Positions 1 to 64,000 of a stretch of DNA of 64,000 nt are shown here, piece after piece. Each line of letters starts with the position of its first letter. Within the stretch, counting starts at the first letter, position 1. The notes below the pieces were generated by a model that was not told where the DNA came from, did no database searches, and saw nothing but the letters and a program-made list of their open reading frames with translations. The DNA is from Desulfoglaeba alkanexedens ALDC (GTDB lineage Bacteria > Desulfobacterota > Syntrophobacteria > Syntrophobacterales > DSM-9756): the NCBI RefSeq assembly GCF_005377625.1, contig NZ_CP040098.1:558001-622000 (forward strand). The letters are read 5' to 3'. The translations under genes were made by a program, and so were the position numbers.

Positions 1-6
1 GGCACG

Positions 7-3182
<3,176 letters not shown>

Positions 3183-3260
3183 TCCGTCGGGCGCTTTGAC
3201 GGCTCGAAGTCTTGCCGCCCCCTGGGCCGCCCGTGATGGCGGGAATCTTCGCAGAAAAAG

Positions 3261-3295
3261 AATCGGCGGATGGCGCTTGGCGCCATCCGCCGATT
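3261..3295. terminator. Bidirectional hairpin terminator between mdh and the DUF5320 gene
   Basis: A perfect 16-bp stem (3261-3276 with 3280-3295) closes on a 3-base loop. An A-rich run precedes it and a short T-run follows. It lies between convergent genes, as expected for a shared terminator. Confidence 0.8.
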
Positions 3296-3306
3296 TCATC
3301 TGAGGA

Positions 3307-3648
3307 TTAAGTCTGAGTCTGGGAAGGCGTTTCGGACTCACGCTCCAGCGCCTGGATTTCCTCGTTGACCGCCTCCAGGGAGGCTTGCAGGCTTTGCGCA
3401 TAGCGCTTGAGGTAGTCCAGCTCTTCTTGAGGACCCCAAAAACCCGCCGCAGGGGGCGGAAAACCTGCCCACCCCCAAGGGCGAGCCCCCAACCGGCGGA
3501 ATCCTCGCCCGAAGCCCCAACCGGCGCCTCCGGCGAAGCCGCGCCCTCGTCCATAGAATCGGGGATTCGCCCCGGTTCCACACCATCCCAAGCCTCGACC
3601 CGTCATGGGCCCCATGCCCCAAGGTCCAGTTCCGTCAAGAGCAGGCAT
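3307..3648 (-). CDS. DUF5320 family protein (full-length copy)
   Basis: A 113-residue protein with the DUF5320 start MPALDGTGPWGMGPMTGRGLG. A Gly/Arg/Phe/Trp-rich middle (about residues 22-72) and a C-terminal helix of coiled-coil type (PQEELDYLKRYAQSLQ onward) follow. The function is unknown. Such genes are common in anaerobes, often near Fe-Mo cofactor-type (NifX/NifB-like) small proteins. The ATG ending at 3648 is chosen because AAGGAGGG sits 7 bases upstream; an in-frame ATG two codons earlier is too close to that site. The gene is the downstream member of a tandem duplication and is the copy that keeps the C-terminal helix. Confidence 0.75.
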   Translation of the reverse strand: MPALDGTGPWGMGPMTGRGLGWCGTGANPRFYGRGRGFAGGAGWGFGRGFRRLGARPWGWAGFPPPAAGFWGPQEELDYLKRYAQSLQASLEAVNEEIQALERESETPSQTQT

Positions 3649-4063
3649 TGTCATACCCTCCTTTCCGTTCATACGTTTTTGGGCAAGCCCTCGCCAGGGC
3701 CACCCCTTTAAACCTCTTTTACACTCCAAAGGGCAAGCGCCGTGCCCTACGACCCCAAAAACCCGCCGCAGGAAGCCGGAAACCTGCCCCTCCCCAAGGG
3801 CGAGCCCCGAACCGGCGGAATCCTCGCCTGAAGCCCCAACCAGTGCCTCTGGCGAAGCCGCGCCCTCTTCCATAGAACCATGGATTCCACCCGGTTCCAC
3901 ACCATCCCAAGCCTCGACCCGTCATAGGTCCCATGCCCCAAGGTCCAGTTCCGTCAAGAGCAGGCATTGTCATACCCTCCTTTCCGTTCATGCGTTTTTG
4001 ACAAGCCCTCGCCAGGGCACTCCTTTTAGAATCTTTCAGCATTCTAAGAGGCAAACATCGTGC
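3432..4063. repeat. Head-to-tail duplication of an approximately 319-bp unit
   Basis: Bases 3432-3750 and 3751-about 4063 are direct copies in immediate tandem, each beginning GACCCCAAAAACCCG. They cover the DUF5320 upstream region, ribosome-binding site and 5' coding part. The copies differ by scattered substitutions and are most alike around the start codon. Confidence 0.8.
3719..3967 (-). CDS. Truncated DUF5320 paralogue from tandem duplication
   Basis: An 82-residue near-copy of the adjacent DUF5320 protein. It shares the start MPALDGTGPWGMGPMTGRGL, the same ribosome-binding site and the same Gly/Arg/Trp-rich body. After the motif GFWG it runs into unrelated residues and stops, so the coiled-coil tail is missing. 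The duplication unit carried the upstream region and only the first two thirds of the gene. Start and ribosome-binding site are intact, so a short product could be made, but it may be a non-functional remnant. Confidence 0.5.
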   Translation of the reverse strand: MPALDGTGPWGMGPMTGRGLGWCGTGWNPWFYGRGRGFARGTGWGFRRGFRRFGARPWGGAGFRLPAAGFWGRRARRLPFGV

Positions 4064-4261
4064 CATGCACCAGAAGCCGCCGGCTCAGCCCTCCGCCCAC
4101 CGGGCTTTCCCCCGGAACCGGAACGAGACCCAAAGCCCGGGCCACGCCCCGCACCTCATTTTCCGGTTCAATCCGGCGCCGTTTCTACCTGCACCGGGCA
4201 CATTCCGCACCGTGCGGATGAAAGGCCCCCATCGCGATGCATCGGATAGGCGGCGGCGGGC
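4064..4261. other. Intergenic stretch with no gene recognised
   Basis: About 200 bases between the DUF5320 duplication and the inverted-repeat element. Open frames here have no recognisable features and no convincing ribosome-binding sites. It may hold the promoter of the minus-strand DUF5320 genes, but no clear -35/-10 pair was found. Confidence 0.4.
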
Positions 4262-4499
4262 GGGCATAAGCGCTAAGTTATTTTGCAAACATTCACGGGT
4301 TGCATTTATGCCATTGGATTGTTTTTAAATATGAACGTCGAACATCGAACATTGAACGTTCAACATCGAATAAAAAAATCAGGTCAGCGAAGGGCGCAGA
4401 TCTTTTTTTTCCCATTCACCATTCGATGTTGGACGTTCAATGTTCGATGTTCATTTTTTTCAGTCGATACCGGACATAAACAACCTAGCGCTTATGGGG
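4262..4499. repeat. Inverted-repeat intergenic element, copy 1
   Basis: The outer ends are inverted: CATAAGCGCTAAGTT at 4263 matches AACCTAGCGCTTATG near 4485. Inner arms made of GAACATCGAAC-like units (about 4330-4370 and 4422-4452) are also mutually inverted. A second copy in opposite orientation is at 36478-36762. No transposase is encoded. It lies directly downstream of the last C-P lyase gene. Confidence 0.7.
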
Positions 4500-4518
4500 A
4501 GGGGGACAAACGTCAGGC

Positions 4519-5229
4519 TCAGGATGTCTTTTCCAAGAAGATCGTCCGGTCGGCGACCGCTTCACGAACCCGGTCGTCATGATAGATGCCCACCACCGCG
4601 GCGCCTCGACTTCGGGCTTCGGTGATCATGGCGACCACCGTGTCCCGGTTGGCGGGGTCGAGTGATGCTGTAGGTTCATCGAGCAGCAGCAGGGGATAGT
4701 CGCAGGCGAATACCCTGGCGATATTGATCCGCTGCTGTTCACCTCCCGAAAAGGTCATCGGCGCAAGCGTCCACAGCCTTCGAGGGATGTTCAGGCGTTC
4801 CAGGACCGCGGCGGCCCGCCGCCTGGCTTCCGCCTCCGCCATGCCGCGCCGCAGGAGCGGTTCAGCCACCACGTCCCATGCCGGAACTCGGGGGATGACG
4901 CGCAGAAATTGGCTCACGTACCCCAGGGTCCATCGGCGGAGTTCCAGGATCTGCAATGGTGCCGCCGCCGCAACGTCCACCATGGCCGTACCGTGGAGAA
5001 CCGCCAGCCGCCCCCGCTCCGCCGCATAGTTTCCGTAGAGCAGGCGAAGGACCGTGCTCTTTCCGGCTCCTGAAGGACCCGTGAGCGCGACGCTTTCGCC
5101 GGGGGCCACCGCCAGGTCGAACCCCTGGAGTACGGGGATGCGAACGCCCCCTTGAAGATGCAGCACGAAGCTCTTGTGAACGCCCTTCACATCGATCGCC
5201 CAAGCCATGGATCCCATCCTCGGAATCAT
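4519..5229 (-). CDS. phnL: Phosphonate C-P lyase accessory ATPase PhnL
   Basis: A 236-residue ABC-type ATPase with Walker A GPSGAGKST, signature TFSGGEQQR, Walker B LLLLDEPTASLD and switch His in IYHDD. The PhnL-specific context is good: it opens with a helix-strand block VKGVHKSFVLH and a Gly-rich HLQGG loop, and it follows phnK. PhnK binds the PhnGHIJ core; PhnL is required for C-P bond cleavage in vivo, although no membrane partner is present. The ATG at 5229 overlaps the phnK stop (ATGA), implying translational coupling. An internal ATG at 5214 is an alternative start. It is the last gene of the operon. Confidence 0.9.
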   Translation of the reverse strand: MIPRMGSMAWAIDVKGVHKSFVLHLQGGVRIPVLQGFDLAVAPGESVALTGPSGAGKSTVLRLLYGNYAAERGRLAVLHGTAMVDVAAAAPLQILELRRWTLGYVSQFLRVIPRVPAWDVVAEPLLRRGMAEAEARRRAAAVLERLNIPRRLWTLAPMTFSGGEQQRINIARVFACDYPLLLLDEPTASLDPANRDTVVAMITEARSRGAAVVGIYHDDRVREAVADRTIFLEKTS

Positions 5230-6014
5230 ACCAGGAGCCGGGAAGACACCAGCAACTGGGTGTACGGGTGCTGAGGATCTTCCAAGACCCGGTCGGTGAG
5301 CCCCGTTTCCACCAGTTCGCCCCGACGCATCACGAGCAGCCGATGAGCCAGAAGACGCGCCACGGCCAGATCGTGCGTCACCATGATCACGGAAAGCCCG
5401 AGATCTGCAACGAGCCGGCGAAGGAGATCCAAGAGACGGGCCTGCACGGACACGTCCAGGCCGCTCGTCGGCTCGTCCAGAAAGAGTACGCGGGGGCGGG
5501 TCACGAGGTTGCGGGCGATCTGGAGCCGCTGGCGCATGCCGCCCGAAAAGGTCCCCGGAAGATCGTCGATCCGCTCCGTGGAGATCTCAACGGTTTCCAG
5601 CCATCGCTCGGCCTCGCTTCGGATCTTCCCGTAATGGCGCAGACCTTCGGCCAGCAACCGTTCGCCGATGTTACCGCCGGCGCTCACCCTCATCCGCAGG
5701 CCGTCTCGCGGGTCTTGAAAGACCAGACCCAACTCCGTGCGCAGCAGCCGCCGTCTTTCCCGTACCGGGAGGCCGTACAGGTCCACCGCTTGGCCGTTCC
5801 GTCGATACCGGATCGTTCCCCGGGTCGGTTGCAAGTGTCCCGAAAGGCAGTGAAGGAGCGTGGATTTACCGGACCCCGATTCTCCCACGATCCCCAGCAC
5901 TTCCCCGGCGTTCAGTTCCAGGCTGAGTGAACGGCAACCGACCCGCTGACCGTAATAGTGCGTCACGGCTTCGGCGGTAAGAATCGCGGGCTTGCTGGCA
6001 GTCTTCCCCATCAT
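5226..6014 (-). CDS. phnK: Phosphonate C-P lyase accessory ATPase PhnK
   Basis: A 262-residue ABC ATPase with Walker A GESGSGKST, Q-loop FQDPRDGLRMRVSAGGNIGERL, signature FSGGMRQRLQIARNL, Walker B VLFLDEPTSGLD and switch His in VTHDL. The Q-loop context (DPRDGLRM) is typical of PhnK rather than oligopeptide-transport ATPases. PhnK docks on the PhnGHIJ core complex. The start overlaps the end of phnJ by 4 bases and the stop overlaps the start of phnL. Confidence 0.92.
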   Translation of the reverse strand: MMGKTASKPAILTAEAVTHYYGQRVGCRSLSLELNAGEVLGIVGESGSGKSTLLHCLSGHLQPTRGTIRYRRNGQAVDLYGLPVRERRRLLRTELGLVFQDPRDGLRMRVSAGGNIGERLLAEGLRHYGKIRSEAERWLETVEISTERIDDLPGTFSGGMRQRLQIARNLVTRPRVLFLDEPTSGLDVSVQARLLDLLRRLVADLGLSVIMVTHDLAVARLLAHRLLVMRRGELVETGLTDRVLEDPQHPYTQLLVSSRLLV

Positions 6015-7003
6015 AGATCGCCGCCTCCCCTTGTCCGGAGGGAGTCATCCCGGTCGGCGCCGGCTCGGCCCGATCGGCCGAAAAAGCTTTCAGCCCGCCG
6101 GCCGACAACCGACAGGCCGACGGATCCTTCCCGACGGCGGCTGCAAGCATCGGTATCCGAACAGATGAAGAGGCGGTTTCCTTCGTCGTCCAAGATTATT
6201 TCATCCAAATAGGTGTCCCGGGATCCGCACAGGGCGCAGGGTGCGTCCCAGCCTTCCACCTGGAAGGGATGGTCTTCAAAGCCGAGGCTCTCCACCCGCG
6301 TGTGGGGCGGCACCGCGTAGATCCGCTTTTCCCGGCCGGCGCCGAAGAGCTGGAGGGCCGGCATGCGGTCCATCTTCGGGTTGTCGAACTTGGGAATCGG
6401 CGACGGGCTCATCACGTAGCGCCCCGCCACCAATACCGGGTAATCAAAAGCCGTTGCGATGCGTCCGTTTCGCACGATATCTTCATAGAGTTTTACGTAC
6501 ACGATCCCGTAGTCGGCCATGGCGTGAATGCGCCGGCATTCGGCCTCACGCGGTTCGATAAAGCGAAGCGGCTCGGGAATGGGCACCTGATAGACGAGGA
6601 TCTGCCCCTCCTGAAGCGGCGTCTCCGGAATGCGGTGGCGGGTCTGGATGACGGTGGCTTCCTCGGTGCGCGTCGTGGTTTGGATCCCGGCGGTTTTTTC
6701 GAAAAACTTCCGGATGCTCACGGCGTTGGTGGTGTCGTCCGCCCCTTGATCGATGACCTTCAAGGTGTCTTGAGGCCCCACGAGCGAGGCTGTAAGTTGA
6801 ATGCCTCCCGTGCCCCAGCCGTAGGGAAGCGGCATTTCTCGGCTGCTGAACGGGACCTGATGGCCGGGGACAGCCACCGCTTTCAGGATCACGCGCCGGA
6901 TCGTGCGCTTGGTCTGTTCATCCAAGTAAGCAAAATTATAGCCGCAAAGTCCCTGAGTCTCCGACTCCACCCGTTGGTCACTGATCGTCCGGGCCATCTC
7001 CAT
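6011..7003 (-). CDS. phnJ: Alpha-D-ribose 1-methylphosphonate 5-phosphate C-P lyase (radical SAM) PhnJ
   Basis: PhnJ is the radical SAM enzyme that breaks the carbon-phosphorus bond, giving a hydrocarbon (methane from methylphosphonate) and ribose cyclic phosphate. The conserved GYNFAYLDEQTKR, the glycine-radical region VPGHQVPF, GWGTGGIQLTAS, IPKFDNPKMD and FGAGREKRIYAVPP are all present. The cluster ligands are CALC followed by ICSDTDAC. The start is the ATG at 7003, with GGAG just upstream; a second ATG lies two codons later. The open frame extends to 7159 but that part is phnI in another frame. At 330 residues it is longer than the E. coli protein (281), through a short N-terminal addition and an Arg-rich tail of about 40 residues. 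It overlaps phnI by 26 bases. Confidence 0.95.
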   Translation of the reverse strand: MEMARTISDQRVESETQGLCGYNFAYLDEQTKRTIRRVILKAVAVPGHQVPFSSREMPLPYGWGTGGIQLTASLVGPQDTLKVIDQGADDTTNAVSIRKFFEKTAGIQTTTRTEEATVIQTRHRIPETPLQEGQILVYQVPIPEPLRFIEPREAECRRIHAMADYGIVYVKLYEDIVRNGRIATAFDYPVLVAGRYVMSPSPIPKFDNPKMDRMPALQLFGAGREKRIYAVPPHTRVESLGFEDHPFQVEGWDAPCALCGSRDTYLDEIILDDEGNRLFICSDTDACSRRREGSVGLSVVGRRAESFFGRSGRAGADRDDSLRTRGGGDL

Positions 7004-8114
7004 CGCTCCGCTCCCCGCAATCCAAAGGACCTCCGCTCTCACGAGCCGCGCGCAATGCCCGCAGCGCGACCAGCTCCGCCTGAAAATCCACGTAGTGAGG
7101 CAACTTGAGATGCTGCACGAACCCCGACGCCTCCACATTATCGCTGTGGCGCAGAACAAACTCCTGATCCTGTGCCGGATAACGCACCTCTTCGCCCAAT
7201 TCGTCGCTTCGGAGCGCCCGATCCACCAAGGCCATGCTCATGGCCTTGCGTTCACCGCAGCCGAAAACCAACCCGTATCCTTGAACGAATTGCGGCGGCC
7301 GGCGCTCCGACCCGTCGAAGCGGCTGAGCATGAAGCACTCGGTCATCTCAAGCGAGCCGATTTCCACCGGGAATCCCAGCTCCTCCGGCACCAGCTCCAC
7401 CGCCACTTCCCCGCAGCGGATCTCACCCACAAACGGATGGCCGGAAAACCCGAAACCGCGCTGAGCGGAATAAGCCAGACCCAGGAGAAACCCTTCATCG
7501 GCTCGAGCCAGGTTCTGGAGCCGGGCGCCCCGAGAGGCGGGGATGTCGAACCCATCGCGGGAGATGTCCGCCGCGGATTCGGTGTCGGACTCTCCCGGAG
7601 ATTCCGTCAAGCCTTCCCGGTCCCATCCGTGACACGCGTGGGGCACAATCTCCGGCAACTTCGCAGCCCCTTGCGGCAGGTAGGCGATTCTTTCGGCTGA
7701 AGGCCGAGGTTCGCATAGCGAGAAATCAAGCAGGCGATGCGTGTAATCGAAGGTCGGACCCAGGATCTGACCCCCCGGCACGTCCTTAAAGGCCGCCGAA
7801 ATGCGCCGCAGGACCCTCATCCGTGACATCTCCACGGGGAGCGTCCGTCCGAGCCGCGAAAGCGTCGTGCGATACGCCCGCACCAGGAAGACCGCTTCCA
7901 CCAAGTCGCCGTGGGCTTGTTTCACGGCCAGAGCCGCGAGACGCCGGTCGTAAAGTCCGCCTTCGGTCATGACCCGGTCCACGGAATGCTTCAGCTGCTG
8001 CTCGATCTGCTCTAAGAGCAGTTCCGGAACCGAGGGATCGCCGCGACGTTCTTCGGCCAGAAACCGATGGGCGTTTTCGATGGCTCGCTCACCACCTTTC
8101 ACCGCAACGTACAC
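6978..8114 (-). CDS. phnI: C-P lyase core component PhnI
   Basis: A 378-residue PhnI, the nucleosidase-like subunit that, with PhnG, H and L, couples phosphonate to the ribose of ATP. The family start MYVAVKGGERAIENAH is intact, as are SRMRVLRRISAAFKDVPGGQILGPTFDYTHRLLDF and the later segment FHGWDR-type substrate region. Three bases separate it from phnH, and its end overlaps phnJ. Length is close to the E. coli protein (354). Confidence 0.93.
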   Translation of the reverse strand: MYVAVKGGERAIENAHRFLAEERRGDPSVPELLLEQIEQQLKHSVDRVMTEGGLYDRRLAALAVKQAHGDLVEAVFLVRAYRTTLSRLGRTLPVEMSRMRVLRRISAAFKDVPGGQILGPTFDYTHRLLDFSLCEPRPSAERIAYLPQGAAKLPEIVPHACHGWDREGLTESPGESDTESAADISRDGFDIPASRGARLQNLARADEGFLLGLAYSAQRGFGFSGHPFVGEIRCGEVAVELVPEELGFPVEIGSLEMTECFMLSRFDGSERRPPQFVQGYGLVFGCGERKAMSMALVDRALRSDELGEEVRYPAQDQEFVLRHSDNVEASGFVQHLKLPHYVDFQAELVALRALRAARESGGPLDCGERSDGDGPDDQ

Positions 8115-8117
8115 GAA

Positions 8118-8717
8118 TCAAACCTCCACACGCGTGGATCGGGGAAGGGCAGCCACGGCCCCATCGGTGCAAAAGATCAGGTCCACGCCCAAAGGAAAGT
8201 CTTCTCGTTGTTTTCGCCTCCACAGCCAGAAAGCTTCCGTAAGATCGGAAACCTCGAGCCGGGTCCGGCCTTGGATGCCCGGCCCTTCCAGCGAAACGCC
8301 GCGGCCGGACTCCAGCCTTCGCGTCTGGACGATCAGCGTGGCGGAACGTTCGGGACTTTCGTCGTCGCCCACATCGAAACGGCCCGGATCGTCAAACTCA
8401 CCGGGCCGCGTCACCAGGGCAAACCGGGCGCTCCCCTCCGCGCCGACAAACGGACACCCGCAGTGAAACCGAAGCCAAGCAACGGCCTCCGTCTCCGGCG
8501 CCAAGTCGGTCCAAAGCGGCGTCTCGAAATCCAAAAGGGTCAGACAGGCGGCACCGGAAGTATCGCAAAGCGGCGGCGGCACATCGAGTCCGGAACGGTA
8601 CGGCACCACCCGCCCGGGATGCGCCATGGCTTCCAGCAGCACCCGAAAGGACCTTTGGGTCCCCAGAACCGGATCCGGAAAAGCGGGCCTGAGCCGCGGC
8701 GATTCGTCCCGTTCCAT
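8118..8717 (-). CDS. phnH: C-P lyase core component PhnH
   Basis: A 199-residue PhnH with the family segments RSFRVLLEAMAHPGRVV (residues about 22-38) and LTLLDFETPLWTDL. PhnH is a structural subunit of the PhnGHIJ complex, with a fold like PLP-dependent transferases but no PLP site. It starts one base after the phnG stop and is followed by phnI after 3 bases, so the three are probably cotranslated. Confidence 0.9.
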   Translation of the reverse strand: MERDESPRLRPAFPDPVLGTQRSFRVLLEAMAHPGRVVPYRSGLDVPPPLCDTSGAACLTLLDFETPLWTDLAPETEAVAWLRFHCGCPFVGAEGSARFALVTRPGEFDDPGRFDVGDDESPERSATLIVQTRRLESGRGVSLEGPGIQGRTRLEVSDLTEAFWLWRRKQREDFPLGVDLIFCTDGAVAALPRSTRVEV

Positions 8718-8718
8718 G

Positions 8719-9222
8719 TCATTCGCCTCGCCGAAGCGTCAGGAACTCCACGCGGGTCGATGCCGCCCGCGCACGCTTCAACCTGCGCCGCTCCTTTTGG
8801 CGCCGTTCCAGGGGTTCGACGACCGCGGTCATGAGCCGGCCGCGCAAGCGCTCGTTTTGAAGGAGCGCGTCGAAAACGGCGACCCGTTCAGCGCGGCGCA
8901 TATCGCTGCCCAACACGTAGCCGACACCGAGGGTTCCGTCTTTGAGCTGAATGGTACATCGCGTCACGGTTGCTTCACCCGGATAGAAAAGACCGCCGGT
9001 TCCCCCGGTCCTTGCTTCCACGAGCACCAGCCCGGTTTCGGGCCGGCGGAGGAAGGTGTATTCGGGCGGATCGGGTAGTTGCTGGAAGGCCCGCTCCAGT
9101 TCGCGCGGCAAGGCGTGAGCCAACACGCTCAGCCAATGGCGCCGCTGTTCCCGCCCGTCATGCAGATCCGCTCCGTTTTCCGTACCCGCTGAACTCGTTT
9201 CCGATTCGTGCTCCTGCCGCAT
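8719..9222 (-). CDS. phnG: C-P lyase core component PhnG
   Basis: PhnG, 167 residues from the chosen ATG at 9222. The family pattern is visible in RRHWLSVLAHALPRELE, FLRRPETGLVLVEARTGGTGGLFYPGEATVTRCTIQL and GVGYVLGSDMRRAERVAVFDALLQ. With PhnHIJ it forms the core complex. The open frame continues upstream to 9336, but that extension is Gly/Ser-rich and lacks family similarity. The ribosome-binding site at 9222 is weak (GGAACG). The C-terminal end is rich in Arg. Confidence 0.88.
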   Translation of the reverse strand: MRQEHESETSSAGTENGADLHDGREQRRHWLSVLAHALPRELERAFQQLPDPPEYTFLRRPETGLVLVEARTGGTGGLFYPGEATVTRCTIQLKDGTLGVGYVLGSDMRRAERVAVFDALLQNERLRGRLMTAVVEPLERRQKERRRLKRARAASTRVEFLTLRRGE

Positions 9223-9257
9223 CGTTCCAACACCTATCCCAATGATTCGTTTGGAGC

Positions 9258-10226
9258 TTATGCTCCCGCAAACACCATCGGAACCGAACCCCCTCGCGGC
9301 TCCGCCAGCCCTTCGAGCAGACATTCCAGGTTCCACTTCGATTCTTCAATGTAGTCGAAATACCGGCTTCTCAGTTCCATCATTAAGATCCCCGTATAGG
9401 CCGGCATCAGCAGGGAGAGGACAGCCTTCATCGGGATGCCGCCCCAACCCACCGGCATGTGGTTGTCGCCACGCCCGAAGGGAATCTGGTGCGTCTGCTG
9501 CTTCTCCGTCGGCGCGACGCTCCCGCCGAAATTATCGTGGATGTGCACGTGCCTCACCCGCTCGGCCACGTCCGCCACCTCCTCCAGAAAATTCCAGCCG
9601 TGATGCCCGGCGCTCATGTGGGCGTGGCCGATGTCCAAGGTGATCCCCACATTCGGGCGGCCCACCGCTTCGACTTGCGCCTTCAGCGCCCGAAGCGATT
9701 CCCCGTACGCATACGGGCTGTAGTAGCAATAGGGCCTCGCGTTTTCGACACCGATGGTGATCGCCGGGAATTCACCCGCCAGTTTATCCAGCCAGTATCG
9801 CTCCTGGTCCCTCATGGCCCGGCAATCCGCTTCGCTCGGCGGGGCGCTGGAAACATGCCCGAAGCCTTCTTCCGGCACATACCGCCCGCAGTGAACCACC
9901 ACCGGAGACGCCCCCAAGCATTCCGCAAATTCCAGGGTCGCCCGTAAGACTTCCACATGCAGCTCGCACTGCGTTCGATCCATGAGATTCAGGGGATTGG
10001 GCGCGTGAAGGGTGTAGGTGAAATCGAAATCTTCGAGGATGCGCCGCACTTCGCGACTCCGCCGCGGATCCAGGCGACCGCACTTGATTACGTCCAAGCC
10101 GTGCGGCGGGATCTCCACGGCGTCCAGCCCCATCACGGAAAAAGTCCTGAGATCCCTCGCCAGCGCCCGAAGGCTCCCGTCAACCCGCACTTCATCGATC
10201 TTGCACCCGATCTTCGCCGACCCCAT
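9258..10226 (-). CDS. Sugar phosphate isomerase/epimerase family protein inside the phn operon
   Basis: A 322-residue TIM-barrel protein of the xylose-isomerase-like/AP-endonuclease-2 superfamily. Supporting motifs are YTLHAPNPLNL, VVHCGRY, IGVENARPY, GITLDIGHAHMSAGHHG and HVHIHDNFGG, all of which supply metal-binding His/Asp/Glu. It is 15 bases downstream of the phnE fragment and about 35 bases upstream of phnG, so it is probably cotranscribed with the C-P lyase genes. The C-P lyase pathway ends in ribose phosphates, so a role in sugar-phosphate handling is possible. That role is inferred from position; the reaction is unknown. Confidence 0.75.
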   Translation of the reverse strand: MGSAKIGCKIDEVRVDGSLRALARDLRTFSVMGLDAVEIPPHGLDVIKCGRLDPRRSREVRRILEDFDFTYTLHAPNPLNLMDRTQCELHVEVLRATLEFAECLGASPVVVHCGRYVPEEGFGHVSSAPPSEADCRAMRDQERYWLDKLAGEFPAITIGVENARPYCYYSPYAYGESLRALKAQVEAVGRPNVGITLDIGHAHMSAGHHGWNFLEEVADVAERVRHVHIHDNFGGSVAPTEKQQTHQIPFGRGDNHMPVGWGGIPMKAVLSLLMPAYTGILMMELRSRYFDYIEESKWNLECLLEGLAEPRGGSVPMVFAGA

Positions 10227-10241
10227 GTTCTCTGACCTCGC

Positions 10242-10814
10242 TCAGATGAAGCGGCTTCTGAGCTTGCCGCATAAGTGATCGATCACCGTGACGCTCACGA
10301 TGACCAAGATCATCATGGTCGCCACTTCCCGGTATTGATAGCCGTTCAATTTATCGAACATGACAAACCCGATGCCCCCCGCACCGCAAAACCCCAAGAT
10401 GGTGGCGCTCCGGACGTTGGATTCGAACCGCAGCAGACTGTAGCTCACCATGAGGGGCATCACTTGAGGCAGTACCGCGAAGGAGACCACTTGCAGCGGC
10501 CCGGCGCCTCCCGCCACCACCGCTTCCACCTGCCCGGGTTCCACGGCCTCGATGGACTCACTGAAGACTTTGCCGAGTATTCCAAAGGTGTGGATGGCGA
10601 GGGCCAATACACCGGCGAAGGGACCGAGTCCGATCACGGCCACAAAAACGAGCGCCATCACGAACTCGTTGAAGCCGCGGCAAAAATCCAGCACCCTTCG
10701 GACAGTGAATTGAAGACTTGCCCGAAGCCATCGAAAGACCGACGAGTCCCCTGGGAAAAGGACTTCCAGGGTGTTCCGAGCCGCCAGGAGCGAGACGGGG
10801 ACCGCGGCCACCAC
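10242..10814 (-). pseudogene. phnE: C-terminal fragment of phosphonate ABC permease PhnE
   Basis: The 190 residues match the latter two thirds of a PhnE-type permease. Membrane segments are visible, and the permease loop (EAVEPGQVEAVVAGGAGPLQV) is followed by VLPQVMPLMVSYSLLRFESNVRSATILGFCGAGGIGF. The N-terminal membrane segment and following region are missing. The sequence begins, in a different frame, right where the phnC fragment breaks off. There is no separate start codon with a good ribosome-binding site. Together with the lack of phnD in the window, this indicates a deletion that destroyed the importer. Confidence 0.8.
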
Positions 10815-10819
10815 CGCCG

Positions 10820-11002
10820 CAGCGTCGATTTCCCCGCCCCTGAGGAACCGATGATCACGAGGAAATCATCCCGGCAAACCGTGCAACTCATCGACTTCAA
10901 AGCCACGGTCCCGTTCGGATAGACCTTGCCCAATCGATCCGCTCTGATCACCGCACTCGGTCTCGCCTGTTGTTCGCACGAAACCTGCGCCGTCTTTTTC
11001 AT
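10820..11002 (-). pseudogene. phnC: N-terminal fragment of phosphonate ABC ATPase PhnC
   Basis: About 60 codons encode the start of an import ATPase: IRADRLGKVYPNG, a helix/strand block, and Walker A GSSGAGKSTL. Immediately after GKSTL the frame runs into the phnE sequence in the wrong frame and stops at 10658. The Q-loop, signature and Walker B are absent, so it cannot be a working ATPase. The ATG at 11002 overlaps the phnM stop (ATGA), as expected for an originally intact operon gene. Confidence 0.85.
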
Positions 11003-12216
11003 GACATCCTCCCTGCACGTTCCCGGGGCCCTTCCTCTCGAAGCTCAGCCCCCTCCCGTCGGAATCCCTGTCCCAAATAAACACACCGGCCTCGCACCCA
11101 GCTTGAAACCACCCGGGCCCACGGAGGAGCCGCGTTCACCACCACCAGGTCCGCGGGACCTCCCGCCAGCAGCCGCCCCCAAACGGACCCCAAGACGCCG
11201 CCCGGAAGGGAAGTCACCAGCGAAAACGCCGCGGGCCACGCAAGCCCCAGGCACCGCCCGGCGATGAACGCTGACTGCAGCAGGCATTCGGGATAGTAAT
11301 CGCTCACCAGCCCGTCACAGGCGCCTTCCTCCACGGCTTCGCGCGCCGCAAGATGCCCGTTGGATGAAGAACCGCGCACCAGATTCGGCGCCCCCATGCA
11401 AACGAACATGCCCCGTTCTTTGGCCGATCGGGCCGCATCCAGGCATACCGGGAATTCACAGCCGCCGACGCCCAACTCCCGGACAAACACCACCTTCTCC
11501 TCCGAATCGTCGTCGTGACTCCAGAAGGGCAACCCCGCCGCTCGGATCTTCTCGGCCAGCGTCACCACCTCCCGCCATCCCTCTTCCCGTCCCATCCGCT
11601 TCACTTCCGCAAGGCGCTCCACTTCCTCACGTGAAAGCTGGAACGTGCCCATGTAATAGCGCAGGTAGTTTTCGAAGGACCGAAACTGCCCCTGGCCCGG
11701 CGTGTGATCCATGAACGAAACCAGATCGAGCAGTCCCTGGTCCAGCAGCCGCTCCAAGGCTTGGGCCGCCATGCGGGAACCAACCTCGTAGCGGCCGTGA
11801 ACGCGATGGCGGACCGAAGCCCGCCCGGACGCCGCGAAATCATGGATACACCGGACCAGTTCCTCGGCCTTTTCGGGCGATCGGAGCCCCAGCTCGTGGT
11901 CAGCGAAACTCACCGCATGGCAAAAGGTTGTGATGCCGCAGGCCGCCACCCGCCGGTCCAAGTTTTCCAGCGCGAAGGCAACGTCGAAGAAAACGCCCGG
12001 GCGCATCTCTACACAGCGTTCCAAGGTATCCGAATGAAGGTCCACCAAGCCGGGAAGGATCCAGTCGCCGCCCACGTGGACCACTTCATCCGCATCGAAA
12101 GGTTCATCGCGCTCCGCCACCCCGAGGACCCCCTGCTCGCCGAACAGCACCGCGCCCTTTTCGTAGATTTGTGTACCGTCAAACAGCGGGCCGCCGTAAA
12201 GACAGGTGCGCTTCAT
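10999..12216 (-). CDS. phnM: Alpha-D-ribose 1-methylphosphonate 5-triphosphate diphosphatase PhnM
   Basis: A 405-residue amidohydrolase-fold enzyme that removes pyrophosphate from the ribose-phosphonate triphosphate intermediate before PhnJ acts. The metal-site motif LPGLVDLHSD, the PhnM-specific FMDHTPGQGQF, SHDDDSEE, MGAPNLVRGSSSNGH and LVSDYYPECLLQSAF are all present. The length is slightly above that of E. coli PhnM (378). It lies 12 bases downstream of a GNAT gene and overlaps the phnC remnant by 4 bases. Confidence 0.93.
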   Translation of the reverse strand: MKRTCLYGGPLFDGTQIYEKGAVLFGEQGVLGVAERDEPFDADEVVHVGGDWILPGLVDLHSDTLERCVEMRPGVFFDVAFALENLDRRVAACGITTFCHAVSFADHELGLRSPEKAEELVRCIHDFAASGRASVRHRVHGRYEVGSRMAAQALERLLDQGLLDLVSFMDHTPGQGQFRSFENYLRYYMGTFQLSREEVERLAEVKRMGREEGWREVVTLAEKIRAAGLPFWSHDDDSEEKVVFVRELGVGGCEFPVCLDAARSAKERGMFVCMGAPNLVRGSSSNGHLAAREAVEEGACDGLVSDYYPECLLQSAFIAGRCLGLAWPAAFSLVTSLPGGVLGSVWGRLLAGGPADLVVVNAAPPWARVVSSWVRGRCVYLGQGFRREGAELREEGPRERAGRMS

Positions 12217-12228
12217 TGCAACTCCCTT

Positions 12229-12747
12229 TCATGATTCAGGCGACAACGGTTCCGCGGACCGGGCGGCCAAATCGACGCGATAAACCTGGCTGTCAGCCGC
12301 CTGAAACCCCATTTTTTCGTAAAAGCGACGCTGCACGCTTTCACGCTCCCGGCTGCTCAACACCTCGATCCGCGCGGCACCCACGGCCCGCGCCCACGAA
12401 AGCGCCAAATTCACCAGCGACGCCCCGACCCCGCGCCCCCGCCATTCCGGCAGCACAACCAATTCTTCAATGGAAACCTGGATACCGCCGAGTCGAATGA
12501 CCGGGAAAGAACGCAGCGTGATCATGCCGACGACTAGGTCATCGGAGACCACTGCGAACACGCATCGGAGACCCTCTTGGGCGAGGGCAGTCCTGAGGAC
12601 TTCTCGAAGCTGCTGCGGTTCGGGGTTGTATCCGAGGACTTTCACCAGCTGGAAGACGGTCGGGAAGTCTTCTTCACGGGCTTGCCGAAAGTAGACCCTT
12701 CCGAAGCCTCGGGTTTCCGAACCGTTGGTAGAAAGCGTTTTTCCCAT
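12229..12747 (-). CDS. GNAT-family N-acetyltransferase heading the phn operon (PhnO-like role possible)
   Basis: A 172-residue GNAT protein. The acetyl-CoA loop is LPEWRGRGVGASLV (about residues 105-118), with FYEKMGF near the C-terminus. It is the first gene of the C-P lyase operon and has GGGAGG upstream of its ATG. PhnO, an aminoalkylphosphonate N-acetyltransferase of the same superfamily, occurs in some phn operons, so a detoxifying or priming role is plausible. The sequence alone does not prove phosphonate specificity. The operon promoter should lie in 12748-12900, but no convincing Pho box or -35/-10 pair was found. Confidence 0.7.
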   Translation of the reverse strand: MGKTLSTNGSETRGFGRVYFRQAREEDFPTVFQLVKVLGYNPEPQQLREVLRTALAQEGLRCVFAVVSDDLVVGMITLRSFPVIRLGGIQVSIEELVVLPEWRGRGVGASLVNLALSWARAVGAARIEVLSSRERESVQRRFYEKMGFQAADSQVYRVDLAARSAEPLSPES

Positions 12748-12904
12748 CGAAAAGACCTCCCGTTCGCAGCCGGAATAACGCTCGGAAGCCTTCTAACGGG
12801 TGGGACCCCTTCCAGAGCGTTCTTTCCGCCATTGAAGAGGTTCCATGTGACGCTTCGACGAAGCTGGACCGAAGAATCGGTGACGGGATTTCGAGCCCAT
12901 AGAA

Positions 12905-12929
12905 AAACCCCGGAGAGCATCCGGGGTTT
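12905..12929 (-). terminator. Intrinsic terminator for the minus-strand EI24/protease transcript
   Basis: A perfect 10-bp stem (12905-12914 with 12920-12929) encloses a 5-base loop. On the minus strand it is followed by TTTTCT. It lies downstream of the EI24 gene and upstream of the GNAT/phn operon, insulating the two. Confidence 0.85.
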
Positions 12930-13035
12930 CATGAAAGCGGCGGGCGCTTGGATACTGGCAGTGGGAGGGGTTGTCGGAAAGGCTGCTCAAAACCATGCCG
13001 TGACCATGGCGGTCCCTTCACCCCAAGGCATGGCA

Positions 13036-13836
13036 TCATGCCGCAGGAACCGGCTTGCCTGTGGGTCTTTCCATGGCGCCGGCCTTCGGAGATCGTTTCT
13101 CCCTTTCCACATGAAAGAGCGTCGCTCCCACCGGGGCGTAAGACAGAAAGAGGATATTGGCCACGGGAATCAGGAACGGAAGTCCGAACCCCAGGTGGAA
13201 CGCAAGGTTCTTCACAAGGAATCGGAACCGTTCTCGGAACGGCACGAGCCTCCGTGCCGGAACCAGGTCCGTATTGTCCCAGGCGAGAAACACCACCGTA
13301 ACGGCTGAAGACAAAACGGCGACCAGGGGACCCAGCGGCGTCAGCCAACCCAAAAGCAGCACTCCAAGCGCCACAAGGACCGGAACGACCGCTCTCGGGA
13401 TTTCCTGACCGACGAGATACAGCAGCTCCCGGGTCCAGGAAGCGCCCGGGGCACGTCCCACTTCCCCGGTCAGCATCCGTTCGGTCCACCGGGACATTTG
13501 GTCCATGAGCCACACGCTGAAGACCACTTGGGAGAAGAGATAAGACAGCACGGTGGAAAGCAAAAGCAGAAGAAGCGCAAGGAACCAGGACACCAGGTGC
13601 CAGATCCAGACGAGCCAGCCGCCTTCCGGTCTCGCCCACAGGATTTCGAGGACCTCCTGGTGATACGCCGCCACCAGACCCGCCGCCGCCAGGGTCACCG
13701 CAAGGAGGATCAAGAAACGAAGCATCCCGAGAAACAGAAGCCGCCTCACTCTAAGCGCCAGGGCGAGCCCCTTGAGGTTGTAATAAAGCCCGCTGAGGAG
13801 TTCCATGTCACGACTCTCCGGTTTCTTTTTCGCCAT
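13036..13836 (-). CDS. EI24-domain (CysZ-like) integral membrane protein
   Basis: A 266-residue protein with about four to six hydrophobic helices: residues about 35-60, 78-110, 150-190 and 208-235. The arrangement, with a long amphipathic loop SVWLMDQMSRWTERMLTGEVG after the second helix, matches EI24/CysZ proteins. CysZ proteins move sulfate into the cytoplasm in enteric bacteria; transport specificity here is only inferred. It is 27 bases downstream of the M16 protease gene, so the two may be cotranscribed. Confidence 0.7.
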   Translation of the reverse strand: MAKKKPESRDMELLSGLYYNLKGLALALRVRRLLFLGMLRFLILLAVTLAAAGLVAAYHQEVLEILWARPEGGWLVWIWHLVSWFLALLLLLLSTVLSYLFSQVVFSVWLMDQMSRWTERMLTGEVGRAPGASWTRELLYLVGQEIPRAVVPVLVALGVLLLGWLTPLGPLVAVLSSAVTVVFLAWDNTDLVPARRLVPFRERFRFLVKNLAFHLGFGLPFLIPVANILFLSYAPVGATLFHVEREKRSPKAGAMERPTGKPVPAA

Positions 13837-13863
13837 CGGCCGATCAAGCTCGTGATGCCCCGC

Positions 13864-16776
13864 TCAAAGGAGCCGCGTCACCTGAAATCCGTCGCCGCAA
13901 ACCGGGCGCGCTTCTTCCACCGCCGAGGCGGCACCCAGGACCGCCACCCGCCCTCGATCCGCGAATTCCCCCAAGGCATCGCCGAACCGCCGCAGGTCCT
14001 GGAGACTCGTCTCCAGGATTTCCTCCCGCATCCGTTGCCGGGTGTCTTCGTCGTCCCCCGTAAGATGGCGGATCATGGACGTAAAGCCTTTGGCGTCCGG
14101 GAGCATGTATCGATCCACATCACCGATCACTCCGATGACGCTTTTGGTGATCTCTTCCTGGTTCAGCGAAAGGCTTTTCAGGAAAGCGGCCGTTTCATCG
14201 AACACCTTCAACGTCTTCACCACATGGGGATCCCGGTAGGAAACCATGGCGAAATCACCCGAAAAGCGGTCCAGCCGGCTGAAGCCTCCGTAGGCGCCGC
14301 CCTGCACACGGATGCGGTCCCACAGCCAGGCCGTCCGAAGGAAGTGGGACGCCACCAAAGCCGAGCCGTGGAACCGATACCCGGTCCGATACAGATTGAA
14401 TCCCTTTCCCACGTAATTGACCTGAGTCGGCGCCACCAGGCCTTCATGCAACGGGAGGGATTCCGGCCGCCAGCCGGTCCGGTCCACATCTCCCTCGGGA
14501 AGAACGCCGAGGAAAGCGTCCATCTTCGATGCCATGGACGCCCAGGAATCACCGTCCAACGTGACATTCACAACCATGCGCCCGCGGCCGATCAGGTGCG
14601 TGCGGACCGCTTCCAACGAACGGTGCACGCCGTCCCAGTCGCTGTCGACTTTCCGTGCCAGATCCCGGAGGAAAGCCAGGTAACTCACGCCCTCCATCTT
14701 TTCCGCCGCCCAGTCGGCCGATCCGAAGGGAGCCATGAGCCTCAACATGACCAGCCGATGCCCTTCGGGGATCACTCGTTGCTCCATTCTGGCCTTGGAT
14801 TCCAGCACCATCTGCCGGAACCGCTCGCGGTGGTCGAGCCGCACGGTAAGGAGCACGTCTCTCAAGATCTCCAGAAGATCATCGGCCTTGGAAACCATGG
14901 CCTTCCCGCGGAGGAACAGCCACCCCGCCCCCGTTTCGCCGTCCTTCAACGTAGCCGTGTGCACCTGGGGGCGAATGCCGCCGGTCTTTTGGCTGATCCG
15001 CTGGGAAAGAGCGACATAGTCTTCCGTTTCGGTTCCCATTTCCACCAGGGCACGCCCGAAAAGGCCGACATAGGGGAGCAAGTCGCCCGGGAGCGCCCGC
15101 AGATCGAAGCCCAGGTCCAGGTAAAGGATCCCGTTGGTGAAAAGGTCGTGGAAAAGGAAGGGCACGCCCGCACGCGTCGAAAGATCGAGTGGGATCGTCT
15201 TGTTCCGACGTTCGATGTCCGAAAGATGGAGCCGCGGCAGAGCGGCCAACGCCTCAGGAGGATCCGGCGTTTCCTGCATCTTTCGGATCTCGCGGGTCGT
15301 TTCGATCACCTTTTGCACCTCTTCCGGCGACATAGTCGCCTTGATCGCTTCCAGCCGCCGCCGCTCCTCCTCGTTCCACCGCGCTTCCAGTTCCAGGTCG
15401 GGCTTGAGAAGCACGCTCACCCGGTGGGGATTTTCCAGGAAGTGCCCGCGAATGAGCGCTTCAAAGTAGCCGCTCCCGGGCTGCGCCCTTCGCTTTACGG
15501 CTTCCAGCGGTTTTTCGAAGGCGAGCAGCGAAAGCGGATCGCCGTCGTAGAGCCAGGTGGTGAGCGAACGGAGCATGAGGGCCAGCCCCCGGGGATAGTT
15601 TCCGGTGTTGTTTTCGCGAAGGCGGAATTCCACCGTGTTCACGGCCGCTTCCACCGTCTGCGGAGATATGCCCTCTTCCGCAAGCTCCCTCAAGGTATCC
15701 AGGATCAGCGCCTCCACCCGCTCGGCGTTTTCTTCCGCGATCCCTTTGAGTCCCGTCGAGAAATACATGCGCTGAAGTTCGCCTTCCAGTCCCACGCCGG
15801 CGAGGTCTTCGCCGAGGCCGGACTCGATGAGGGCCTTGCGAAGCGGCGATCCGGGCATACCGAGCAGGATGTAACTCAAGACGTGGAGCGCCACGTTCCG
15901 TTCGGGGGGCTCGGTGGGCGTGAGCAGCCAGTTCACCGTCACCATGGCCTTGGGCGATTCTTCGGCCCCCACCGCGTACGGATAAACCACGCGCCGCGGT
16001 TCGGCAAAAGGCGGTTGATCGGCGATCTCCGTGGACGCTTTAAGCGCATCGAATCCTCGAATCGCTTCACCCACGACGGCCAGCCGCCTTTCCGGGTCGT
16101 CATCCCCGTAGAAGAAGAACCAGGCGTTGGAGGGATGATAATGATCGGCGTGGAAGGCTTTGAAGGCTTCGTAGGTGAGCTCGGGAATCCGGCGCGGATC
16201 GCCTCCGGAATCGACGCCGTAGGGCGTGTCGGGAAAGAGGGCGTGCTGGCTGTATTCCACGAGCAGCCGGTCCGGAGACGAGTAAGCGCCCTTCATCTCG
16301 TTGTAGACCACCCCCTTGATGGTGAGAGGGTCCTCCGGCTTTTCCAGTTCGTAATGCCACCCTTCCTGCTGGAAGATAAGCGGCGTGATGAGCGGCTGAA
16401 AGACGGCGTCCAGATACACATCGACCAGGTTGTAAAAGTCCTTGAGGTTCTGGCTCGCCACCGGGTAACAGGTCTTGTCGGGATAAGTGAAGGCGTTCAG
16501 GAAGGTCTGGAGCGATCCCTTGAGGAGTTCCACAAACGGTTCCTTGACGGGGTATTTCTTCGAACCGCAAAGAACGGAGTGTTCGAGGATATGGGCCACC
16601 CCTGTGGCGTCTTTAGGAGGCGTCCGGAAGGAAACCCCGAAAACCTTGTTTTCATCGTCGTTTTCCAGTGAAAGAAGCCGCGCACCCGTCTTCGTGTGTC
16701 GGTAGAGCCGGGCTTTCGTGTTGATTTCCGGGATGTCGGTTTCTCCAATCCGTGCAAAACCATGCCGCTCTGTCAT
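13864..16776 (-). CDS. PreP-type M16C zinc metallopeptidase (insulinase family)
   Basis: A 970-residue protein with two M16 halves. The inverted zinc motif HILEH sits near residue 62, in GVAHILEHSVLCGSKKYPVKEPF, and the block LNAFTYPDKTCYPVASQN follows, as in presequence protease/Cym1. The second glutamate zinc ligand is in EMKGAYSSPD. PreP enzymes degrade short unfolded peptides. The total length matches bacterial PreP homologues (about 970). No signal peptide is visible, so a cytoplasmic location is likely. A 1057-codon open frame on the opposite strand is a shadow. Confidence 0.92.
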   Translation of the reverse strand: MTERHGFARIGETDIPEINTKARLYRHTKTGARLLSLENDDENKVFGVSFRTPPKDATGVAHILEHSVLCGSKKYPVKEPFVELLKGSLQTFLNAFTYPDKTCYPVASQNLKDFYNLVDVYLDAVFQPLITPLIFQQEGWHYELEKPEDPLTIKGVVYNEMKGAYSSPDRLLVEYSQHALFPDTPYGVDSGGDPRRIPELTYEAFKAFHADHYHPSNAWFFFYGDDDPERRLAVVGEAIRGFDALKASTEIADQPPFAEPRRVVYPYAVGAEESPKAMVTVNWLLTPTEPPERNVALHVLSYILLGMPGSPLRKALIESGLGEDLAGVGLEGELQRMYFSTGLKGIAEENAERVEALILDTLRELAEEGISPQTVEAAVNTVEFRLRENNTGNYPRGLALMLRSLTTWLYDGDPLSLLAFEKPLEAVKRRAQPGSGYFEALIRGHFLENPHRVSVLLKPDLELEARWNEEERRRLEAIKATMSPEEVQKVIETTREIRKMQETPDPPEALAALPRLHLSDIERRNKTIPLDLSTRAGVPFLFHDLFTNGILYLDLGFDLRALPGDLLPYVGLFGRALVEMGTETEDYVALSQRISQKTGGIRPQVHTATLKDGETGAGWLFLRGKAMVSKADDLLEILRDVLLTVRLDHRERFRQMVLESKARMEQRVIPEGHRLVMLRLMAPFGSADWAAEKMEGVSYLAFLRDLARKVDSDWDGVHRSLEAVRTHLIGRGRMVVNVTLDGDSWASMASKMDAFLGVLPEGDVDRTGWRPESLPLHEGLVAPTQVNYVGKGFNLYRTGYRFHGSALVASHFLRTAWLWDRIRVQGGAYGGFSRLDRFSGDFAMVSYRDPHVVKTLKVFDETAAFLKSLSLNQEEITKSVIGVIGDVDRYMLPDAKGFTSMIRHLTGDDEDTRQRMREEILETSLQDLRRFGDALGEFADRGRVAVLGAASAVEEARPVCGDGFQVTRLL

Positions 16777-17010
16777 TTAAACCTCCTGAAAAAGTGTTCC
16801 AGACTTTCGAGAAAACACTCGCACCGCCGTTTCGGTTCGCCGTCCATTCCAGGCCGTGCACCAACGGCGGGCAGCGTTTTGTACCAGCGAACCGGCGCCC
16901 GACGGGCATCGCCGGCAAGCTGGATCTTCTATACGTGTTGAAAACATGCTATCAATAATCTCCATGACCCCGTGGGGTCACAACGAAGCATGAAAATATT
17001 GTGAATTGGG

Positions 17011-17113
17011 TGCAGATCTTTTGCTTCTTGTTCCCAAGCTCCAGCTTGGGAACACAACTGTGCAGAAGCTCCAGCTTCGGTGAGCCCGTTCCCAAGCTGG
17101 AGCTTGGGAACGA
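17011..17113. repeat. REP-like palindromic unit, family A
   Basis: The self-complementary core TTCCCAAGCTCCAGCTTGGG (17031-17050) is followed by ACACAACTGTGCAGAAGCT and a second palindrome at about 17088-17112. The segment begins GGGTGCAGATCTTTT. The same unit recurs at 28899, 35151, 44274, 44509, 48232, 48523 and 60817. The rest of the 16777-17192 gap holds only an AT-rich stretch (17140-17180) that could be a promoter for the transglycosylase. Confidence 0.85.
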
Positions 17114-17240
17114 GAGGAAAAACGTGGCACAATAACCAATCGACATTATTGCTGGATTTTCCATTTTCATATAAAATGTAGCAATTCGAAAGATGGTCTC
17201 CCAGCAACACTCGAAACCCGGTTCAAGGACAAGTACGCCC

Positions 17241-18185
17241 ATGTCTCCCGCCCGCTTTCCGTTGGCCGTCCGCCGCCGCAACCCTCGATTCTTCGTTTTT
17301 TTCCTCGTGACCCCGCCGGCGTTCCTGGCTTTCGTATTCTTTCCGGCTCCGCTCTTCCGCCCCGCCCATGCCGCGGACCTCTTCGGGAACCTCACCCAAC
17401 GCCTGCTGCAGGACGGGTTCTCCCGGGATCACGTGTCGGCGATCTTCAGCCCGGAGCCGGAACCGGCGTACGAGCGGGTCGTGCTTTCGCTCCGAACGCG
17501 CGAAAGCCGCTTGAACTACGAACAGTTTCTCAAACCCGACGCCGTGGAACAAGCCGAACGGTTCCTTCGTGAACACCGGCACCTTTTCAAGGAAGTTGAA
17601 GAACGATACGGCGTGGACCCTTACGTGGTCGCGGGCATCCTTCTCGTGGAAACCCGCTGCGGGGAAGTGACCGGCCGGACCCCCGTGTTGGAAACCTTCG
17701 TAACCTTCGCGCTGATGGAGGACCCGGTTCACCGAAACCACGTGTGGGAACGGCTGCCCGCGAGCGATCGCAGGCGGCTCGGCCGCACCGCCTTCGAAGA
17801 AAAGCTGAAGAATCGATCGCGGTGGGCCTATGGCGAACTGTACGCCCTTCTTCAATGGACGCAGGGAGAGCCCGATCGAACCCGGGGGCTTCGCGGGTCC
17901 TTCATGGGAGCCATCGGGTGGCCGCAGTTTCTTCCGAGCAGCATCCTGCATTACGGGGTGGACGGAGACGGGGACGGGCGGATCAACCTTTTCGAACCGG
18001 CGGACACGCTGCACAGCGTGGGCAATTACCTGAAATCTTTCGGCTGGAACCGGGCTCAAACCCGCGACGACAGAACCCGGGTGCTCCTCCACTACAACCG
18101 AAGCCGCCCCTACGCAGCGACCATTCTGGATGTGGCCGATCTCCTTCGTAAGCGCACAGATCTCGCATCCGCCTCTCGCCCGTAA
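17241..18185 (+). CDS. Lytic murein transglycosylase, MltB/SLT family
   Basis: A 314-residue protein with an N-terminal secretion signal (Arg-rich start, hydrophobic FFVFFLVTPPAFLAFVFF, cleavage near AHA-AD). The MltB-like catalytic domain contains VDPYVVAGILLVETRCGE, whose Glu is the expected catalytic acid, and GSFMGAIGWPQFLPSS. The region DGDGDGRINLFEPADTLHSVGNYL follows. It should cleave peptidoglycan in the periplasm. No lipobox is evident. An in-frame ATG at 17193 would add 16 residues; 17241 is preferred because it gives a normal signal peptide and has AAGGAC upstream. Confidence 0.88.
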   Translation: MSPARFPLAVRRRNPRFFVFFLVTPPAFLAFVFFPAPLFRPAHAADLFGNLTQRLLQDGFSRDHVSAIFSPEPEPAYERVVLSLRTRESRLNYEQFLKPDAVEQAERFLREHRHLFKEVEERYGVDPYVVAGILLVETRCGEVTGRTPVLETFVTFALMEDPVHRNHVWERLPASDRRRLGRTAFEEKLKNRSRWAYGELYALLQWTQGEPDRTRGLRGSFMGAIGWPQFLPSSILHYGVDGDGDGRINLFEPADTLHSVGNYLKSFGWNRAQTRDDRTRVLLHYNRSRPYAATILDVADLLRKRTDLASASRP

Positions 18186-18200
18186 CCCCTTTTCCGCGTT

Positions 18201-19283
18201 TCAGCAGACCCCGGTGGCTTTTCGAGCCGCCAGCCGCTCGTTCAACATCCTTTCCACCACATCCGGGACCAGCCCCTTCACTCCGCCGCCGGCAACCACC
18301 ACCTCCTTGATGATACGCGAACTGATGTAAATCCAGCGCATGCCTGTCATGAGGTACAGGGTTTCGATGTCGTTGCAGAGCTTACGGTTCATGAGGGCCA
18401 TCTGGAACTCGTATTCGAAATCGCTCACCGCTCGAAGCCCCCGGATGATGGCCTTAGCCCCCTTTTTTTCCACGTAGTTGACCAGGAGGCCATCAAAGGT
18501 TTCCACCGTTACTCTTTCGCAAAGCGGATGTTCCGTCAGGCTTTCGCGGATCATCCTCACCCGCTCCTCCAGGGTGAAAAGGTGTTCCTTGGCCGGATTG
18601 CTGGCGACAGCGATGATCACGCGGTCGAATATCTTGAGAGCTCGTTGCATCAGATCCAGGTGTCCGTTGGTGATGGGATCGAACGATCCCGGGTAGACCG
18701 CCAGCTTGTCCATATCCCCTCCTTTGAGAAAAAGCTGTGGACGCCTCTCGTAAAAGGACACGGCCGTGTCTCCATAGCGTCTTGACTCCGTCCGGACCCA
18801 GAGCGCGTCGCCTTCAGGCACCGGTTCGGCCGCGCCGTGTTCGCAAATCAGAAGAGCCGTTTCCGAACAGACACCCGAGAGCGCCGGAAGGAGCCTCGCG
18901 ACCCATCCTTCCCCGTACGGGGGATCCGCAAAAACGAGATCGAAAGGGGGCTCGAAAGCCGCGAGCTTCCTCAACGCCCGCGGGACGGCCCCCTGAAGGA
19001 TCACCACTCGATCCACCGCCCCGCAAAGAGCCGCGTTGGCGCGGATCAACCGCACGGCTTCCGCGCTCCGCTCCACAAAAGCCGTTCTTTCCGCCCCGCG
19101 GCTCAGCGCTTCGAGCCCCATGGCGCCAGTTCCTGCAAACAGATCCAGTACCCGGGATCCTTCGACCCGCCGGCCGATCACGTTAAAAACGGCCTCACGC
19201 ACCCGGTCGGTCGTGGGCCGAATATCTTTTCCTTTGGGAGCCTTGAGCCGCCGCCCCCGGTAGGCACCGGCTATGATTCGCAC
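18201..19283 (-). CDS. RsmD-CoaD fusion: 16S rRNA (guanine966-N2)-methyltransferase plus phosphopantetheine adenylyltransferase
   Basis: One uninterrupted 360-codon frame encodes two enzymes. Residues 1-about 180 are RsmD: start MRIIAGAYRGRRLKAP, SAM motif VLDLFAGTGAMGLEAL, catalytic FADPPYG. Residues 191-360 are CoaD: MDKLAVYPGSFDPITNGHLD with the HxGH-like nucleotidyl-transfer motif, IIRGLRAVSDFEYEFQMALMN, and YISSRIIKEV. CoaD makes dephospho-CoA. The genes are usually separate neighbours. Here no stop separates them, and the strong ribosome-binding site of coaD is itself read as KGGD. Two products could be made: a fusion from 19283 and a free CoaD from the ATG at 18713. Confidence 0.9.
   Translation of the reverse strand: MRIIAGAYRGRRLKAPKGKDIRPTTDRVREAVFNVIGRRVEGSRVLDLFAGTGAMGLEALSRGAERTAFVERSAEAVRLIRANAALCGAVDRVVILQGAVPRALRKLAAFEPPFDLVFADPPYGEGWVARLLPALSGVCSETALLICEHGAAEPVPEGDALWVRTESRRYGDTAVSFYERRPQLFLKGGDMDKLAVYPGSFDPITNGHLDLMQRALKIFDRVIIAVASNPAKEHLFTLEERVRMIRESLTEHPLCERVTVETFDGLLVNYVEKKGAKAIIRGLRAVSDFEYEFQMALMNRKLCNDIETLYLMTGMRWIYISSRIIKEVVVAGGGVKGLVPDVVERMLNERLAARKATGVC
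18714..18725 (-). promoter_or_regulatory. Internal ribosome-binding site for coaD within the fusion frame
   Basis: AAAGGAGGGG ends 2-3 bases before the internal ATG at 18713, forming a near-perfect Shine-Dalgarno match inside the open rsmD-coaD frame. It suggests separate translation of CoaD (18201-18713, 170 residues) in addition to any fusion. Confidence 0.75.
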
Positions 19284-19344
19284 CGGTCACGCCTCGCAAC
19301 CCGCATGCCCTGAAAGAAAGTCTTCGGCCGGCCGCCCACCCTTT

Positions 19345-19398
19345 TACAGGAGCGGCCTTGGCCGCGCGACCGGGGTCGCCGGCAAGCCGGCTCCTACA
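19345..19398. repeat. REP-like palindrome pair, family B
   Basis: CAGGAGCGGCCTTGGCCGC is followed at once by GTCGCCGGCAAGCCGGCTCC. The two are inverted hairpin units flanked by TACAG and TACA. The same type occurs at 26266, 44988 and 45313. It fills the gap between the rsmD-coaD and asd genes. Confidence 0.7.
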
Positions 19399-19428
19399 AA
19401 AGCCTGAAACCTGTTCCCGGACACGCTC

Positions 19429-20454
19429 CTAGAAACCCAGCCAGCCTCGTTCCACCAGCACTTCGGCGATCTGCACCGCGTTGGTGGCGGCCCCTTTGCG
19501 GATATTGTCCGAAACGACCCACAGGGCGAGACCGTTTTCCACCGATTCGTCCCTCCGGATGCGCCCGACGAAGGTATCGTCCTTCCCGGCCGCATGGATC
19601 GGCATGGGATAGGCGTTTTCCTTCGGTCGGTCCACCACCGTGACCCCCGGCGCCCGCTCCAGGAGATTGCGGACTTCTTCCACGGAAATAGGTTTCCGGG
19701 TTTCTACGGCCACCGATTCGGAATGCCCGTAGTAGACCGGAACCCGGACCGTCGTCGCACACACGCGGATTTGCGGATCTTCGAAGATCTTTCGGGTTTC
19801 GTTCACCATCTTCATTTCTTCCTCGGTGTAGCCGTTATCGAGGAAGGCTCCGATGTGCGGCAGGCAGTTGAAGGCAATGGGATACGGGTAGACCTTGCAG
19901 CGCGGTTGCCGGCCTTCGGCCAGATCGCGCACTTGGGCTTCCAGTTCGTCCACCGCCTTCTTGCCCGTACCGGAAACCGCCTGAAAGGTGGTCACCACGA
20001 TCCGCCGGATACCGACGGCGTCCTGGATGGGCTTGAGCGCCACCACCATCTGGATCGTGGAACAGTTGGGATTGGCGATGATTCCGGGATGACTTTCCAG
20101 AGCATGGGCGTTCACTTCCGGAACCACCAGCGGGATCTTGGGATCCATGCGGAAGGCGCTGGAATTGTCCACCACCACACAGCCGTCCCGAGCCGCAAGC
20201 GGCGCGAACTTGCGGCTTACCGACGCTCCCGCCGAAAAGAGCGCCAAATCGATCCCTTTGAAGGAATCTTCCCGAAGTTCCCGGACCGGGATCGATCGTC
20301 CGCGAAAGGTCAGCTCCCGCCCAACCGAACGGGAGGATGCGAGAAGTGTCAGGTCTTCAACGGGGAATCCGCGTTCCTCGAGCACCCGGATCATCATGTT
20401 GCCCACGGCTCCAGTGGCTCCAGCCACCGCCACACGATACGAGCGCGCCGCCAT
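19429..20454 (-). CDS. asd: Aspartate-semialdehyde dehydrogenase
   Basis: A 341-residue NADP-dependent enzyme that reduces aspartyl phosphate to the semialdehyde for lysine, threonine and methionine synthesis. The N-terminal nucleotide motif GATGAVGNMM is intact. The catalytic cysteine is in NPNCST, and FQAVSGTGK and the substrate His in PMPIHAAGKDDTFVGR are also present. The length is typical. It is the last gene of the minus-strand ilv/leu block, about 60 bases after leuB. Confidence 0.95.
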   Translation of the reverse strand: MAARSYRVAVAGATGAVGNMMIRVLEERGFPVEDLTLLASSRSVGRELTFRGRSIPVRELREDSFKGIDLALFSAGASVSRKFAPLAARDGCVVVDNSSAFRMDPKIPLVVPEVNAHALESHPGIIANPNCSTIQMVVALKPIQDAVGIRRIVVTTFQAVSGTGKKAVDELEAQVRDLAEGRQPRCKVYPYPIAFNCLPHIGAFLDNGYTEEEMKMVNETRKIFEDPQIRVCATTVRVPVYYGHSESVAVETRKPISVEEVRNLLERAPGVTVVDRPKENAYPMPIHAAGKDDTFVGRIRRDESVENGLALWVVSDNIRKGAATNAVQIAEVLVERGWLGF

Positions 20455-20517
20455 CTTGTCTCCGCCCTTTGTCGTCAGTTCTGAAATCGTAAATCGTAAC
20501 GGCCGATGCCGCTCCGT

Positions 20518-21597
20518 TCACCCGGCCACCGGTTCCTTCACATATTTGGCCACCAGGTCCCCCACTTCCGACGTGGAATACCCCATGCGTCCGGCGGCGA
20601 GGCTCTTCACGTGCCGAGAAAGCACCACCCGGATGGCGTCTTCCACCCGGCGGGCCGCTTTGTCCTCACCCAGGTGTTCCAGCATCATCTGGACCGCCGC
20701 GATGGCCGCCAACGGATTGATCACGTTCTTTCCCGTGTACTTGGGTGCGGAACCGCCGATGGGTTCGAACATGGAAACGCCCTGGGGGTTCAGGTTTCCA
20801 CCGGCGGCGATCCCCATACCGCCCTGGATCATGGCGCCCAGGTCCGTGATGATGTCCCCGAACAAGTTATCCGTCACAATCACGTCAAACCACTCGGGGT
20901 TCTTCACCATCCACATGCACGTGGCGTCCACGTGAGCGTAATCGGTTTCAATGTCCGGGTATTCCCGGGCCACCTCGTAGAAGGCCCGCTCCCAGAGGTT
21001 GAAGGCGTAGGTCAGGACGTTCGTCTTTCCACAGAGGGTGACCTTCTTCTTCCGGTTTCGCTTGCGGCAGTATTCGAAGGCGAACCGGATGCAGCGCTCC
21101 ACGCCCATACGGGTGTTCACCGATTCCTGGATCGCGACCTCATGGGGCGTTCCCTTTCGGAGGATCCCGCCGGCTCCGGCGTAGAGGCCTTCCGTGTTTT
21201 CGCGGACCACGACGAAGTCGATGTCTTCCGGCCCCTTGTCCTTGAGCGGCGTATCCACGCCGGGATAAAGGATGACCGGGCGCAGGTTGACGTACTGGTC
21301 CAACTGGAAACGCAGTTCCAGCAGCAGACCCTTTTCGAGGACCCCCGGGGTTACGTCCGGGTGGCCGATGGCGCCCAGTAAAATCGCGTCGAAGCCTCTC
21401 AGTTCATCCACCACCCCGTTGGGTAGGATTTCCCCCGTCTTCAAATAGCGGTCTCCGCCCAGATCGTAGGGGAACGTCTCCACGCCGAAGCCTTCTTCCG
21501 CGGCCACAGTAGTCAGGACTTTCAGCGCCTCGCGCATAACTTCTGGACCCGTGCCGTCTCCCGGAATCACCGCCACTTGATACGTCTTTTCTCCCAT
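20518..21597 (-). CDS. leuB: 3-isopropylmalate dehydrogenase
   Basis: A 359-residue NAD-dependent decarboxylating dehydrogenase of leucine synthesis. It has the start YQVAVIPGDGTGPEV, the substrate-binding LRPVILYP, VVRENTEGLYAG and the metal-binding VTDNLFGDIITDLGAMIQGG with GSAPKYTGKN downstream. ENTEGLYAG rather than the typical ELTGGIYFG resembles the archaeal/tartrate-dehydrogenase-like branch, but its position after leuCD supports LeuB. The ATG at 21597 is chosen, with GGGAGA upstream; the frame extends 10 codons further. Confidence 0.88.
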   Translation of the reverse strand: MGEKTYQVAVIPGDGTGPEVMREALKVLTTVAAEEGFGVETFPYDLGGDRYLKTGEILPNGVVDELRGFDAILLGAIGHPDVTPGVLEKGLLLELRFQLDQYVNLRPVILYPGVDTPLKDKGPEDIDFVVVRENTEGLYAGAGGILRKGTPHEVAIQESVNTRMGVERCIRFAFEYCRKRNRKKKVTLCGKTNVLTYAFNLWERAFYEVAREYPDIETDYAHVDATCMWMVKNPEWFDVIVTDNLFGDIITDLGAMIQGGMGIAAGGNLNPQGVSMFEPIGGSAPKYTGKNVINPLAAIAAVQMMLEHLGEDKAARRVEDAIRVVLSRHVKSLAAGRMGYSTSEVGDLVAKYVKEPVAG

Positions 21598-21646
21598 CGC
21601 GTCATCTCTCCCACAAGCTGCATCCACTCTATGGGGCCGAAGGCCT

Positions 21647-22153
21647 TCACGAGGCCCCGCCCGCCTCCATCCGCCGCCGAACGTAGGGAATCAGCCCTCC
21701 GGCCTCCAAGAGCTCCTGCATGAAGGGCGGTATGGGGTCCGCCCGGTAGCTTTCATTTCGCGTGTGGTTGGTGATGACCCCTTCGGCTGGATCGATTTCG
21801 ACCTCATCGCCGTCTTGGATCTTTTCCGCCGCTTCCGGACATTCCAGGATCGGAAGCCCCATGTTGAAGGCGTTCCGATAAAAGATCCGGGCGAAACTCC
21901 TCGCCACCACGCAGGCCACGCCCGAAGCCTTGATGGCGATCGGCGCGTGTTCGCGGGACGAACCGCAGCCGAAGTTTTTCCCGGCCACGATCACATCCCC
22001 CGGCTGAACTTTGCCCGCAAACGCCGCATCGGCGTCTTCCATGCAATGCGCGGCCAATTCCTGCGGATCCGAGGTGTTGAGGTAGCGTGCGGGGATGATG
22101 GCGTCGGTGTCGATATCGTCCCCAAACTTCCAGGCTCGTCCTTTCATTTTCAT
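21647..22153 (-). CDS. leuD: 3-isopropylmalate dehydratase small subunit
   Basis: A 168-residue swivel-domain protein of the short LeuD/archaeal type. [16 protein letters not shown] is the N-terminal motif, and [14 protein letters not shown] is the aconitase-family active-site loop. It pairs with LeuC to isomerise 2- and 3-isopropylmalate. It starts about 20 bases after leuC, so the two subunits are cotranscribed. Confidence 0.95.
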
Positions 22154-22174
22154 GATCGCGCTCCCTCCCCCCGC

Positions 22175-23434
22175 TCACAGTTCGTCCGGATGAACGATGC
22201 GGCCCGCCACGGCCGATGCCGCCGCCACCGCCGGCCCGCTCAGGTACACTTCACTTTCCGGGTGCCCCATGCGCCCCACGAAGTTCCGATTGGTGGTGGC
22301 CACCGCCCGTTCCCCCTTGGCCAGGATGCCCATGTGGCCTCCCAGGCACGGCCCGCACGTCGGCGTGCTCACCGCCGCCTCCGCGTCCAAAAAAATGCCG
22401 ATGAGCCCTTCTTCCATAGCCCGGCGGTAGATCTGCTGCGTGGCCGGAATCACCAGGCACCGGACGTTCGGCGCCACCTTGCGCCCCTTGAGGATGCCCG
22501 CCGCTTCCCGGAGGTCTTCCAGCCTCCCGTTGGTGCAGGATCCGATCACCACCTGGTCGACGGCCACGTCGGCCACCTCGCGCACCGATCGCACGTTTTC
22601 CGGCGAATGCGGAAGCGCCACCTGCGGCTCCAGATCCGAAACGTCCCATTCGTGGACCGCTTCGTAGGCCGCATCCGGATCACTCCGATACACCCGATAG
22701 TCCCGCTTCGCCCGTTCTTTCACGTACGTTTCCGTAACCGCGTCCGGCGCGATGATGCCCGCCTTGGCCCCCGCTTCGATGGCCATGTTGCAGAGGGTCA
22801 ACCGGTGCGCCATGGGAAGCCCTCGGATCACCTCGCCCTCGAATTCCATGGCCCGGTAGCGCGCCCCGTCCACACCGATCTTTCCGATCACGTACAGGAT
22901 GAGGTCCTTGCCCCCGACCCACGGCCGCCGTTCGCCTCGAAACACAAACTTCATGGACGGCGGCACACGGAACCATGCCTTTCCCGTCACCATGGCAGCC
23001 CCCAGGTCCGTGCTGCCTACGCCGGTCGCGAAGGCGCCCAGCGCCCCGTAGGTACACGTATGGCTGTCCGCCCCGATGATGAGATCCCCCGGAAGCGCCA
23101 GCCCCTGTTCCGGCAGCAGTGCGTGCTCGATCCCCATCCGGCCCACTTCGAAGTAATGGACGATCCCGTATTCGCGGGCGAAATCCCGCATCCGTTTTAC
23201 CTGCATAGCCGAAGCGATGTCCTTGTTGGGCACGAAATGGTCGGGGATGAGCGCGATCCGCCCGCGATCGAACACCTTCGTCGCTCCGGCCCGCCGGAAC
23301 GCTTCGATGGCGAGCGGCGCCGTGATATCGTTTGCGAGGCAGAAGTCGAGCCGAGCCTCGATGAGTTCGCCCGGATGCACGGCATCCCGGCCGGCATGAA
23401 CCGCGAGGATCTTTTCCGCAATGGTCATAGGCAT
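22175..23434 (-). CDS. leuC: 3-isopropylmalate dehydratase large subunit
   Basis: A 419-residue aconitase-family subunit. [23 protein letters not shown] supplies one cluster cysteine, and VIGSCTNGR with [11 protein letters not shown] supplies the other two [4Fe-4S] ligands. The short length is that of the LeuC type common in anaerobes and archaea. The upstream neighbour is pssA, where related genomes often carry leuA. The MPM start at 23434 could instead be the second Met, two codons later. Confidence 0.95.
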
Positions 23435-23525
23435 GAACGTATCCCTCGTATCGCTTCAGAAATCACTGTGGGAAACTCGGCAAAGGATGAACAGGCGTGC
23501 AGACGACTGGCTGGACGAGCGGCTT

Positions 23526-24368
23526 TCACCGCACCCCGGTATCCTCCTTCGGCGTGCTCTCCCGAGGCACCGGCGCCTCTTTGTCCGCCTGCTTCCAGCT
23601 TCGGATGCGGTGCGCCGCCAGGCTCAGCGGTCCTGAAATGACGTAGGCGACAAGGAGCGAAAAAAGCATAATCCGGGGTTTGGCGGCCACTACGGACAGC
23701 AGCACCACCACCACAAACAGCGCCGGCAACGGCTTGCCCTTCACCACCTCCAGTTCCTTCATGCTGTTGTAGCGGATGTTGCTCACCATGAGAAAACCGA
23801 GGAGGTACGTCACCCCCAGCAGGATGGCGCTGGAACCGCTGAAATGCGGCCCCTTCCACTCGCAGAAAAAAAGGACCGTGGTGGCCACCATGCACGCCGC
23901 TCCCGGAATGGGTAGCCCAACGAAATACTTCTTGCTCACCGAATTGACCTGAACATTGAATCGAGCGAGCCGCAAGGCGCCGCAGGCCACGAAGACGAAG
24001 GCCGCCAGCCACCCGACTCGCCCGAAAGGCTTCAAAGCCCAAAGATAAAGGAGCAGCGCGGGGCCCACACCGAAGGCCACCAGATCCGCCAATGAATCGT
24101 ATTCCACCCCGAAACGGCTCGTTGCGTTGGCGTAACGCGCCACCTTGCCATCCAAAATGTCGAACAGGCAGGAAACCAGGATGGCGATGGCCGCCGCCTG
24201 GTAATTCCCGCTGATGGTGCTCACGATCCCGTAAAAGCCGCTGAAAAGATTGGCTGTGGTGAAAAGGTTCGGAAGGATGTACGTCCCCCGATTGATTTCA
24301 CCGTCGGCACGCCGCTTCGAACGCCGTCGTTTCCTGCTGGAACGGCTTTTGCTCATTTCATCCGACAC
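23526..24368 (-). CDS. pssA: CDP-diacylglycerol-serine O-phosphatidyltransferase
   Basis: A 280-residue CDP-alcohol phosphotransferase. The catalytic motif reads DILDGKVARY...FGVEYDSLADL, matching DGx2ARx8GxxxDxxxD. A basic N-terminus (about 20 residues, Arg/Lys-rich) precedes a series of about seven to eight hydrophobic helices. It makes phosphatidylserine in the inner membrane from CDP-diacylglycerol and serine. The start overlaps the end of psd by 16 bases, so the two steps to phosphatidylethanolamine are coupled. Confidence 0.93.
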   Translation of the reverse strand: MSDEMSKSRSSRKRRRSKRRADGEINRGTYILPNLFTTANLFSGFYGIVSTISGNYQAAAIAILVSCLFDILDGKVARYANATSRFGVEYDSLADLVAFGVGPALLLYLWALKPFGRVGWLAAFVFVACGALRLARFNVQVNSVSKKYFVGLPIPGAACMVATTVLFFCEWKGPHFSGSSAILLGVTYLLGFLMVSNIRYNSMKELEVVKGKPLPALFVVVVLLSVVAAKPRIMLFSLLVAYVISGPLSLAAHRIRSWKQADKEAPVPRESTPKEDTGVR

Positions 24369-25018
24369 AAGACACTCTCCCCGGCCGTCACTCGGTCTCC
24401 CTTGGAAACCAGAAGGTCGATCGTTTCAGGCACGTAGACGTCAAGTCGCGACCCGAGCCGGATGAGGCCGAACCGTTCGCCGCGCACCACGCGATCACCC
24501 ACCGACGGCCAGCAGACAATTCTTCGAGCGATAAGGCCCGCCACCTGGGTGACCACCACGTCCTCCCCTGATTCTCCTCGGATCCAAATCCAGCTCTGCT
24601 CGTTCTCCCGATCCGCCTTTTCCGTGCTCGCAGCCCAGAACCGCCCTTTCCGGTAGTGCAGCCCCTCGATCACCCCCGATATGGGGATGCGGTTCACATG
24701 TACATTGAACACTGACATAAAAATGCTGACCTTCCAACAGGGGCTGCCGGTAAACTGCGGTTCCCGGGTCTTGTCGATCGCTATGACACGGCCGTCCGCC
24801 GGAGACAGCACCTCGGACGCTTCCGCGGTCACCACCCGCTCCGGATCGCGGAAAAAATAGAGCACCAGGAGTGTAAGGGCCAGGAAGAAAATCGTAGGGA
24901 TCGCCCATCCTGACAGTGCGCAGGTGAACGTGATGAAAACCCCGGAAAGGATGAACGGCAGCCCTTCCCGGGCCACCGGAATGTGCGCCGCCTTCTGCCT
25001 GAAATCTTCATGCTTCAA
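24353..25018 (-). CDS. psd: Phosphatidylserine decarboxylase (short, archaeal-like type)
   Basis: A 221-residue proenzyme with two hydrophobic N-terminal helices (about residues 22-55). YFFRDPER and LSPADGRV are family hallmarks, as is FMSVFNVHVNRIP with its catalytic His. The self-cleavage site is LGSRLD: cleavage before Ser190 would form the pyruvoyl group. It converts phosphatidylserine to phosphatidylethanolamine and lies between ilvC and pssA, an order frequent in Desulfobacterota. Confidence 0.94.
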   Translation of the reverse strand: MKHEDFRQKAAHIPVAREGLPFILSGVFITFTCALSGWAIPTIFFLALTLLVLYFFRDPERVVTAEASEVLSPADGRVIAIDKTREPQFTGSPCWKVSIFMSVFNVHVNRIPISGVIEGLHYRKGRFWAASTEKADRENEQSWIWIRGESGEDVVVTQVAGLIARRIVCWPSVGDRVVRGERFGLIRLGSRLDVYVPETIDLLVSKGDRVTAGESVLCRMK

Positions 25019-25087
25019 GGGAATAACCTTCCGACCTTTGCGAGGACTCCCCGGGGTGTTCGGAAGAGCGCCCCCGTCCCATCCACC

Positions 25088-26083
25088 TCATTTGGCATCC
25101 AGAAACGGCATCATGGCCCGAAGCTTCTTTCCCACTTCTTCCACCAGGTGCGCCCGTTCCCTGGCCCTGAGAGCCCGGAACATGGGGCCTCCCGCTTGGT
25201 TTTCCAGGATCCATTCGCGGGCGAACGCGCCGGACTGGATCTCTTCCAGGATGGCCTTCATGGCCTTCCGCGTCTCTTCGGTCACCACGCGCCGTCCCCG
25301 CGTATAGTCCCCGTATTCGGCGGTGTCGCTGATGGAATAGCGCATGTATTCAAGGCCGCCCTGATAGATCAGGTCCACGATCAACTTCAGTTCGTGCATG
25401 CATTCGAAAAAGGCGATTTCCGGCTGGTAACCGGCTTCCACCAGCGTTTCGAATCCCGCCTTGATGAGTTCCGAAACCCCGCCGCAAAGCACCGCCTGTT
25501 CTCCGAAGAGATCCGTTTCCGTCTCTTCCTTGAACGTGGTCTCCATCACCCCGGCCCGCGTGGCGCCGATCCCCCTGGCATAGGCGAGAGCCGTCTGGAG
25601 GGCGTTCCCGCTGGCATCCTGCTGGACGGCCACCAGCGCCGGAACCCCGGCCCCGCGCGCGTATTCGCTCCGCACCAGGTGCCCCGGACCCTTGGGCGCC
25701 ACCATCACCACATCCACTCCCGCAGGGGGGACAATCTGGCCGTAATGAATGTTGAACCCGTGGGAAAAAAGAAGCGTCTTCCCCGCTTTCATCGAAGAAG
25801 CTACGTCTTCACGGTAAAGCCGCGCCTGGATATGATCCGGTACAAGCAACTGGATCACGTCGGCCGCCTCCGCCGCCTTACGGGCGCTCACCGGCTGAAA
25901 CCCGTCTTCCACGGCCCGCTCGAAATTGGGCGAACCCGGCCGCTGCCCGACGATCACCTCGATGCCGCTGTCGCGAAGGTTCTGAGCCTGAGCATGACCC
26001 TGGCTGCCATAACCGATGACCGCCACCTTCTTCCCCTGGAGCGCCCGCGCGTCCACATCTCCGTCATAGAAAATCCGCATCAA
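25088..26083 (-). CDS. ilvC: Ketol-acid reductoisomerase (class I, short)
   Basis: A 331-residue enzyme of valine, isoleucine and leucine synthesis. The nucleotide motif [19 protein letters not shown] includes the NADPH loop, followed by [24 protein letters not shown]-type loops and the acidic metal site [12 protein letters not shown] are all present. The start is MMRIFYDGD with a ribosome-binding GGAGG about 9 bases upstream. It is followed by psd after about 70 bases. Confidence 0.96.
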
Positions 26084-26240
26084 CAGCCTCCTTCAGCGAA
26101 ATTCAGCCCCCTTTTAAAATGAGTCCCCCTGATTTCAAACCCCAAATCGCAAATGCTGAATCGTGGCACGTCCACCCCCCTGCACCGTCTCGTGCGACCG
26201 CCTACCATGTCGCACGGCCGCCTATCGTCTCGTAGGGCCG

Positions 26241-26343
26241 CCGGGGTTTTCCGTTACCAGTTAGCAGCGGGCTTGCCCGCGACCCGTAAAACCGGCAATG
26301 CCCCCCTGACCCTGATCGCCGGCAGGCCGGCTCCTACAGGGCA
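26241..26343. repeat. REP-like hairpins, family B
   Basis: AGCGGGCTTGCCCGCGACC and ATCGCCGGCAGGCCGGCTCC form adjacent hairpin units within the ilvN-ilvC gap. Just before them, 26185-26250 has a short imperfect repeat around TCGTGCGACCGCC, TCGCACGGCCGCC and TCGTAGGGCCGCC. Confidence 0.65.
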
Positions 26344-26403
26344 TCAGTCACTCCTTAAGTGCCGTTCGCGAACCGCCACTACGAGAAATAACAGACAGCC
26401 AAT

Positions 26404-26441
26404 CCTCAGAAGGGTGAAGGGCGTTCTCAGACAGCCGCTCA
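26404..26441. repeat. Dispersed stop-codon-adjacent repeat, family E, copy 1
   Basis: CAGAAGGGTGAAGGGCGTTC followed by TCAGACAGC abuts the ilvN stop codon. Related copies are at 44870-44935 (inverted) and 51842-51899. Confidence 0.6.
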
Positions 26442-26939
26442 CCGCTTTTTGCTTCGCGCGAGCGCCGCCTTCCCCGTCCGCGCCATTTCGATGATCCCGA
26501 TTTGACCCAGCAGTTCCAGGATGGCGCCGATCTTGCCGTCGTCGCCCGTGACTTCCACCGTGTAATGGTGCGGGCTCACGTCCACCACCTTGGCCCGGAA
26601 GATGTCCACGATCCGAAGCACTTCCGCCCGCGTCTGCTGCTCGGCGCGCACCTTGATGAGCGCCATTTCGCGCTCAACAAACTCCGTCTCGCGGAAGTCG
26701 ATGACCTTGAGCACATTGATCAGCTTGTTCAACTGCTTGATGATCTGTTCCAAGATGTGCTGATCGCCCGTGGTCACCAGCGTGATCCGCGAAATACCCG
26801 GTTCATGAGTCACCGCCACCGTAAGGCACTCGATGTTGAACCCGCGGCCGCTGAAAAGCCCCGCCACGCGCGAAAGCACACCCGGCTGGTTTTCCACCAG
26901 CACCCCGATCGTATGTCTCGGCCCGTTTCTCTGCTCCAT
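26439..26939 (-). CDS. ilvN: Acetolactate synthase small (regulatory) subunit
   Basis: A 166-residue protein with an N-terminal ACT domain (HTIGVLVENQPGVLSRVAGLFSGRGFNIECLTV) and the C-terminal ALS-small domain (ALIKVRAEQQTRAEVLRIVDIFRAKVVDV). It binds branched-chain amino acids, usually valine, and gives feedback control to the large subunit encoded 3 bases upstream. Confidence 0.95.
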   Translation of the reverse strand: MEQRNGPRHTIGVLVENQPGVLSRVAGLFSGRGFNIECLTVAVTHEPGISRITLVTTGDQHILEQIIKQLNKLINVLKVIDFRETEFVEREMALIKVRAEQQTRAEVLRIVDIFRAKVVDVSPHHYTVEVTGDDGKIGAILELLGQIGIIEMARTGKAALARSKKR

Positions 26940-26942
26940 CGC

Positions 26943-28661
26943 TCACACCAGCAACATTTCTGAGATGTCTTTCCCCGCGGGAACCATGGGATAGACCCCC
27001 TCCTCCGGATTCACCATGAAATCGATCAGCACAGGTCTCGGAACGGAGAAAGCCTCCCGAAGGACCGGTTCCACTTCCGATTGCTTGACGGCGCGAAGGC
27101 CCACGGCCCCATAGGCTTCGGCCAGCTTGACGAAGTCCGGCGACTCGTCGAGGCAGGTGGCACAGTAGTTCCGCTCGTAGAAGAGTTCCTGCCATTGGCG
27201 CACCATCCCCAGGAAACGGTTGTTCAGGATGGCCACCTTAACGGGGAGATTATAGCATACGGCGGTCATCAGTTCCTGGATATTCATCTGGATGCTGCCG
27301 TCACCCGCGATATCGATCACCAGCCGGTCAGGGAAAGCCGCCTGCGCGCCAAGCGCGGCCGGCAATCCGTAGCCCATGGTGCCCAGTCCACCCGAGGTGA
27401 GCAGCGACCGGGGACGCGAGAAATGGTAGTACTGTGCCGTCCACATCTGGTTCTGGCCCACTTCCGTCGTGATGATCGTGTCTTCGCCGCACAGGTTGAA
27501 GATGGTTTCCACCACGTACTGCGGCTTGATTTCTTCACCTTCCTGCTTGTAGACCAGCGGGTACGTTTCCCGCCACTTGCCGATCTGCTCCAGCCACGGC
27601 ATCCGCAGTTCGCCCACATTGGGAATCCCATCCGATTCCGCAAGCTCCAGGAGCTTTTGGAGCGCCTTCTTGCAGTCACCCACGATGGGCACGTGCACCG
27701 ATACGTTCTTGCTGATACTCGTGGGATCCACGTCGATGTGGATAATCTTAGCGTTGGGCGCAAACCCGCTGATCTTTCCGGTCACCCGGTCGTCGAACCG
27801 GGCGCCCACCGCAAACAGGACGTCCGCGTCCTGGACCGCCATGTTGGCACGGAAGGTGCCATGCATGCCGAGCATCCCCAGCCACAGCGGGTGCGGCTTG
27901 CGTTCTCCCGAAGCGTCACGGACCACTGCGGGAAAGCTCCCAAGCCCCATGAGCGTGGTGGTGACGGGAGCCTGCAGCACCTCGGCGATCCTGGTAAGCT
28001 CACCGCCGGCTTCCGCCGAAATCACACCGCCTCCGGCATAGATCACCGGCCGTTTGGCGCTTTTGAGCAGGTTCCACGCCCTCGTGACCTGTCCCATGTG
28101 AGGATCCACCGTAGGCCGATAGCCCGGCAGGTTCACCTTCTTGGGATACCGGAATTCCGTGACGGCCTGGATCACGTCCTTCGGAAGGTCCACCAGCACC
28201 GGCCCCGGCCGTCCCGTCCGCGCCAGATAAAAGGCTTCCTTGATCACCCGCGCCAGATCGTTCACGTCCTTGACCAAATAGTTGTGCTTGGTGCAGGGTC
28301 GCGTGATCCCCACAATGTCCACTTCCTGGAAGGCGTCGTTGCCGATGAGCGCCGTCGGAACCTGCCCCGTGAACACCACCATGGGCACCGAATCCATGTA
28401 CGCCGTTGCGATCCCCGTGACCGTGTTGGTCGCCCCCGGTCCCGACGTCACCAGGCACACGCCCACCCGGCCCGTAGCCCGCGCATAGCCGTCCGCCATA
28501 TGAGCCGCTCCCTGCTCATGCCGTACCAGGATGTGCCGGATATCGTGCTTGGGCATTTCATGGTAGATGTCGATGACGGCCCCTCCCGGAAAGCCGAAGA
28601 TGACTTCCACCCCTTCTTGTTTGAGACATTCGAAGAAGATCTGTGCCCCCGAAAGCTTCAT
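26943..28661 (-). CDS. ilvB: Acetolactate synthase large subunit, biosynthetic
   Basis: A 572-residue thiamine-diphosphate enzyme. It begins [30 protein letters not shown]; the catalytic Glu lies in [18 protein letters not shown]. The FAD-type middle domain and the TPP/Mg motif [29 protein letters not shown] are complete. The start at 28661 is chosen because GAGGT precedes the ATG by 6 bases; the frame runs on to 28775 with unrelated residues. It is the first gene of the ilv-psd-pssA-leu-asd block. Confidence 0.95.
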
Positions 28662-28790
28662 GACTGACCTCGATGGTTCATGACCCCTGGATCCCATGTC
28701 GTCCGCAACATTCGCGGTTCCAGCCGGCGTAACGGTTGGAAGCAGGCGAACTTTTTTGTCCTTGCCGATCGTCACTAGATAGATTTTTTA

Positions 28791-28818
28791 GAATAGAGAA
28801 ATTGAATAGCGCTGTCAA
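28791..28818 (-). promoter_or_regulatory. Sigma70-type promoter of the ilvB operon
   Basis: On the minus strand, TTGACA (28813-28818) and TATTCT (28791-28796) are separated by 16 bases. It lies about 130 bases upstream of the chosen ilvB start, leaving a leader in which no branched-chain-rich leader peptide was found. Confidence 0.65.
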
Positions 28819-28898
28819 TACGGCGAAATCGGCCTCAAATCGGACGGCCCCCTTCGACCGCTCCGAGAGGAACGCACATGCCTGGACAAGCCCTCACC

Positions 28899-28997
28899 TT
28901 GTTCCCAAGCTCCAGCTTGGGAACACAACTGTGCAGAAGCTCCAGCTTCGATTCCCATGAGGCCGTTAACAAGCCAGAGCTTGGGTGGGAACGAGGG
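28899..28997. repeat. REP-like unit, family A
   Basis: TTGTTCCCAAGCTCCAGCTT begins the first palindrome. The conserved ACACAACTGTGCAGAAGCT spacer follows, and then a degenerate second palindrome (AAGCCAGAGCTTGGG). It lies between the divergent ilvB and histidine kinase genes. The remaining 29000-29324 stretch shows no gene. Confidence 0.8.
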
Positions 28998-29324
28998 GAA
29001 TTGCGTTGCCCCGAAGGCTTGATTCTGTGTTCTCGGACAGCCTCCTAGGGGATTATTAGGACAATTGACTGTAAAGCCTGGGATCGTTTTGCGGCGTGAA
29101 AAGCCGACGGTTTGCCATTGCCAAACCAGCCGCAATTTTAGTATTGGAGTGTTTCCGAACTCTTCGAAGCATCACAACTCAACGGGACAAGACACACAAC
29201 CCCCGCAGAACGCTTTGGATGCGGGGCACGTTCCGCGCCGCAAGTCCGCGCCGCCCCGCAGGAAGGCGCCTTTCGTGAAAAGACTGACGCCGCGTGGGTC
29301 GGAAGCACACTGGGAGATTTCAAG

Positions 29325-32300
29325 ATGAACCGAAACGGAACCCGCCTGTTGCCCCTCTGGGTGAAACTCAGCTTCGCCTTGACGTTCCTTCTGCTGCTGG
29401 CCGGCGGGGCGTGGTTTTTCCGGGCGCACCACAAACAGCAGGAAAGCGAGGTGGCAGATTATCTCTGGTCCATCGCGCAGATCAAGGCCAAACAGATCGC
29501 CGACTGGCGCGCTGAAAAACTGGCCGATGCCGCGGTTCTAACGGAAAGGCACACCTTAATCTCCTCGGTGAAACGCTTCCTGTACGAGCCCTCCGAGGAG
29601 GAAGCAAGGGAGATCTCCAGGCGTCTACGACCCGTCGCCGTGCGGCATCATTTTGAAGACATCCTGCTGGTGGATGCGGCGAAGAAGGTGCGTTGGAGCC
29701 TCAACGATAAGCTGACGGATGCGCACCAGGGATATGCGGACACCCTGGAAGCCGCCATCTCTACAAGGGAACCCGTTTGGACGGAACTGCATACCGAACC
29801 CGGGTACCCGTTTCCGCATCTTTCGGTGGTCGCACCGCTTTACGACCCGCAAGCCGACTACGCTTTCATCGGAAGCCTGATCCTCATCAGCAACGCCAGC
29901 CAGTTTCTCTACCCCCTCATTCAGCCCTGGCCCACCCCCAGCCAGACGGCGGAAACCGTGCTGGTGCGCCGCGACGGTGACGATGTGCTCTTCCTCAACG
30001 AACTCCGCCATCGAAAGGACACGGCGCTCAAGCTCAGGATCCCGCTCACCCGAACAGACCTCCCCGCCGCCATGGCCGTAAACGGTGTGACGGGAGTCGT
30101 CCGGGGCAAAGACTACCGCGGCGTCGACGTGGTGGCGGCGATTCTTTCAATCCCGGACTCGCCTTGGGCCATGGTGGCCAAGATGGACGTATCCGAAGCC
30201 TTCGCCGAATGGCAGTTCCGGTCCCTCATGATCCTGGGACACATCCTGGGCGCCACCGCCCTCCTCGGCGTTATCGGCCTGGTCCTGCGACATCGCCTCC
30301 TGAAAGAGCATTACCGGAGGCTCTACCGTTCCGAATCCGCCCTCCGCGCCGCCATGGAACGCCACAGCATCACGCTGCAGTCCATTGGGGACGCGGTGAT
30401 CGCGACGGACGCCGAGGGCCGGGTGGAATTCATGAACCCGGTAGCCGAAGCCATCACCGGCTGGAGCCACGAAGAGGCGTTGGGGAAACCCATTGAGGAA
30501 GTCTTTCGAATCATCAACGAAGAATCGCGAAAGACGGTGGAAAACCCGGTGACCCGGGTCATCCGGGAAGGCACCGTGGTGGGACTGGCCAACCATACGC
30601 TGCTCCTTTCCAGGAACGGCCGAGAAATCCCCATCGCCGACAGCGGCGCGCCCATCCGCGATGACCACGGGGAAATCATCGGGGTGGTCCTGGTTTTCCG
30701 GGACCAGAGCGAGGAGCGACTGGCCCGGCGACTGACCGAGATCCGCCTTTCCCTGATCGAGCATGCGGCGCACCATTCTCTGGACGACGTGTTGACCCGG
30801 GTGGTGGATGAGGCGGCGGCCCTCGCCGAAAGCCCCATCGGCTTCTACCACTTCGTGGGCCATGACCAGAAGACCCTTGCCCTGCAGCATTGGTCCACCC
30901 GAACCCTGGAGGAATTCTGCCGGACCCAGGGGCGGGGGATGCACTACGAGATCGACCAGGCCGGGGTCTGGGCGGAGTGCATCCACCAACGAAAGCCGGT
31001 GATTCACAACGACTACGGCTCACTTCCCCACAAAAGGGGGCTGCCGGAAGGCCATGTCCCGCTGGTAAGGGAACTGGTGGTGCCGGTGATGCGCGACGAC
31101 CGGGTGGTCGCCGTCCTGGGAGTCGGAAACAAACCGACCGCATACACGGAAAAGGACGTGCTGATCGTTTCCCACGTCGCCGACATGAGCTGGGAAATCG
31201 TGAGCCACAAACTGGCGGACGAAGCGCTCGCCGAAAGCGAGGCCAGGACAAAGAGTATCCTCAGGGCGGCTCCCATAGGCATCGGCGTGGTGGCCGACCG
31301 GATTTTTCTGGACGTGAACGACCGGCTTTGTCAACTCACGGGCTACTCCAGGGACGAACTCATCGGACGGAGCGCGAGGATACTTTATGCGACCGATGAT
31401 GAATTCGAATACATTGGCGCGGAGAAGTACCGGCAGATCCGGGAACACGGCACGGGAACCGTGGAAACTCGTTTCAAACGAAAGGACGGGACCATGGTCG
31501 ATGTGCTACTGAGTTCCACCCCGCTTGAGCCGAAAAACCTTGCGGCCGGGGTTACTTTCGCGGCGCTCGACATCACCGAACGCAAGAAGGCCAACCAAGC
31601 GCTCGCCGAAAGCGAGAGCCGATTCCGCATCGCCTTCGCGTCGAGCCCCGACGCGATCACCATCATCCGCCTAAAAGACGGGCTGTACGTGGACGTTAAC
31701 GAGGGGTTCACCACTGCCACCGGTTATACCCGCGAGGAGGCCGTAGGGAAGACCATAATGGAACTGAGCATCTGGCACGATCCCGCGGACCGGGACCGGC
31801 TGGTGGCCGCCCTGAGGCAAGACGGCCATTGCGAAAACCTGGAAGCGGTCTTCCAGATGAAGGACGGCAGCCTGGCCACGGGTCTCATGTCCGCGCGCAT
31901 TATCCACCTCCAGGGCGTGCCGCACGTTCTCTCCATCACCCGGGACATCACCCGGCTCAAGGAAGCCGAAAAAGATCGAAAACGCCTGGAAGCACAACTC
32001 CTCCATGCCCATAAGATGGAATCCGTGGGACGCCTTGCCGGCGGTGTGGCGCACGACTTCAACAACATGCTGAACGTGATCCTGGGCCACACCGAAATGC
32101 TGCTCATGACCATGGAACCGAATGACCCTCACCGGGCTGGACTGAAAGAAATTGAGAAAGCCGCGCAGCGATCGGCGGACCTCACCCGGCAGCTCCTGGC
32201 CTTTGCACGCCGCCAGACTATCGCTCCGAGAGTCCTGGACCTCAACGACACCGTTGAAGGCATGCTCAAGATGCTCCGCAGGCTCATCGGAGAAGACATC

Positions 32301-33134
32301 GACCTGATCTGGGAACCCGGCTCGAACCTGTGGCCCGTCAAGATGGACCCGGCTCAGGTGGATCAAATCGTGGCCAACCTGTGCCTGAACGCCCGCGACG
32401 CCATCACGGGGCCGGGACAGGTCACCCTGGAAACCGAAAACGTGGTCCTGGATGAATCCTATTGCGCGGATCGCCTTGAATACGTCCCGGGGGATTACGT
32501 GATGCTGGCCGTGAGCGACAACGGCTGCGGCATGGACAAAGAGGTCCAGTCGCATCTTTTCGAGCCGTTTTTCACCACCAAGGAAGTGGGAAAGGGCACG
32601 GGCCTGGGATTGCCGACCGTCTACGGGATCGTCAAGCAGAACAACGGCCTTATCAACGTCTACAGCGAACCAGGAAAGGGGACCACGATCAAGCTCTACA
32701 TTCCACGGCACGAAGGGGAAGTCCCCGGATCGACGGCGGTAGGGCCGGGGGAAATGCCCCGCAGTCGGGGCGAGACTCTCCTCCTGGTGGAAGACGAATC
32801 GGCGATCTTGAACCTGGGGAAAACCATGCTCGAAATCCTTGGCTATACCGTTATCGCAGTGGGCAGTCCGGAGGAAGCTCTGGAAGCCGCCGAAGAACAC
32901 TCGGGGGTGATCCACCTTCTCATCACCGACGTGGTGATGCCCCAAATGACCGGAAAGGACCTGGCGGATCGACTCAAGATGAGCCGCCCGGAAATGAAGA
33001 CGCTTTTCATGTCCGGCTACACGGCCAACGTGATCGCTCAGCACGGAGTTTTGAAACGAGGCGTCCATTTCATCCAGAAACCGTTTACGATGATGGGGCT
33101 CGCAACTCATGTGAGGGAGGCGTTGGATGCCTGA
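29325..33134 (+). CDS. Membrane-bound hybrid histidine kinase with PAS, GAF and receiver domains
   Basis: A 1269-residue sensor. An N-terminal membrane helix (about 10-30) leads to a periplasmic sensor region (about 40-290, Cache-like), a second helix (about 303-325), a PAS domain (about 345-470) and a GAF domain (about 485-620). Two more PAS domains follow (about 635-755 and 765-880). The HisKA domain has GGVAHDFNNML with phosphoacceptor His910, then a HATPase domain (NLCLNARDA, DNGCGM, TGLGLPTVYGIV). The C-terminal receiver has the phosphoacceptor Asp1202 in ITDVVMPQMTGK and KPF near the end. The ATG has GGGAG 8 bases upstream. No output regulator is adjacent, so its targets are unknown. 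The transglycosylase MtgA follows closely. Confidence 0.9.
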   Translation: MNRNGTRLLPLWVKLSFALTFLLLLAGGAWFFRAHHKQQESEVADYLWSIAQIKAKQIADWRAEKLADAAVLTERHTLISSVKRFLYEPSEEEAREISRRLRPVAVRHHFEDILLVDAAKKVRWSLNDKLTDAHQGYADTLEAAISTREPVWTELHTEPGYPFPHLSVVAPLYDPQADYAFIGSLILISNASQFLYPLIQPWPTPSQTAETVLVRRDGDDVLFLNELRHRKDTALKLRIPLTRTDLPAAMAVNGVTGVVRGKDYRGVDVVAAILSIPDSPWAMVAKMDVSEAFAEWQFRSLMILGHILGATALLGVIGLVLRHRLLKEHYRRLYRSESALRAAMERHSITLQSIGDAVIATDAEGRVEFMNPVAEAITGWSHEEALGKPIEEVFRIINEESRKTVENPVTRVIREGTVVGLANHTLLLSRNGREIPIADSGAPIRDDHGEIIGVVLVFRDQSEERLARRLTEIRLSLIEHAAHHSLDDVLTRVVDEAAALAESPIGFYHFVGHDQKTLALQHWSTRTLEEFCRTQGRGMHYEIDQAGVWAECIHQRKPVIHNDYGSLPHKRGLPEGHVPLVRELVVPVMRDDRVVAVLGVGNKPTAYTEKDVLIVSHVADMSWEIVSHKLADEALAESEARTKSILRAAPIGIGVVADRIFLDVNDRLCQLTGYSRDELIGRSARILYATDDEFEYIGAEKYRQIREHGTGTVETRFKRKDGTMVDVLLSSTPLEPKNLAAGVTFAALDITERKKANQALAESESRFRIAFASSPDAITIIRLKDGLYVDVNEGFTTATGYTREEAVGKTIMELSIWHDPADRDRLVAALRQDGHCENLEAVFQMKDGSLATGLMSARIIHLQGVPHVLSITRDITRLKEAEKDRKRLEAQLLHAHKMESVGRLAGGVAHDFNNMLNVILGHTEMLLMTMEPNDPHRAGLKEIEKAAQRSADLTRQLLAFARRQTIAPRVLDLNDTVEGMLKMLRRLIGEDIDLIWEPGSNLWPVKMDPAQVDQIVANLCLNARDAITGPGQVTLETENVVLDESYCADRLEYVPGDYVMLAVSDNGCGMDKEVQSHLFEPFFTTKEVGKGTGLGLPTVYGIVKQNNGLINVYSEPGKGTTIKLYIPRHEGEVPGSTAVGPGEMPRSRGETLLLVEDESAILNLGKTMLEILGYTVIAVGSPEEALEAAEEHSGVIHLLITDVVMPQMTGKDLADRLKMSRPEMKTLFMSGYTANVIAQHGVLKRGVHFIQKPFTMMGLATHVREALDA

Positions 33135-33280
33135 AGGCTTTTCCCCCGCCGAGGACCGCGGTCCGTTTGAAATACGGTTTGATCGAAATGGAACGTCAGC
33201 TCCCCGGGAGCGGGACGGTTTCCGGGAAAGAGGCGCCGCGGCGCTTGGAACCGCCCGCCCGGAGACGCTCACCCAGGATC

Positions 33281-34009
33281 ATGAAACGAGCCTCAACGAT
33301 TCCTCCGTTCGCACGGATCAGGAAAACCGCGCGCCTGGCAGTGAAACTTCTGCTGGGCGGCTTCGTCTTGACTTTCGCGTCGGTGCTCGCTTTGAAGTGG
33401 CTGCCGCCGCCTTTCACGGCCTTCATGGTACAGGAAAAACTGGCCGCCCTCTTGGGGGACGGACCCGACCGCACCATCCACTACGACTGGGTTCCCTTTG
33501 AGGGCATCTCGCCGCACGTGGCGCTGGCGGTGGTGGCTGCGGAAGACCAGAAATTTCCGGTCCATTACGGGTTCGACCTGGAATCCATCCAGAAAGCGCT
33601 GGAAGACCGGGACCAGGGAAAGCGGCTCCGCGGCGCCAGCACCATCACCCAGCAGGTCGCGAAAAACCTGTTTCTCTGGCCGGGGCGAAGTTACGTCCGT
33701 AAGGCGCTGGAAGCCTACTTCACGGTCCTTATCGAACTCTTGTGGCACAAGCGCCGGATCCTGGAAGTCTACCTGAACGTGGCACAGATGGGGGACCGGG
33801 TTTTCGGCGTGGGCGCGGCCGCAGCGGTCCATTTCAACACCACCCCCGATCGTCTGTCACCTCGGCAGGCGGCGCTGATCGCCGCGGTGCTTCCCAATCC
33901 CCGCCGTTTTTCCCCGGCCAAGCCGTCCCCGTATGTCCGGCGGAGGGCCGCCTGGATTCTTAAGCAGATGCGGCAGCTCGGCGGCGCGGACTATCTGGCC
34001 GATCTGTGA
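33281..34009 (+). CDS. mtgA: Monofunctional biosynthetic peptidoglycan transglycosylase
   Basis: A 242-residue GT51 enzyme, the same length as E. coli MtgA. One N-terminal membrane anchor (about residues 17-40) precedes the catalytic domain with AVVAAEDQKFPVHYGFD (catalytic Glu), RGASTITQQVAKNLFLWPGRS, RILEVYLNVAQMG and LIAAVLPNPRRFSP. It polymerises lipid II glycan strands at the outer face of the inner membrane. The ATG at 33281 is chosen because it gives the family-standard N-terminus; the frame is open back to 33167. Confidence 0.93.
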   Translation: MKRASTIPPFARIRKTARLAVKLLLGGFVLTFASVLALKWLPPPFTAFMVQEKLAALLGDGPDRTIHYDWVPFEGISPHVALAVVAAEDQKFPVHYGFDLESIQKALEDRDQGKRLRGASTITQQVAKNLFLWPGRSYVRKALEAYFTVLIELLWHKRRILEVYLNVAQMGDRVFGVGAAAAVHFNTTPDRLSPRQAALIAAVLPNPRRFSPAKPSPYVRRRAAWILKQMRQLGGADYLADL

Positions 34010-34190
34010 CGGATGGGTGAAGATCCGGTGACCCGTCCCCTCGGGCTTGCGGTGCCGGCCGACATCAACTATGCTTTGCTGCCGGCGGACAAGGTCGTAT
34101 AGTTGGAAAGAAGTGTTGTGCACGGTCTTCCGTTTTGTTCTTGCCATTGGTGATCTTCACATCAAGGTCGCATGGGGGAGGTGAACGTCC

Positions 34191-34481
34191 ATGGAAACGA
34201 AAGAAGCTTACCGACAGAAGATCGAAACTCAATTGAAGGAATGGGCCGCCAAAATCGATCAGCTGAAGGCTCGGGCCGCCAAGTTGGAAGCGGAAGCAAA
34301 GATGGAGCTTTCCGAAGAGATCCGGAAACTGGAAACCAGGCGGGAAGCGCTGAAGGCCAAGGTGAAGGAATGGCAGGAGTCGAGCGGGGAGGCATGGGAA
34401 ACGCTCAAAGCCGGAGTTGAAAAGGCCGCCGGCGAGCTGGGGGCGGCCATGGAAAAAGCGCTCGCCAGATTCAGGAAATGA
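34191..34481 (+). CDS. Small coiled-coil protein
   Basis: A 96-residue, highly charged protein predicted to be almost entirely helical coiled coil. It has heptad-like repeats such as KIDQLKARAAKLEAEAKMELSEE. GGGGGAGGTGAACG gives a strong ribosome-binding site before the ATG. It resembles the loosely defined apolipoprotein-like or stress-associated coiled-coil proteins, but there is no specific assignment. The neighbours are mtgA upstream and a ferritin-like gene about 100 bases downstream. Confidence 0.7.
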   Translation: METKEAYRQKIETQLKEWAAKIDQLKARAAKLEAEAKMELSEEIRKLETRREALKAKVKEWQESSGEAWETLKAGVEKAAGELGAAMEKALARFRK

Positions 34482-34489
34482 TGACCGAG

Positions 34490-34511
34490 GCACCGCCCGA
34501 TCGGGCGGTGC
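34490..34511. terminator. Perfect 22-bp palindrome after the coiled-coil gene
   Basis: GCACCGCCCGA is followed immediately by its reverse complement. It could form a hairpin terminator or an attenuating stem, but there is no T-run after it, so it may instead be a protein-binding site. Confidence 0.4.
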
Positions 34512-34584
34512 TCCCCTCATCGACGGAAGCCATTTTGTCATTTATCGGTTCACTGGTCACTGACCTGACGAAAGGAGATGCGCC

Positions 34585-34893
34585 ATGCCAGAATTCTCCA
34601 GTCCCTTCACCGTGAAAAAGAGCGACCGGAAGCTCACCCATGAAGAACTGGTGCGCGCGATCCGTTTCATGATCGCCGCCGAATACGAAGCCATCCAGCT
34701 GTACCAGCAAACCGCGGAAAGCACTGACAACAAGCTCGCCAAAGAGGTGCTCATTGACATCGCCAACGAAGAAAAGGAGCATGCGGGTGAGTTCTTGAGG
34801 CTGCTCAAGGAGCTGGAACCCGAGGAAGAGAGCTTTTACAAGAGCGGCACAGAGGAAGTGGAAGAGATGATCGCGAAGATGAAGAAGTCGTGA
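34585..34893 (+). CDS. Ferritin-like protein of the encapsulin-cargo (Flp) type
   Basis: A 102-residue, four-helix half-ferritin. The metal ligands are Glu in AEYEAIQLYQQTAE and the EEKEHAGEFLRLLKEL motif. The start FSSPFTVKKSDRKLTHEELVRAIRFM closely resembles the rubrerythrin/ferritin-like proteins of anaerobes that are encapsulin cargo or N-terminal encapsulin fusions. Such proteins oxidise and store iron. AAAGGAG lies 7 bases upstream of the ATG. No encapsulin shell gene follows; the next sequence is a P-type ATPase stub and repeats. The assignment to Flp is by sequence resemblance. Confidence 0.8.
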   Translation: MPEFSSPFTVKKSDRKLTHEELVRAIRFMIAAEYEAIQLYQQTAESTDNKLAKEVLIDIANEEKEHAGEFLRLLKELEPEEESFYKSGTEEVEEMIAKMKKS

Positions 34894-35060
34894 ATGGTGG
34901 AGGGGGTGGAGCAGGATCAACCCAGGAGAAGGCAACCATCGAAACACGGTGGTCTCAACCGGCAGAAGACGTTCTCGAAGCTTTCCAGGTTCCGCGAGAA
35001 AAGGGCCTCAGCCCCCAGAAACTCGAAGCCCGGGGGCGGCGGTTCCCGCATTCGCTGAAG
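34890..35060 (+). pseudogene. N-terminal stub of a cation-transporting P-type ATPase
   Basis: From about codon 18 the frame reads TRWSQPAEDVLEAFQVPREK followed by GLSPQKLEARGRRF. This is the cation-ATPase N-terminal domain pattern (W, EDVL, GLS, R). The reading ends in unrelated sequence at 35114, with no membrane or phosphorylation domain anywhere downstream. The start overlaps the end of the ferritin-like gene. REP and transposase debris begins about 90 bases later, so it is likely a deletion remnant. Confidence 0.55.
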
Positions 35061-35150
35061 TTCTGGACGTTTCGTCGCCGACCCGCGAGGGCTGGCTGGT
35101 CATTTGGGCCATGAGTCTGTTTCCGCTCGCGGCGGGGCGGGTCTTCCGCC

Positions 35151-35248
35151 TTGTTCCCAAGCTCCACCATCCACCTTGTTCCCAAGCTCCAGCTTGGGAG
35201 CACAACTGTGCAGAAGCTCCAGCTTCGATTCCCATGAGGCCGCGATCC
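35151..35248. repeat. REP-like unit, family A, joined to a transposase relic
   Basis: TTGTTCCCAAGCTCCACCAT precedes a complete core palindrome TTCCCAAGCTCCAGCTTGGG and the ACACAACTGTGCAGAAGCT-type spacer. It ends at the ATG of the RAYT relic (35249). The same order (REP unit, then relic) occurs at 48232-48480. Confidence 0.8.
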
Positions 35249-35550
35249 ATGCGAACCCGCTACAAAATCCATAACAAAGGACCCGAACACCCCTACTTCG
35301 TCACATCTACTAACGTAGCGTGGATCCCGGTCTTCACCCACAAAGACCACTTCGAAATCCCGGCCGGCTCCCTTCAGTCCCCTCCCCTTAATCCCCTTCC
35401 ACAAGGGGAGGGGATTGAGGGGAGGGGGAAAAGGGCATGCGGCTGTATGCATATGTGATCATGGAGAACCACATTCACCTCATCGCGAACAGCCGAGATT
35501 TATCAAAGGCCATCCAATCGTTCAAATGCTTTACAGCGAGGCGAAGCTGG
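35249..35550 (+). pseudogene. REP-associated (Y1/IS200-like) transposase remnant
   Basis: It begins MRTRYKIHNKGPEHPYFVTS and continues VAWIPVFTHKDHFEI, the characteristic RAYT N-terminus. The frame is broken by a G/C-rich palindromic insert at 35374-35435. It resumes in another frame with RLYAYVIMENHIHLIANS, which carries the HxH metal motif of Y1 transposases, then LSKAIQSFKCFTAR. The catalytic tyrosine domain is absent. It is therefore inactive. Confidence 0.75.
35374..35435. repeat. Palindromic insert inside the transposase relic, family C
   Basis: The CCCCTCCCCTTAATCCCC arm and its inverted partner GGGGATTGAGGGGAGGGG flank a short CAAGGGGAGG-type loop. A similar palindrome lies at 44391-44426 (CCCCTCCCCTTGTGGGAGGG). 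It interrupts the RAYT frame between its N-terminal block and the HxH block. Confidence 0.6.
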
Positions 35551-35651
35551 AACTTCCCAGGCAAGCCCGCGGGCTGGAACCCCTGGAAGTCCGGCCGAAG
35601 CAGCAACCCCAACGGCTGGAGGAGTTCGTCCGGGAAACGGAGCTGGCCGAC

Positions 35652-36398
35652 ATGGAAAAACCCATGGAAATAGAGCGCCTGCTGGATCAGCTGCGTTCCA
35701 CCGAAGATGCTGAAACAAAACCGCTGAGCCTCTGGAAACCTCTCGTGGTCCTGACAGCCCTCGTGGCCCTCGCCATCGCCTGGCGGTGGACGCCTCTCGC
35801 CGGCTGGATCAGCGTTGAGCAACTGCACCGCTGGGCGGAAACCGCCGAGCAGGCGGGTTGGACGCTCTGGGCCGTCCTGGCCGTTTACCTGATCGCCGGC
35901 CTGGTCATGCTTCCCGTGACGTTCCTGGTCGGTACCACGGCCATTGTGTTCGGACCCATGGAAAGCGTGCTGTATTCGCTGGCCGGATGTCTTTTGAGCG
36001 CCGCTTTGAGCTATGCCATCGGCCGAAGGCTGGGACGGGAAACGGTTCGAAAGGTTGCGGGAGGACGCCTGAACCGGCTCAGCAAACGCCTGGCCAAGCG
36101 AGGCGTCCTCACCGTGGTGCTTGTCCGTCTGGTGCCGGTAGCCCCCTTTTCCGTGGTCAACATGGTGGCCGGCGCATCGCACATCGCGTTTCGAGACTAC
36201 CTGATCGGAACGGCCGTGGGCATGATCCCAGGCATCGTGCTGGTGACCCTTTTCTGCGATTCGCTGGCGGGTGTCATGAGGGAACCGCAGTGGCAGGACC
36301 TGGCGGTCGTCATCGGCATCGGGGCGCTCCTGGGTCTTGGAAGCGCCTGGGTCCGAAAAAGACTCACCAACCATTCACCAAGCGGTGAAGCCGATTGA
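35652..36398 (+). CDS. TVP38/TMEM64 (VTT/DedA-like) membrane protein
   Basis: A 248-residue protein with hydrophobic segments near residues 28-48, 73-95, 100-125, 165-185, 195-215 and 220-240. VTT-domain features are GTTAIVFGPMESVLYSLAGCLLSAALSYAIGRRLGRE, then LVRLVPVAPFSVVNMVAGASHIAFRDYLIGTAVGMIPG. The family acts in membrane lipid traffic or transport; the substrate is unknown. The start at 35652 is a choice, supported by GGAG about 9 bases upstream. The open frame extends back to 35415 through the transposase relic. VTT domains are sometimes fused behind phospholipase D, so it may be a fragment of a longer ancestral gene. Confidence 0.8.
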   Translation: MEKPMEIERLLDQLRSTEDAETKPLSLWKPLVVLTALVALAIAWRWTPLAGWISVEQLHRWAETAEQAGWTLWAVLAVYLIAGLVMLPVTFLVGTTAIVFGPMESVLYSLAGCLLSAALSYAIGRRLGRETVRKVAGGRLNRLSKRLAKRGVLTVVLVRLVPVAPFSVVNMVAGASHIAFRDYLIGTAVGMIPGIVLVTLFCDSLAGVMREPQWQDLAVVIGIGALLGLGSAWVRKRLTNHSPSGEAD

Positions 36399-36477
36399 CC
36401 GATCCGACCTTTAAAGTCCTCTCACCGGGACAAGGCAACGCCCTGGGGGACCTGGAGACTGGAACCCCGCCCCCCGA

Positions 36478-36762
36478 CCCATAAGCACTAAGTTGTTTTT
36501 GCCCGGAATCGACTGGAAAAAAACGAACATCGAACATCGAACATCGAATGGTGAATGGTGAATGGTGAATGGTGAATGGTGAATGGTGAATGGTGAATGG
36601 GAAAAGAAGAATTAATTAAGATTTTCGTTACGAGTATCAGAACGGCTCAAAAGAAAGGGAAACAGCCATTCAAGGTTCGACATCTGAGTCTTCACTGACC
36701 TGGTTTTTTCATTCGATGTTGAACGTTCGACGTTCGACGTTCATCTTTAAAAACAACCGCCT
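36478..36762. repeat. Inverted-repeat intergenic element, copy 2
   Basis: It begins CCATAAGCACTAAGTTGTTT, has the arm GAACATCGAACATCGAAC and ends with the inverted arm ATTCGATGTTGAACGTTCGA. It matches the reverse complement of copy 1 (4262-4499) over most of its length. It also carries an expanded heptamer array and about 80 extra bases. It lies downstream of the VTT gene and of the minus-strand B12/radical SAM gene. Confidence 0.75.
36546..36600. repeat. Seven tandem GGTGAAT heptamers
   Basis: Seven perfect copies of GGTGAAT follow GAAT in the centre of the inverted-repeat element. Copy 1 of the element has only a single such unit at the corresponding place, indicating slippage expansion. 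Confidence 0.85.
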
Positions 36763-36795
36763 CGGATTCGGACGTTCCACCGCGTGGACGTCCAC

Positions 36796-38301
36796 TCAGT
36801 CCCAACGATGCTCTTCGGCTTCTTTCACCCAGAAAAGCTTGCGGAAGTGGTAGCCGTAGACCAGCATGGTCACCACATCGGCGAAGGCTTCCCGGGAATG
36901 GAGGAGGGTTTCCTTGATCAGGCGCCAGTAGTATTTCCGGCTGGAACGGTTGTCCCGGATGCCCAGGTACCACACGGAGCGCAACAGCGTCAGGATGTCG
37001 TTTTTTTCGAGGGCGCTCTTGGCCCTGGGCCGATAGTCCCTGAGAAACGCGCGTATCCGCTGATAGTAGACTTCCGGGGAATAGATGGTGCTCATCACCC
37101 ACCGGTAGCCGTTCACCAGGAACTCCCGATCCATCTTGGGGATGAAGTTGAGTGTCCCCTCGGTATCGGTGTTGTCTCCGGAAGTCTTGAAGAGCAGCCG
37201 CCCTTCCCGTTCCAGCCGCTTGTAAAGACGACTCTTGGGGACCGCGGTCAGGAGCCCGATCATGGCCGTGACCACCCCGGAACTCTGAATGAACTGAACC
37301 TGCCGCTGGAAGATGTCCGGTGGATCGTTGTCGAAGCCGATGATGAACCCGCCCATGACCGCCAGGCCGTGATTCTGAATGATCCGTACCGAATCCTCCA
37401 GGCTTCGCCCGAGATTCTGAAGCTTGCCGCATTCCTTGAGACTCTCAAGCGACGGGGTTTCCAAGCCCAGAAAAACCTTGTTGAATCCGGCGGCCACCAT
37501 GAGCTCCATCAGTTCTTCGTCATCGGCCAGATCCACCGAAGCTTCCGTGAAAAAACTCAGGGGCTTTTTGAGGCTCTTCTGCCAGGCAATGATATCGGGC
37601 AGCAGGGACTTCACGTGTTTCTTGTTCCCAATGAAATTGTCGTCCACGATGAAGACCGATCCGCGCCAGCCCCGCTGGTAGAGAGCGTTCAACTCGCGGA
37701 TGATCTGCTCATTGGTCTTTGTCCGGGGCACTCGGCCGTTCATCACGATGATGTCGCAGAATTCACAATTAAACGGGCATCCCCGGGAATACTGGATGCA
37801 CATGCTGGCGTAGTCTCTGAACCGGATCAGGTCCCAGGCCGGAACCGGCGTGTCGTGAAGCGAAGGATGAAGGTCCGTGCTGTAACGCCGCTTCAGGCTC
37901 CCGGCCTCCAGGTCTCGGACAAGCTCCGGGAGGATACATTCGCCTTCCCCCTGGGCCACGCTGTCCAGTTCCGGGAAATCGTCCGCGTAACCGTTGAACA
38001 GCGGGCCTCCTCCAATGACGGTTCTGCCCAGAGCCTTGCACCGGCCGATAACCTCGCTGGCCGATCCTCGCTGGGCGATCATGGCGCTCACGAACACACA
38101 GTCGGCCCACAGGATGTCTTGATCCCGAAGAGGCCGGACGTTCATGTCCACCAGGCGCTTGGTCCAGTGATCGGGTAGCATGGCGGCCACGGTAAGGGCA
38201 CCCAGCGGCGGAAAGGCGGCTTTCCGCTTAGCGATACGAAGCGCGTGCTTGAAGCTCCAGAAAGTCTCTGCCACTTCAGGATACACAAGAAGGATCTTCA
38301 T
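36796..38301 (-). CDS. B12-binding-domain radical SAM protein (DUF4070 type)
   Basis: A 501-residue protein. The N-terminal cobalamin-binding-like domain (MKILLVYPEVAETFWSFKH, LVDMNVRPL, VIGGGPLFNG) precedes a radical SAM core with the cluster motif CPFNCEFCD near residue 180. The rest (IFLGLETPSLES-like strand, FIIGFDND) is typical, and the C-terminal part resembles DUF4070. Members include lipid and hopanoid methyltransferases and heterocycle-modifying enzymes. The substrate is unknown. The ATG at 38301 is chosen because it begins the B12 domain; the frame extends to 38469. The gene stands alone. Confidence 0.85.
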   Translation of the reverse strand: MKILLVYPEVAETFWSFKHALRIAKRKAAFPPLGALTVAAMLPDHWTKRLVDMNVRPLRDQDILWADCVFVSAMIAQRGSASEVIGRCKALGRTVIGGGPLFNGYADDFPELDSVAQGEGECILPELVRDLEAGSLKRRYSTDLHPSLHDTPVPAWDLIRFRDYASMCIQYSRGCPFNCEFCDIIVMNGRVPRTKTNEQIIRELNALYQRGWRGSVFIVDDNFIGNKKHVKSLLPDIIAWQKSLKKPLSFFTEASVDLADDEELMELMVAAGFNKVFLGLETPSLESLKECGKLQNLGRSLEDSVRIIQNHGLAVMGGFIIGFDNDPPDIFQRQVQFIQSSGVVTAMIGLLTAVPKSRLYKRLEREGRLLFKTSGDNTDTEGTLNFIPKMDREFLVNGYRWVMSTIYSPEVYYQRIRAFLRDYRPRAKSALEKNDILTLLRSVWYLGIRDNRSSRKYYWRLIKETLLHSREAFADVVTMLVYGYHFRKLFWVKEAEEHRWD

Positions 38302-38529
38302 GGCGACTCTCCTCTCTTCCGGAACGGGCCGGCTTCCATCGCGGGATTGAAAAGATCCACGATTGGCCGAGGCTCGCAGGGAATCCATAAGTGCATGCAT
38401 TTTTGCGGATGCCGGGTCAGCTCCGGCATAACGAACGGGATCGGCTGAGAGGTCTCTGCGCACTCTCAAGGGTTGCTTCCCTCTCGGTTGACTTAAAACA
38501 TGCCCCGCGAATCCTGTCCATTGAAAAGA

Positions 38530-38558
38530 TTGACTTGCGGCTCACTCGAGGGTAGCCT
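38530..38558 (+). promoter_or_regulatory. Sigma70-type promoter for the ACT-domain gene
   Basis: TTGACT (38530-38535) and TAGCCT (38553-38558) are separated by 17 bases, about 90 bases upstream of the ATG at 38646. The rest of the 38302-38645 gap shows no gene. A second TTGACT near 38487 lacks a matching -10. Confidence 0.5.
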
Positions 38559-38645
38559 ATTCGTCTAGACCATGCTCTGAACCCGCTTTCCGCGGCGGTT
38601 CCCCGGCGCTTACGTCTAAAAAGAATTTTCCCGAGGTCGAATCCC

Positions 38646-39197
38646 ATGAGCAAGGTCGTCATTTCCGTCATCGGCTCTGATCGCCCGGGTATCGTTGCCG
38701 CCGTCTCCCAGGTGCTCTTCCAGAACCGCTGTAACATCGAAGACGTGAGTCAGACCATCCTTCAAGCCGAATTCGCCGGCATTTTCATTGCCTCGATACC
38801 CTCGGATCTGGTTTTGGAGACCCTCTTGGCCGAGCTGCGCCGCCGTCTGGATCCCATGGGCCTCTCCGTGATCGCCAAGACGGTGAAAGCACAGAAAGCT
38901 TGGGCCCCGCCGCCCGGCGAACCGTTCGTCATCACCACCATCGGCCCGGACCGCCTGGGCCTGGTGGCCGGGATCACCGAAATCATGGCGCGATTCGACG
39001 TGAACATCACGTACCTCAAGGCGGCCTTCCGCGGGGGAGACGATCCGCACCGAAACATCATGATTTACGAAGTGGACATTCCCGCAACCATTGACCAGAG
39101 CGCCTTCCGGCAGGCGCTCCGCCGCCGCGCCGAAGACCTGGGGCTCGAACTGAGTCTTCAACACCGGGACATCTTCGAAGCCATTCACCGGGTATGA
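38646..39197 (+). CDS. ACT-domain protein, glycine-cleavage-repressor-like (GcvR type)
   Basis: A 183-residue protein with two ACT domains. The first begins VVISVIGSDRPGIVAAVSQVLFQNRCNIEDVSQT (residues about 3-75). The second begins FVITTIGPDRLGLVAGITEIMARFDVNITYLKA (about 93-170). ACT domains bind small ligands, usually amino acids. No DNA-binding domain is present. It is followed after about 50 bases by a DUF711 gene, an association seen widely in bacteria and archaea. Confidence 0.85.
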   Translation: MSKVVISVIGSDRPGIVAAVSQVLFQNRCNIEDVSQTILQAEFAGIFIASIPSDLVLETLLAELRRRLDPMGLSVIAKTVKAQKAWAPPPGEPFVITTIGPDRLGLVAGITEIMARFDVNITYLKAAFRGGDDPHRNIMIYEVDIPATIDQSAFRQALRRRAEDLGLELSLQHRDIFEAIHRV

Positions 39198-39249
39198 GCG
39201 AACGCCGCAGCGGCCGCAAAGACCCGGGAACCGGAAGGGAGACCCGTGC

Positions 39250-40623
39250 ATGCTCACCGACCGTGAAGTCCTTTCAACGCTTGAGATGCTCAAGAGCGAA
39301 CACCTGGATGTCCGAACGGTGACGCTCGGCATCAGCCTCTTCGACTGCGTCTCCGACGATTCCGGGCGCTTCCGTGAAAAGGCCGCTGCCAAGATCCACA
39401 GGCTGGCCCGAGACCTGGTGCCGGTCTGCAACGAAGTCGGAGACAGGTACGGGATTCCGGTGGTGAACAAGCGCATCGCCGTAAGCCCCATATCCAACGT
39501 GGCGTCGTCTTTCGCCGCAAAGGAACTGGTGGAAGCGGCCCGGACGCTGGATGCGGCGGCCAGGGACGTCCACGTGGATTTCATCGGAGGCTTCAGCGCC
39601 CTGGTGGAAAAGGGATTCACCCACGGGGACCTCACCCTGATCGAAGCCATCCCTGAGGCGCTCGCCGCCACCGAGCGGGTCTGCTCTTCGGTGAACGTGG
39701 CGTCGACCCGGGCCGGCATCAACATGGACGCGGTCTATCTCATGGGCCAGACCATCAGGCAGGCGGCGGAACTCACCGCCGAAGCGGACGGCATCGCCTG
39801 TGCCAAACTCTGCGTTTTCGCCAATATTCCTTCGGACATTCCCTTCATGGCGGGAGCCTACCTGGGCGTGGGCGAACCGGAGGCGGTCATCAACGTGGGG
39901 GTGAGCGGCCCCGGCGTGGTTAAGAAGGCCATTGACCGGGCGCTTTCAGCCAACCCCGGGCAGGACCTGGGAAAACTCTCGGAAATCATCAAGCGGACGG
40001 CTTTCAAGGTGACGCGGGTGGGCGAGCTCATCGGCCGGGAAGTGGCCCATCGCCTGGGGGTGCCTTTCGGAGTGGTGGACCTGTCGTTGGCCCCGACCCC
40101 CAACGTGGGCGACAGCGTGGGGGAAATCTTCCAGAGCCTGGGGCTCAAGAGTATCGGCGTTCCCGGATCGACCGCGCTCCTGGCACTCCTGAACGACGCG
40201 GTCAAGAAAGGCGGCGCTTTCGCCAGTTCCTACGTGGGCGGCCTCAGCGGGGCGTTCATCCCCGTGAGCGAAGACCTGAACATCTCTGAAGCGGCACGCC
40301 GGGGCTTCCTGTCTCTCGAGAAACTGGAAGCCATGACCAGCGTCTGTTCAGTCGGCCTGGACATGGTCGCCCTCCCCGGCGATATCACCGCGGAAACCCT
40401 CGCGGCCATCATCGCGGACGAGATGGCCATCGGCGTCATCAACCGCAAAACCACCGCCACCCGGCTCATACCGGTTCCCGGGAAGCGGGCGGGCGACAAG
40501 GCCTTCTTCGGAGGACTGTTGGGCGAAGCCACCATCGTCGCCGTGCCCAGCAACGGAGCCTCCAGCGGGTTCATCCGGCTGGGGGGCCGTATCCCCGCAC
40601 CCATTCACAGCCTCAACAATTGA
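39250..40623 (+). CDS. DUF711 (UPF0210) family protein, PFL-like
   Basis: A 457-residue protein with SPISNVASSF, VNVASTRAGINMDAV, NIPSDIPFMAGAYLGVGEPEAVINVGVSGPG and the Gly-rich C-terminus LPGDITAETLAAIIADEMAIGVIN. This family is related in fold to pyruvate-formate-lyase-like barrels, but has no demonstrated reaction. It is almost always paired with a small ACT protein, as here. No glycyl-radical motif is present. Confidence 0.85.
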   Translation: MLTDREVLSTLEMLKSEHLDVRTVTLGISLFDCVSDDSGRFREKAAAKIHRLARDLVPVCNEVGDRYGIPVVNKRIAVSPISNVASSFAAKELVEAARTLDAAARDVHVDFIGGFSALVEKGFTHGDLTLIEAIPEALAATERVCSSVNVASTRAGINMDAVYLMGQTIRQAAELTAEADGIACAKLCVFANIPSDIPFMAGAYLGVGEPEAVINVGVSGPGVVKKAIDRALSANPGQDLGKLSEIIKRTAFKVTRVGELIGREVAHRLGVPFGVVDLSLAPTPNVGDSVGEIFQSLGLKSIGVPGSTALLALLNDAVKKGGAFASSYVGGLSGAFIPVSEDLNISEAARRGFLSLEKLEAMTSVCSVGLDMVALPGDITAETLAAIIADEMAIGVINRKTTATRLIPVPGKRAGDKAFFGGLLGEATIVAVPSNGASSGFIRLGGRIPAPIHSLNN

Positions 40624-40740
40624 AGATACGGGGGAAGACTTCGCGGAGACAACGCACCGCACCCCGGATCCCAGAGCGGAAAACCGGCGGCGGCATGATG
40701 CCGCCCACTCCCGGAACCTCGATGCTCCTCCGGCACTCCG

Positions 40741-41307
40741 TCAACCCCCCTCGCCCACTTCGAGAAAATTTCGAAAGGCGGAAGCCGTCCGAGGCCCGAT
40801 CCCATGGATCTCCTCAAGATCCTCCACACGGCCCCAAGGCCTCTCCCGGCGCCTGCCGACAATGGCCGCCGCCCATTCCTCTTTCATCTTCGGAATCCAC
40901 TGGAGGTCTTCTTCGGAAGCGCGGTTGAGGTCGAGTTTTCCGCCCAGGAGCAGCCGTGCCCGGGCACCCAGAGGTTCCAAATGGACCGACCGGAGACCGG
41001 AGGGGGTTTCTTTCAGTCGCAGACCCCACCCATCGCTCAACACCCGCTCCAAGAAGCCCCCGGGCAAGGCCTCCAGGAAAGCTCCATCGACTTCCGCGCT
41101 CTCCAACACGTCTCCCACCGAAACCCCCTCCCCGCGAAATACCCTGACCCCGGGGCGTTCCACATCGCCCGAAAGGGCCGTCACCGTCACGGGAGTCTCC
41201 ACAGGGCGGCCTTGGGACTCCAGCCACTCGGCCGCGATCAAGGCCAGGATCCCCGCAAGGATCAGCAAGGCACCGACCTCGATTCGCGAAATCTCCGCGG
41301 AAGACAC
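40741..41307 (-). CDS. ComEA-like helix-hairpin-helix protein
   Basis: A 188-residue protein with an N-terminal membrane helix (VGALLILAGILALIAAEWL, residues about 11-29). A middle domain of SLBB-like flavour includes VTVTALSGDVERPGVRVFRGEG. A C-terminal HhH pair follows (LDLNRASEEDLQWIPKMKEEWAAAIVGRRRERPWGRVEDLEEIHGIGPRTASAF). ComEA proteins bind DNA during uptake; the topology fits. It may be cotranscribed with the upstream citramalate synthase gene. No other competence genes are in the window. Confidence 0.75.
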   Translation of the reverse strand: MSSAEISRIEVGALLILAGILALIAAEWLESQGRPVETPVTVTALSGDVERPGVRVFRGEGVSVGDVLESAEVDGAFLEALPGGFLERVLSDGWGLRLKETPSGLRSVHLEPLGARARLLLGGKLDLNRASEEDLQWIPKMKEEWAAAIVGRRRERPWGRVEDLEEIHGIGPRTASAFRNFLEVGEGG

Positions 41308-41352
41308 GGCTCCACACCTCCGGCCGGAGGAACGGTTCCAGACTTGGGCGGC

Positions 41353-42942
41353 CTAGGACTCCCCGTTCAGGCCCTTTTCGTCCTTGTACATCTTGTAGTT
41401 CACGCTGTCGACCAGAGCCTGCCAGCTCGCTTCCAGGATGTCGTGAGACACTCCCACCGTCCCCCAGTGGCCCCTGGGGTCGTGGGATTCGATGAGCACC
41501 CGGACCCGCGAGGCCGTCCCGTCACGGCCGGGCAGGACCCGTACCTTGTAGTCGCTCAGTTCCATTTCGCGAAGCTCAGGATAAAACTTCTCCAAGGCCT
41601 TCCGGAGCGCGTTATCGAGAGCGTTTACGGGCCCGAGGCCGAGCGCCGCCGTATGCTCCACCTGCCCGCCCACCCGAACCCGGATGGTCGCCTCCGAAAC
41701 CGGCTCGTCATCTTCACTCAATTTCTGATCCACCACCCGAAAACCGATGAGCTCAAAATATCGCTTGCTGCTGCCCATGGCCTTGTTGATGAGCAGCTCC
41801 AAGCTCGCTTCCGCCGCTTCAAACTGGAACCCTTCGTGTTCCATCTGCTTGATTTCATTGAGCACTTCCAAGGCCACGGGATCCGACGACGACAGGTTGA
41901 TGCCGAACTCCTCGGCCTTGCGCTTGATGGTCGCCCGCCCAGAGAGGTCCGAAACCAGGAACCGACGTCGGTTGCCAACCAGCGAAGGATCGATGTGTTC
42001 GTACGTCCGGGGATTCCGCTCCACCGCACTGATGTGCACCCCGCCCTTGTGAGCGAAGGCGCTGCGGCCCACGTAGGGCTGGTAACGGTTGGGCGGAACG
42101 TTGGCCAGTTCCAGGATAAAACGGCTCGTTTCCCGCAGTTTTTGCAGTTTCTCCGGAGGAACACAGGGCACGTTCATCTTCAGGCAAAGGTTGGCGATGA
42201 TGGAACACAGGTTGGCGTTCCCGCACCGCTCCCCTACTCCGTTGAAGGTACCCTGCACCTGGACGGCCCCCATCTCGACGGCGGCGAGCGAATTGGCCAC
42301 GGCCAGGTCCGCATCGTTGTGAGCGTGGATACCCAGCGGCATCCCCGGAAATCGTTCCTTGACCACCGCCATGATCTCGCGGATGGCGCCGGGGAGGTTT
42401 CCTCCGTTGGTATCGCACAGGACGAGGCATTCCGCCCCGCCTTCCACCGCCTTCTCCAGAGTAGCCAGGGCGTAATCGCGGTCGGCGCGAAAGCCGTCGA
42501 AGAAGTGTTCCGCATCGTAGAAGAGCGTCTTCGCTTGAGGCCGCAGGTACGCGAGACTGTCCCGAATGATCTCCAGGTTCCGCTCCAAGGTGGTGTGCAG
42601 CGCATCCTTCACGTGAACGGTCCAGCTCTTTCCGAAGATCGTCACCACGGGGGTCTGGGCTTTCAGAAGTTCCTTCAGGTTGGCATCGTTGACAGGCGTC
42701 TTCATCGGATGATGGGTGGCCCCGAAAGCGGCGATTTGCGCCTGCTTGAACTGGTAGTTCCGTATCTCTTCAAAAAATCCCCGGTCCTTGGGATTCGATC
42801 CGGGCCACCCCCCTTCAATGTAATGAATCCCGAACTCGTCAAGCTTCAACGCTATCCGGATCTTGTCGGAAAGGGAAAGATTGAAATCCTCCGCCTGCGT
42901 TCCATCACGCAGCGTCGTGTCGTAGATTTTGACTTCCTGCAT
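41353..42942 (-). CDS. cimA: Citramalate synthase
   Basis: A 529-residue DRE-TIM enzyme condensing pyruvate and acetyl-CoA to citramalate for isoleucine synthesis. The motif YDTTLRDGTQAEDF is intact, as are LVLCDTNGG, HAHNDADLAVANSLAAVEMGAVQVQGTFNGVGERCGNANL and SAFAHKGGVH. The C-terminal leucine-feedback-like domain begins near residue 395. The AEDF form after DGTQ is the CimA pattern, not LeuA. The start at 42942 has GGAGAGG 5 bases upstream; the frame extends to 43005. It is downstream of a divergent HD-GYP gene. Confidence 0.93.
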   Translation of the reverse strand: MQEVKIYDTTLRDGTQAEDFNLSLSDKIRIALKLDEFGIHYIEGGWPGSNPKDRGFFEEIRNYQFKQAQIAAFGATHHPMKTPVNDANLKELLKAQTPVVTIFGKSWTVHVKDALHTTLERNLEIIRDSLAYLRPQAKTLFYDAEHFFDGFRADRDYALATLEKAVEGGAECLVLCDTNGGNLPGAIREIMAVVKERFPGMPLGIHAHNDADLAVANSLAAVEMGAVQVQGTFNGVGERCGNANLCSIIANLCLKMNVPCVPPEKLQKLRETSRFILELANVPPNRYQPYVGRSAFAHKGGVHISAVERNPRTYEHIDPSLVGNRRRFLVSDLSGRATIKRKAEEFGINLSSSDPVALEVLNEIKQMEHEGFQFEAAEASLELLINKAMGSSKRYFELIGFRVVDQKLSEDDEPVSEATIRVRVGGQVEHTAALGLGPVNALDNALRKALEKFYPELREMELSDYKVRVLPGRDGTASRVRVLIESHDPRGHWGTVGVSHDILEASWQALVDSVNYKMYKDEKGLNGES

Positions 42943-43088
42943 GGACCTCTCCAAAGTCGCGATGGGGAAAGGGTTTGAGGCGACCACAGTAAGGTATGGT
43001 TTCATGCCGCGGGACGGGAGCCCCGCAGCGCGACAGGCGGCGGTCTTCCGCAGCCGCCGCGTGAATACAGGTCATCGGCGACCGTGTT

Positions 43089-44114
43089 TTATGATCCCAG
43101 AAACTGCACGAATTTGTAAAGAAATTTTGCGTCGAAGGAGGCCATCATCTGGTCCTGCATGAGCTTGAGGGCCTTGAAGGGAGAGATGGCGCTTTTGTAC
43201 GGGCGGCGCGTGGTGAGGGCGTCGAAGCAGTCCACGATATGGGCGACCCGGGCGTATGGGTGGATGCTTTCCCCGCTGAGCCCCTCCGGATAGCCGTTGC
43301 CGTCCATAGATTCGTGATGCCGCAGCACGATTTCCAGGACCGATTCCGTGACCTCCGCCAGCCCCTGCAGCTGGTCATGGCCCAGCTTGGGATGTTCCTT
43401 GATCTTTTCAAATTCCTGGGCGGTAAGCGACGCAGGCTTCAGGAGAATGCGGTCGTCGATCCAGATCTTTCCGATATCGTGGAGGAGCCCGCCCTTACCG
43501 AGCTCGGCGGTTTCCGTTTCGTCCCAGCCCAAGTACGCGGCGAAGGCCATGCCGAGCAGGCAGACCTGGACGGAATGGGTGTAGGTCTGGTAATCCTTTG
43601 AGAAAACCGCATAAAGCATTCTCGCCGTCACGGAATCGCGCTGCAGGTGCCGTGCCGCCTGTTCCGTCCAGCGGGAAACGTCCTGAAGCGTTTCCAAGTC
43701 GTGTGGTTGAGAAAAGATCCGGCTCACCAGGAGTTCCGCCTGGCCGTAGAGCATCCCGCTCTTTTCTTCACCGCTCATCTCCGATGAATCGAGCCGATTC
43801 TCCACGAACTCTTCCATGTACGCAGTGAGTTCGTGGTAGTCCGCTTCCTCCACGTAAAGAACGGTAACCTGCCGCACACGCAGCGTTTCCCACCATTGCT
43901 CGGAATAGAACTGCCCGCGGTCGAACACCTTGACGAACTTCGGAACCGCTTCACCCTTGACCAGGATCGGCAGGTGGAATTCACAGGGAAGACGGATCCC
44001 CGGCCACAGGTGCGCGACCTTGACAGGAATATAGCCCCTTGCCGCTTCACCAAGGTTTCCGTTGAAGGGACGTGACGACGCCTGCCTCAGGTTGAGCAAC
44101 GGTCCTTCTCGCAC
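43089..44114 (-). CDS. HD-GYP domain phosphodiesterase
   Basis: About 341 residues. The N-terminal half resembles a DUF3391-type region (YIPVKVAHLWPGIRLPCEFHLPILVKGEAVPKFV). The HD-GYP domain contains GLLHDIGKIWID, HPKLGHDQL, VLRHHESMDGNGYPEGLSG and ARVAHIVDCFDALTTRRPYK. Such enzymes hydrolyse cyclic di-GMP. The GTG at 44114 is chosen because GGGAG lies about 10 bases upstream; the open frame continues to 44165. No receiver domain or partner gene is adjacent. Confidence 0.85.
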   Translation of the reverse strand: MREGPLLNLRQASSRPFNGNLGEAARGYIPVKVAHLWPGIRLPCEFHLPILVKGEAVPKFVKVFDRGQFYSEQWWETLRVRQVTVLYVEEADYHELTAYMEEFVENRLDSSEMSGEEKSGMLYGQAELLVSRIFSQPHDLETLQDVSRWTEQAARHLQRDSVTARMLYAVFSKDYQTYTHSVQVCLLGMAFAAYLGWDETETAELGKGGLLHDIGKIWIDDRILLKPASLTAQEFEKIKEHPKLGHDQLQGLAEVTESVLEIVLRHHESMDGNGYPEGLSGESIHPYARVAHIVDCFDALTTRRPYKSAISPFKALKLMQDQMMASFDAKFLYKFVQFLGS

Positions 44115-44273
44115 GTCATGACCACTCCCGGCCGATGGTTCCCACCAACCGCTCCACCCGGGCATCCGGGGATTGCGGCAAACCCTCTCATATCGTGAAG
44201 TGATACTTCAATCGTCATTCTCGGCCGGAATCTTGAACGCTTTAAGGAAAAACGCCGCCCGCTTTTCTCAGAG

Positions 44274-44656
44274 GGTGCAGATCTTTTGCTTCTTGTTCCC
44301 AAGCTCCAGCTTGGGAACACAACTGTGCAGAAGCTCCAGCTTCGGTGAGGCCGTTCCAAAGCTGGAGCTTGGGAACGAGGGGAATTCTATTTCCCCTCCC
44401 CTTGTGGGAGGGGATTAAGGGGAGGGCAATGTAACTGATTGACATACGTTAATTTTCTCACCCTCACCCCAACCCTCTCCCATCAAGGGAGAGGGGGATT
44501 TTTTGACCTTGTTCCCAAGCTCCACCATCCACCTTGTTCCCAAGCTGGAGCTTGGGAACGAGGGGAAACGGAGCTGACCCGCTTGCTGCTTCAGGGCCAT
44601 CTGGATCTACCTCAGAGGGTCCACTCTGGGTGTCGTTCTAAAAGATCTGCACCCTT
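44274..44656. repeat. Composite REP element, families A and C, bounded by inverted ends
   Basis: It opens with GGGTGCAGATCTTTT and closes with AAAAGATCTGCACCC. Inside are a full family A unit (44292-44380), a family C palindrome (44391-44426), an AT-poor hairpin CTCTCCCATCAAGGGAGAGG (44476-44495) and a second, partial family A unit (44509-44563). It begins a 1.7-kb gene-free field that reaches 45909. Confidence 0.75.
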
Positions 44657-44869
44657 TTTTAAATGTTACGCCTTTGCGGCACCCGCGCCCACCATGGCGT
44701 AACCTCGTTCACATGGAAAAATGCGCGGTTCTGTTGGAAGCTACAGGCTCCTCCGGTATCCGACGAAACGGAAACGCTTTTCCCATCCCCTGGAAGCCGC
44801 CCACCTTTTTGAAACTCCACCCCCGGAAGCTTGGCGTTCACAGCCCCGCCGTCGGCTCTCTAAGAAGCT

Positions 44870-44935
44870 GTCTAAGAACACCCTTCACTCTTCTGGGGAT
44901 GGAGTGTCCCTTTTTTCGCGTAGGGGCGGTTTGCG
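44870..44935. repeat. Dispersed repeat family E, copy 2 (inverted)
   Basis: On the minus strand it reads CCTACGCGAAAAAAGGGACA, then a CATCCCCAGAAGAGTGAAGG block, then GTGTTCTTAGACAGC. It matches the 51842-51899 copy including the outer GCGAAAAA.GGACACT part. It stands alone here, not beside a stop codon. Confidence 0.55.
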
Positions 44936-44987
44936 AACGGCGCTGCGACTCATGCCCTGGAAGGGCTCAGCGGCGCTGCGCCCCTAC

Positions 44988-45140
44988 TTGCCGGCGACCA
45001 GGGTCAACGCGGCATTGCCGGTTTTACGGGTCGCGGGCAAGCCCGCTCCTACCGATAACGAAACACCGGCCGATAACGGAACACCGGGGCGATCCCCTGT
45101 AGGAGCCGGCTTGCCGGCGACCCCGATCGCTGTAGGAGCC
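44988..45140. repeat. REP-like hairpins, family B, three units
   Basis: TTGCCGGCGACC (44990), TCGCGGGCAAGCCCGCTCCT (45030) and GTAGGAGCCGGCTTGCCGGC (45101) are hairpin units in alternating orientation. Between them is a repeated CCGATAACG(A/G)AACACCG phrase (about 45053-45090). Confidence 0.65.
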
Positions 45141-45229
45141 CCGCCCTCGGGCCGATGGGGCGGGGCGGGGCATTGGTGCATATGCATTAAGCTAAGCGCA
45201 TGACGCCACAATCAGGTGGTCGACAACCT

Positions 45230-45353
45230 GGGAGCGCGGGCGTCCCGCCCGCAACTCTTAGGCCCCATGCGTCCACTGCGGGCGAGACGCCCGCGCTCCC
45301 AGGGCCGGACTCCTCGTGGCCGCTCCCTTGCGGCCACGGCCGCTCCTACAGGA
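45230..45353. repeat. Long inverted repeat and adjacent REP hairpin
   Basis: GGGAGCGCGGGCGTCCCGCC (45230) pairs with GCGAGACGCCCGCGCTCCC ending at 45300, around a 25-base centre. GTGGCCGCTCCCTTGCGGCC (45317) then starts a family B hairpin. The following 45354-45909 stretch has no recognisable gene; any promoter for the deacetylase-like gene must lie here. Confidence 0.6.
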
Positions 45354-45909
45354 ATAAGGTATCTCAGGCCGCAAATAGCATGAGCTTGTTTTTGGACAAG
45401 CTTTTAGGGTCCAGTGCCGTGCGATGTGATCTGGAAGCGGAAGGAACCCAACCGCAGTGCTGAAAGAAAGGATCCATCGGGAGCCAGGATCGCCGGCTGC
45501 CATCTTCGATCGGGTTGGGGTTTCCGTCCCCGCCGCGTCACGTGGAATCGCCGAATCGACGTTGCGGACTCTTGACGAGACGAGACGGTCTCTTGTATGG
45601 TGACCGGGTTTTGAGGGGTTTCCAATACCGTTCGAGCCTCACATACCAAAATCGGCCGTTCGAGCGAACGGTTATCGTTGTATCCGCCCTATTTTCATCA
45701 CTTGGAGGCTTTCCGACAAGGGCATTGTTCCCTCCGTGGAAGGGCAAGGCCGGGCAATGGAGCAACGGCCGGCCTCCCGCCCTTATCCGCAGGGAGTGTT
45801 CCGGAACAGACTCCTGAAGAAGGACGGAGTCGGCGCTGGGCACCTCGGGACTTGCCGGCGCGCCGTTCTTTGCCCGTCGGGCCCGCACCCGTTGAGGAGC
45901 CACGCAGCG

Positions 45910-46749
45910 TTGAAGAAGATCGATTCCTTACGCCCGGACTTGCCGTCACACTATCGGCCGCGCCATTTTTCGGCCCTTTGGCGGCAGCCGCTCGCCGGCT
46001 GGCGCGAAAAGCTCCGCGAAATCACGGAGGCCGGCCGAGGGACCGGTCACCCGGCCGTCTACTTTCGCGCCGACGACGTGGGGGCTGGAGGCCGGGCCTT
46101 CAATGTGCTCTGCGGCATCTTCCGGCAGTTCCAGGTTCCCATCGCCATGGCGGTGGTTCCCGCCTGGTTGAGCTCGGCGCGCATCCAACAACTCTTCGCC
46201 ATGGCTCCACTCGGCGAAGAACTCTGGGGGTGGCACCAGCACGGCTGGAGGCACGTCAACTGGCAGCGGGCAGGAAAGAAGTCGGAATTCGGGGAGCAGC
46301 GCCCGTTCGAAAAACAGTGGCGCGACATCTGGCAGGGGCAATTGAAGATGAAAGACATCTTCGGAGAAAAGGCCCTTCCGGTATTCACGCCCCCCTGGAA
46401 CCGCCTTTCCGCGGCGACCGTCAAGATCCTCCAGGAACTCAGCTTTTCGGCCGTTTCCACAACCGACCCCTTACCAAGGAACGTAAAACCGGCACCGTCT
46501 TTCAAGAACATCCGGGTTCACCTGGACCTCCACACCCGGAAGAGCTCGGATCCCGGAGAAGACTACGCACGGCTACTCGCCGAATTGGCGGCGCTCATCG
46601 CCAGGAAGGAACCGTTCGGCATCATGGTGCACCATCAGCGGATGACCCTTTTCGCCTTCGAGTTCCTCGAGGAACTTCTCCGGATACTTCAAAACGATCT
46701 GAACTCCAGGTTCCTCGCCTTCGAGCAGTTGCTTCAAGAGGAAGGTTGA
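45910..46749 (+). CDS. Polysaccharide-deacetylase-like protein
   Basis: About 279 residues. It has the NodB-barrel pattern: FRADDVGAGGR near residue 50 (the Asp pair), AMAVVPAWL, WGWHQHGWRHVNW (His ligands near 105) and VFTPPWNRLS. It resembles the DUF2334/deacetylase superfamily. The TTG at 45910 is a tentative start, with GAGGAG about 10 bases upstream; the frame is open to 45736. The stop overlaps the start of the next gene (TTGA), so the two are translationally coupled. The target could be a cell-surface glycan or small molecule. Confidence 0.7.
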   Translation: MKKIDSLRPDLPSHYRPRHFSALWRQPLAGWREKLREITEAGRGTGHPAVYFRADDVGAGGRAFNVLCGIFRQFQVPIAMAVVPAWLSSARIQQLFAMAPLGEELWGWHQHGWRHVNWQRAGKKSEFGEQRPFEKQWRDIWQGQLKMKDIFGEKALPVFTPPWNRLSAATVKILQELSFSAVSTTDPLPRNVKPAPSFKNIRVHLDLHTRKSSDPGEDYARLLAELAALIARKEPFGIMVHHQRMTLFAFEFLEELLRILQNDLNSRFLAFEQLLQEEG

Positions 46750-48095
46750 AGCGAAAGCCCGTGCGACGAAACACCACTCGAACCACAGCCCCCTGCCGCA
46801 GTCCCCTTCTTCTTTACGCCGACGAAAAGGGGAGGATCCTGGAACACCCTCGTCTTGAAGCAACGGGGGCGGACGCCGGCCGATGGTGCAGGCCCAGCGT
46901 GGCCGACTGGATTCCACTGCCCGAAGGCAGCGAAGTCTTTCGACTCCCCATGCGCCTGCCCGTGGGCTTCGATCGGCGGAAGAAGCGGTTCGAAGTGCTT
47001 TCCAGGGATCCTTACGATCCGAGACGAAGCGTAAATGCGGTCGCCGCTTTCGTGGCTCCCGCCCACACGCAGCTTCATTCGGCGGCTTACCAGACCCTTC
47101 CTGGAGCGCCCGTTTTGCCTCTTTTCGCGTATACGGCCGTAGGGTGGATGGACGGCGGCTTCGTCACCACGGCCCTGCGTGTGGACCCGGATCGCCGCCA
47201 GGATTTTACCACCTTCGATCTTGAGGCGGTCCAAGAAAACGCCCGGAGGCGCCTCGCCGGCGAGTCGCACAATCGACTGATACCGCATCTGGCGAAATGC
47301 GCTCTCACCTACGCCTGCCCGGCCGCCCGAAACCTTTTCCTGAACCGGTGGGAAGCCCCGCTTCCCACGTCCCCGGCCTGTAACGCCCGCTGCCTCGGCT
47401 GTATCAGCCTCCAGGAAACCGGTGAGATCCCTGCCTCGCAGGAACGGATCCGCTTTGTACCGACCCCGGAAGAAATCGCCGCCGTGGCCGTGCCGCACCT
47501 CAAAACGGCTCCTCGGGCCGTGGTGAGCTTCGGGCAAGGCTGTGAAGGAGAACCGCTGCTCCAAGGTGACACGCTGCGGGAGGCCGTCCGCATCATGCGG
47601 CGGGAAACCGGCCGGGGGACCATCAACTGCAACACCAACGGGAGCCTTCCGGACGTGGTGAGCCGCCTGGTCGGAGCGGGACTCGACAGCATCCGAGTCA
47701 GCATCAATTCCTGCCGCCCCCGCTATTACAATGCATACTACAATCCACGAGGCTACCGCTTCGACGATCTCAAGCGTTCGATCCAGGCTGTCAAGGCGGC
47801 TGGCGGTTTCGCTTCCCTCAACTACTTCGTTCTTCCAGGATTCTCCGACGAAGCATCCGAAGCGGCCGCTCTTTTCGACTTCGTTCGGGAAACCGGCGTC
47901 GACTTGATCCAGATGCGGAACTTCAACATCGATCCGGAATGGCTCCTCGAGGCCATCGGGCATCGTCGCGAAGGAAAGGTCATCGGGGTCCGGCGCCTGA
48001 TGCAGCGCCTCCAAGACGAATTTCCCGGACTCCGGCTGGGCTACTTCAACCCCTGCCTGGATCCCGATGCCGGATCGATCCTCACCCACCCGTGA
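46746..48095 (+). CDS. Radical SAM protein coupled to the deacetylase-like gene
   Basis: About 449 residues. An unassigned N-terminal domain of about 190 residues contains LPMRLPVGFDRRKKRFEVLSRDPYD and HTQLHSAAYQTLPGAPVLPLFAYTAVGW. The radical SAM core follows, with cluster motif CNARCLGC near residue 219, FGQGCEGEPLL and INCNTNGSLPDVV. It starts at TTG overlapping the stop of the previous gene, with GAGGAAGG upstream; a GTG five codons later is possible. Substrate and reaction are unknown. Confidence 0.8.
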   Translation: MKRKPVRRNTTRTTAPCRSPLLLYADEKGRILEHPRLEATGADAGRWCRPSVADWIPLPEGSEVFRLPMRLPVGFDRRKKRFEVLSRDPYDPRRSVNAVAAFVAPAHTQLHSAAYQTLPGAPVLPLFAYTAVGWMDGGFVTTALRVDPDRRQDFTTFDLEAVQENARRRLAGESHNRLIPHLAKCALTYACPAARNLFLNRWEAPLPTSPACNARCLGCISLQETGEIPASQERIRFVPTPEEIAAVAVPHLKTAPRAVVSFGQGCEGEPLLQGDTLREAVRIMRRETGRGTINCNTNGSLPDVVSRLVGAGLDSIRVSINSCRPRYYNAYYNPRGYRFDDLKRSIQAVKAAGGFASLNYFVLPGFSDEASEAAALFDFVRETGVDLIQMRNFNIDPEWLLEAIGHRREGKVIGVRRLMQRLQDEFPGLRLGYFNPCLDPDAGSILTHP

Positions 48096-48231
48096 TTCCG
48101 CACGCGGCGGCGACGCGGGCACGTTGCCGGGCTTTCACCCCGTGACAGGACATAGGGGTTGAAGATCGCTAAGTACAGCTCCCCAAAATAGAGTGTTCTT
48201 TGTGAGATCTTAAAATTCTCTGGAAGTTCCA

Positions 48232-48336
48232 CCTTGTTCCCAAGCTCCACCATCCCCTTCACCTTGTTCCCAAGCTCCAGCTTGGGAACACAACTGTGCA
48301 GAACCTCCAGCTTCGGTTGCCATAAGGCCGCGACTC
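48232..48336. repeat. REP-like unit, family A, before a transposase relic
   Basis: A partial TTGTTCCCAAGCTCCACCAT is followed by a complete palindrome at about 48268-48290 and the CACAACTGTGCAGAA spacer. It ends at the relic start (48337), as at 35151. A further palindrome copy lies at 48523-48550. Confidence 0.8.
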
Positions 48337-48480
48337 ATGCGAATCCGCTACAAAATCCATAACAAAGAACCCAAACACCCCCTACTTCGTCACATCGACT
48401 ATCGTAGCGTGGATCCCGCGGTCCTCACCCACAATGACCACTTCGAGATCCTGGCTGACTCCCTGGAAAGAGAGCACGTT
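48337..48480 (+). pseudogene. Second REP-associated transposase remnant
   Basis: It begins MRIRYKIHNKEPKHP, then shifts frame because one extra C is present compared with the 35249 copy. Its nucleotide sequence keeps the TACTTCGTCACATC and ACCACTTCGAGAT blocks. It ends after HFEILADSL. Only the first third of a RAYT is left. Confidence 0.65.
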
Positions 48481-48636
48481 TCAGCTGTACCGGGTGGGAA
48501 GCCGGAGCTTCCCGGGCAGGCCGTTCCCAAGCTGGAGCTTGGGAACGAGGCTAAAAACGGAATCCAGAAGGTTTGCCCCTGATTATTGAGATGTTACAAC
48601 TTGACCCGTTAACCCTTTCGAAACAGGAGGTCTGCC

Positions 48637-48996
48637 GTGGAACAAACCCGAACGTCCCCGTCCGATAGACTCGTCGTGCTCTGGACTACAACCGACCGCG
48701 AAACGGCGTTCAACATGGTCTTCATGTACACCCGAAATTCGAAACTCCGCGGCTGGTGGGACCCGGTGCGGCTCATCATCTGGGGCCCTTCGGCCAAACT
48801 GACGGCCACTGACCCGGAAATCGCGGATCATCTGGCACAAATGCAGAAAGACGGCGTGGAAGTCTGGGCTTGCAAGGCCTGCGCCGACCGTTACGGGGTC
48901 TCGGAGCAGCTGGAAAAACAGGGCATCCAGGTGCTCTACGTGGGTGCCCCGTTTACGGAAATGCTCAAGGAAGGCTGGAAGAGCCTCACGGTTTGA
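48637..48996 (+). CDS. DsrE-family small protein
   Basis: A 119-residue DsrE/YchN-like protein: LVVLWTTTDRETAFNMVFMY, VRLIIWGPSAKL, LAQMQKDGVEVWACKACADRYGV and IQVLYVGAPFTEML. The Cys pair WACKAC fits the conserved-Cys position of the family, whose members relay sulfur. The GTG start has a strong AGGAGG 7 bases upstream. A hairpin terminator lies about 310 bases after it. The 48997-49310 stretch holds no other gene. Confidence 0.8.
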   Translation: MEQTRTSPSDRLVVLWTTTDRETAFNMVFMYTRNSKLRGWWDPVRLIIWGPSAKLTATDPEIADHLAQMQKDGVEVWACKACADRYGVSEQLEKQGIQVLYVGAPFTEMLKEGWKSLTV

Positions 48997-49310
48997 CCGC
49001 CTCCGACTTCCATATCCCCATGGCGTTTCACCGCTCGGGCGGAAATCGGCCGAGCCCTTGGGTCCGGCCGCATTCCACCTTGACCCGCCCGGGGAGCTTT
49101 GCTACAACCCTGCGCGGCCGGGAATGCGGAAGGCTCAGCGCAACCTCGCCACACCCGCCGCGATGACCCAGAGTCAAGAGCGTGAAAGGTGCTTCACTTG
49201 AAAGGCGCCGAAGCCATGGAACCTGCCTCGATGGATGACCGGTTCCGGTGGCGGGATGGGTCTTCCAGGGGGGAGTCCGCGCGCCGGTGAAAGCGAGACG
49301 AGATTCGTGA

Positions 49311-49347
49311 AGGCCGTGGCGGCTTCTCCGTCCACGGCCTTTTTGTT
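49311..49347 (+). terminator. Intrinsic terminator upstream of iorA
   Basis: AGGCCGTGG (49311-49319) pairs with CCACGGCCT (49332-49340), followed by TTTTTGTTT. It separates the DsrE gene from iorA. Confidence 0.85.
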
Positions 49348-49368
49348 TCCTGAGCACAGGAGCGGATA

Positions 49369-51222
49369 GTGTCGCGAAGAGAAATCCTTTTGGGAAACGA
49401 AGCCATCGCACACGGCCTGCTGGAAGCGGGCTGCACGCTGGCCGCTTCCTATCCGGGAACACCGGCTTCGGAAATCATGGGCGCCCTGATCCAGTTGAAG
49501 AAGCGATACGGGCTTTCCTGTCATCTGGAATGGTCGATCAACGAAAAGGTGGCTTTTGAGGTGGCGCTCGCCAACAGCTACGCGGGCCGGCGTTCAGCGG
49601 TGAGCATGAAGCAGGTGGGGTTGAACGTGGCGGCGGACCCTTTTTTGAGCGCCGTCTACACCGGTGTGAAAGGCGGTTTGCTGGTCATCGCGGCTGACGA
49701 CCCCGGCCCCCACAGCTCCCAAACCGAACAGGACAGCCGCCTTTTCGCTCATTTCGCAAAGGCGCCGGTCCTGGACCCTTCGTCACCGGAAGAAGCGGGG
49801 AACTGGATCGGCGCGGCTTTCGAGCTTTCGGAACGGCACGAAATTCCCGTGGTGCTGCGACCCACCACGCGGATCTGCCATGGAAGGCAGGATTTGGAGA
49901 CACGTCCTCTTGTGGAGGTCGCTTCCGCGCCGCTTTTTGAAAAGGACCCCGCACGCTGGGCCGCCACGCCCAAGTTTCGCTACCGGCTGCACGAGGAACT
50001 GAACCGAAAGATCGCGGCCATTGCCGACGATGAGGCTTTCGCCCCGAAACTCCTGAACCCGGACGCTCTCGAGGGCCGAGAGCGGGCGGGCGGGACCGGC
50101 CGGGACTGCCTGGTGGCCTCCGGGGTCGCCCTGGCACACGCAACGGAAATTCTTCAGGATCTCGGACTCTGGAATCGACTGCCGTGCTACCAGGTCCCCA
50201 TGCCCTATCCGTTGTCGCACCGCTTTCGGGACGAGCTTTTCCGAACCTGCGACCGCGTGCTTGTCCTGGAAGAAACGGAACCGGTGATCGAACTTCAGCT
50301 GCAGAACCGGAAGAAGGTTCTGGGAAGAACGAACGGAACGGTTCCCTCGGCGGGGGAACTGCTCCCCGAGACGATCGAAGCGATCCTCCGGGATTTTGCC
50401 GGCCTGCCGCAAATCGGGGGAGTGCAAGGGTCGGTAGGGGCTGGGAGACGCCCGACCCTATGCGCCGGTTGTCCGCATCGAGCGGCCTTTTTCGCCATCA
50501 AGAAAGCGTTCCCGCGGGGCATCTATCCTGGCGACATCGGCTGCTACACGCTGGGGCTGAATCTGGGGGCCGTGGATACGGTGCTTTGCATGGGAGCGGC
50601 GGTCAGCATGGCGGCGGGTTTCTACCACGCCTACCGCAACGCTGGCGGGAAACCTCGGCCCATCGCGGCGACCATCGGGGATTCCACCTTTTTCCATGCC
50701 GGCATTCCGGCGCTTGTCAACGCCGTGGTTCAGGACGCCCGGTTCGTCCTCGTGGTGTTGGACAACAGCACCACCGCCATGACGGGCCACCAGCCGACCC
50801 CGGCGGCGGGACGCACCCTGGACGGGAAACCGGTTCCAGCCGTTTCCATCGAGGAACTGGCGCGGGCCTGCGGCGTGCGGCACGTGACGGTAGGCGACCC
50901 GTACCGCTTCGACCATTTCGTGGAGCTTTTGAAGGACGCAGGGGCGCACACCCAGGGAGACCAGGGCGGCGTCGCCGTGGTCATCGCCAGGCGCCCCTGC
51001 CTCATGGACCGCTCTCACCCGCGGGACTGGGAACGACGCTCCGTGATCGTGAACGAAAAATGCGAAGGCTGCGCCTTCTGCATCAAACACTTCGAATGTC
51101 CAGCACTGGAACTCCAGGGCGAGGGTCAGCCGATCCGGATCAATGCCAGCCTGTGTTCGGGTTGCGGCGTGTGCGTGCACGTCTGCCCTCACGGGGCTCT
51201 CCAACTGGAACCCCGCAAATGA
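49369..51222 (+). CDS. iorA: Indolepyruvate:ferredoxin oxidoreductase alpha subunit
   Basis: A 617-residue enzyme that oxidatively decarboxylates aryl-pyruvates to acyl-CoA, reducing ferredoxin. An N-terminal pyruvate-binding domain has YPGTPASEI and DDPGPHSSQTEQD. The TPP domain has CAGCPHRAAFF, GDIGCYTLG, GDSTFFHAGIPALVNAV and DNSTTAMTGHQP. The C-terminal ferredoxin domain carries CEGCAFCIKHFECPA and CSGCGVCVHVCP for two [4Fe-4S] clusters. The GTG start has GGAG 8 bases upstream. The beta subunit follows. Confidence 0.95.
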   Translation: MSRREILLGNEAIAHGLLEAGCTLAASYPGTPASEIMGALIQLKKRYGLSCHLEWSINEKVAFEVALANSYAGRRSAVSMKQVGLNVAADPFLSAVYTGVKGGLLVIAADDPGPHSSQTEQDSRLFAHFAKAPVLDPSSPEEAGNWIGAAFELSERHEIPVVLRPTTRICHGRQDLETRPLVEVASAPLFEKDPARWAATPKFRYRLHEELNRKIAAIADDEAFAPKLLNPDALEGRERAGGTGRDCLVASGVALAHATEILQDLGLWNRLPCYQVPMPYPLSHRFRDELFRTCDRVLVLEETEPVIELQLQNRKKVLGRTNGTVPSAGELLPETIEAILRDFAGLPQIGGVQGSVGAGRRPTLCAGCPHRAAFFAIKKAFPRGIYPGDIGCYTLGLNLGAVDTVLCMGAAVSMAAGFYHAYRNAGGKPRPIAATIGDSTFFHAGIPALVNAVVQDARFVLVVLDNSTTAMTGHQPTPAAGRTLDGKPVPAVSIEELARACGVRHVTVGDPYRFDHFVELLKDAGAHTQGDQGGVAVVIARRPCLMDRSHPRDWERRSVIVNEKCEGCAFCIKHFECPALELQGEGQPIRINASLCSGCGVCVHVCPHGALQLEPRK

Positions 51223-51267
51223 CGGTCCGGCGCGCCGACGTCCACTTTTTCCATCGAGGAACAACGG

Positions 51268-51873
51268 ATGAGACAACAGATCGCAGTCAGCGGCCTCGGA
51301 GGGCAAGGCGTCCTCTTCGTCACGAGAATTCTGGCGGAAACCGCGCTCCACAAGGGCCTTTCCGTTCTGGTGTCTGAAACCCACGGCATGGCCCAGCGAG
51401 GCGGAAACGTCATCAGCCACCTCAAGGTGAGCCCTCGACGGGTTCGTGGCGATTTGGACACCGGGGGGCCGAAAAACGAGGAAGAACGCCCCTTCACCAG
51501 CCCGCTCATCCGTTCGGGGAGCGCGGACATCATCCTGGTGCTCCACCCGGACGGGCTCCCCGTACACGGGCACTACCTCTCCCCCAAAGGCAGCCTGCTG
51601 CTGAACGTTTCCCCCGCCCGCAAGCCCGGCGAACTGGAGGCCACGGCCATCGCATCGGCCTTGGGGTCCCCCGTATCCGCAAACCTGGTCCTTCTGGGGT
51701 TCGGAGCCGGAAGGGGAAGCCTGTTTTGCACTTGGGAAGAAGTGCGTGACACCGTGGAGCAACTGGGCGGTTCGCGCCTGGAGGTCAACCTTCGGGCCCT
51801 GGAAGCCGGCCGCCGGGCCGCCCTCGAGCGGCGCGGCACCCCTACGCGAAAAACGGACACTCAATCTCAGTAA
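51268..51873 (+). CDS. iorB: Indolepyruvate:ferredoxin oxidoreductase beta subunit
   Basis: A 201-residue gamma/beta-domain protein: IAVSGLGGQGVLFVTRILAETAL, SETHGMAQRGGNVISHLKV and GSADIILVLHPDG. It completes the iorA complex, 45 bases downstream of it. Its stop lies within repeat family E. Confidence 0.93.
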   Translation: MRQQIAVSGLGGQGVLFVTRILAETALHKGLSVLVSETHGMAQRGGNVISHLKVSPRRVRGDLDTGGPKNEEERPFTSPLIRSGSADIILVLHPDGLPVHGHYLSPKGSLLLNVSPARKPGELEATAIASALGSPVSANLVLLGFGAGRGSLFCTWEEVRDTVEQLGGSRLEVNLRALEAGRRAALERRGTPTRKTDTQSQ

Positions 51874-51899
51874 GGTGAAGGGTATTCTCAGGCAGCCTC
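51842..51899. repeat. Dispersed repeat family E, copy 3
   Basis: CTACGCGAAAAACGGACACT leads into AGGTGAAGGGTATTCTCAGG. It spans the stop codons of two convergent genes, iorB (51871-51873) and the flavoprotein gene (51899-51901). Confidence 0.6.
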
Positions 51900-53260
51900 T
51901 AAAGCTTTTTCTTGAGCTCCCGTGCGGCGATGATGACCGGGTCCCAGAGCGGCGAGAACGGCGGCGCATAGCTCAAATCCAGGTCTTCCACCTGGTCCAC
52001 GGTCAGTCCCGCATGGAGGGCCGTGGCCACGATATCGATCCGCTTGGCGGCCCCTTCGCATCCGACGATCTGGCCGCCGAGCAGCCGGCGGCTTCCCTTT
52101 TCTCCGATAAGCTTCACGAAGATGGTGCCGGCCCCCGGGTAGTAACCGGCCCGGGTGCGGCTCTCGATCCTTTCGGTGACGTAGTCCCATCCGACCGCTT
52201 GGATCTCCTTTTCCATGAGCCCGGTTCGAGCGACTTCCACCGCGCAGATCTTGGTGACCGCGGTCCCCACCACCCCGTTGAAGGTTTCGTTGCCGCCGGC
52301 CATGTTCGCCCCCGCCACCCGTCCATGCCGGTTCGCCACGGTGCCCAGCGCCACATAGAAGGGCTTCTGGGTCACCACGTGGAAGGATTCGGCGCAGTCG
52401 CCTGCAGCCCAGATGCCGTTCACGGCGGTTTCCATGCGCCGGTCGACGCGCACGGCCCCCCGTTCTCCCAGTGGAATGCCCGCATCCGAAGCCAAGCCGG
52501 TGTTGGGCCGCACGCCCATACCGAGGATCACCAGGTCCGCACCCAGGCGTCGCTTGTCGGTGACGACGGCGACTACGGAACCGCCGGCGGTTTCGAACGC
52601 CTCCAGCGACTCCTCCAGGTAGAGCCCCGCCCCCTGGTTTCGCAGCGATTGGGAGACCAGAGACCCCATGTCGGGATCCAGGGTTCCCATGACCTGTTCG
52701 GCCCTTTCGACCACCGCCGTTTCGATGCCCCGAAGCAGCAGCGCTTCGGCCATTTCCAGCCCGATGTAGCCTCCGCCGACGATGACCGCCCGCTTGGGAC
52801 GGCGTTCATCGATGAAACGACGCACCCGGATGCCGCTCTGGAGGGTGTGGACGCCGAAAATCCCCTCCGCCCCGGCGCCTGGAACGTTCGGGCAGATGGG
52901 GACGGCTCCCGTGGCAATGAGCAGCTGGTCGAAGGGTTCCCACCAAGGGGCGTTGTCCGCATCCACGCGGTGGACTTCGACCCGCCGGGCCTTGGTGTCG
53001 ATGGCCGTCACTTCATGGAGCACCCGCACATCGATGTTCTGTTTCTCTCTGAACTCCAAGGGCGTACGAACGATCAGCGCCTTTTCGTCGTCGACAATCC
53101 TGCCGACGTAGTAGGGAATCCCTCAGGCGGAAAAAGACGTGTGAGGCGTTCGTTCGAAGACGACGATCTCCGTCTCCGGCCGCTCACGTCGAAGCACCGA
53201 CGCGGCGGTCATCCCCGCCGCGTCACCTCCGATCACGATGACTCGTTCCTTGGATTTCAT
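51899..53260 (-). CDS. CoA-disulfide reductase / NADH oxidase-like flavoprotein with probable selenocysteine at residue 46
   Basis: A 453-residue pyridine nucleotide-disulfide oxidoreductase interrupted only by an in-frame TGA at 53123-53125. The N-terminal FAD motif VIVIGGDAAGMTAASVLRRE leads to FERTPHTSFSA, then TGA, then GIPYYVGRIVDDEKALIVRT. In CoA-disulfide reductases and NADH oxidases this position is the catalytic Cys (SACGIPY). The NAD motif VIVGGGYIGLEMAEALLLRG, AAGDCAE and the dimerisation domain follow without breaks. The TGA thus replaces exactly the active-site Cys, as in selenoproteins. The ATG at 53260 has GGGAG 6 bases upstream. A nonsense mutation is the alternative. Confidence 0.85.
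53089..53125 (-). promoter_or_regulatory. Candidate bacterial SECIS hairpin after the TGA codon
   Basis: Fourteen bases after the TGA, CGTCG (53104-53108) pairs with CGACG (53089-53093) around a 10-base loop starting with G. The spacing and the early loop G resemble the published bacterial SECIS pattern. Only five stem pairs are seen by eye. Confidence 0.5.
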
Positions 53261-53488
53261 CGGTCGCTCCCGTTCCACGCATGTGAGGTTAGCGTACCCT
53301 GCCATTGCCTTTCGTATTGATTCATTATGCCCTCCAAGGCGGAAGAATTCCACCTCGCCGACGAAACCGTGGCGATTCATACGCTGCAGGCTCGCTCAAT
53401 CCGCTCGCTTTCGACATCCCGCATATTTCTCCTTGACAGGTTTCCAAACTGGATTTCTAATGCGTTCCTGCATTGTTTTTGGAACGAA

Positions 53489-53564
53489 GGGCCCATAGCT
53501 CAGTTGGTAGAGCCACCGGCTCATAACCGGTCGGTCCCTGGTTCGAGGCCAGGTGGGCCCACCA
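53489..53564 (+). tRNA. tRNA-Met (anticodon CAT)
   Basis: The acceptor arm GGGCCCA pairs with TGGGCCC, and CCA is encoded. The anticodon stem ACCGG/CCGGT encloses CTCATAA. The T arm CCTGG/CCAGG encloses TTCGAGG. Elongator Met is likely; an Ile tRNA with modified CAT cannot be excluded by eye. The flanking 53261-53488 and 53565-53743 stretches contain no gene. Confidence 0.9.
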
Positions 53565-53743
53565 CTTTCAGTTTGGAGGCGTCGATTTGATGAGAGCAAG
53601 GCACGGGATGGAAGGGGTCAAACCCGGGTGTCGTTGTCCACGGCCCTGCGGGTGCAAACGGTTCCCCGAAGGCGATAGGTTGTGAAGAGACGAGGGGGGT
53701 GTTCCAGATGGAACGCCCCCCTTGCTTTTATGGGGAAGCTGTC

Positions 53744-54568
53744 ATGATCAAGGTGCGAACGGTTATCGATTGGCTGGACGCTTACGCGCCCTTTCAGTTC
53801 GCCGCGTCCTGGGACAACAGCGGCCTTCAGGTGGGTGACCCGGAGGCCCCCGTGGATCGACTCCTTGTGGCGCTGGACATCACCCAAGCCACCCTGGAGG
53901 AAGCCCACCGGCTGGGCTGCCAGTGCCTGGTCGCCCACCACCCCTTGATTTTTCAGCCCGTCAAGTCCGTTCGAACGGATGCCTACCCCGGAAAGCTCAT
54001 CCATCGAGCCGTTCGGGACGGCATCCACCTGGTGGCCGCCCACACCAACCTCGACGCGGCGATTGAAGGCACCAACCGCGTCCTGGCCGAAACCTTTGCC
54101 CTGTCCATAACCGGACCCATGGAACGGGAGCCGCGATGGGACGGGCACGAACGCTACGGGGGCATGGGCTGCATCGGGTCGCTCGACCAAGCGGAACGTT
54201 TTTCGGAATTCGTGGACCGGTTGAGTGCCGTGCTGGCTCCGGCGCGGCTCCGCGCCGTGGGGGACCCGGAGAGGAGAGTGCGGCGGGTCGCCGTTTGCTC
54301 GGGAAGCGGCGGCAGTCTTTTGCAGGCGGCCCTCGCAGCGGCCTGCGACGTCTTCGTCACCGGGGACCTCAAGTACCACGAAGCGCGCTACGCCCAGGAA
54401 GAAGGGCTGAACCTCGTGGACGTGGGGCATTTCGCATCGGAGCGGCTCATGGTTGCGCCGCTGGCGGACCATCTGGCGTTGAGGGCGCAAAGGGAACGTG
54501 CCGCATTGAGTGTCTACAAAGCGGAACGGGAAAGGGATCCCTTCTGGTATCCCGAACCAGACGTCTAG
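53744..54568 (+). CDS. Nif3-like dinuclear metal centre protein
   Basis: A 274-residue NIF3/DUF34 protein: DWLDAYAPFQFAASWDNSGLQVGD, LVAHHPLIFQPVKSV (metal-binding His), VAAHTNLDAA and the C-terminal DVFVTGDLKYHEARYAQEEGLNLVDVGHFASE. The start at 53744 is chosen because it begins the family N-terminus; the frame extends to 53699. Function is uncertain (some homologues are annotated as GTP cyclohydrolase). It is followed by a zinc-ribbon gene, an order often conserved in bacteria. Confidence 0.9.
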   Translation: MIKVRTVIDWLDAYAPFQFAASWDNSGLQVGDPEAPVDRLLVALDITQATLEEAHRLGCQCLVAHHPLIFQPVKSVRTDAYPGKLIHRAVRDGIHLVAAHTNLDAAIEGTNRVLAETFALSITGPMEREPRWDGHERYGGMGCIGSLDQAERFSEFVDRLSAVLAPARLRAVGDPERRVRRVAVCSGSGGSLLQAALAAACDVFVTGDLKYHEARYAQEEGLNLVDVGHFASERLMVAPLADHLALRAQRERAALSVYKAERERDPFWYPEPDV

Positions 54569-54590
54569 ATGATCACGGGAGGATAGGACC

Positions 54591-55337
54591 TTGCAGGAGC
54601 AACTGAAACACCTTGTCGAACTCCAGATCCTGGAAAACAAGAAGGCGGCCCTGCTTCGCAGCCGGAAGGAAGCACCGCAGCGCCTGGCCGCCCTCGACAC
54701 GGAATTCGCCAGATTCGAAAGCGAATACCTGCTCAAGAAGGCGGATCTGGAACATGCCCAAAAGATGCACCGGTCTGTGGAGCGTGACGTTGCCGAAATG
54801 GAAGCAAAAATCGCAAGAAGCAAGCAACGCATGCACGACGTCAAGACCAACCGCGAATACCAGGCACTGCTCAAGGAGATCGAAGACTCCAAGGCGGAGA
54901 TCGCCGGTCGAGAAGACCAGGCGCTGGAACTGATGGAAAAGATCGAAGCGCTGGTCGGAGAAATCCGGGAGATGGAAAGGGACGTGGAGCGGCGCCGGGC
55001 GGAGTTGGAGCAACAGAAGGTGGCGGTTGAGGCTGAGACCGACGCGGTGGACGCCAGGATCACCGAACTGGAGGCTCAACAGGAAGAGATACGGCGCCGG
55101 ATCGATGCGCCCCTCCTCAAGCGATGGGACTTCCTGGTGAGCCGTCAGCGAGGCATTGCGGTGGCGGCGGTGCAGAACGGTACCTGCCAGATCTGTCACC
55201 TGAACCTTCCGCCTCAGCGGTTCATCGAACTGCAGCGGGACGAAAGCATCCTCCACTGCCCGCACTGCCACCGCTTCATCTATTGGCCGGACCACCCGGA
55301 TTACGCGGTGTTGCAGGAGACAGCCGAAACCTGCTGA
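54591..55337 (+). CDS. Coiled-coil protein with C4 zinc ribbon
   Basis: A 248-residue protein. Residues about 5-175 are a long charged coiled coil, including the family motif VKTNREYQALLKEIE. The C-terminal zinc ribbon is CQICHLNLPPQ followed by CPHCHRFIYW. It matches the CT398/DUF164-type family, which is widely linked to Nif3. The TTG start has GGGAGGATAGG upstream. Function is unknown. The 55338-55618 stretch after it shows no gene or RNA I recognise. Confidence 0.85.
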   Translation: MQEQLKHLVELQILENKKAALLRSRKEAPQRLAALDTEFARFESEYLLKKADLEHAQKMHRSVERDVAEMEAKIARSKQRMHDVKTNREYQALLKEIEDSKAEIAGREDQALELMEKIEALVGEIREMERDVERRRAELEQQKVAVEAETDAVDARITELEAQQEEIRRRIDAPLLKRWDFLVSRQRGIAVAAVQNGTCQICHLNLPPQRFIELQRDESILHCPHCHRFIYWPDHPDYAVLQETAETC

Positions 55338-55618
55338 AAGGCCGCTGCTTTTTCAGCCCGAGGCAGCCGCCCCGGGGCATTTCGGGAAAAGGGGTTGCCA
55401 TTTTCTCTTCCCTATACTAAGAAAAGGGCGCCTTTGGGGCCGGCGTTTTCAGGGAGGATTGCCGTACTTTTTCGGTCCCTCTTCCTTCGTAGGAAGAGGG
55501 AGATTTGCCTTCAGGAAACGCCGTTTCGGGGCGGGTGAACCCGTCCCCCTGGCCCGTCGGACCGCCGTGAAGCACCACCGGTTCCCGCGAGTTATGCCGC
55601 ACGAGAGGAGCATCGCGC

Positions 55619-56572
55619 ATGGCGACCTATGGAATGAAGATATTCACCGGCAACAGCAATCCCGAACTGGCTCACCAGATCTGCGATTCCCTGGAAATAC
55701 CCTTGGGCCGGGCGCTGGTGAGTACCTTCAGCGACGGGGAAATCCGAGTCGAGATCGCCGAAAACGTCCGTGGTGCCGACGTCTTCGTGGTGCAGTCCGG
55801 GGCGCATCCGGTGAACGATCACCTCGTGGAATTGCTCGTCATGATCGACGCGCTCAAACGGGCTTCCGCCCGGCGCATCACGGCCGTCATCCCCTACTAC
55901 TGCTATTCGCGCCAGGACCGGAAGAACAAGCCCAGGGTCCCCATCACGGCCCGCCTGGTGGCCGATCTCATCACCAGCGCCGGCACCCACCGCATCCTCA
56001 CCATGGACCTCCACGCGGGACAGATCCAGGGGTTTTTCGACATCCCCGTGGACAACCTTTACGCATCCCCGGTTCTTCTTCCGTACATCCGGGAACACTT
56101 CGGTCACAATCTGGTGATCGTTTCCCCCGACGCCGGCGGCGTTCCCCGCGCCCGGGCCTACGCGCAGCGTCTGAAGGTGGGCCTGGCCCTCATCGACAAG
56201 CGGCGCGTGGATGTAAACGAAGCGGAAGCGCTCAACATCATCGGTGAAGTGGCAGACAAGACCGCCATCATTTTGGACGACATGGCCGACACCGCCGGCA
56301 CGCTTGTGGGAGCCACCAAGACGCTGCTCGACAAGGGCGCCATGGAGGTGCATGCCTGTGTCACCCACCCGGTGTTGTCCGGGCCGGCGGTCGAACGGAT
56401 CGAAAACAGCGCACTTAAAAGCCTGGTGGTGACCAACACACTTCCTTTGAGGCCTCAAGCCGCCCTGTGCGACAAGATCAAGGTGGTTTCGACGGCGCGA
56501 CTTTTCAGCCAGGCCATCAAGAGCATCCACAACGAAGATTCCATCAGCACACTCTTCGAAATCCAGCACTGA
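55619..56572 (+). CDS. prs: Ribose-phosphate pyrophosphokinase
   Basis: A 317-residue enzyme making PRPP from ribose 5-phosphate and ATP for nucleotide, histidine and tryptophan synthesis. [60 protein letters not shown] and the PRPP loop [13 protein letters not shown] are all standard. ACGAGAGGAG lies just upstream of the ATG. It also provides the sugar that C-P lyase chemistry returns as ribose phosphates. Confidence 0.96.
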
Positions 56573-56662
56573 CGGCTCATTCCGCCACCGGCCGCATGCT
56601 GGCTTTCCCCTTCCCGTCGGGGGAAGCCGCCTGAGACCCCAACTGTGGCCCGGGAAGGCGCC

Positions 56663-57979
56663 ATGGTGAGACCCGATTACCTTTTCGACATCGACGATTT
56701 CCCACCCCCCGCTTATGCGGTGATCTATGCCTTGCAGTGGGCGGTCATCATCTTCCCGGCGCTCGCCATCACGGCGAGCCTTGCTTCGCGCGCGTTGCAC
56801 TTTTCGAGTGTTGAAGAAGTGAGGTTCCTTCAGTTCACCCTCATCACCACCGGCGTGTTCACGGCGGTTCAGACGATCTGGGGTCATCGTTACCCGCTCA
56901 TCGAAGGCCCGGCCACCGCCGTCCTGCTCACGTTCACGCTCCTCGCCCCTTACGGCTACGGCGCCATCTGTGGGGGAACCATGGCGGGAGGCGCTTTCCT
57001 GACGGCCCTGGCGGCTTCCCGCCGCCTCGACAAGGCGCTCGCCTTCTTCACCCCCAACGTGGTCGGGGTCATCCTGATGTTGATCGCGTTCACGCTCCTG
57101 CCCCATCTGGCCGGTCTGGTCGCCGGAATCGAACCGGGCGGCTCCTCCCGGGGGGCTCCCGAGGTTTTCCTGGTGAGTTTGTTCCTGATGCTTTTCATTA
57201 CGGCCTTCGCCCACTGGTCCCGGGGGATCTGGAAAACGCTCGCCCTGTTTCTGGGAATGGTCGTGGGAACCGCGGTATTCGCCGTCATGGAACGTGTGGA
57301 TGCGACTCCGTTTCTGGAATCCGCCTGGATGGCTTTCCCCGTTCCGTGGATCGCGCGCCCGCCCGAGTTTCCGTGGCCGGCCATAGTCGCCTTCGCCTTC
57401 ACTTATGCGGCCGTGGCCGTGAACAGCCTGGGAAGCATCCAGGGGATCGCCAACATCACCGACGCCCATCGACTGCCGGCCGGCATTCGCAGAGGGCTTG
57501 TGGTGAACGGGATTTCCGGTTTCTGCTGCGGCCTGCTGGGGGTGGTGGGAACCGTGAGCTACAGCACCGGCCCGGGCGTGGTTCTGGTGAACCGGGTGGC
57601 GAGCCGCTACGTGGTCACCTGTTGCGGCGCTCTCCTTCTGGCCGCGGCTTTCCTTCCCAAGATCGCCTCCTTTTTGGCCCTCGTTCCGGCCGCCGTGGTC
57701 GGCGCGGCCCTCACTACCGCCATGGCCGGCCAGGCGGGGGCCGGGTTCGCCATCGTGCTCAAACAGGGCCACTTCACCGGGCGCGACACCTTCGTCGTCG
57801 GCCTCCCTCTCATGGTGGGCACCCTGATCGGCTTTCTGCCGCCGGCCTTCTTTGAATCCCTGCCGAGCCTGCTCCGGGCTTTCCTGGGAAACGGCCTGGT
57901 GACGGGGATCGTGCTGGTGATCTGCCTCGAACACGCCCTTCTGAAACCCCGAACCGAAGACCAGGCGGAAGAACCATGA
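56663..57979 (+). CDS. NCS2-family nucleobase permease
   Basis: A 438-residue protein with about 12-14 hydrophobic helices. YALQWAVIIFPALAI is the N-terminal helix; the signature-like EGPATAVLLTF and NSLGSIQGIANI segments fit the xanthine/uracil permease family. The central glutamate of the transport motif region (usually QNxG and ETIGD-like) is not obvious, so substrate is open. The ATG at 56663 is chosen over the GTG at 56645 because GGAAGG lies just before it. It starts about 90 bases after prs. Confidence 0.75.
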   Translation: MVRPDYLFDIDDFPPPAYAVIYALQWAVIIFPALAITASLASRALHFSSVEEVRFLQFTLITTGVFTAVQTIWGHRYPLIEGPATAVLLTFTLLAPYGYGAICGGTMAGGAFLTALAASRRLDKALAFFTPNVVGVILMLIAFTLLPHLAGLVAGIEPGGSSRGAPEVFLVSLFLMLFITAFAHWSRGIWKTLALFLGMVVGTAVFAVMERVDATPFLESAWMAFPVPWIARPPEFPWPAIVAFAFTYAAVAVNSLGSIQGIANITDAHRLPAGIRRGLVVNGISGFCCGLLGVVGTVSYSTGPGVVLVNRVASRYVVTCCGALLLAAAFLPKIASFLALVPAAVVGAALTTAMAGQAGAGFAIVLKQGHFTGRDTFVVGLPLMVGTLIGFLPPAFFESLPSLLRAFLGNGLVTGIVLVICLEHALLKPRTEDQAEEP

Positions 57980-58111
57980 TCGCAAGCAAACGCGGCAACC
58001 GGCTCCGGCTGCCACTTCGGAGGAACAGCCCGTGCCCCGACCTCCGGCTCTCCCGGCGGCGTGTGGACCGGCACTTGAGTGCTCGGGAAAAACAGGAGGA
58101 GTCCCTGAACC

Positions 58112-58960
58112 GTGACCTCAGCGGATAGGAACCCAGCAGAGCACCCCGCCGAAGGCGCCGGCGGCGAGGAACGGGTGGCCCAGGTCCCCGTATGGATTTA
58201 CGATGCGGACGGCAAGGCGGCGGCTCAGCCCCAGTGGGTCATTGAGGAACACCCGGTGACGCTTTTCGTCAACGGAGAAGAACTGGTAACGCTCCTGTGC
58301 GCAGGCCATCACCTGGATGAGCTGGCCGTCGGCTTCTGCCTGGCGGAAGGCTTCATCGATCGCCGGGAGGATCTGCGGGAGGTGCGCTCCGACGCCGGCG
58401 AGCGGCGCGTGGACGTGTTCACCGCGCGGGAATCCGCTCTGGCCAAGAAACTCTGGGCCAGGCGTACCGTGACTTCCGGGTGCGGCAAGGGGACCCTCTT
58501 TTACAGCGCCATGGACCAACTCTTGAGCGCCCCGGTGGAAAGCCGGATGAGGATCCGCCCTGCGGACGTCCGGGCCCGCATGCAGGACCTCAACCGGCTC
58601 AGCCGCACCTACCGGCGCACCCACGGGGTCCACAACTCGGCGCTGGCCACCCCGGAGGCCGTCGTGGTTTTCCGCGACGACATCGGGCGGCACAACGCCG
58701 TGGACATGCTGGTGGGGCATGCGTTCCTCGCAGGTCTGCCCCTTGACGACAAGATGCTCATCACCACGGGGCGCCTCACTTCAGAAATCCTCATCAAGGC
58801 GGCGAAAGTGGGCATTCCCGTGCTGGTGAGCCGAAACACCGCAACCACGCTCGCCATTGAGTTGGCAAAGGAACTCAACATCACCTTGATCGGTTATGTT
58901 CGAGCCGGCCGGTTCACGGTCTACGCGGGAAATCACCGCCTCGGCGCTCCACCGGAATGA
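58112..58960 (+). CDS. fdhD: Formate dehydrogenase accessory sulfurtransferase FdhD
   Basis: A 282-residue FdhD, which passes sulfur to the molybdenum/tungsten cofactor of formate dehydrogenases. EEHPVTLFVNGEELVTLLCAGHHLDELAVGFCLAEGFI, RTHGVHNSAL, FRDDIGRHNAVDMLVGHAFL and TTGRLTSEILIKAAKVGIPVLVSRNTAT are all conserved. The usual CxxC loop is SGCGKG here, with only one Cys. The GTG start has AGGAGGAG upstream. Formate dehydrogenase itself is not in the window. Confidence 0.9.
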   Translation: MTSADRNPAEHPAEGAGGEERVAQVPVWIYDADGKAAAQPQWVIEEHPVTLFVNGEELVTLLCAGHHLDELAVGFCLAEGFIDRREDLREVRSDAGERRVDVFTARESALAKKLWARRTVTSGCGKGTLFYSAMDQLLSAPVESRMRIRPADVRARMQDLNRLSRTYRRTHGVHNSALATPEAVVVFRDDIGRHNAVDMLVGHAFLAGLPLDDKMLITTGRLTSEILIKAAKVGIPVLVSRNTATTLAIELAKELNITLIGYVRAGRFTVYAGNHRLGAPPE

Positions 58961-59048
58961 AAGGATGGGCGTCAGGAAACATCGGACCCTTTTAGCCGTT
59001 GGATCGGCGGGACATCGCCTCGATCTCAATCCCAGGAGTTCGTCCTCA

Positions 59049-59540
59049 ATGCTCAGGAAAGCCAGAACCAGCGACATGCGAATCATTCAGGAGATGCTCA
59101 ATCACTATGCCTCCCAGGGCAAGCTCCTGCCCCGATCTTTGAGCGAACTCTACACGCACCTTCGCGATACGTTCGTTTGGGTGGACGAGGAAACGGGCCA
59201 GATCGTGGGCTGCTGCAGCCTTCACATCGTCTGGGAAGACCTGGCTGAAGTACGTTCGCTGGCCGTTCGGGAAGACCAGCAAAAACGAGGGATCGGGCGA
59301 CTGCTGGTGGAAGCGTGCCTGCAGGAAGCCGAGCAACTGGAAATCAGCCGAGTGCTCGTCCTCACCTACGAAATCGCTTTCTTTGAACACATGGGCTTTT
59401 CGCAGGTGGACAAGAACATCTTTCCCCAGAAGATCTGGGCCGACTGCCTCCGTTGCCCGAAGTTCCCCAAATGCGACGAAACCGCCCTGCTCCTGGAACT
59501 CAAACCCCGACGGGATCCCGCGAACTCTTACGCACACTGA
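59049..59540 (+). CDS. GNAT N-acetyltransferase, short ArgA-like type
   Basis: A 163-residue GNAT protein with RSLAVREDQQKRGIGRLLVEACLQEAE (acetyl-CoA loop) and YEIAFFEHMGFSQVDKNIFP. The C-terminal ADCLRCPKFPKCDE Cys cluster is typical of the short N-acetylglutamate-synthase-like proteins of Desulfobacterota. The reaction would be the first step of arginine synthesis; this is inferred. The ATG at 59049 has AGGAG 9 bases upstream; the frame extends to 58896 over the end of fdhD. Confidence 0.8.
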   Translation: MLRKARTSDMRIIQEMLNHYASQGKLLPRSLSELYTHLRDTFVWVDEETGQIVGCCSLHIVWEDLAEVRSLAVREDQQKRGIGRLLVEACLQEAEQLEISRVLVLTYEIAFFEHMGFSQVDKNIFPQKIWADCLRCPKFPKCDETALLLELKPRRDPANSYAH

Positions 59541-59753
59541 AGATCTCGCTTGGGAAAGATCCGTTTTCCAGTGAGCGCCCGCACCTTAGGCATCGCAGTT
59601 GCCATCGCCGGGGGGAAGCAGGCGCTCATGCCGGATTTCGTTCAGCCTTCCCCTGGGAGATACCGATTTTTTTCTTGGCAAACGGAGAACATCTTGTTAT
59701 CAAACGCAAGATTGAGTTTACCCATGCGTCAATCCTGTTCCAGGCGGTGAATC

Positions 59754-60629
59754 GTGGTGGAAGAGGTGAGAGGCAGGCAACTGAAAGGCATGGTCTTCCT
59801 GGGATTCCTCCTGGTGCTGGCCTGGCTCACCTCCTGCTCCACGGAAGTCCCGTATCATGTTCCGCCGTCCTCGTTGCCGCAAGAGGGTGCGGCGCCCCCG
59901 CGGCAAACCTGCGTGGTGAAAGAACCGCTGAGGGACCCCGGCGCGCCACGGACGGTCGTTCACGAAGTGGCGCCGATGGAAACGATCTGGCGCCTTTCCA
60001 AGATGTACGGCGTCCCAATGGAAGACATCTACCGGGCCAACGGCCTCAAACCCGGAGTTCCCATCCAGATCGGTCAGAAGCTGGTGATCCCCAACGCCCG
60101 TACCTTCCGGAACATTGTTCCCCTCTACCCCAGTTCCCGCTGGCGGTACATAGTGATCCACCATACCGCCACAGAGATCGGAAACGCGGCTCTAATCCAC
60201 ACCAATCATCACAGGCGGGGTTTTTGGAACGGCCTCGGGTACCATTTCCTGATCGATAACGGCACCTTGGGCAAAGGGGACGGCCAGATCGAAGTATCGC
60301 CGCGGTGGATCAAGCAGCAGGATGGCGCACACTGCCAGGCGGGAGGGATGAACAGCATGAGCATCGGCGTCGCACTGGTGGGAAATTTCAATATCGAACA
60401 ACCCACGCCCCGGCAGCTTCATTCCCTGGCCGTTCTCATAAAGAGCCTAACCGACTACTACCACATCCCTGCAAGTCGGATCCTCGGTCACGGGGATGTT
60501 CCGGGAGCCAGAACGGACTGCCCCGGGAAGCGTTTCCCGTGGGCCAGCCTCCGCCGCTACCTGGCCGCTCTGGAAGATTCCGGAAACTCGACGGCCTCAC
60601 ACCGTCAAAGCGTGGTCGACCTTCACTGA
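59754..60629 (+). CDS. LysM-containing N-acetylmuramoyl-L-alanine amidase lipoprotein
   Basis: A 291-residue envelope protein. A hydrophobic helix MVFLGFLLVLAWLTSCS ends in a lipobox-like LTSC. A LysM domain (VVHEVAPMETIWRLSKMYGVPMEDIYRANGL ... IGQKLVIP, residues about 68-115) precedes an Amidase_2/PGRP domain with IVIHHTATE, HTNHHRRGFWNGLGYHFLID and GHGDVPGARTDCPGKRFP. These contain the zinc ligands His, His and Cys. It cleaves peptidoglycan peptides. Start is GTG at 59754; an ATG at 59790 is also possible. Confidence 0.85.
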   Translation: MVEEVRGRQLKGMVFLGFLLVLAWLTSCSTEVPYHVPPSSLPQEGAAPPRQTCVVKEPLRDPGAPRTVVHEVAPMETIWRLSKMYGVPMEDIYRANGLKPGVPIQIGQKLVIPNARTFRNIVPLYPSSRWRYIVIHHTATEIGNAALIHTNHHRRGFWNGLGYHFLIDNGTLGKGDGQIEVSPRWIKQQDGAHCQAGGMNSMSIGVALVGNFNIEQPTPRQLHSLAVLIKSLTDYYHIPASRILGHGDVPGARTDCPGKRFPWASLRRYLAALEDSGNSTASHRQSVVDLH

Positions 60630-60776
60630 GAGCTTGTCCCAAAAAAGGTATCTTCTCAATTCGGGGTGACTGATTTTTGCAGCAAGGTAATGGATTCCGG
60701 CTCCTGGATAGGGGTCCAGGACAGGTTTCGCCGAAATGACGGGGGGCTTGGGTGGTTTCGTCATTTCGGCTTAAGC

Positions 60777-60871
60777 CGGAATCCAGACGGTTTATCTCCA
60801 GTTATTGAGATGTTACGAAGCTGGAGCTTCCGCCCAGTTGTGTTCCCAAGCTGGAGCTTGGGAACAAGGTG
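60777..60871. repeat. REP-like unit, family A (inverted), with terminal motif
   Basis: GGAATCCAGACGGTTT and TTATTGAGATGTTAC precede an inverted family A palindrome (CCCAAGCTGGAGCTTGGG at 60845-60862). The same end motif follows the 48523 palindrome at 48556-48598. The rest of 60630-61119 holds no recognisable gene. Confidence 0.65.
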
Positions 60872-61119
60872 GAATGCCCCGCCCCATCGGCCCGGTTTTC
60901 CGACAACTCCTTCGCATCGCAGACGATTCCCCATTACCGCCTCTCAGCGGAAGACCCACCACCGATGTCTTCCACATCATCCAAACGGCGAGAGCCCTCA
61001 CCGTGTCGATCGTTCCATCGGAATACTAACGAAGTCCCCCCTTGGCAGGTCCCCTCGCCGCGTTGTATTGAATCCAGAAGCCTCGGCGGCGTGTTGGAGA
61101 AAAGGTTGGAAGGGATCGA

Positions 61120-61536
61120 ATGGCGCAGAATGGGAAATTCGAAGATTCCGAAAGCCGCGGGCGGCTGGCGTACACGGAGGACGATCGAACCTGGGCGTCG
61201 CTCTGCCATTTCAGCGCACTGCTCGGAATGGTCTGGTGGATTCCGACGAGCGTCGCCTGGCTGCCTTTCGGGCACCTTTTTTGTCCCCTGGTGGTGTGGC
61301 TTTTCAAGCGACGCCGATCGCCGTTCGTCGATCGGGCAGGCCGTGAGGCTTTGAATTTCCAGATCGCCATGACCGCCTACGGGGGCGTCGTCGCAACGGT
61401 CCTATCCGGGGTGTACGCTTCGCTCGGTCTGTGGGCGCTGGCGCTCACCGATCTCGCCTTTGTGGTGGCTGCGGGGGTACGGTGGAGTAACGGTAGGGAA
61501 TACCTCTATCCGCTGGTGCCTTTCAGGTTCCTGTAG
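61120..61536 (+). CDS. DUF4870 family membrane protein
   Basis: A 138-residue protein. DDRTWASLCHFSALLGMVWWIP starts the first helix, followed by GHLFCPLVVWLFKR, RAGREALNFQIAMTAYGGVVATVL and a third helix about residues 100-118. This is the DUF4870 pattern. Function is unknown. The ATG has GAAGG 8 bases upstream. Confidence 0.85.
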   Translation: MAQNGKFEDSESRGRLAYTEDDRTWASLCHFSALLGMVWWIPTSVAWLPFGHLFCPLVVWLFKRRRSPFVDRAGREALNFQIAMTAYGGVVATVLSGVYASLGLWALALTDLAFVVAAGVRWSNGREYLYPLVPFRFL

Positions 61537-61587
61537 GGAGCCTGGGGGGTTATCGAAGCGCTGGAGGATCCAATGGGAGGATGTGTC

Positions 61588-62049
61588 ATGACCGTCGAAC
61601 GCAGACTCGTCCCCGTGCTTCGTGAAGGCGTGGACGTCATCAAGATGATCTTCTTCCGACAGATGAGGATCCATCTTTCGGCGAAGCATCCCCGCGAGGA
61701 CGTGATCTTCGTAAACCGGCTCGCGGGGGCGATTTTGAACGACCTTTTCGGGACCCCCAACCTGGAGGAACCCTATGCGTCGTTCGCCAGGGAAAACAGG
61801 GACTTGATCGAATCGGAGCTTCGAGCGGTGGGAACCCACTTTGAAAGGATGCGGATCCCGCTCACCGACGCCCTCTGGGTCCAGTTTCTCTGCGATCACC
61901 AGGAAGGCGTCGACAGCACGCACATCTTGGAACGTGCCCGCGACCTGGATATCCTGCTCGTCGACCGCGAAGTCCCGCTTCCCGCGAAGTTCATCCACCT
62001 CGCCAGGAAGTTGGGGGAAGCTCACGATTTGCTTGCGCGCAGGCGATAG
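61588..62049 (+). CDS. Uncharacterised protein
   Basis: A 153-residue, soluble, mostly helical protein with no motif I recognise. A tract such as DVIKMIFFRQMRIHLSAKHP (residues about 17-36) and ERARDLDILLVDREVPLP (about 118-135) are the most distinctive parts. GGGAGG 7 bases upstream of the ATG at 61588 gives a good start. It lies 50 bases after the DUF4870 gene and may be cotranscribed with it. Confidence 0.65.
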   Translation: MTVERRLVPVLREGVDVIKMIFFRQMRIHLSAKHPREDVIFVNRLAGAILNDLFGTPNLEEPYASFARENRDLIESELRAVGTHFERMRIPLTDALWVQFLCDHQEGVDSTHILERARDLDILLVDREVPLPAKFIHLARKLGEAHDLLARRR

Positions 62050-62247
62050 CCTCCCTGCAGGACCTGCGGAACTACATGCAAGGGGGACGTGGGGAAAAGG
62101 TCCCCGGGGGACCCAACCACCTCATGCAGGGAGCCCGACCGCAGGATGCAGCGGAGATTGACACCCGGTGGGCGGAACCATTAAACTCCGATCCTGTCGA
62201 TTATGATCGTTTTGCACCGAATCCTCACAAGGCAAAGGGAAAGCGCC

Positions 62248-62682
62248 ATGGCTCGCACGAAAGACCGAAGCAGACTCAGATGCCGAAAAGGCTTCACGCT
62301 CATCGAACTGCTCATCGTCATGATCATCCTGGGACTTCTGGCTGCGCTGGTGGCTCCCAAGATGTTCCAGAAGGTCGGAAGTTCCAAGCAGAAGGCGGCG
62401 AAGGCCCAGATTGCGCTTCTGGGAACCGCGCTCGACGCGTATCGCCTGGACATGGGGAAGTATCCGTCAACCGATCAAGGCCTGGACGCGCTGCGCACCA
62501 ACCCCGGCCACGACAACTGGGACGGGCCCTATCTGCCCAAAGACGTCCCCAAGGATCCGTGGGGAAACGCGTATGTCTACCAGAGCCCGGGGGAGCACGG
62601 AGACTATGATCTCTATTCTCTGGGCGCCGACGGTCAGGAAGGCGGCGACGACGAAAACGCGGACGTGGTCAGCTGGGAATGA
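62248..62682 (+). CDS. gspG: Type II secretion major pseudopilin GspG
   Basis: A 144-residue type II pseudopilin. The prepilin cleavage site KG-FTLIELLIV (residues about 14-25) is followed by a long hydrophobic helix. The C-terminal domain has GKYPSTDQGLDALRTNP, WDGPYLPKDVPKDPWGNAYVYQSPGEHGDYDLYSLGADGQEGG, including the calcium-site region. The ATG at 62248 is preferred to the upstream frame. No other gsp gene is adjacent, so it is an isolated copy within this window. Confidence 0.93.
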   Translation: MARTKDRSRLRCRKGFTLIELLIVMIILGLLAALVAPKMFQKVGSSKQKAAKAQIALLGTALDAYRLDMGKYPSTDQGLDALRTNPGHDNWDGPYLPKDVPKDPWGNAYVYQSPGEHGDYDLYSLGADGQEGGDDENADVVSWE

Positions 62683-62776
62683 GAGGCTGTCTTCCGAACA
62701 GGCTGAACCGATTCCCGGCGAGCGGGCGGAAACCGACAACCGCCGGCCCGCCCCTTTCAGGCGACTCCGGCCCCCC

Positions 62777-62893
62777 TTACCTCCGAGACCGACTTTCGTT
62801 CCGGCCCGGCGGTGAGGGAAGCCCGGGAGTCTTGTTGAACCCCGCAATCGCTTGTTCGGTGACATAGAGAGGGCATTGAACGCCACACGCCAT
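62777..62893 (-). CDS. Candidate Cys-containing peptide downstream of a radical SAM maturase
   Basis: A 38-codon ORF beginning MACGVQCPLYVTEQAIAGF starts a few bases after the maturase stop. A TTG three codons earlier overlaps that stop (TTGA). The two N-terminal Cys and the Pro/Arg/Gly-rich tail are suggestive of a modified-peptide precursor, but the ribosome-binding site (GAAGG) is close to the ATG and the ORF is short. The remaining 62683-62776 stretch holds nothing else. Confidence 0.35.
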   Translation of the reverse strand: MACGVQCPLYVTEQAIAGFNKTPGLPSPPGRNESRSRR

Positions 62894-62898
62894 GGCCT

Positions 62899-64000
62899 TC
62901 AACGCCGACAGTACGTTTCCACGGTTTCTTCCTGCCAGTCTTCCCACAGATAGGCCGCTTCGCGCCCCTGTGCGATCACTCGGAAAGCGTAGCGGACCTG
63001 TTCTTCGTAGAACTCGCAGTACGGGCTGGGGGCTTCCAGCGTGCCGGAAACCACCTTGACTTCCGCCGGACACGGGGCACCGCAGTAATGCCGGATCGCG
63101 CATCGGCCGCAAGGGACGATGCGTTCCACCCGGCGTTCGACCACGGAGGCAATAGGACGGCTCGCCAGGACAGCGCTCAAGTCGTCCCGGAAAAGGTTCC
63201 CCCCACAGAAGGCCGGAAACCCTATGAACTCGCTGCACGGGAAAACATCGCCCCGGGCGGACACGGCGAAAAAGCAGCGGCCGCCTCCGCAGGGGGAAAT
63301 GTCGCACATGAGGCGCCGCCCCGTGGGGCCCGCCACAGCCGCCAGCACGTTGGCGAAATTCGCCACGACCAGCTTGCGGCCCGTCTTTTCGTACAACTGC
63401 CAGGTACGGTCCAGAGCCCGGCAGAAGGCGTCAGCCAGTTCCGCGTTGTCAGGCTTCAGTTTCAGGCCGCCTTCTTGAGTGCATCGAACGGGATTGAACA
63501 TGACCACCCCGATCTCCCGTTCGTGGTAGAAATCCACCATGGCCGGAAGGACCGAGAGGTTCTCCCGGGTGACCGTGGTGATCACGTTGAAGGGCGGGTA
63601 GCCGGCCAGCTTCTCCATGACTCGGACCACGCGGTCGAAGGTGCCCGTTCCCCCCCAGGTCCTGCGCGACCGATCTGCCACTTCCGCAACCGGACCGTCC
63701 AGCGAGATCCCGATCCCCACGCCGTGTTCCATGAGGAAATTCATGGCCTCGTCGTCCAGGAGCGTCGCGTTGGTCTGGACTCCGAAGTCGAACCGGTCGC
63801 CGTATTTCTCGATCCCGGCGAAAACCGCATCCCGCGCCAGCATGGGCTCACTGCCATGAAAGATGATCTGCGGCTTGAACCCTTCCGGCGCGATGCCCTG
63901 GAACCAGACATGCAAACGTTCCAAGGCCCCGCACACCTCGTCGGCGGTCATGGTTTTCCCGCTTCGGCGCATGTCTTCGGGGAGATAGCAGTAGCTGCAG
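62899..64000 (-). CDS. Radical SAM/SPASM peptide-modifying enzyme (5' end outside window)
   Basis: At least 366 codons, open at the window edge. The edge sequence CSYCYLPED is the end of the radical SAM CxxxCxxC motif, so only a short N-terminal part is missing. IIFHGSEPML, VQTNATLLDDEAMNFL and GISLDGP are core motifs. The C-terminal SPASM-like part has CDISPCGGGRCFFAV, GDVFPC, FCGGN and CGRCAIRHYCGAPCP. The family sets crosslinks or other changes on ribosomal peptides. It resembles the CbpB/anaerobic-sulfatase-maturase-like group. An internal Met at 63972 is not the real start. Confidence 0.85.
   Translation of the reverse strand, partial: CSYCYLPEDMRRSGKTMTADEVCGALERLHVWFQGIAPEGFKPQIIFHGSEPMLARDAVFAGIEKYGDRFDFGVQTNATLLDDEAMNFLMEHGVGIGISLDGPVAEVADRSRRTWGGTGTFDRVVRVMEKLAGYPPFNVITTVTRENLSVLPAMVDFYHEREIGVVMFNPVRCTQEGGLKLKPDNAELADAFCRALDRTWQLYEKTGRKLVVANFANVLAAVAGPTGRRLMCDISPCGGGRCFFAVSARGDVFPCSEFIGFPAFCGGNLFRDDLSAVLASRPIASVVERRVERIVPCGRCAIRHYCGAPCPAEVKVVSGTLEAPSPYCEFYEEQVRYAFRVIAQGREAAYLWEDWQEETVETYCRR

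Follow-up and report, generated by a model that had tools for sequence, protein, structure and literature searches.

A probable deletion scar joining phnC to phnE in the C-P lyase operon of Desulfoglaeba alkanexedens ALDC

In Escherichia coli K-12, phosphonate use is silent because phnE carries an insertion of 8 bp, which can be lost again by slippage (PMC6469041, as excerpted). The operon that we describe here, from the sulfate reducer Desulfoglaeba alkanexedens ALDC, is similar in that a permease gene is broken while the C-P lyase genes are present, but the lesion would be a 2.2-kb deletion over three genes that allows no reversion, whereas the one in E. coli K-12 is a revertible 8-bp insertion (same excerpt). 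Gene loss of this sort would be nothing unusual, and E. coli K-12 provides a clear precedent. The operons of Desulfacinum (phnM-phnC-phnD-phnE-TIM barrel-phnG) resemble it in gene order and in the long form of PhnE, to which the remnant is 84-86% identical; unlike it, they have a whole importer. In the literature searched, no paper was found that treats Desulfoglaeba and phosphonate together, and the lesion was likewise not found in print.

Organization of the operon and of its importer genes

The window that we analysed comprises 64,000 nucleotides (positions 558,001 to 622,000 of the forward strand of contig NZ_CP040098.1). On its minus strand, the operon runs in the order GNAT acetyltransferase, phnM, phnC remnant, phnE remnant, TIM barrel, phnG, phnH, phnI, phnJ, phnK and phnL (Table 1). 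The initial annotation had proposed that the catalytic genes on both sides of the lesion are intact and that the C-P lyase genes are kept, and our results agree with it: phnG, H, I, J, K, L and M are all whole and score at or above family level, and no internal stop was found in phnM, G, H, I, J or K. The promoter scan of 10200-13100 gave no promoters, while the terminator scan of the same region gave 4 terminators against 4.0 in shuffled sequences, which is the chance level. The only Rfam match in the window was one tRNA.

Table 1. Features of the C-P lyase operon, in window coordinates
Feature	Position	Strand	Evidence and remarks
GNAT acetyltransferase	12229-12747	-	
phnM	10999-12216	-	Intact; stop overlaps the phnC ATG; NF011990, 341.9 bits (cut-off 233)
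phnC remnant	10820-11002	-	ATG at 11002; first 61 codons, through Walker A GSSGAGKSTL; TIGR02315 positions 2-46 of 243, E 9e-10; frame translation
Out-of-frame tail of the phnC frame over phnE sequence, to stop	10658-10819	-	ORF 10658-11002; frames
Putative deletion junction	10812-10823 (approx.)	-	Motif spacing 50 bp (2226-2381 bp in five relatives)
phnE remnant	10242-10814	-	Last 190 codons, open; core permease domain only; TIGR01097 positions 77-251 of 252
Xylose-isomerase-like TIM barrel	9258-10226	-	PF01261, E 3e-28; same place in several relatives
phnG	8719-9336	-	Intact; TIGR03293, 166.7 bits (cut-off 89)
phnH	8118-8717	-	Intact; PF05845, 198.3 bits
phnI	6978-8114	-	Intact; PF05861, 499.9 bits, positions 1-346 of 348
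phnJ	6011-7159	-	Intact; true start probably within the ORF; PF06007, 480.1 bits, positions 2-273 of 275
phnK	5226-6014	-	Intact; TIGR02323, 350.8 bits (cut-off 302.85)
phnL	4519-5229	-	Intact; TIGR02324, 309.3 bits (cut-off 256.3)

The TIM barrel is weakly CbiR-like (42.3 bits against a cut-off of 105) and is kept between phnE and phnG in Desulfacinum and other relatives. Neither PhnN nor PhnP, which belong to the E. coli pathway, had a match over cut-off in a search of the whole window genome, the one genome covered, and for this reason the TIM barrel may stand in for PhnP. Two other elements were observed in the window. Inverted copies of GAACATCGAACATTGAACGTTCAACATCGA lie just beyond phnL, at 4340-4369 and 4423-4452, with a third, degenerate copy at 36713-36742, where chance would give none. 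A palindrome, GTTCCCAAGCTGGAGCTTGGGAAC, followed by GAG or AAG, is present at 17088-17114 and at many other sites of the genome; with up to 2 mismatches it has 263 forward and 279 reverse matches in the 3.37 Mb, counts in which a palindromic site may appear on both strands, and its reversed control has 0. Among the matches listed, those in 0-1.13 Mb point forward, and those in 3.0-3.25 Mb have either orientation.

Within the importer genes, similarity to PhnC ends directly after GAGKSTL, as had been claimed, and the same frame continues into unrelated sequence until a stop at 10658. PhnE similarity takes over in a different frame, from about 10815 down to the natural stop at 10242, and reaches 213.8 bits (E 3e-63) in the profile search, just below the TIGR01097 cut-off of 216.7. 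The only start codons in this remnant are GTG, within a transmembrane region. By tblastn against window 1-20000, the PhnE of Desulfacinum infernum (377 aa) aligns with it over residues 193-377, at 86% identity; in the same search the best match of D. infernum PhnC was phnL rather than phnC, and D. infernum PhnD found no counterpart. The initial annotation placed the resumption of phnE in another frame, which we confirm, and after its first third, which fits the TIGR01097 model, where about a third is lost, but not the long 377-aa PhnE, of which half is lost. Thus, phnC has lost three quarters of its length and phnE its first half, and phnD is missing altogether.

Origin and age of the lesion

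We measured the spacing from the start of Walker A to the PhnE motif P-[VFI]-S-x-x-A-A. It is 50 bp in the window, and 2290 bp in D. infernum (L069), 2290 bp in a Desulfacinum MAG (L045), 2381 bp in D. hydrothermale (L046), 2271 bp in L047 and 2226 bp in L048, so that about 2.2 kb are absent (2,240 bp with respect to D. infernum). Together with the negative tblastn search for PhnD, this supports the earlier proposal that the intervening part of phnC, phnD and the start of phnE are gone. A scan of genome contigs gave 28 loci, and six further stretches were compared besides. The three genes are consecutive in 21 of the 28; four loci end at a contig edge (L054, L060, L065, L068) and three are distant, with a different order (L070, L071, L072). 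Among the six additional stretches, L089 and L090 have all three consecutive, L093 and L094 carry distant versions of phnC, phnD and phnE, L091, close to a contig end, has none, and L092 is a degraded operon, that of genome G002 (see below). The order phnM-phnC-phnD-phnE-TIM barrel-phnG is common to D. infernum, D. hydrothermale, the Desulfacinum MAG and genome G074 (L090). The comparison with relatives that had been suggested as a check therefore finds an intact trio at the same place, between collinear and intact flanking genes. The genome searches likewise gave no further copy of phnC, phnD or phnE that passes the cut-off, and all this is most simply explained by a deletion scar. Very probably, an ordinary C-P lyase operon recently lost about 2.2 kb in one event, which took the end of phnC, the whole of phnD and half of phnE, its first, and would have left the operon cryptic.

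The scar is known from the assembled sequence of one strain, with which a mutation in culture, an allele present in nature and an error of assembly would all be compatible. If the assembler had lost about 2.2 kb from a chromosome with an intact phnC-phnD-phnE, the lack of decay in the phnE remnant would be expected, and the genome was indeed assembled with HGAP2 from PacBio P6-C4 reads in a paper that makes no mention of short-read polishing (PMC7180275). On the other hand, one contig of 3,365,583 bp was obtained from libraries size-selected at 10 kb (PMC7180275), in which an individual read should be long enough to cross the site. A collapse mediated by repeats was discarded, as there is no repeat to cause one: at the corresponding breakpoints in four relatives, direct repeats do not exceed 6 bp, no repeat of at least 11 bp links both breakpoints in D. 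infernum or the Desulfacinum MAG, and window 10700-10950 has no direct-repeat families. With a single contig, 10-kb libraries and breakpoints free of longer repeats, we regard an artefact as quite improbable.

In a genuine deletion, the event was most likely spontaneous, by recombination at a short homology, by illegitimate recombination or by replication slippage, near the Leu-Leu codons of both genes. At the homologous breakpoint, the two genes have a word in common, CTGCT or CCTGCT in D. infernum, the Desulfacinum MAG and D. hydrothermale, and CTCCT in L047; at the place of these 5-6 bp, PhnC reads Ser-Thr-Leu-Leu and PhnE Ser-Leu-Leu. If the segment between the common words were deleted, 51 bp would remain and the two genes would be joined in frame, whereas in the window 50 bp remain and the genes are joined out of frame. 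A deletion at short homology is plausible but not proved, being 1 bp off the simple CTGCT model, with a word read from relatives and not from the ancestor.

Regarding the age of the loss, none of the 56 columns invariant in 25 other PhnE sequences is broken in the remnant, which has no stop; when each of those 25 was left out in turn, 16 broke none and 9 broke 1 to 12. By the rule of three, unconstrained change would affect less than about 5% of the remnant codons. Of 13 invariant columns in the phnC stub, for which 60 codons were used, none is broken, and the remaining genes break 0 of 65 (phnM), 2 of 25 (phnG), 0 of 17 (phnH), 4 of 127 (phnI), 2 of 134 (phnJ) and 3 of 101 (phnK), so by this measure conservation in the other operon genes is ordinary. 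Since the phnE remnant is unbroken at every invariant position and free of stops, the importer loss is judged to be recent by the standards of this family.

Phosphonate import and the search for other transporters

An ABC importer of the PhnCDE type that lacks a binding protein, has an ATPase ending after Walker A and retains half a permease cannot work. In the operon, Walker A is present without the signature and Walker B motifs, no gene for a periplasmic PhnD was found, and PhnE is both incomplete and below its family cut-off. The PhnCDE importer, without binding protein, ATPase past Walker A and half of the permease, would be dead, and we infer that phosphonate import is lost in this strain. 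As the C-P cleavage enzymes remain, the operon should be cryptic; the enzymes may be produced yet starved of external phosphonate.

A move of phnCDE to another locus was ruled out by whole-genome searches, a check that was also suggested at the outset: no other phnC, phnD or phnE lies above family cut-offs. The next best PhnE match in the genome has 41.9 bits against 216.7, and from its sequence (L005), examined by eye, looks like a betaine-type permease. The best PhnC match has 182.9 bits against 266.1, and most of the 52 matches that this model has in the genome (threshold E 1e-10) are other ABC ATPases. The best genome match to the PhnD of D. hydrothermale has E 0.08. Three genome matches to PF12974 were obtained (L001, L002 and L003): by eye, the translation of L001 is a nitrate/sulfonate-type binding protein and that of L003 a molybdopterin-biosynthesis-like protein, and both were rejected as PhnD, while L002 sits in a 1428-aa frame.

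The remnant might still be of use, with the PhnE core served by another ATPase and binding protein, or through a frameshift fusion of PhnC and PhnE; its 190-codon frame is open and well conserved, and the matches to the PhnC model would offer partners. Nevertheless, the N-terminal half of PhnE is missing and only GTG starts remain, no PhnD relative was found in the genome to feed the core, and a fusion would lack every ATPase motif past Walker A, which makes this highly improbable. It is also conceivable, though unlikely, that the importer is dispensable and C-P lyase still works on phosphonates that enter by another system or are made inside the cell. Such a role would agree with the intact catalytic genes, and transcription through the scar may be possible. 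However, neither a PhnS2-type 2-aminoethylphosphonate binding protein nor PEP mutase was found in the genome at E 0.001, two other candidate ABC loci appear by eye to be of nitrate/sulfonate and betaine type, and a deletion so recent would leave the enzymes intact even if they were out of use.

Distribution of phn genes in the family

We searched 147 genomes, including that of the window. PhnJ had a match in 15 of them and the PhnE remnant in 16 (E 1e-20), and PhnE accompanies PhnJ in 12 of the 14 relatives that bear the latter, the window genome left out. The exceptions are G146, which is 80% complete and has phnJ close to a contig end, and G002, of the same family but another genus. In G002 (L092, contig 340, 4942-5528, minus strand), phnM (3-130), phnG (111-151) and a 31-codon piece of phnJ are next to one another; this fragment is its whole PhnJ match, and the rest of the phn operon was not found in that genome. 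As G002 is a draft of about 380 contigs, its operon scar is provisional. It resembles the window in a phn operon broken by deletion, but differs in that almost the entire operon is gone. G006, in the same family, has neither a PhnJ nor a PhnE match. Since a second member keeps scraps only, phn loss seems to recur in the family, through different deletions. A broader scenario, in which phn is dismantled repeatedly in the family, with the importer going first in one lineage, while the window strain keeps C-P lyase, uses the CbiR-like TIM barrel for PhnP and obtains its substrate by a new route, is in our view rather improbable.

The finding would add to E. coli K-12 a second case, an irreversible one, from a model alkane degrader. 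An organism with C-P lyase genes need not be able to use external phosphonates, and genome-based predictions of methane release from methylphosphonate may have to be read with caution. The scar in the window and the scraps in G002 suggest a relaxed need for phosphonates in the family.

Follow-up and report, generated by a model that had tools for sequence, protein, structure and literature searches.

A probable selenocysteine-containing flavoprotein of the CoA-disulfide reductase kind in Desulfoglaeba alkanexedens

A stretch of 64,000 nt from Desulfoglaeba alkanexedens ALDC (contig NZ_CP040098.1, positions 558,001 to 622,000; hereafter the window) carries on its minus strand a flavoprotein gene whose frame is interrupted by a single TGA, which raises the question of whether the gene is broken or the codon is read as selenocysteine (Sec). 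The gene occupies 51899..53260 (minus strand), from the ATG at 53260 to the last base of TAA at 51899, and a Shine-Dalgarno-like GGGAG can be read from the sequence at 53267..53271 (minus strand), 6 nt 5' of the ATG. With TGA read as one residue, translation of 53260-51899 gives a 453-residue FAD/NAD(P)H pyridine nucleotide-disulfide oxidoreductase of the CoA-disulfide reductase (CoADR) kind, in which U46 of SFSAUGIPYYVG (53123..53125, minus strand) is the sole non-standard codon. This agrees with the sequence-only reading, in which a 453-codon flavoprotein is broken only by TGA at codon 46. The two claims that went with it, that the TGA stands at the redox Cys position of the family and that the motifs are whole on either side, also held: relatives have Cys there, the codon aligns with the catalytic Cys42 of Bacillus anthracis CoADR, and the Pfam domains Pyr_redox_2, Pyr_redox and Pyr_redox_dim cover both sides of the TGA. 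The protein stops after the dimerisation domain. The long plus-strand reading frame at 51746-53320 was rejected as an antisense artefact of the same gene. We put at about 95% the probability that the gene encodes a selenoprotein with Sec at residue 46, predicted to be a flavin enzyme of the CoADR/persulfide/polysulfide reductase group.

The proposed check of aligning homologues around residue 46 revealed a Cys/Sec exchange. Within the order, 10 of 10 orthologues have UGA as the single stop and at the same codon. Among 118 relatives collected by order and phylum searches, codon 46 is UGA in 60 and Cys in 58, and no stop was found elsewhere in the aligned gene. Geobacteraceae orthologues add 8 Sec and 10 Cys genes and the named MAGs 2 more Sec homologues, which brings the UGA-bearing homologues examined to 70 (60 + 8 + 2), with UGA at codon 46 in 70/70. 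In all of them this UGA is the one stop in the aligned gene, so the placement is not due to chance, as had been argued from the improbability of a random nonsense mutation at that very codon. The dN/dS ratio 3' of the UGA is about 0.08-0.17 in five close pairs, and the coding sequence downstream of the UGA is, by this sequence measure, under purifying selection.

Downstream of the UGA we found a bSECIS hairpin within the coding sequence (53089..53108, minus strand), a feature that the earlier reading did not mention. It has the form CGUCGGCA-GGAU-UGUCGACG, with an 8 bp stem and a 4-nt apical loop, GGAU, that starts with GG. The loop lies 22 nt downstream of the UGA, and the 48-nt segment that contains the hairpin folds at -15.4 kcal/mol. 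The bSECIS model specifies a loop of 3-9 nt, an upper stem of 4-16 bp, a G among the first two loop positions, a distance of 16-37 nt from the UGA and an MFE <= -7.5 (PMC13188914), and the window hairpin falls within every one of these limits as quoted there. When the encoded peptide is recoded at random with synonymous codons, such a structure seldom arises (p = 0.003). The same test gives p < 0.05 for 45/60 Sec and 0/58 Cys genes, 15/60 Sec hairpins failing individually. All Sec sequences (60/60) have G in the first two loop positions, and a stem of at least 7 bp is present in 57/60 Sec versus 7/58 Cys genes (Mann-Whitney p about 1e-19). Two-sided changes indicative of covariation occur at stem pairs 18-37, 19-36 and 25-30; 97.9% of cells are paired in this check, and sliding the partner abolishes the signal. 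In clade 1 of the gene tree, at least 6 of the 8 stem pairs are Watson-Crick in 29/29 Sec genes, versus at most 5 in the Cys genes. A direct comparison is offered by L241 (Sec) and L235 (Cys), which encode the same 15-residue peptide, GIPYYVGRVVDAEEK, and in which synonymous differences weaken the stem of the Cys gene. Elsewhere, in one family of the phylum, the Sec gene L132 has a 7-bp hairpin, GGGGAGC-GGTCG-GCTCCC, of which its Cys sisters L124 and L145 retain the 5-bp core; this trio may represent a stage in SECIS gain or loss.

The other check that had been proposed, a search for selA, selB, selD and tRNA-Sec, returned all four. Profile searches of the single-contig 3.37 Mb genome gave SelA at 532 bits, SelB at 379 bits (above cut-off), tRNA-Sec at 75 bits (gathering score 47), and SelD at 380 bits, so that the genome holds the complete set of SelA, SelB, SelD and tRNA-Sec. 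The SelD gene (409171-410097 of the contig) has its own in-frame UGA, in VAGAGUASKIGPG. SelA was found in 91% of the phylum sample, and its presence therefore fails to separate Sec from Cys genomes. In two nearly complete genomes, G106 and G302, SelA was not found at E <= 0.001 alongside a Sec homologue, SelB and tRNA-Sec; since SelB and tRNA-Sec are kept there, loss in assembly or by the model is the likelier cause. The Sec homologues of these two genomes belong to another subgroup than the window gene.

Apart from the stop codon that the frame does carry, nothing speaks for a nonsense mutation, a pseudogene or a sequencing error at codon 46: the UGA position common to 70 homologous genes already refutes that explanation, the low dN/dS 3' of the UGA, the covarying hairpin and the full Sec machinery stand against it as well, and we give it almost no weight. 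The UGA might be decoded in some other way, by near-cognate suppression, by insertion of Trp or Cys or through a change of the code, and from sequence alone the inserted residue cannot be told. Against this, the UGA is coupled to a SECIS-like hairpin that is weaker where the codon is Cys, the genome's other homologues from the families searched are free of internal stops except for the expected UGA of SelD, and the Sec machinery is complete; we consider such decoding very improbable. What the sequence shows is where the UGA lies and that it is conserved, together with the hairpin, the Sec machinery of the genome, the predicted fold and the active-site residues.

What does the enzyme act on? 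The best NCBIfam match of the protein is TIGR03385 (CoA-disulfide reductase), with E 1e-137. The score of 459.6 bits misses the equivalog cut-off of 578.8 bits, and the exact activity is therefore not assigned. PDB relatives found by sequence are CoA-disulfide and persulfide reductases. An AlphaFold model (pLDDT 84.5) matches the NADH-dependent CoADR 6ruz with a Foldseek TM of 0.92; the two proteins are 42% identical in the structural alignment and have their single catalytic residue in the same place, Cys in 6ruz and Sec in the window protein. B. anthracis CoADR (3cgb), likewise a Cys enzyme, is 36% identical in structural alignment, and its Cys42, Tyr367 and Tyr425 correspond to Sec46, Tyr373 (52142..52144, minus strand) and Tyr431 (51968..51970, minus strand). 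Neither tyrosine varies among 12 Sec orthologues, and Tyr367 and Tyr425 of CoADR have catalytic roles known for the class. The A. fulgidus (6pfz) and S. loihica (3nta) proteins share a homologous FAD/NAD core. Npsr has a C-terminal rhodanese domain, whereas a Pfam search found none in the window protein. The likeness to CoA-disulfide reductase proposed in the sequence-only reading is borne out by the fold, Sec46 and both tyrosines, but not as far as a TIGR03385 assignment or an established substrate. The product probably belongs to the CoA-disulfide/CoA-persulfide/polysulfide reductase group, and its likely substrate is a CoA-linked disulfide, persulfide or polysulfide.

A selenoprotein acting as NADH oxidase or peroxidase, which would detoxify O2 or peroxide in an anaerobe and would not act on CoA-disulfide, persulfide or polysulfide, has to be weighed. 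Selenols are suited to peroxide reduction, and the folds are close: comparison with LbNOX and with NADH peroxidase gives a TM of about 0.9. The FAD motif of NADH oxidases and peroxidases contains His10. The window protein has Ala14 at this place, aligned with Ala10 of B. anthracis CoADR, and it retains both CoADR tyrosines. Its best sequence and structure matches are CoADR and persulfide reductases, at 35-42% identity versus about 27% for oxidases and peroxidases. The Sec form was indeed first predicted in 2006 under the name 'NADH oxidase', in Geobacter metallireducens (PMC1794560). Taken together, we regard an oxidase or peroxidase activity as unlikely.

A stronger contender is a dedicated reductase of persulfide/polysulfide or of another low-molecular-weight (di)sulfide or selenium compound, for which CoA-disulfide would not be the substrate in vivo. 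The missed TIGR03385 cut-off is in keeping with this, P. horikoshii CoADR and A. fulgidus Npsr favour per- and polysulfides (PMC7969121), and the genome has two rhodanese-bearing Cys relatives. These paralogues, near 1618440 and 2319476 of the contig, are of the Npsr type, with the rhodanese domains at the C-terminus. The window gene, by contrast, lacks a rhodanese domain and has no sulfur genes beside it. Downstream and convergent with it are indolepyruvate-ferredoxin-oxidoreductase-like genes (49369-51870, plus strand), whose subunits are a TPP enzyme with a ferredoxin domain and a POR gamma-like protein; upstream are the NIF3, Zn-ribbon and PRPP synthetase genes, a side that is kept in four relatives, where the other flank is dnaG and rpoD. 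No sulfur or CoA genes were found among the neighbours, which are housekeeping genes and therefore give no functional hint. We hold this narrower specificity to be a serious though tentative option.

For a Sec enzyme of the CoADR/persulfide/polysulfide reductase group, the following course can be proposed. SelB with Sec-tRNA-Sec would bind the bSECIS hairpin, and the ribosome would put selenocysteine at residue 46 rather than terminate. The product would be a homodimeric FAD enzyme, in which electrons would pass from NAD(P)H to FAD and on to the selenyl centre at residue 46, by analogy with the Cys relatives; the general mechanism of the CoADR/persulfide reductase class has been summarised (PMC7969121). 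In its oxidised form the selenyl centre may be Se-S(n), or may be joined to CoA or to a substrate thiol as a mixed selenide-sulfide. The selenolate would then attack a disulfide, persulfide or polysulfide, with assistance from the partner subunit through its Tyr373 and Tyr431. The use of Se over S might bring a kinetic benefit to the enzyme.

The Sec form has been seen before. After the 2006 prediction it occurred once in the GOS data (PMC2398784), and the 2022 and 2026 inventories list it as 'FAD-dependent oxidoreductase (CoA-disulfide reductase), UGxP, predicted with high confidence' (PMC9312934, PMC13188914). Like the window gene, the published family is of the TIGR03385 type with a single Sec at the catalytic Cys; its representative WP_011365774.1 was compared by description only, and its Geobacter member comes from the same phylum but another family. 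The UGxP motif (PMC13188914 Table 1) takes the form UGIP in the window protein, and Sec orthologues in Geobacteraceae are 64-68% identical to it. In a search mostly without subscription literature, no papers were found on the biochemistry of Sec CoADR, the breadth of its distribution or multiple SECIS registers. We concluded that the window gene is a well-supported further member of an already predicted kind of selenoprotein; because that kind was predicted in 2006, it is not something unknown.

In trees of this family the Cys/Sec state changes several times. On the tree of 118 relatives it needs 9 changes, 5 of them forced by well-supported branches, and a careful tree of the window clade and outgroups needs 5 changes, 3 of them forced. 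Cys members nested within clade 1 include Trichlorobacter thiogenes and Flavobacterium. The Geobacteraceae Cys genes L235, L237 and L242 retain a weaker hairpin, which indicates Sec-to-Cys reversion. Outside clade 1, the distance from the UGA to the hairpin loop is 18, 20, 21 or 26-27 nt. These other registers suggest separate SECIS origins, with register drift as a possible alternative. At least five changes of state in the phylum, together with the different registers, suggest repeated recruitment of selenocysteine, possibly new.

Two further groups of Sec genes were observed in these searches. Six genomes of the same order encode a Sec flavoprotein subfamily, about 29-30% identical, with the UGA in the same column, the motif EFFIVR-U-ALPHVVAG and a hairpin 22 nt after the UGA; its best NCBIfam match is TIGR03385, far under the cut-off. 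Beyond UGxP, the genes L087, L088, L116, L121 and L125 and their relatives have the Sec motifs UDLP, UETP, USEP, ULMP and UPTP, with the hairpin 18 nt after the UGA. We think it somewhat probable that in Thermodesulfobacteriota this catalytic position switched between Cys and Sec many times, with new SECIS elements in registers of 18, 20, 21, 22 or 26-27 nt within the conserved post-active-site peptide, and that the VR-U-ALPH subfamily and the motifs UETP, UELP, USEP, ULMP and UPTP extend the published family.

Standard annotation would split the window gene or call it a pseudogene; read with Sec, it probably encodes a functional redox enzyme, alongside the two Cys relatives of the same genome. 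The group offers many natural Cys/Sec orthologue pairs of about 65% identity, some with a half-decayed SECIS, and through these pairs both the gain from selenium in CoA-disulfide/persulfide reduction and the birth and decay of SECIS elements are directly testable.
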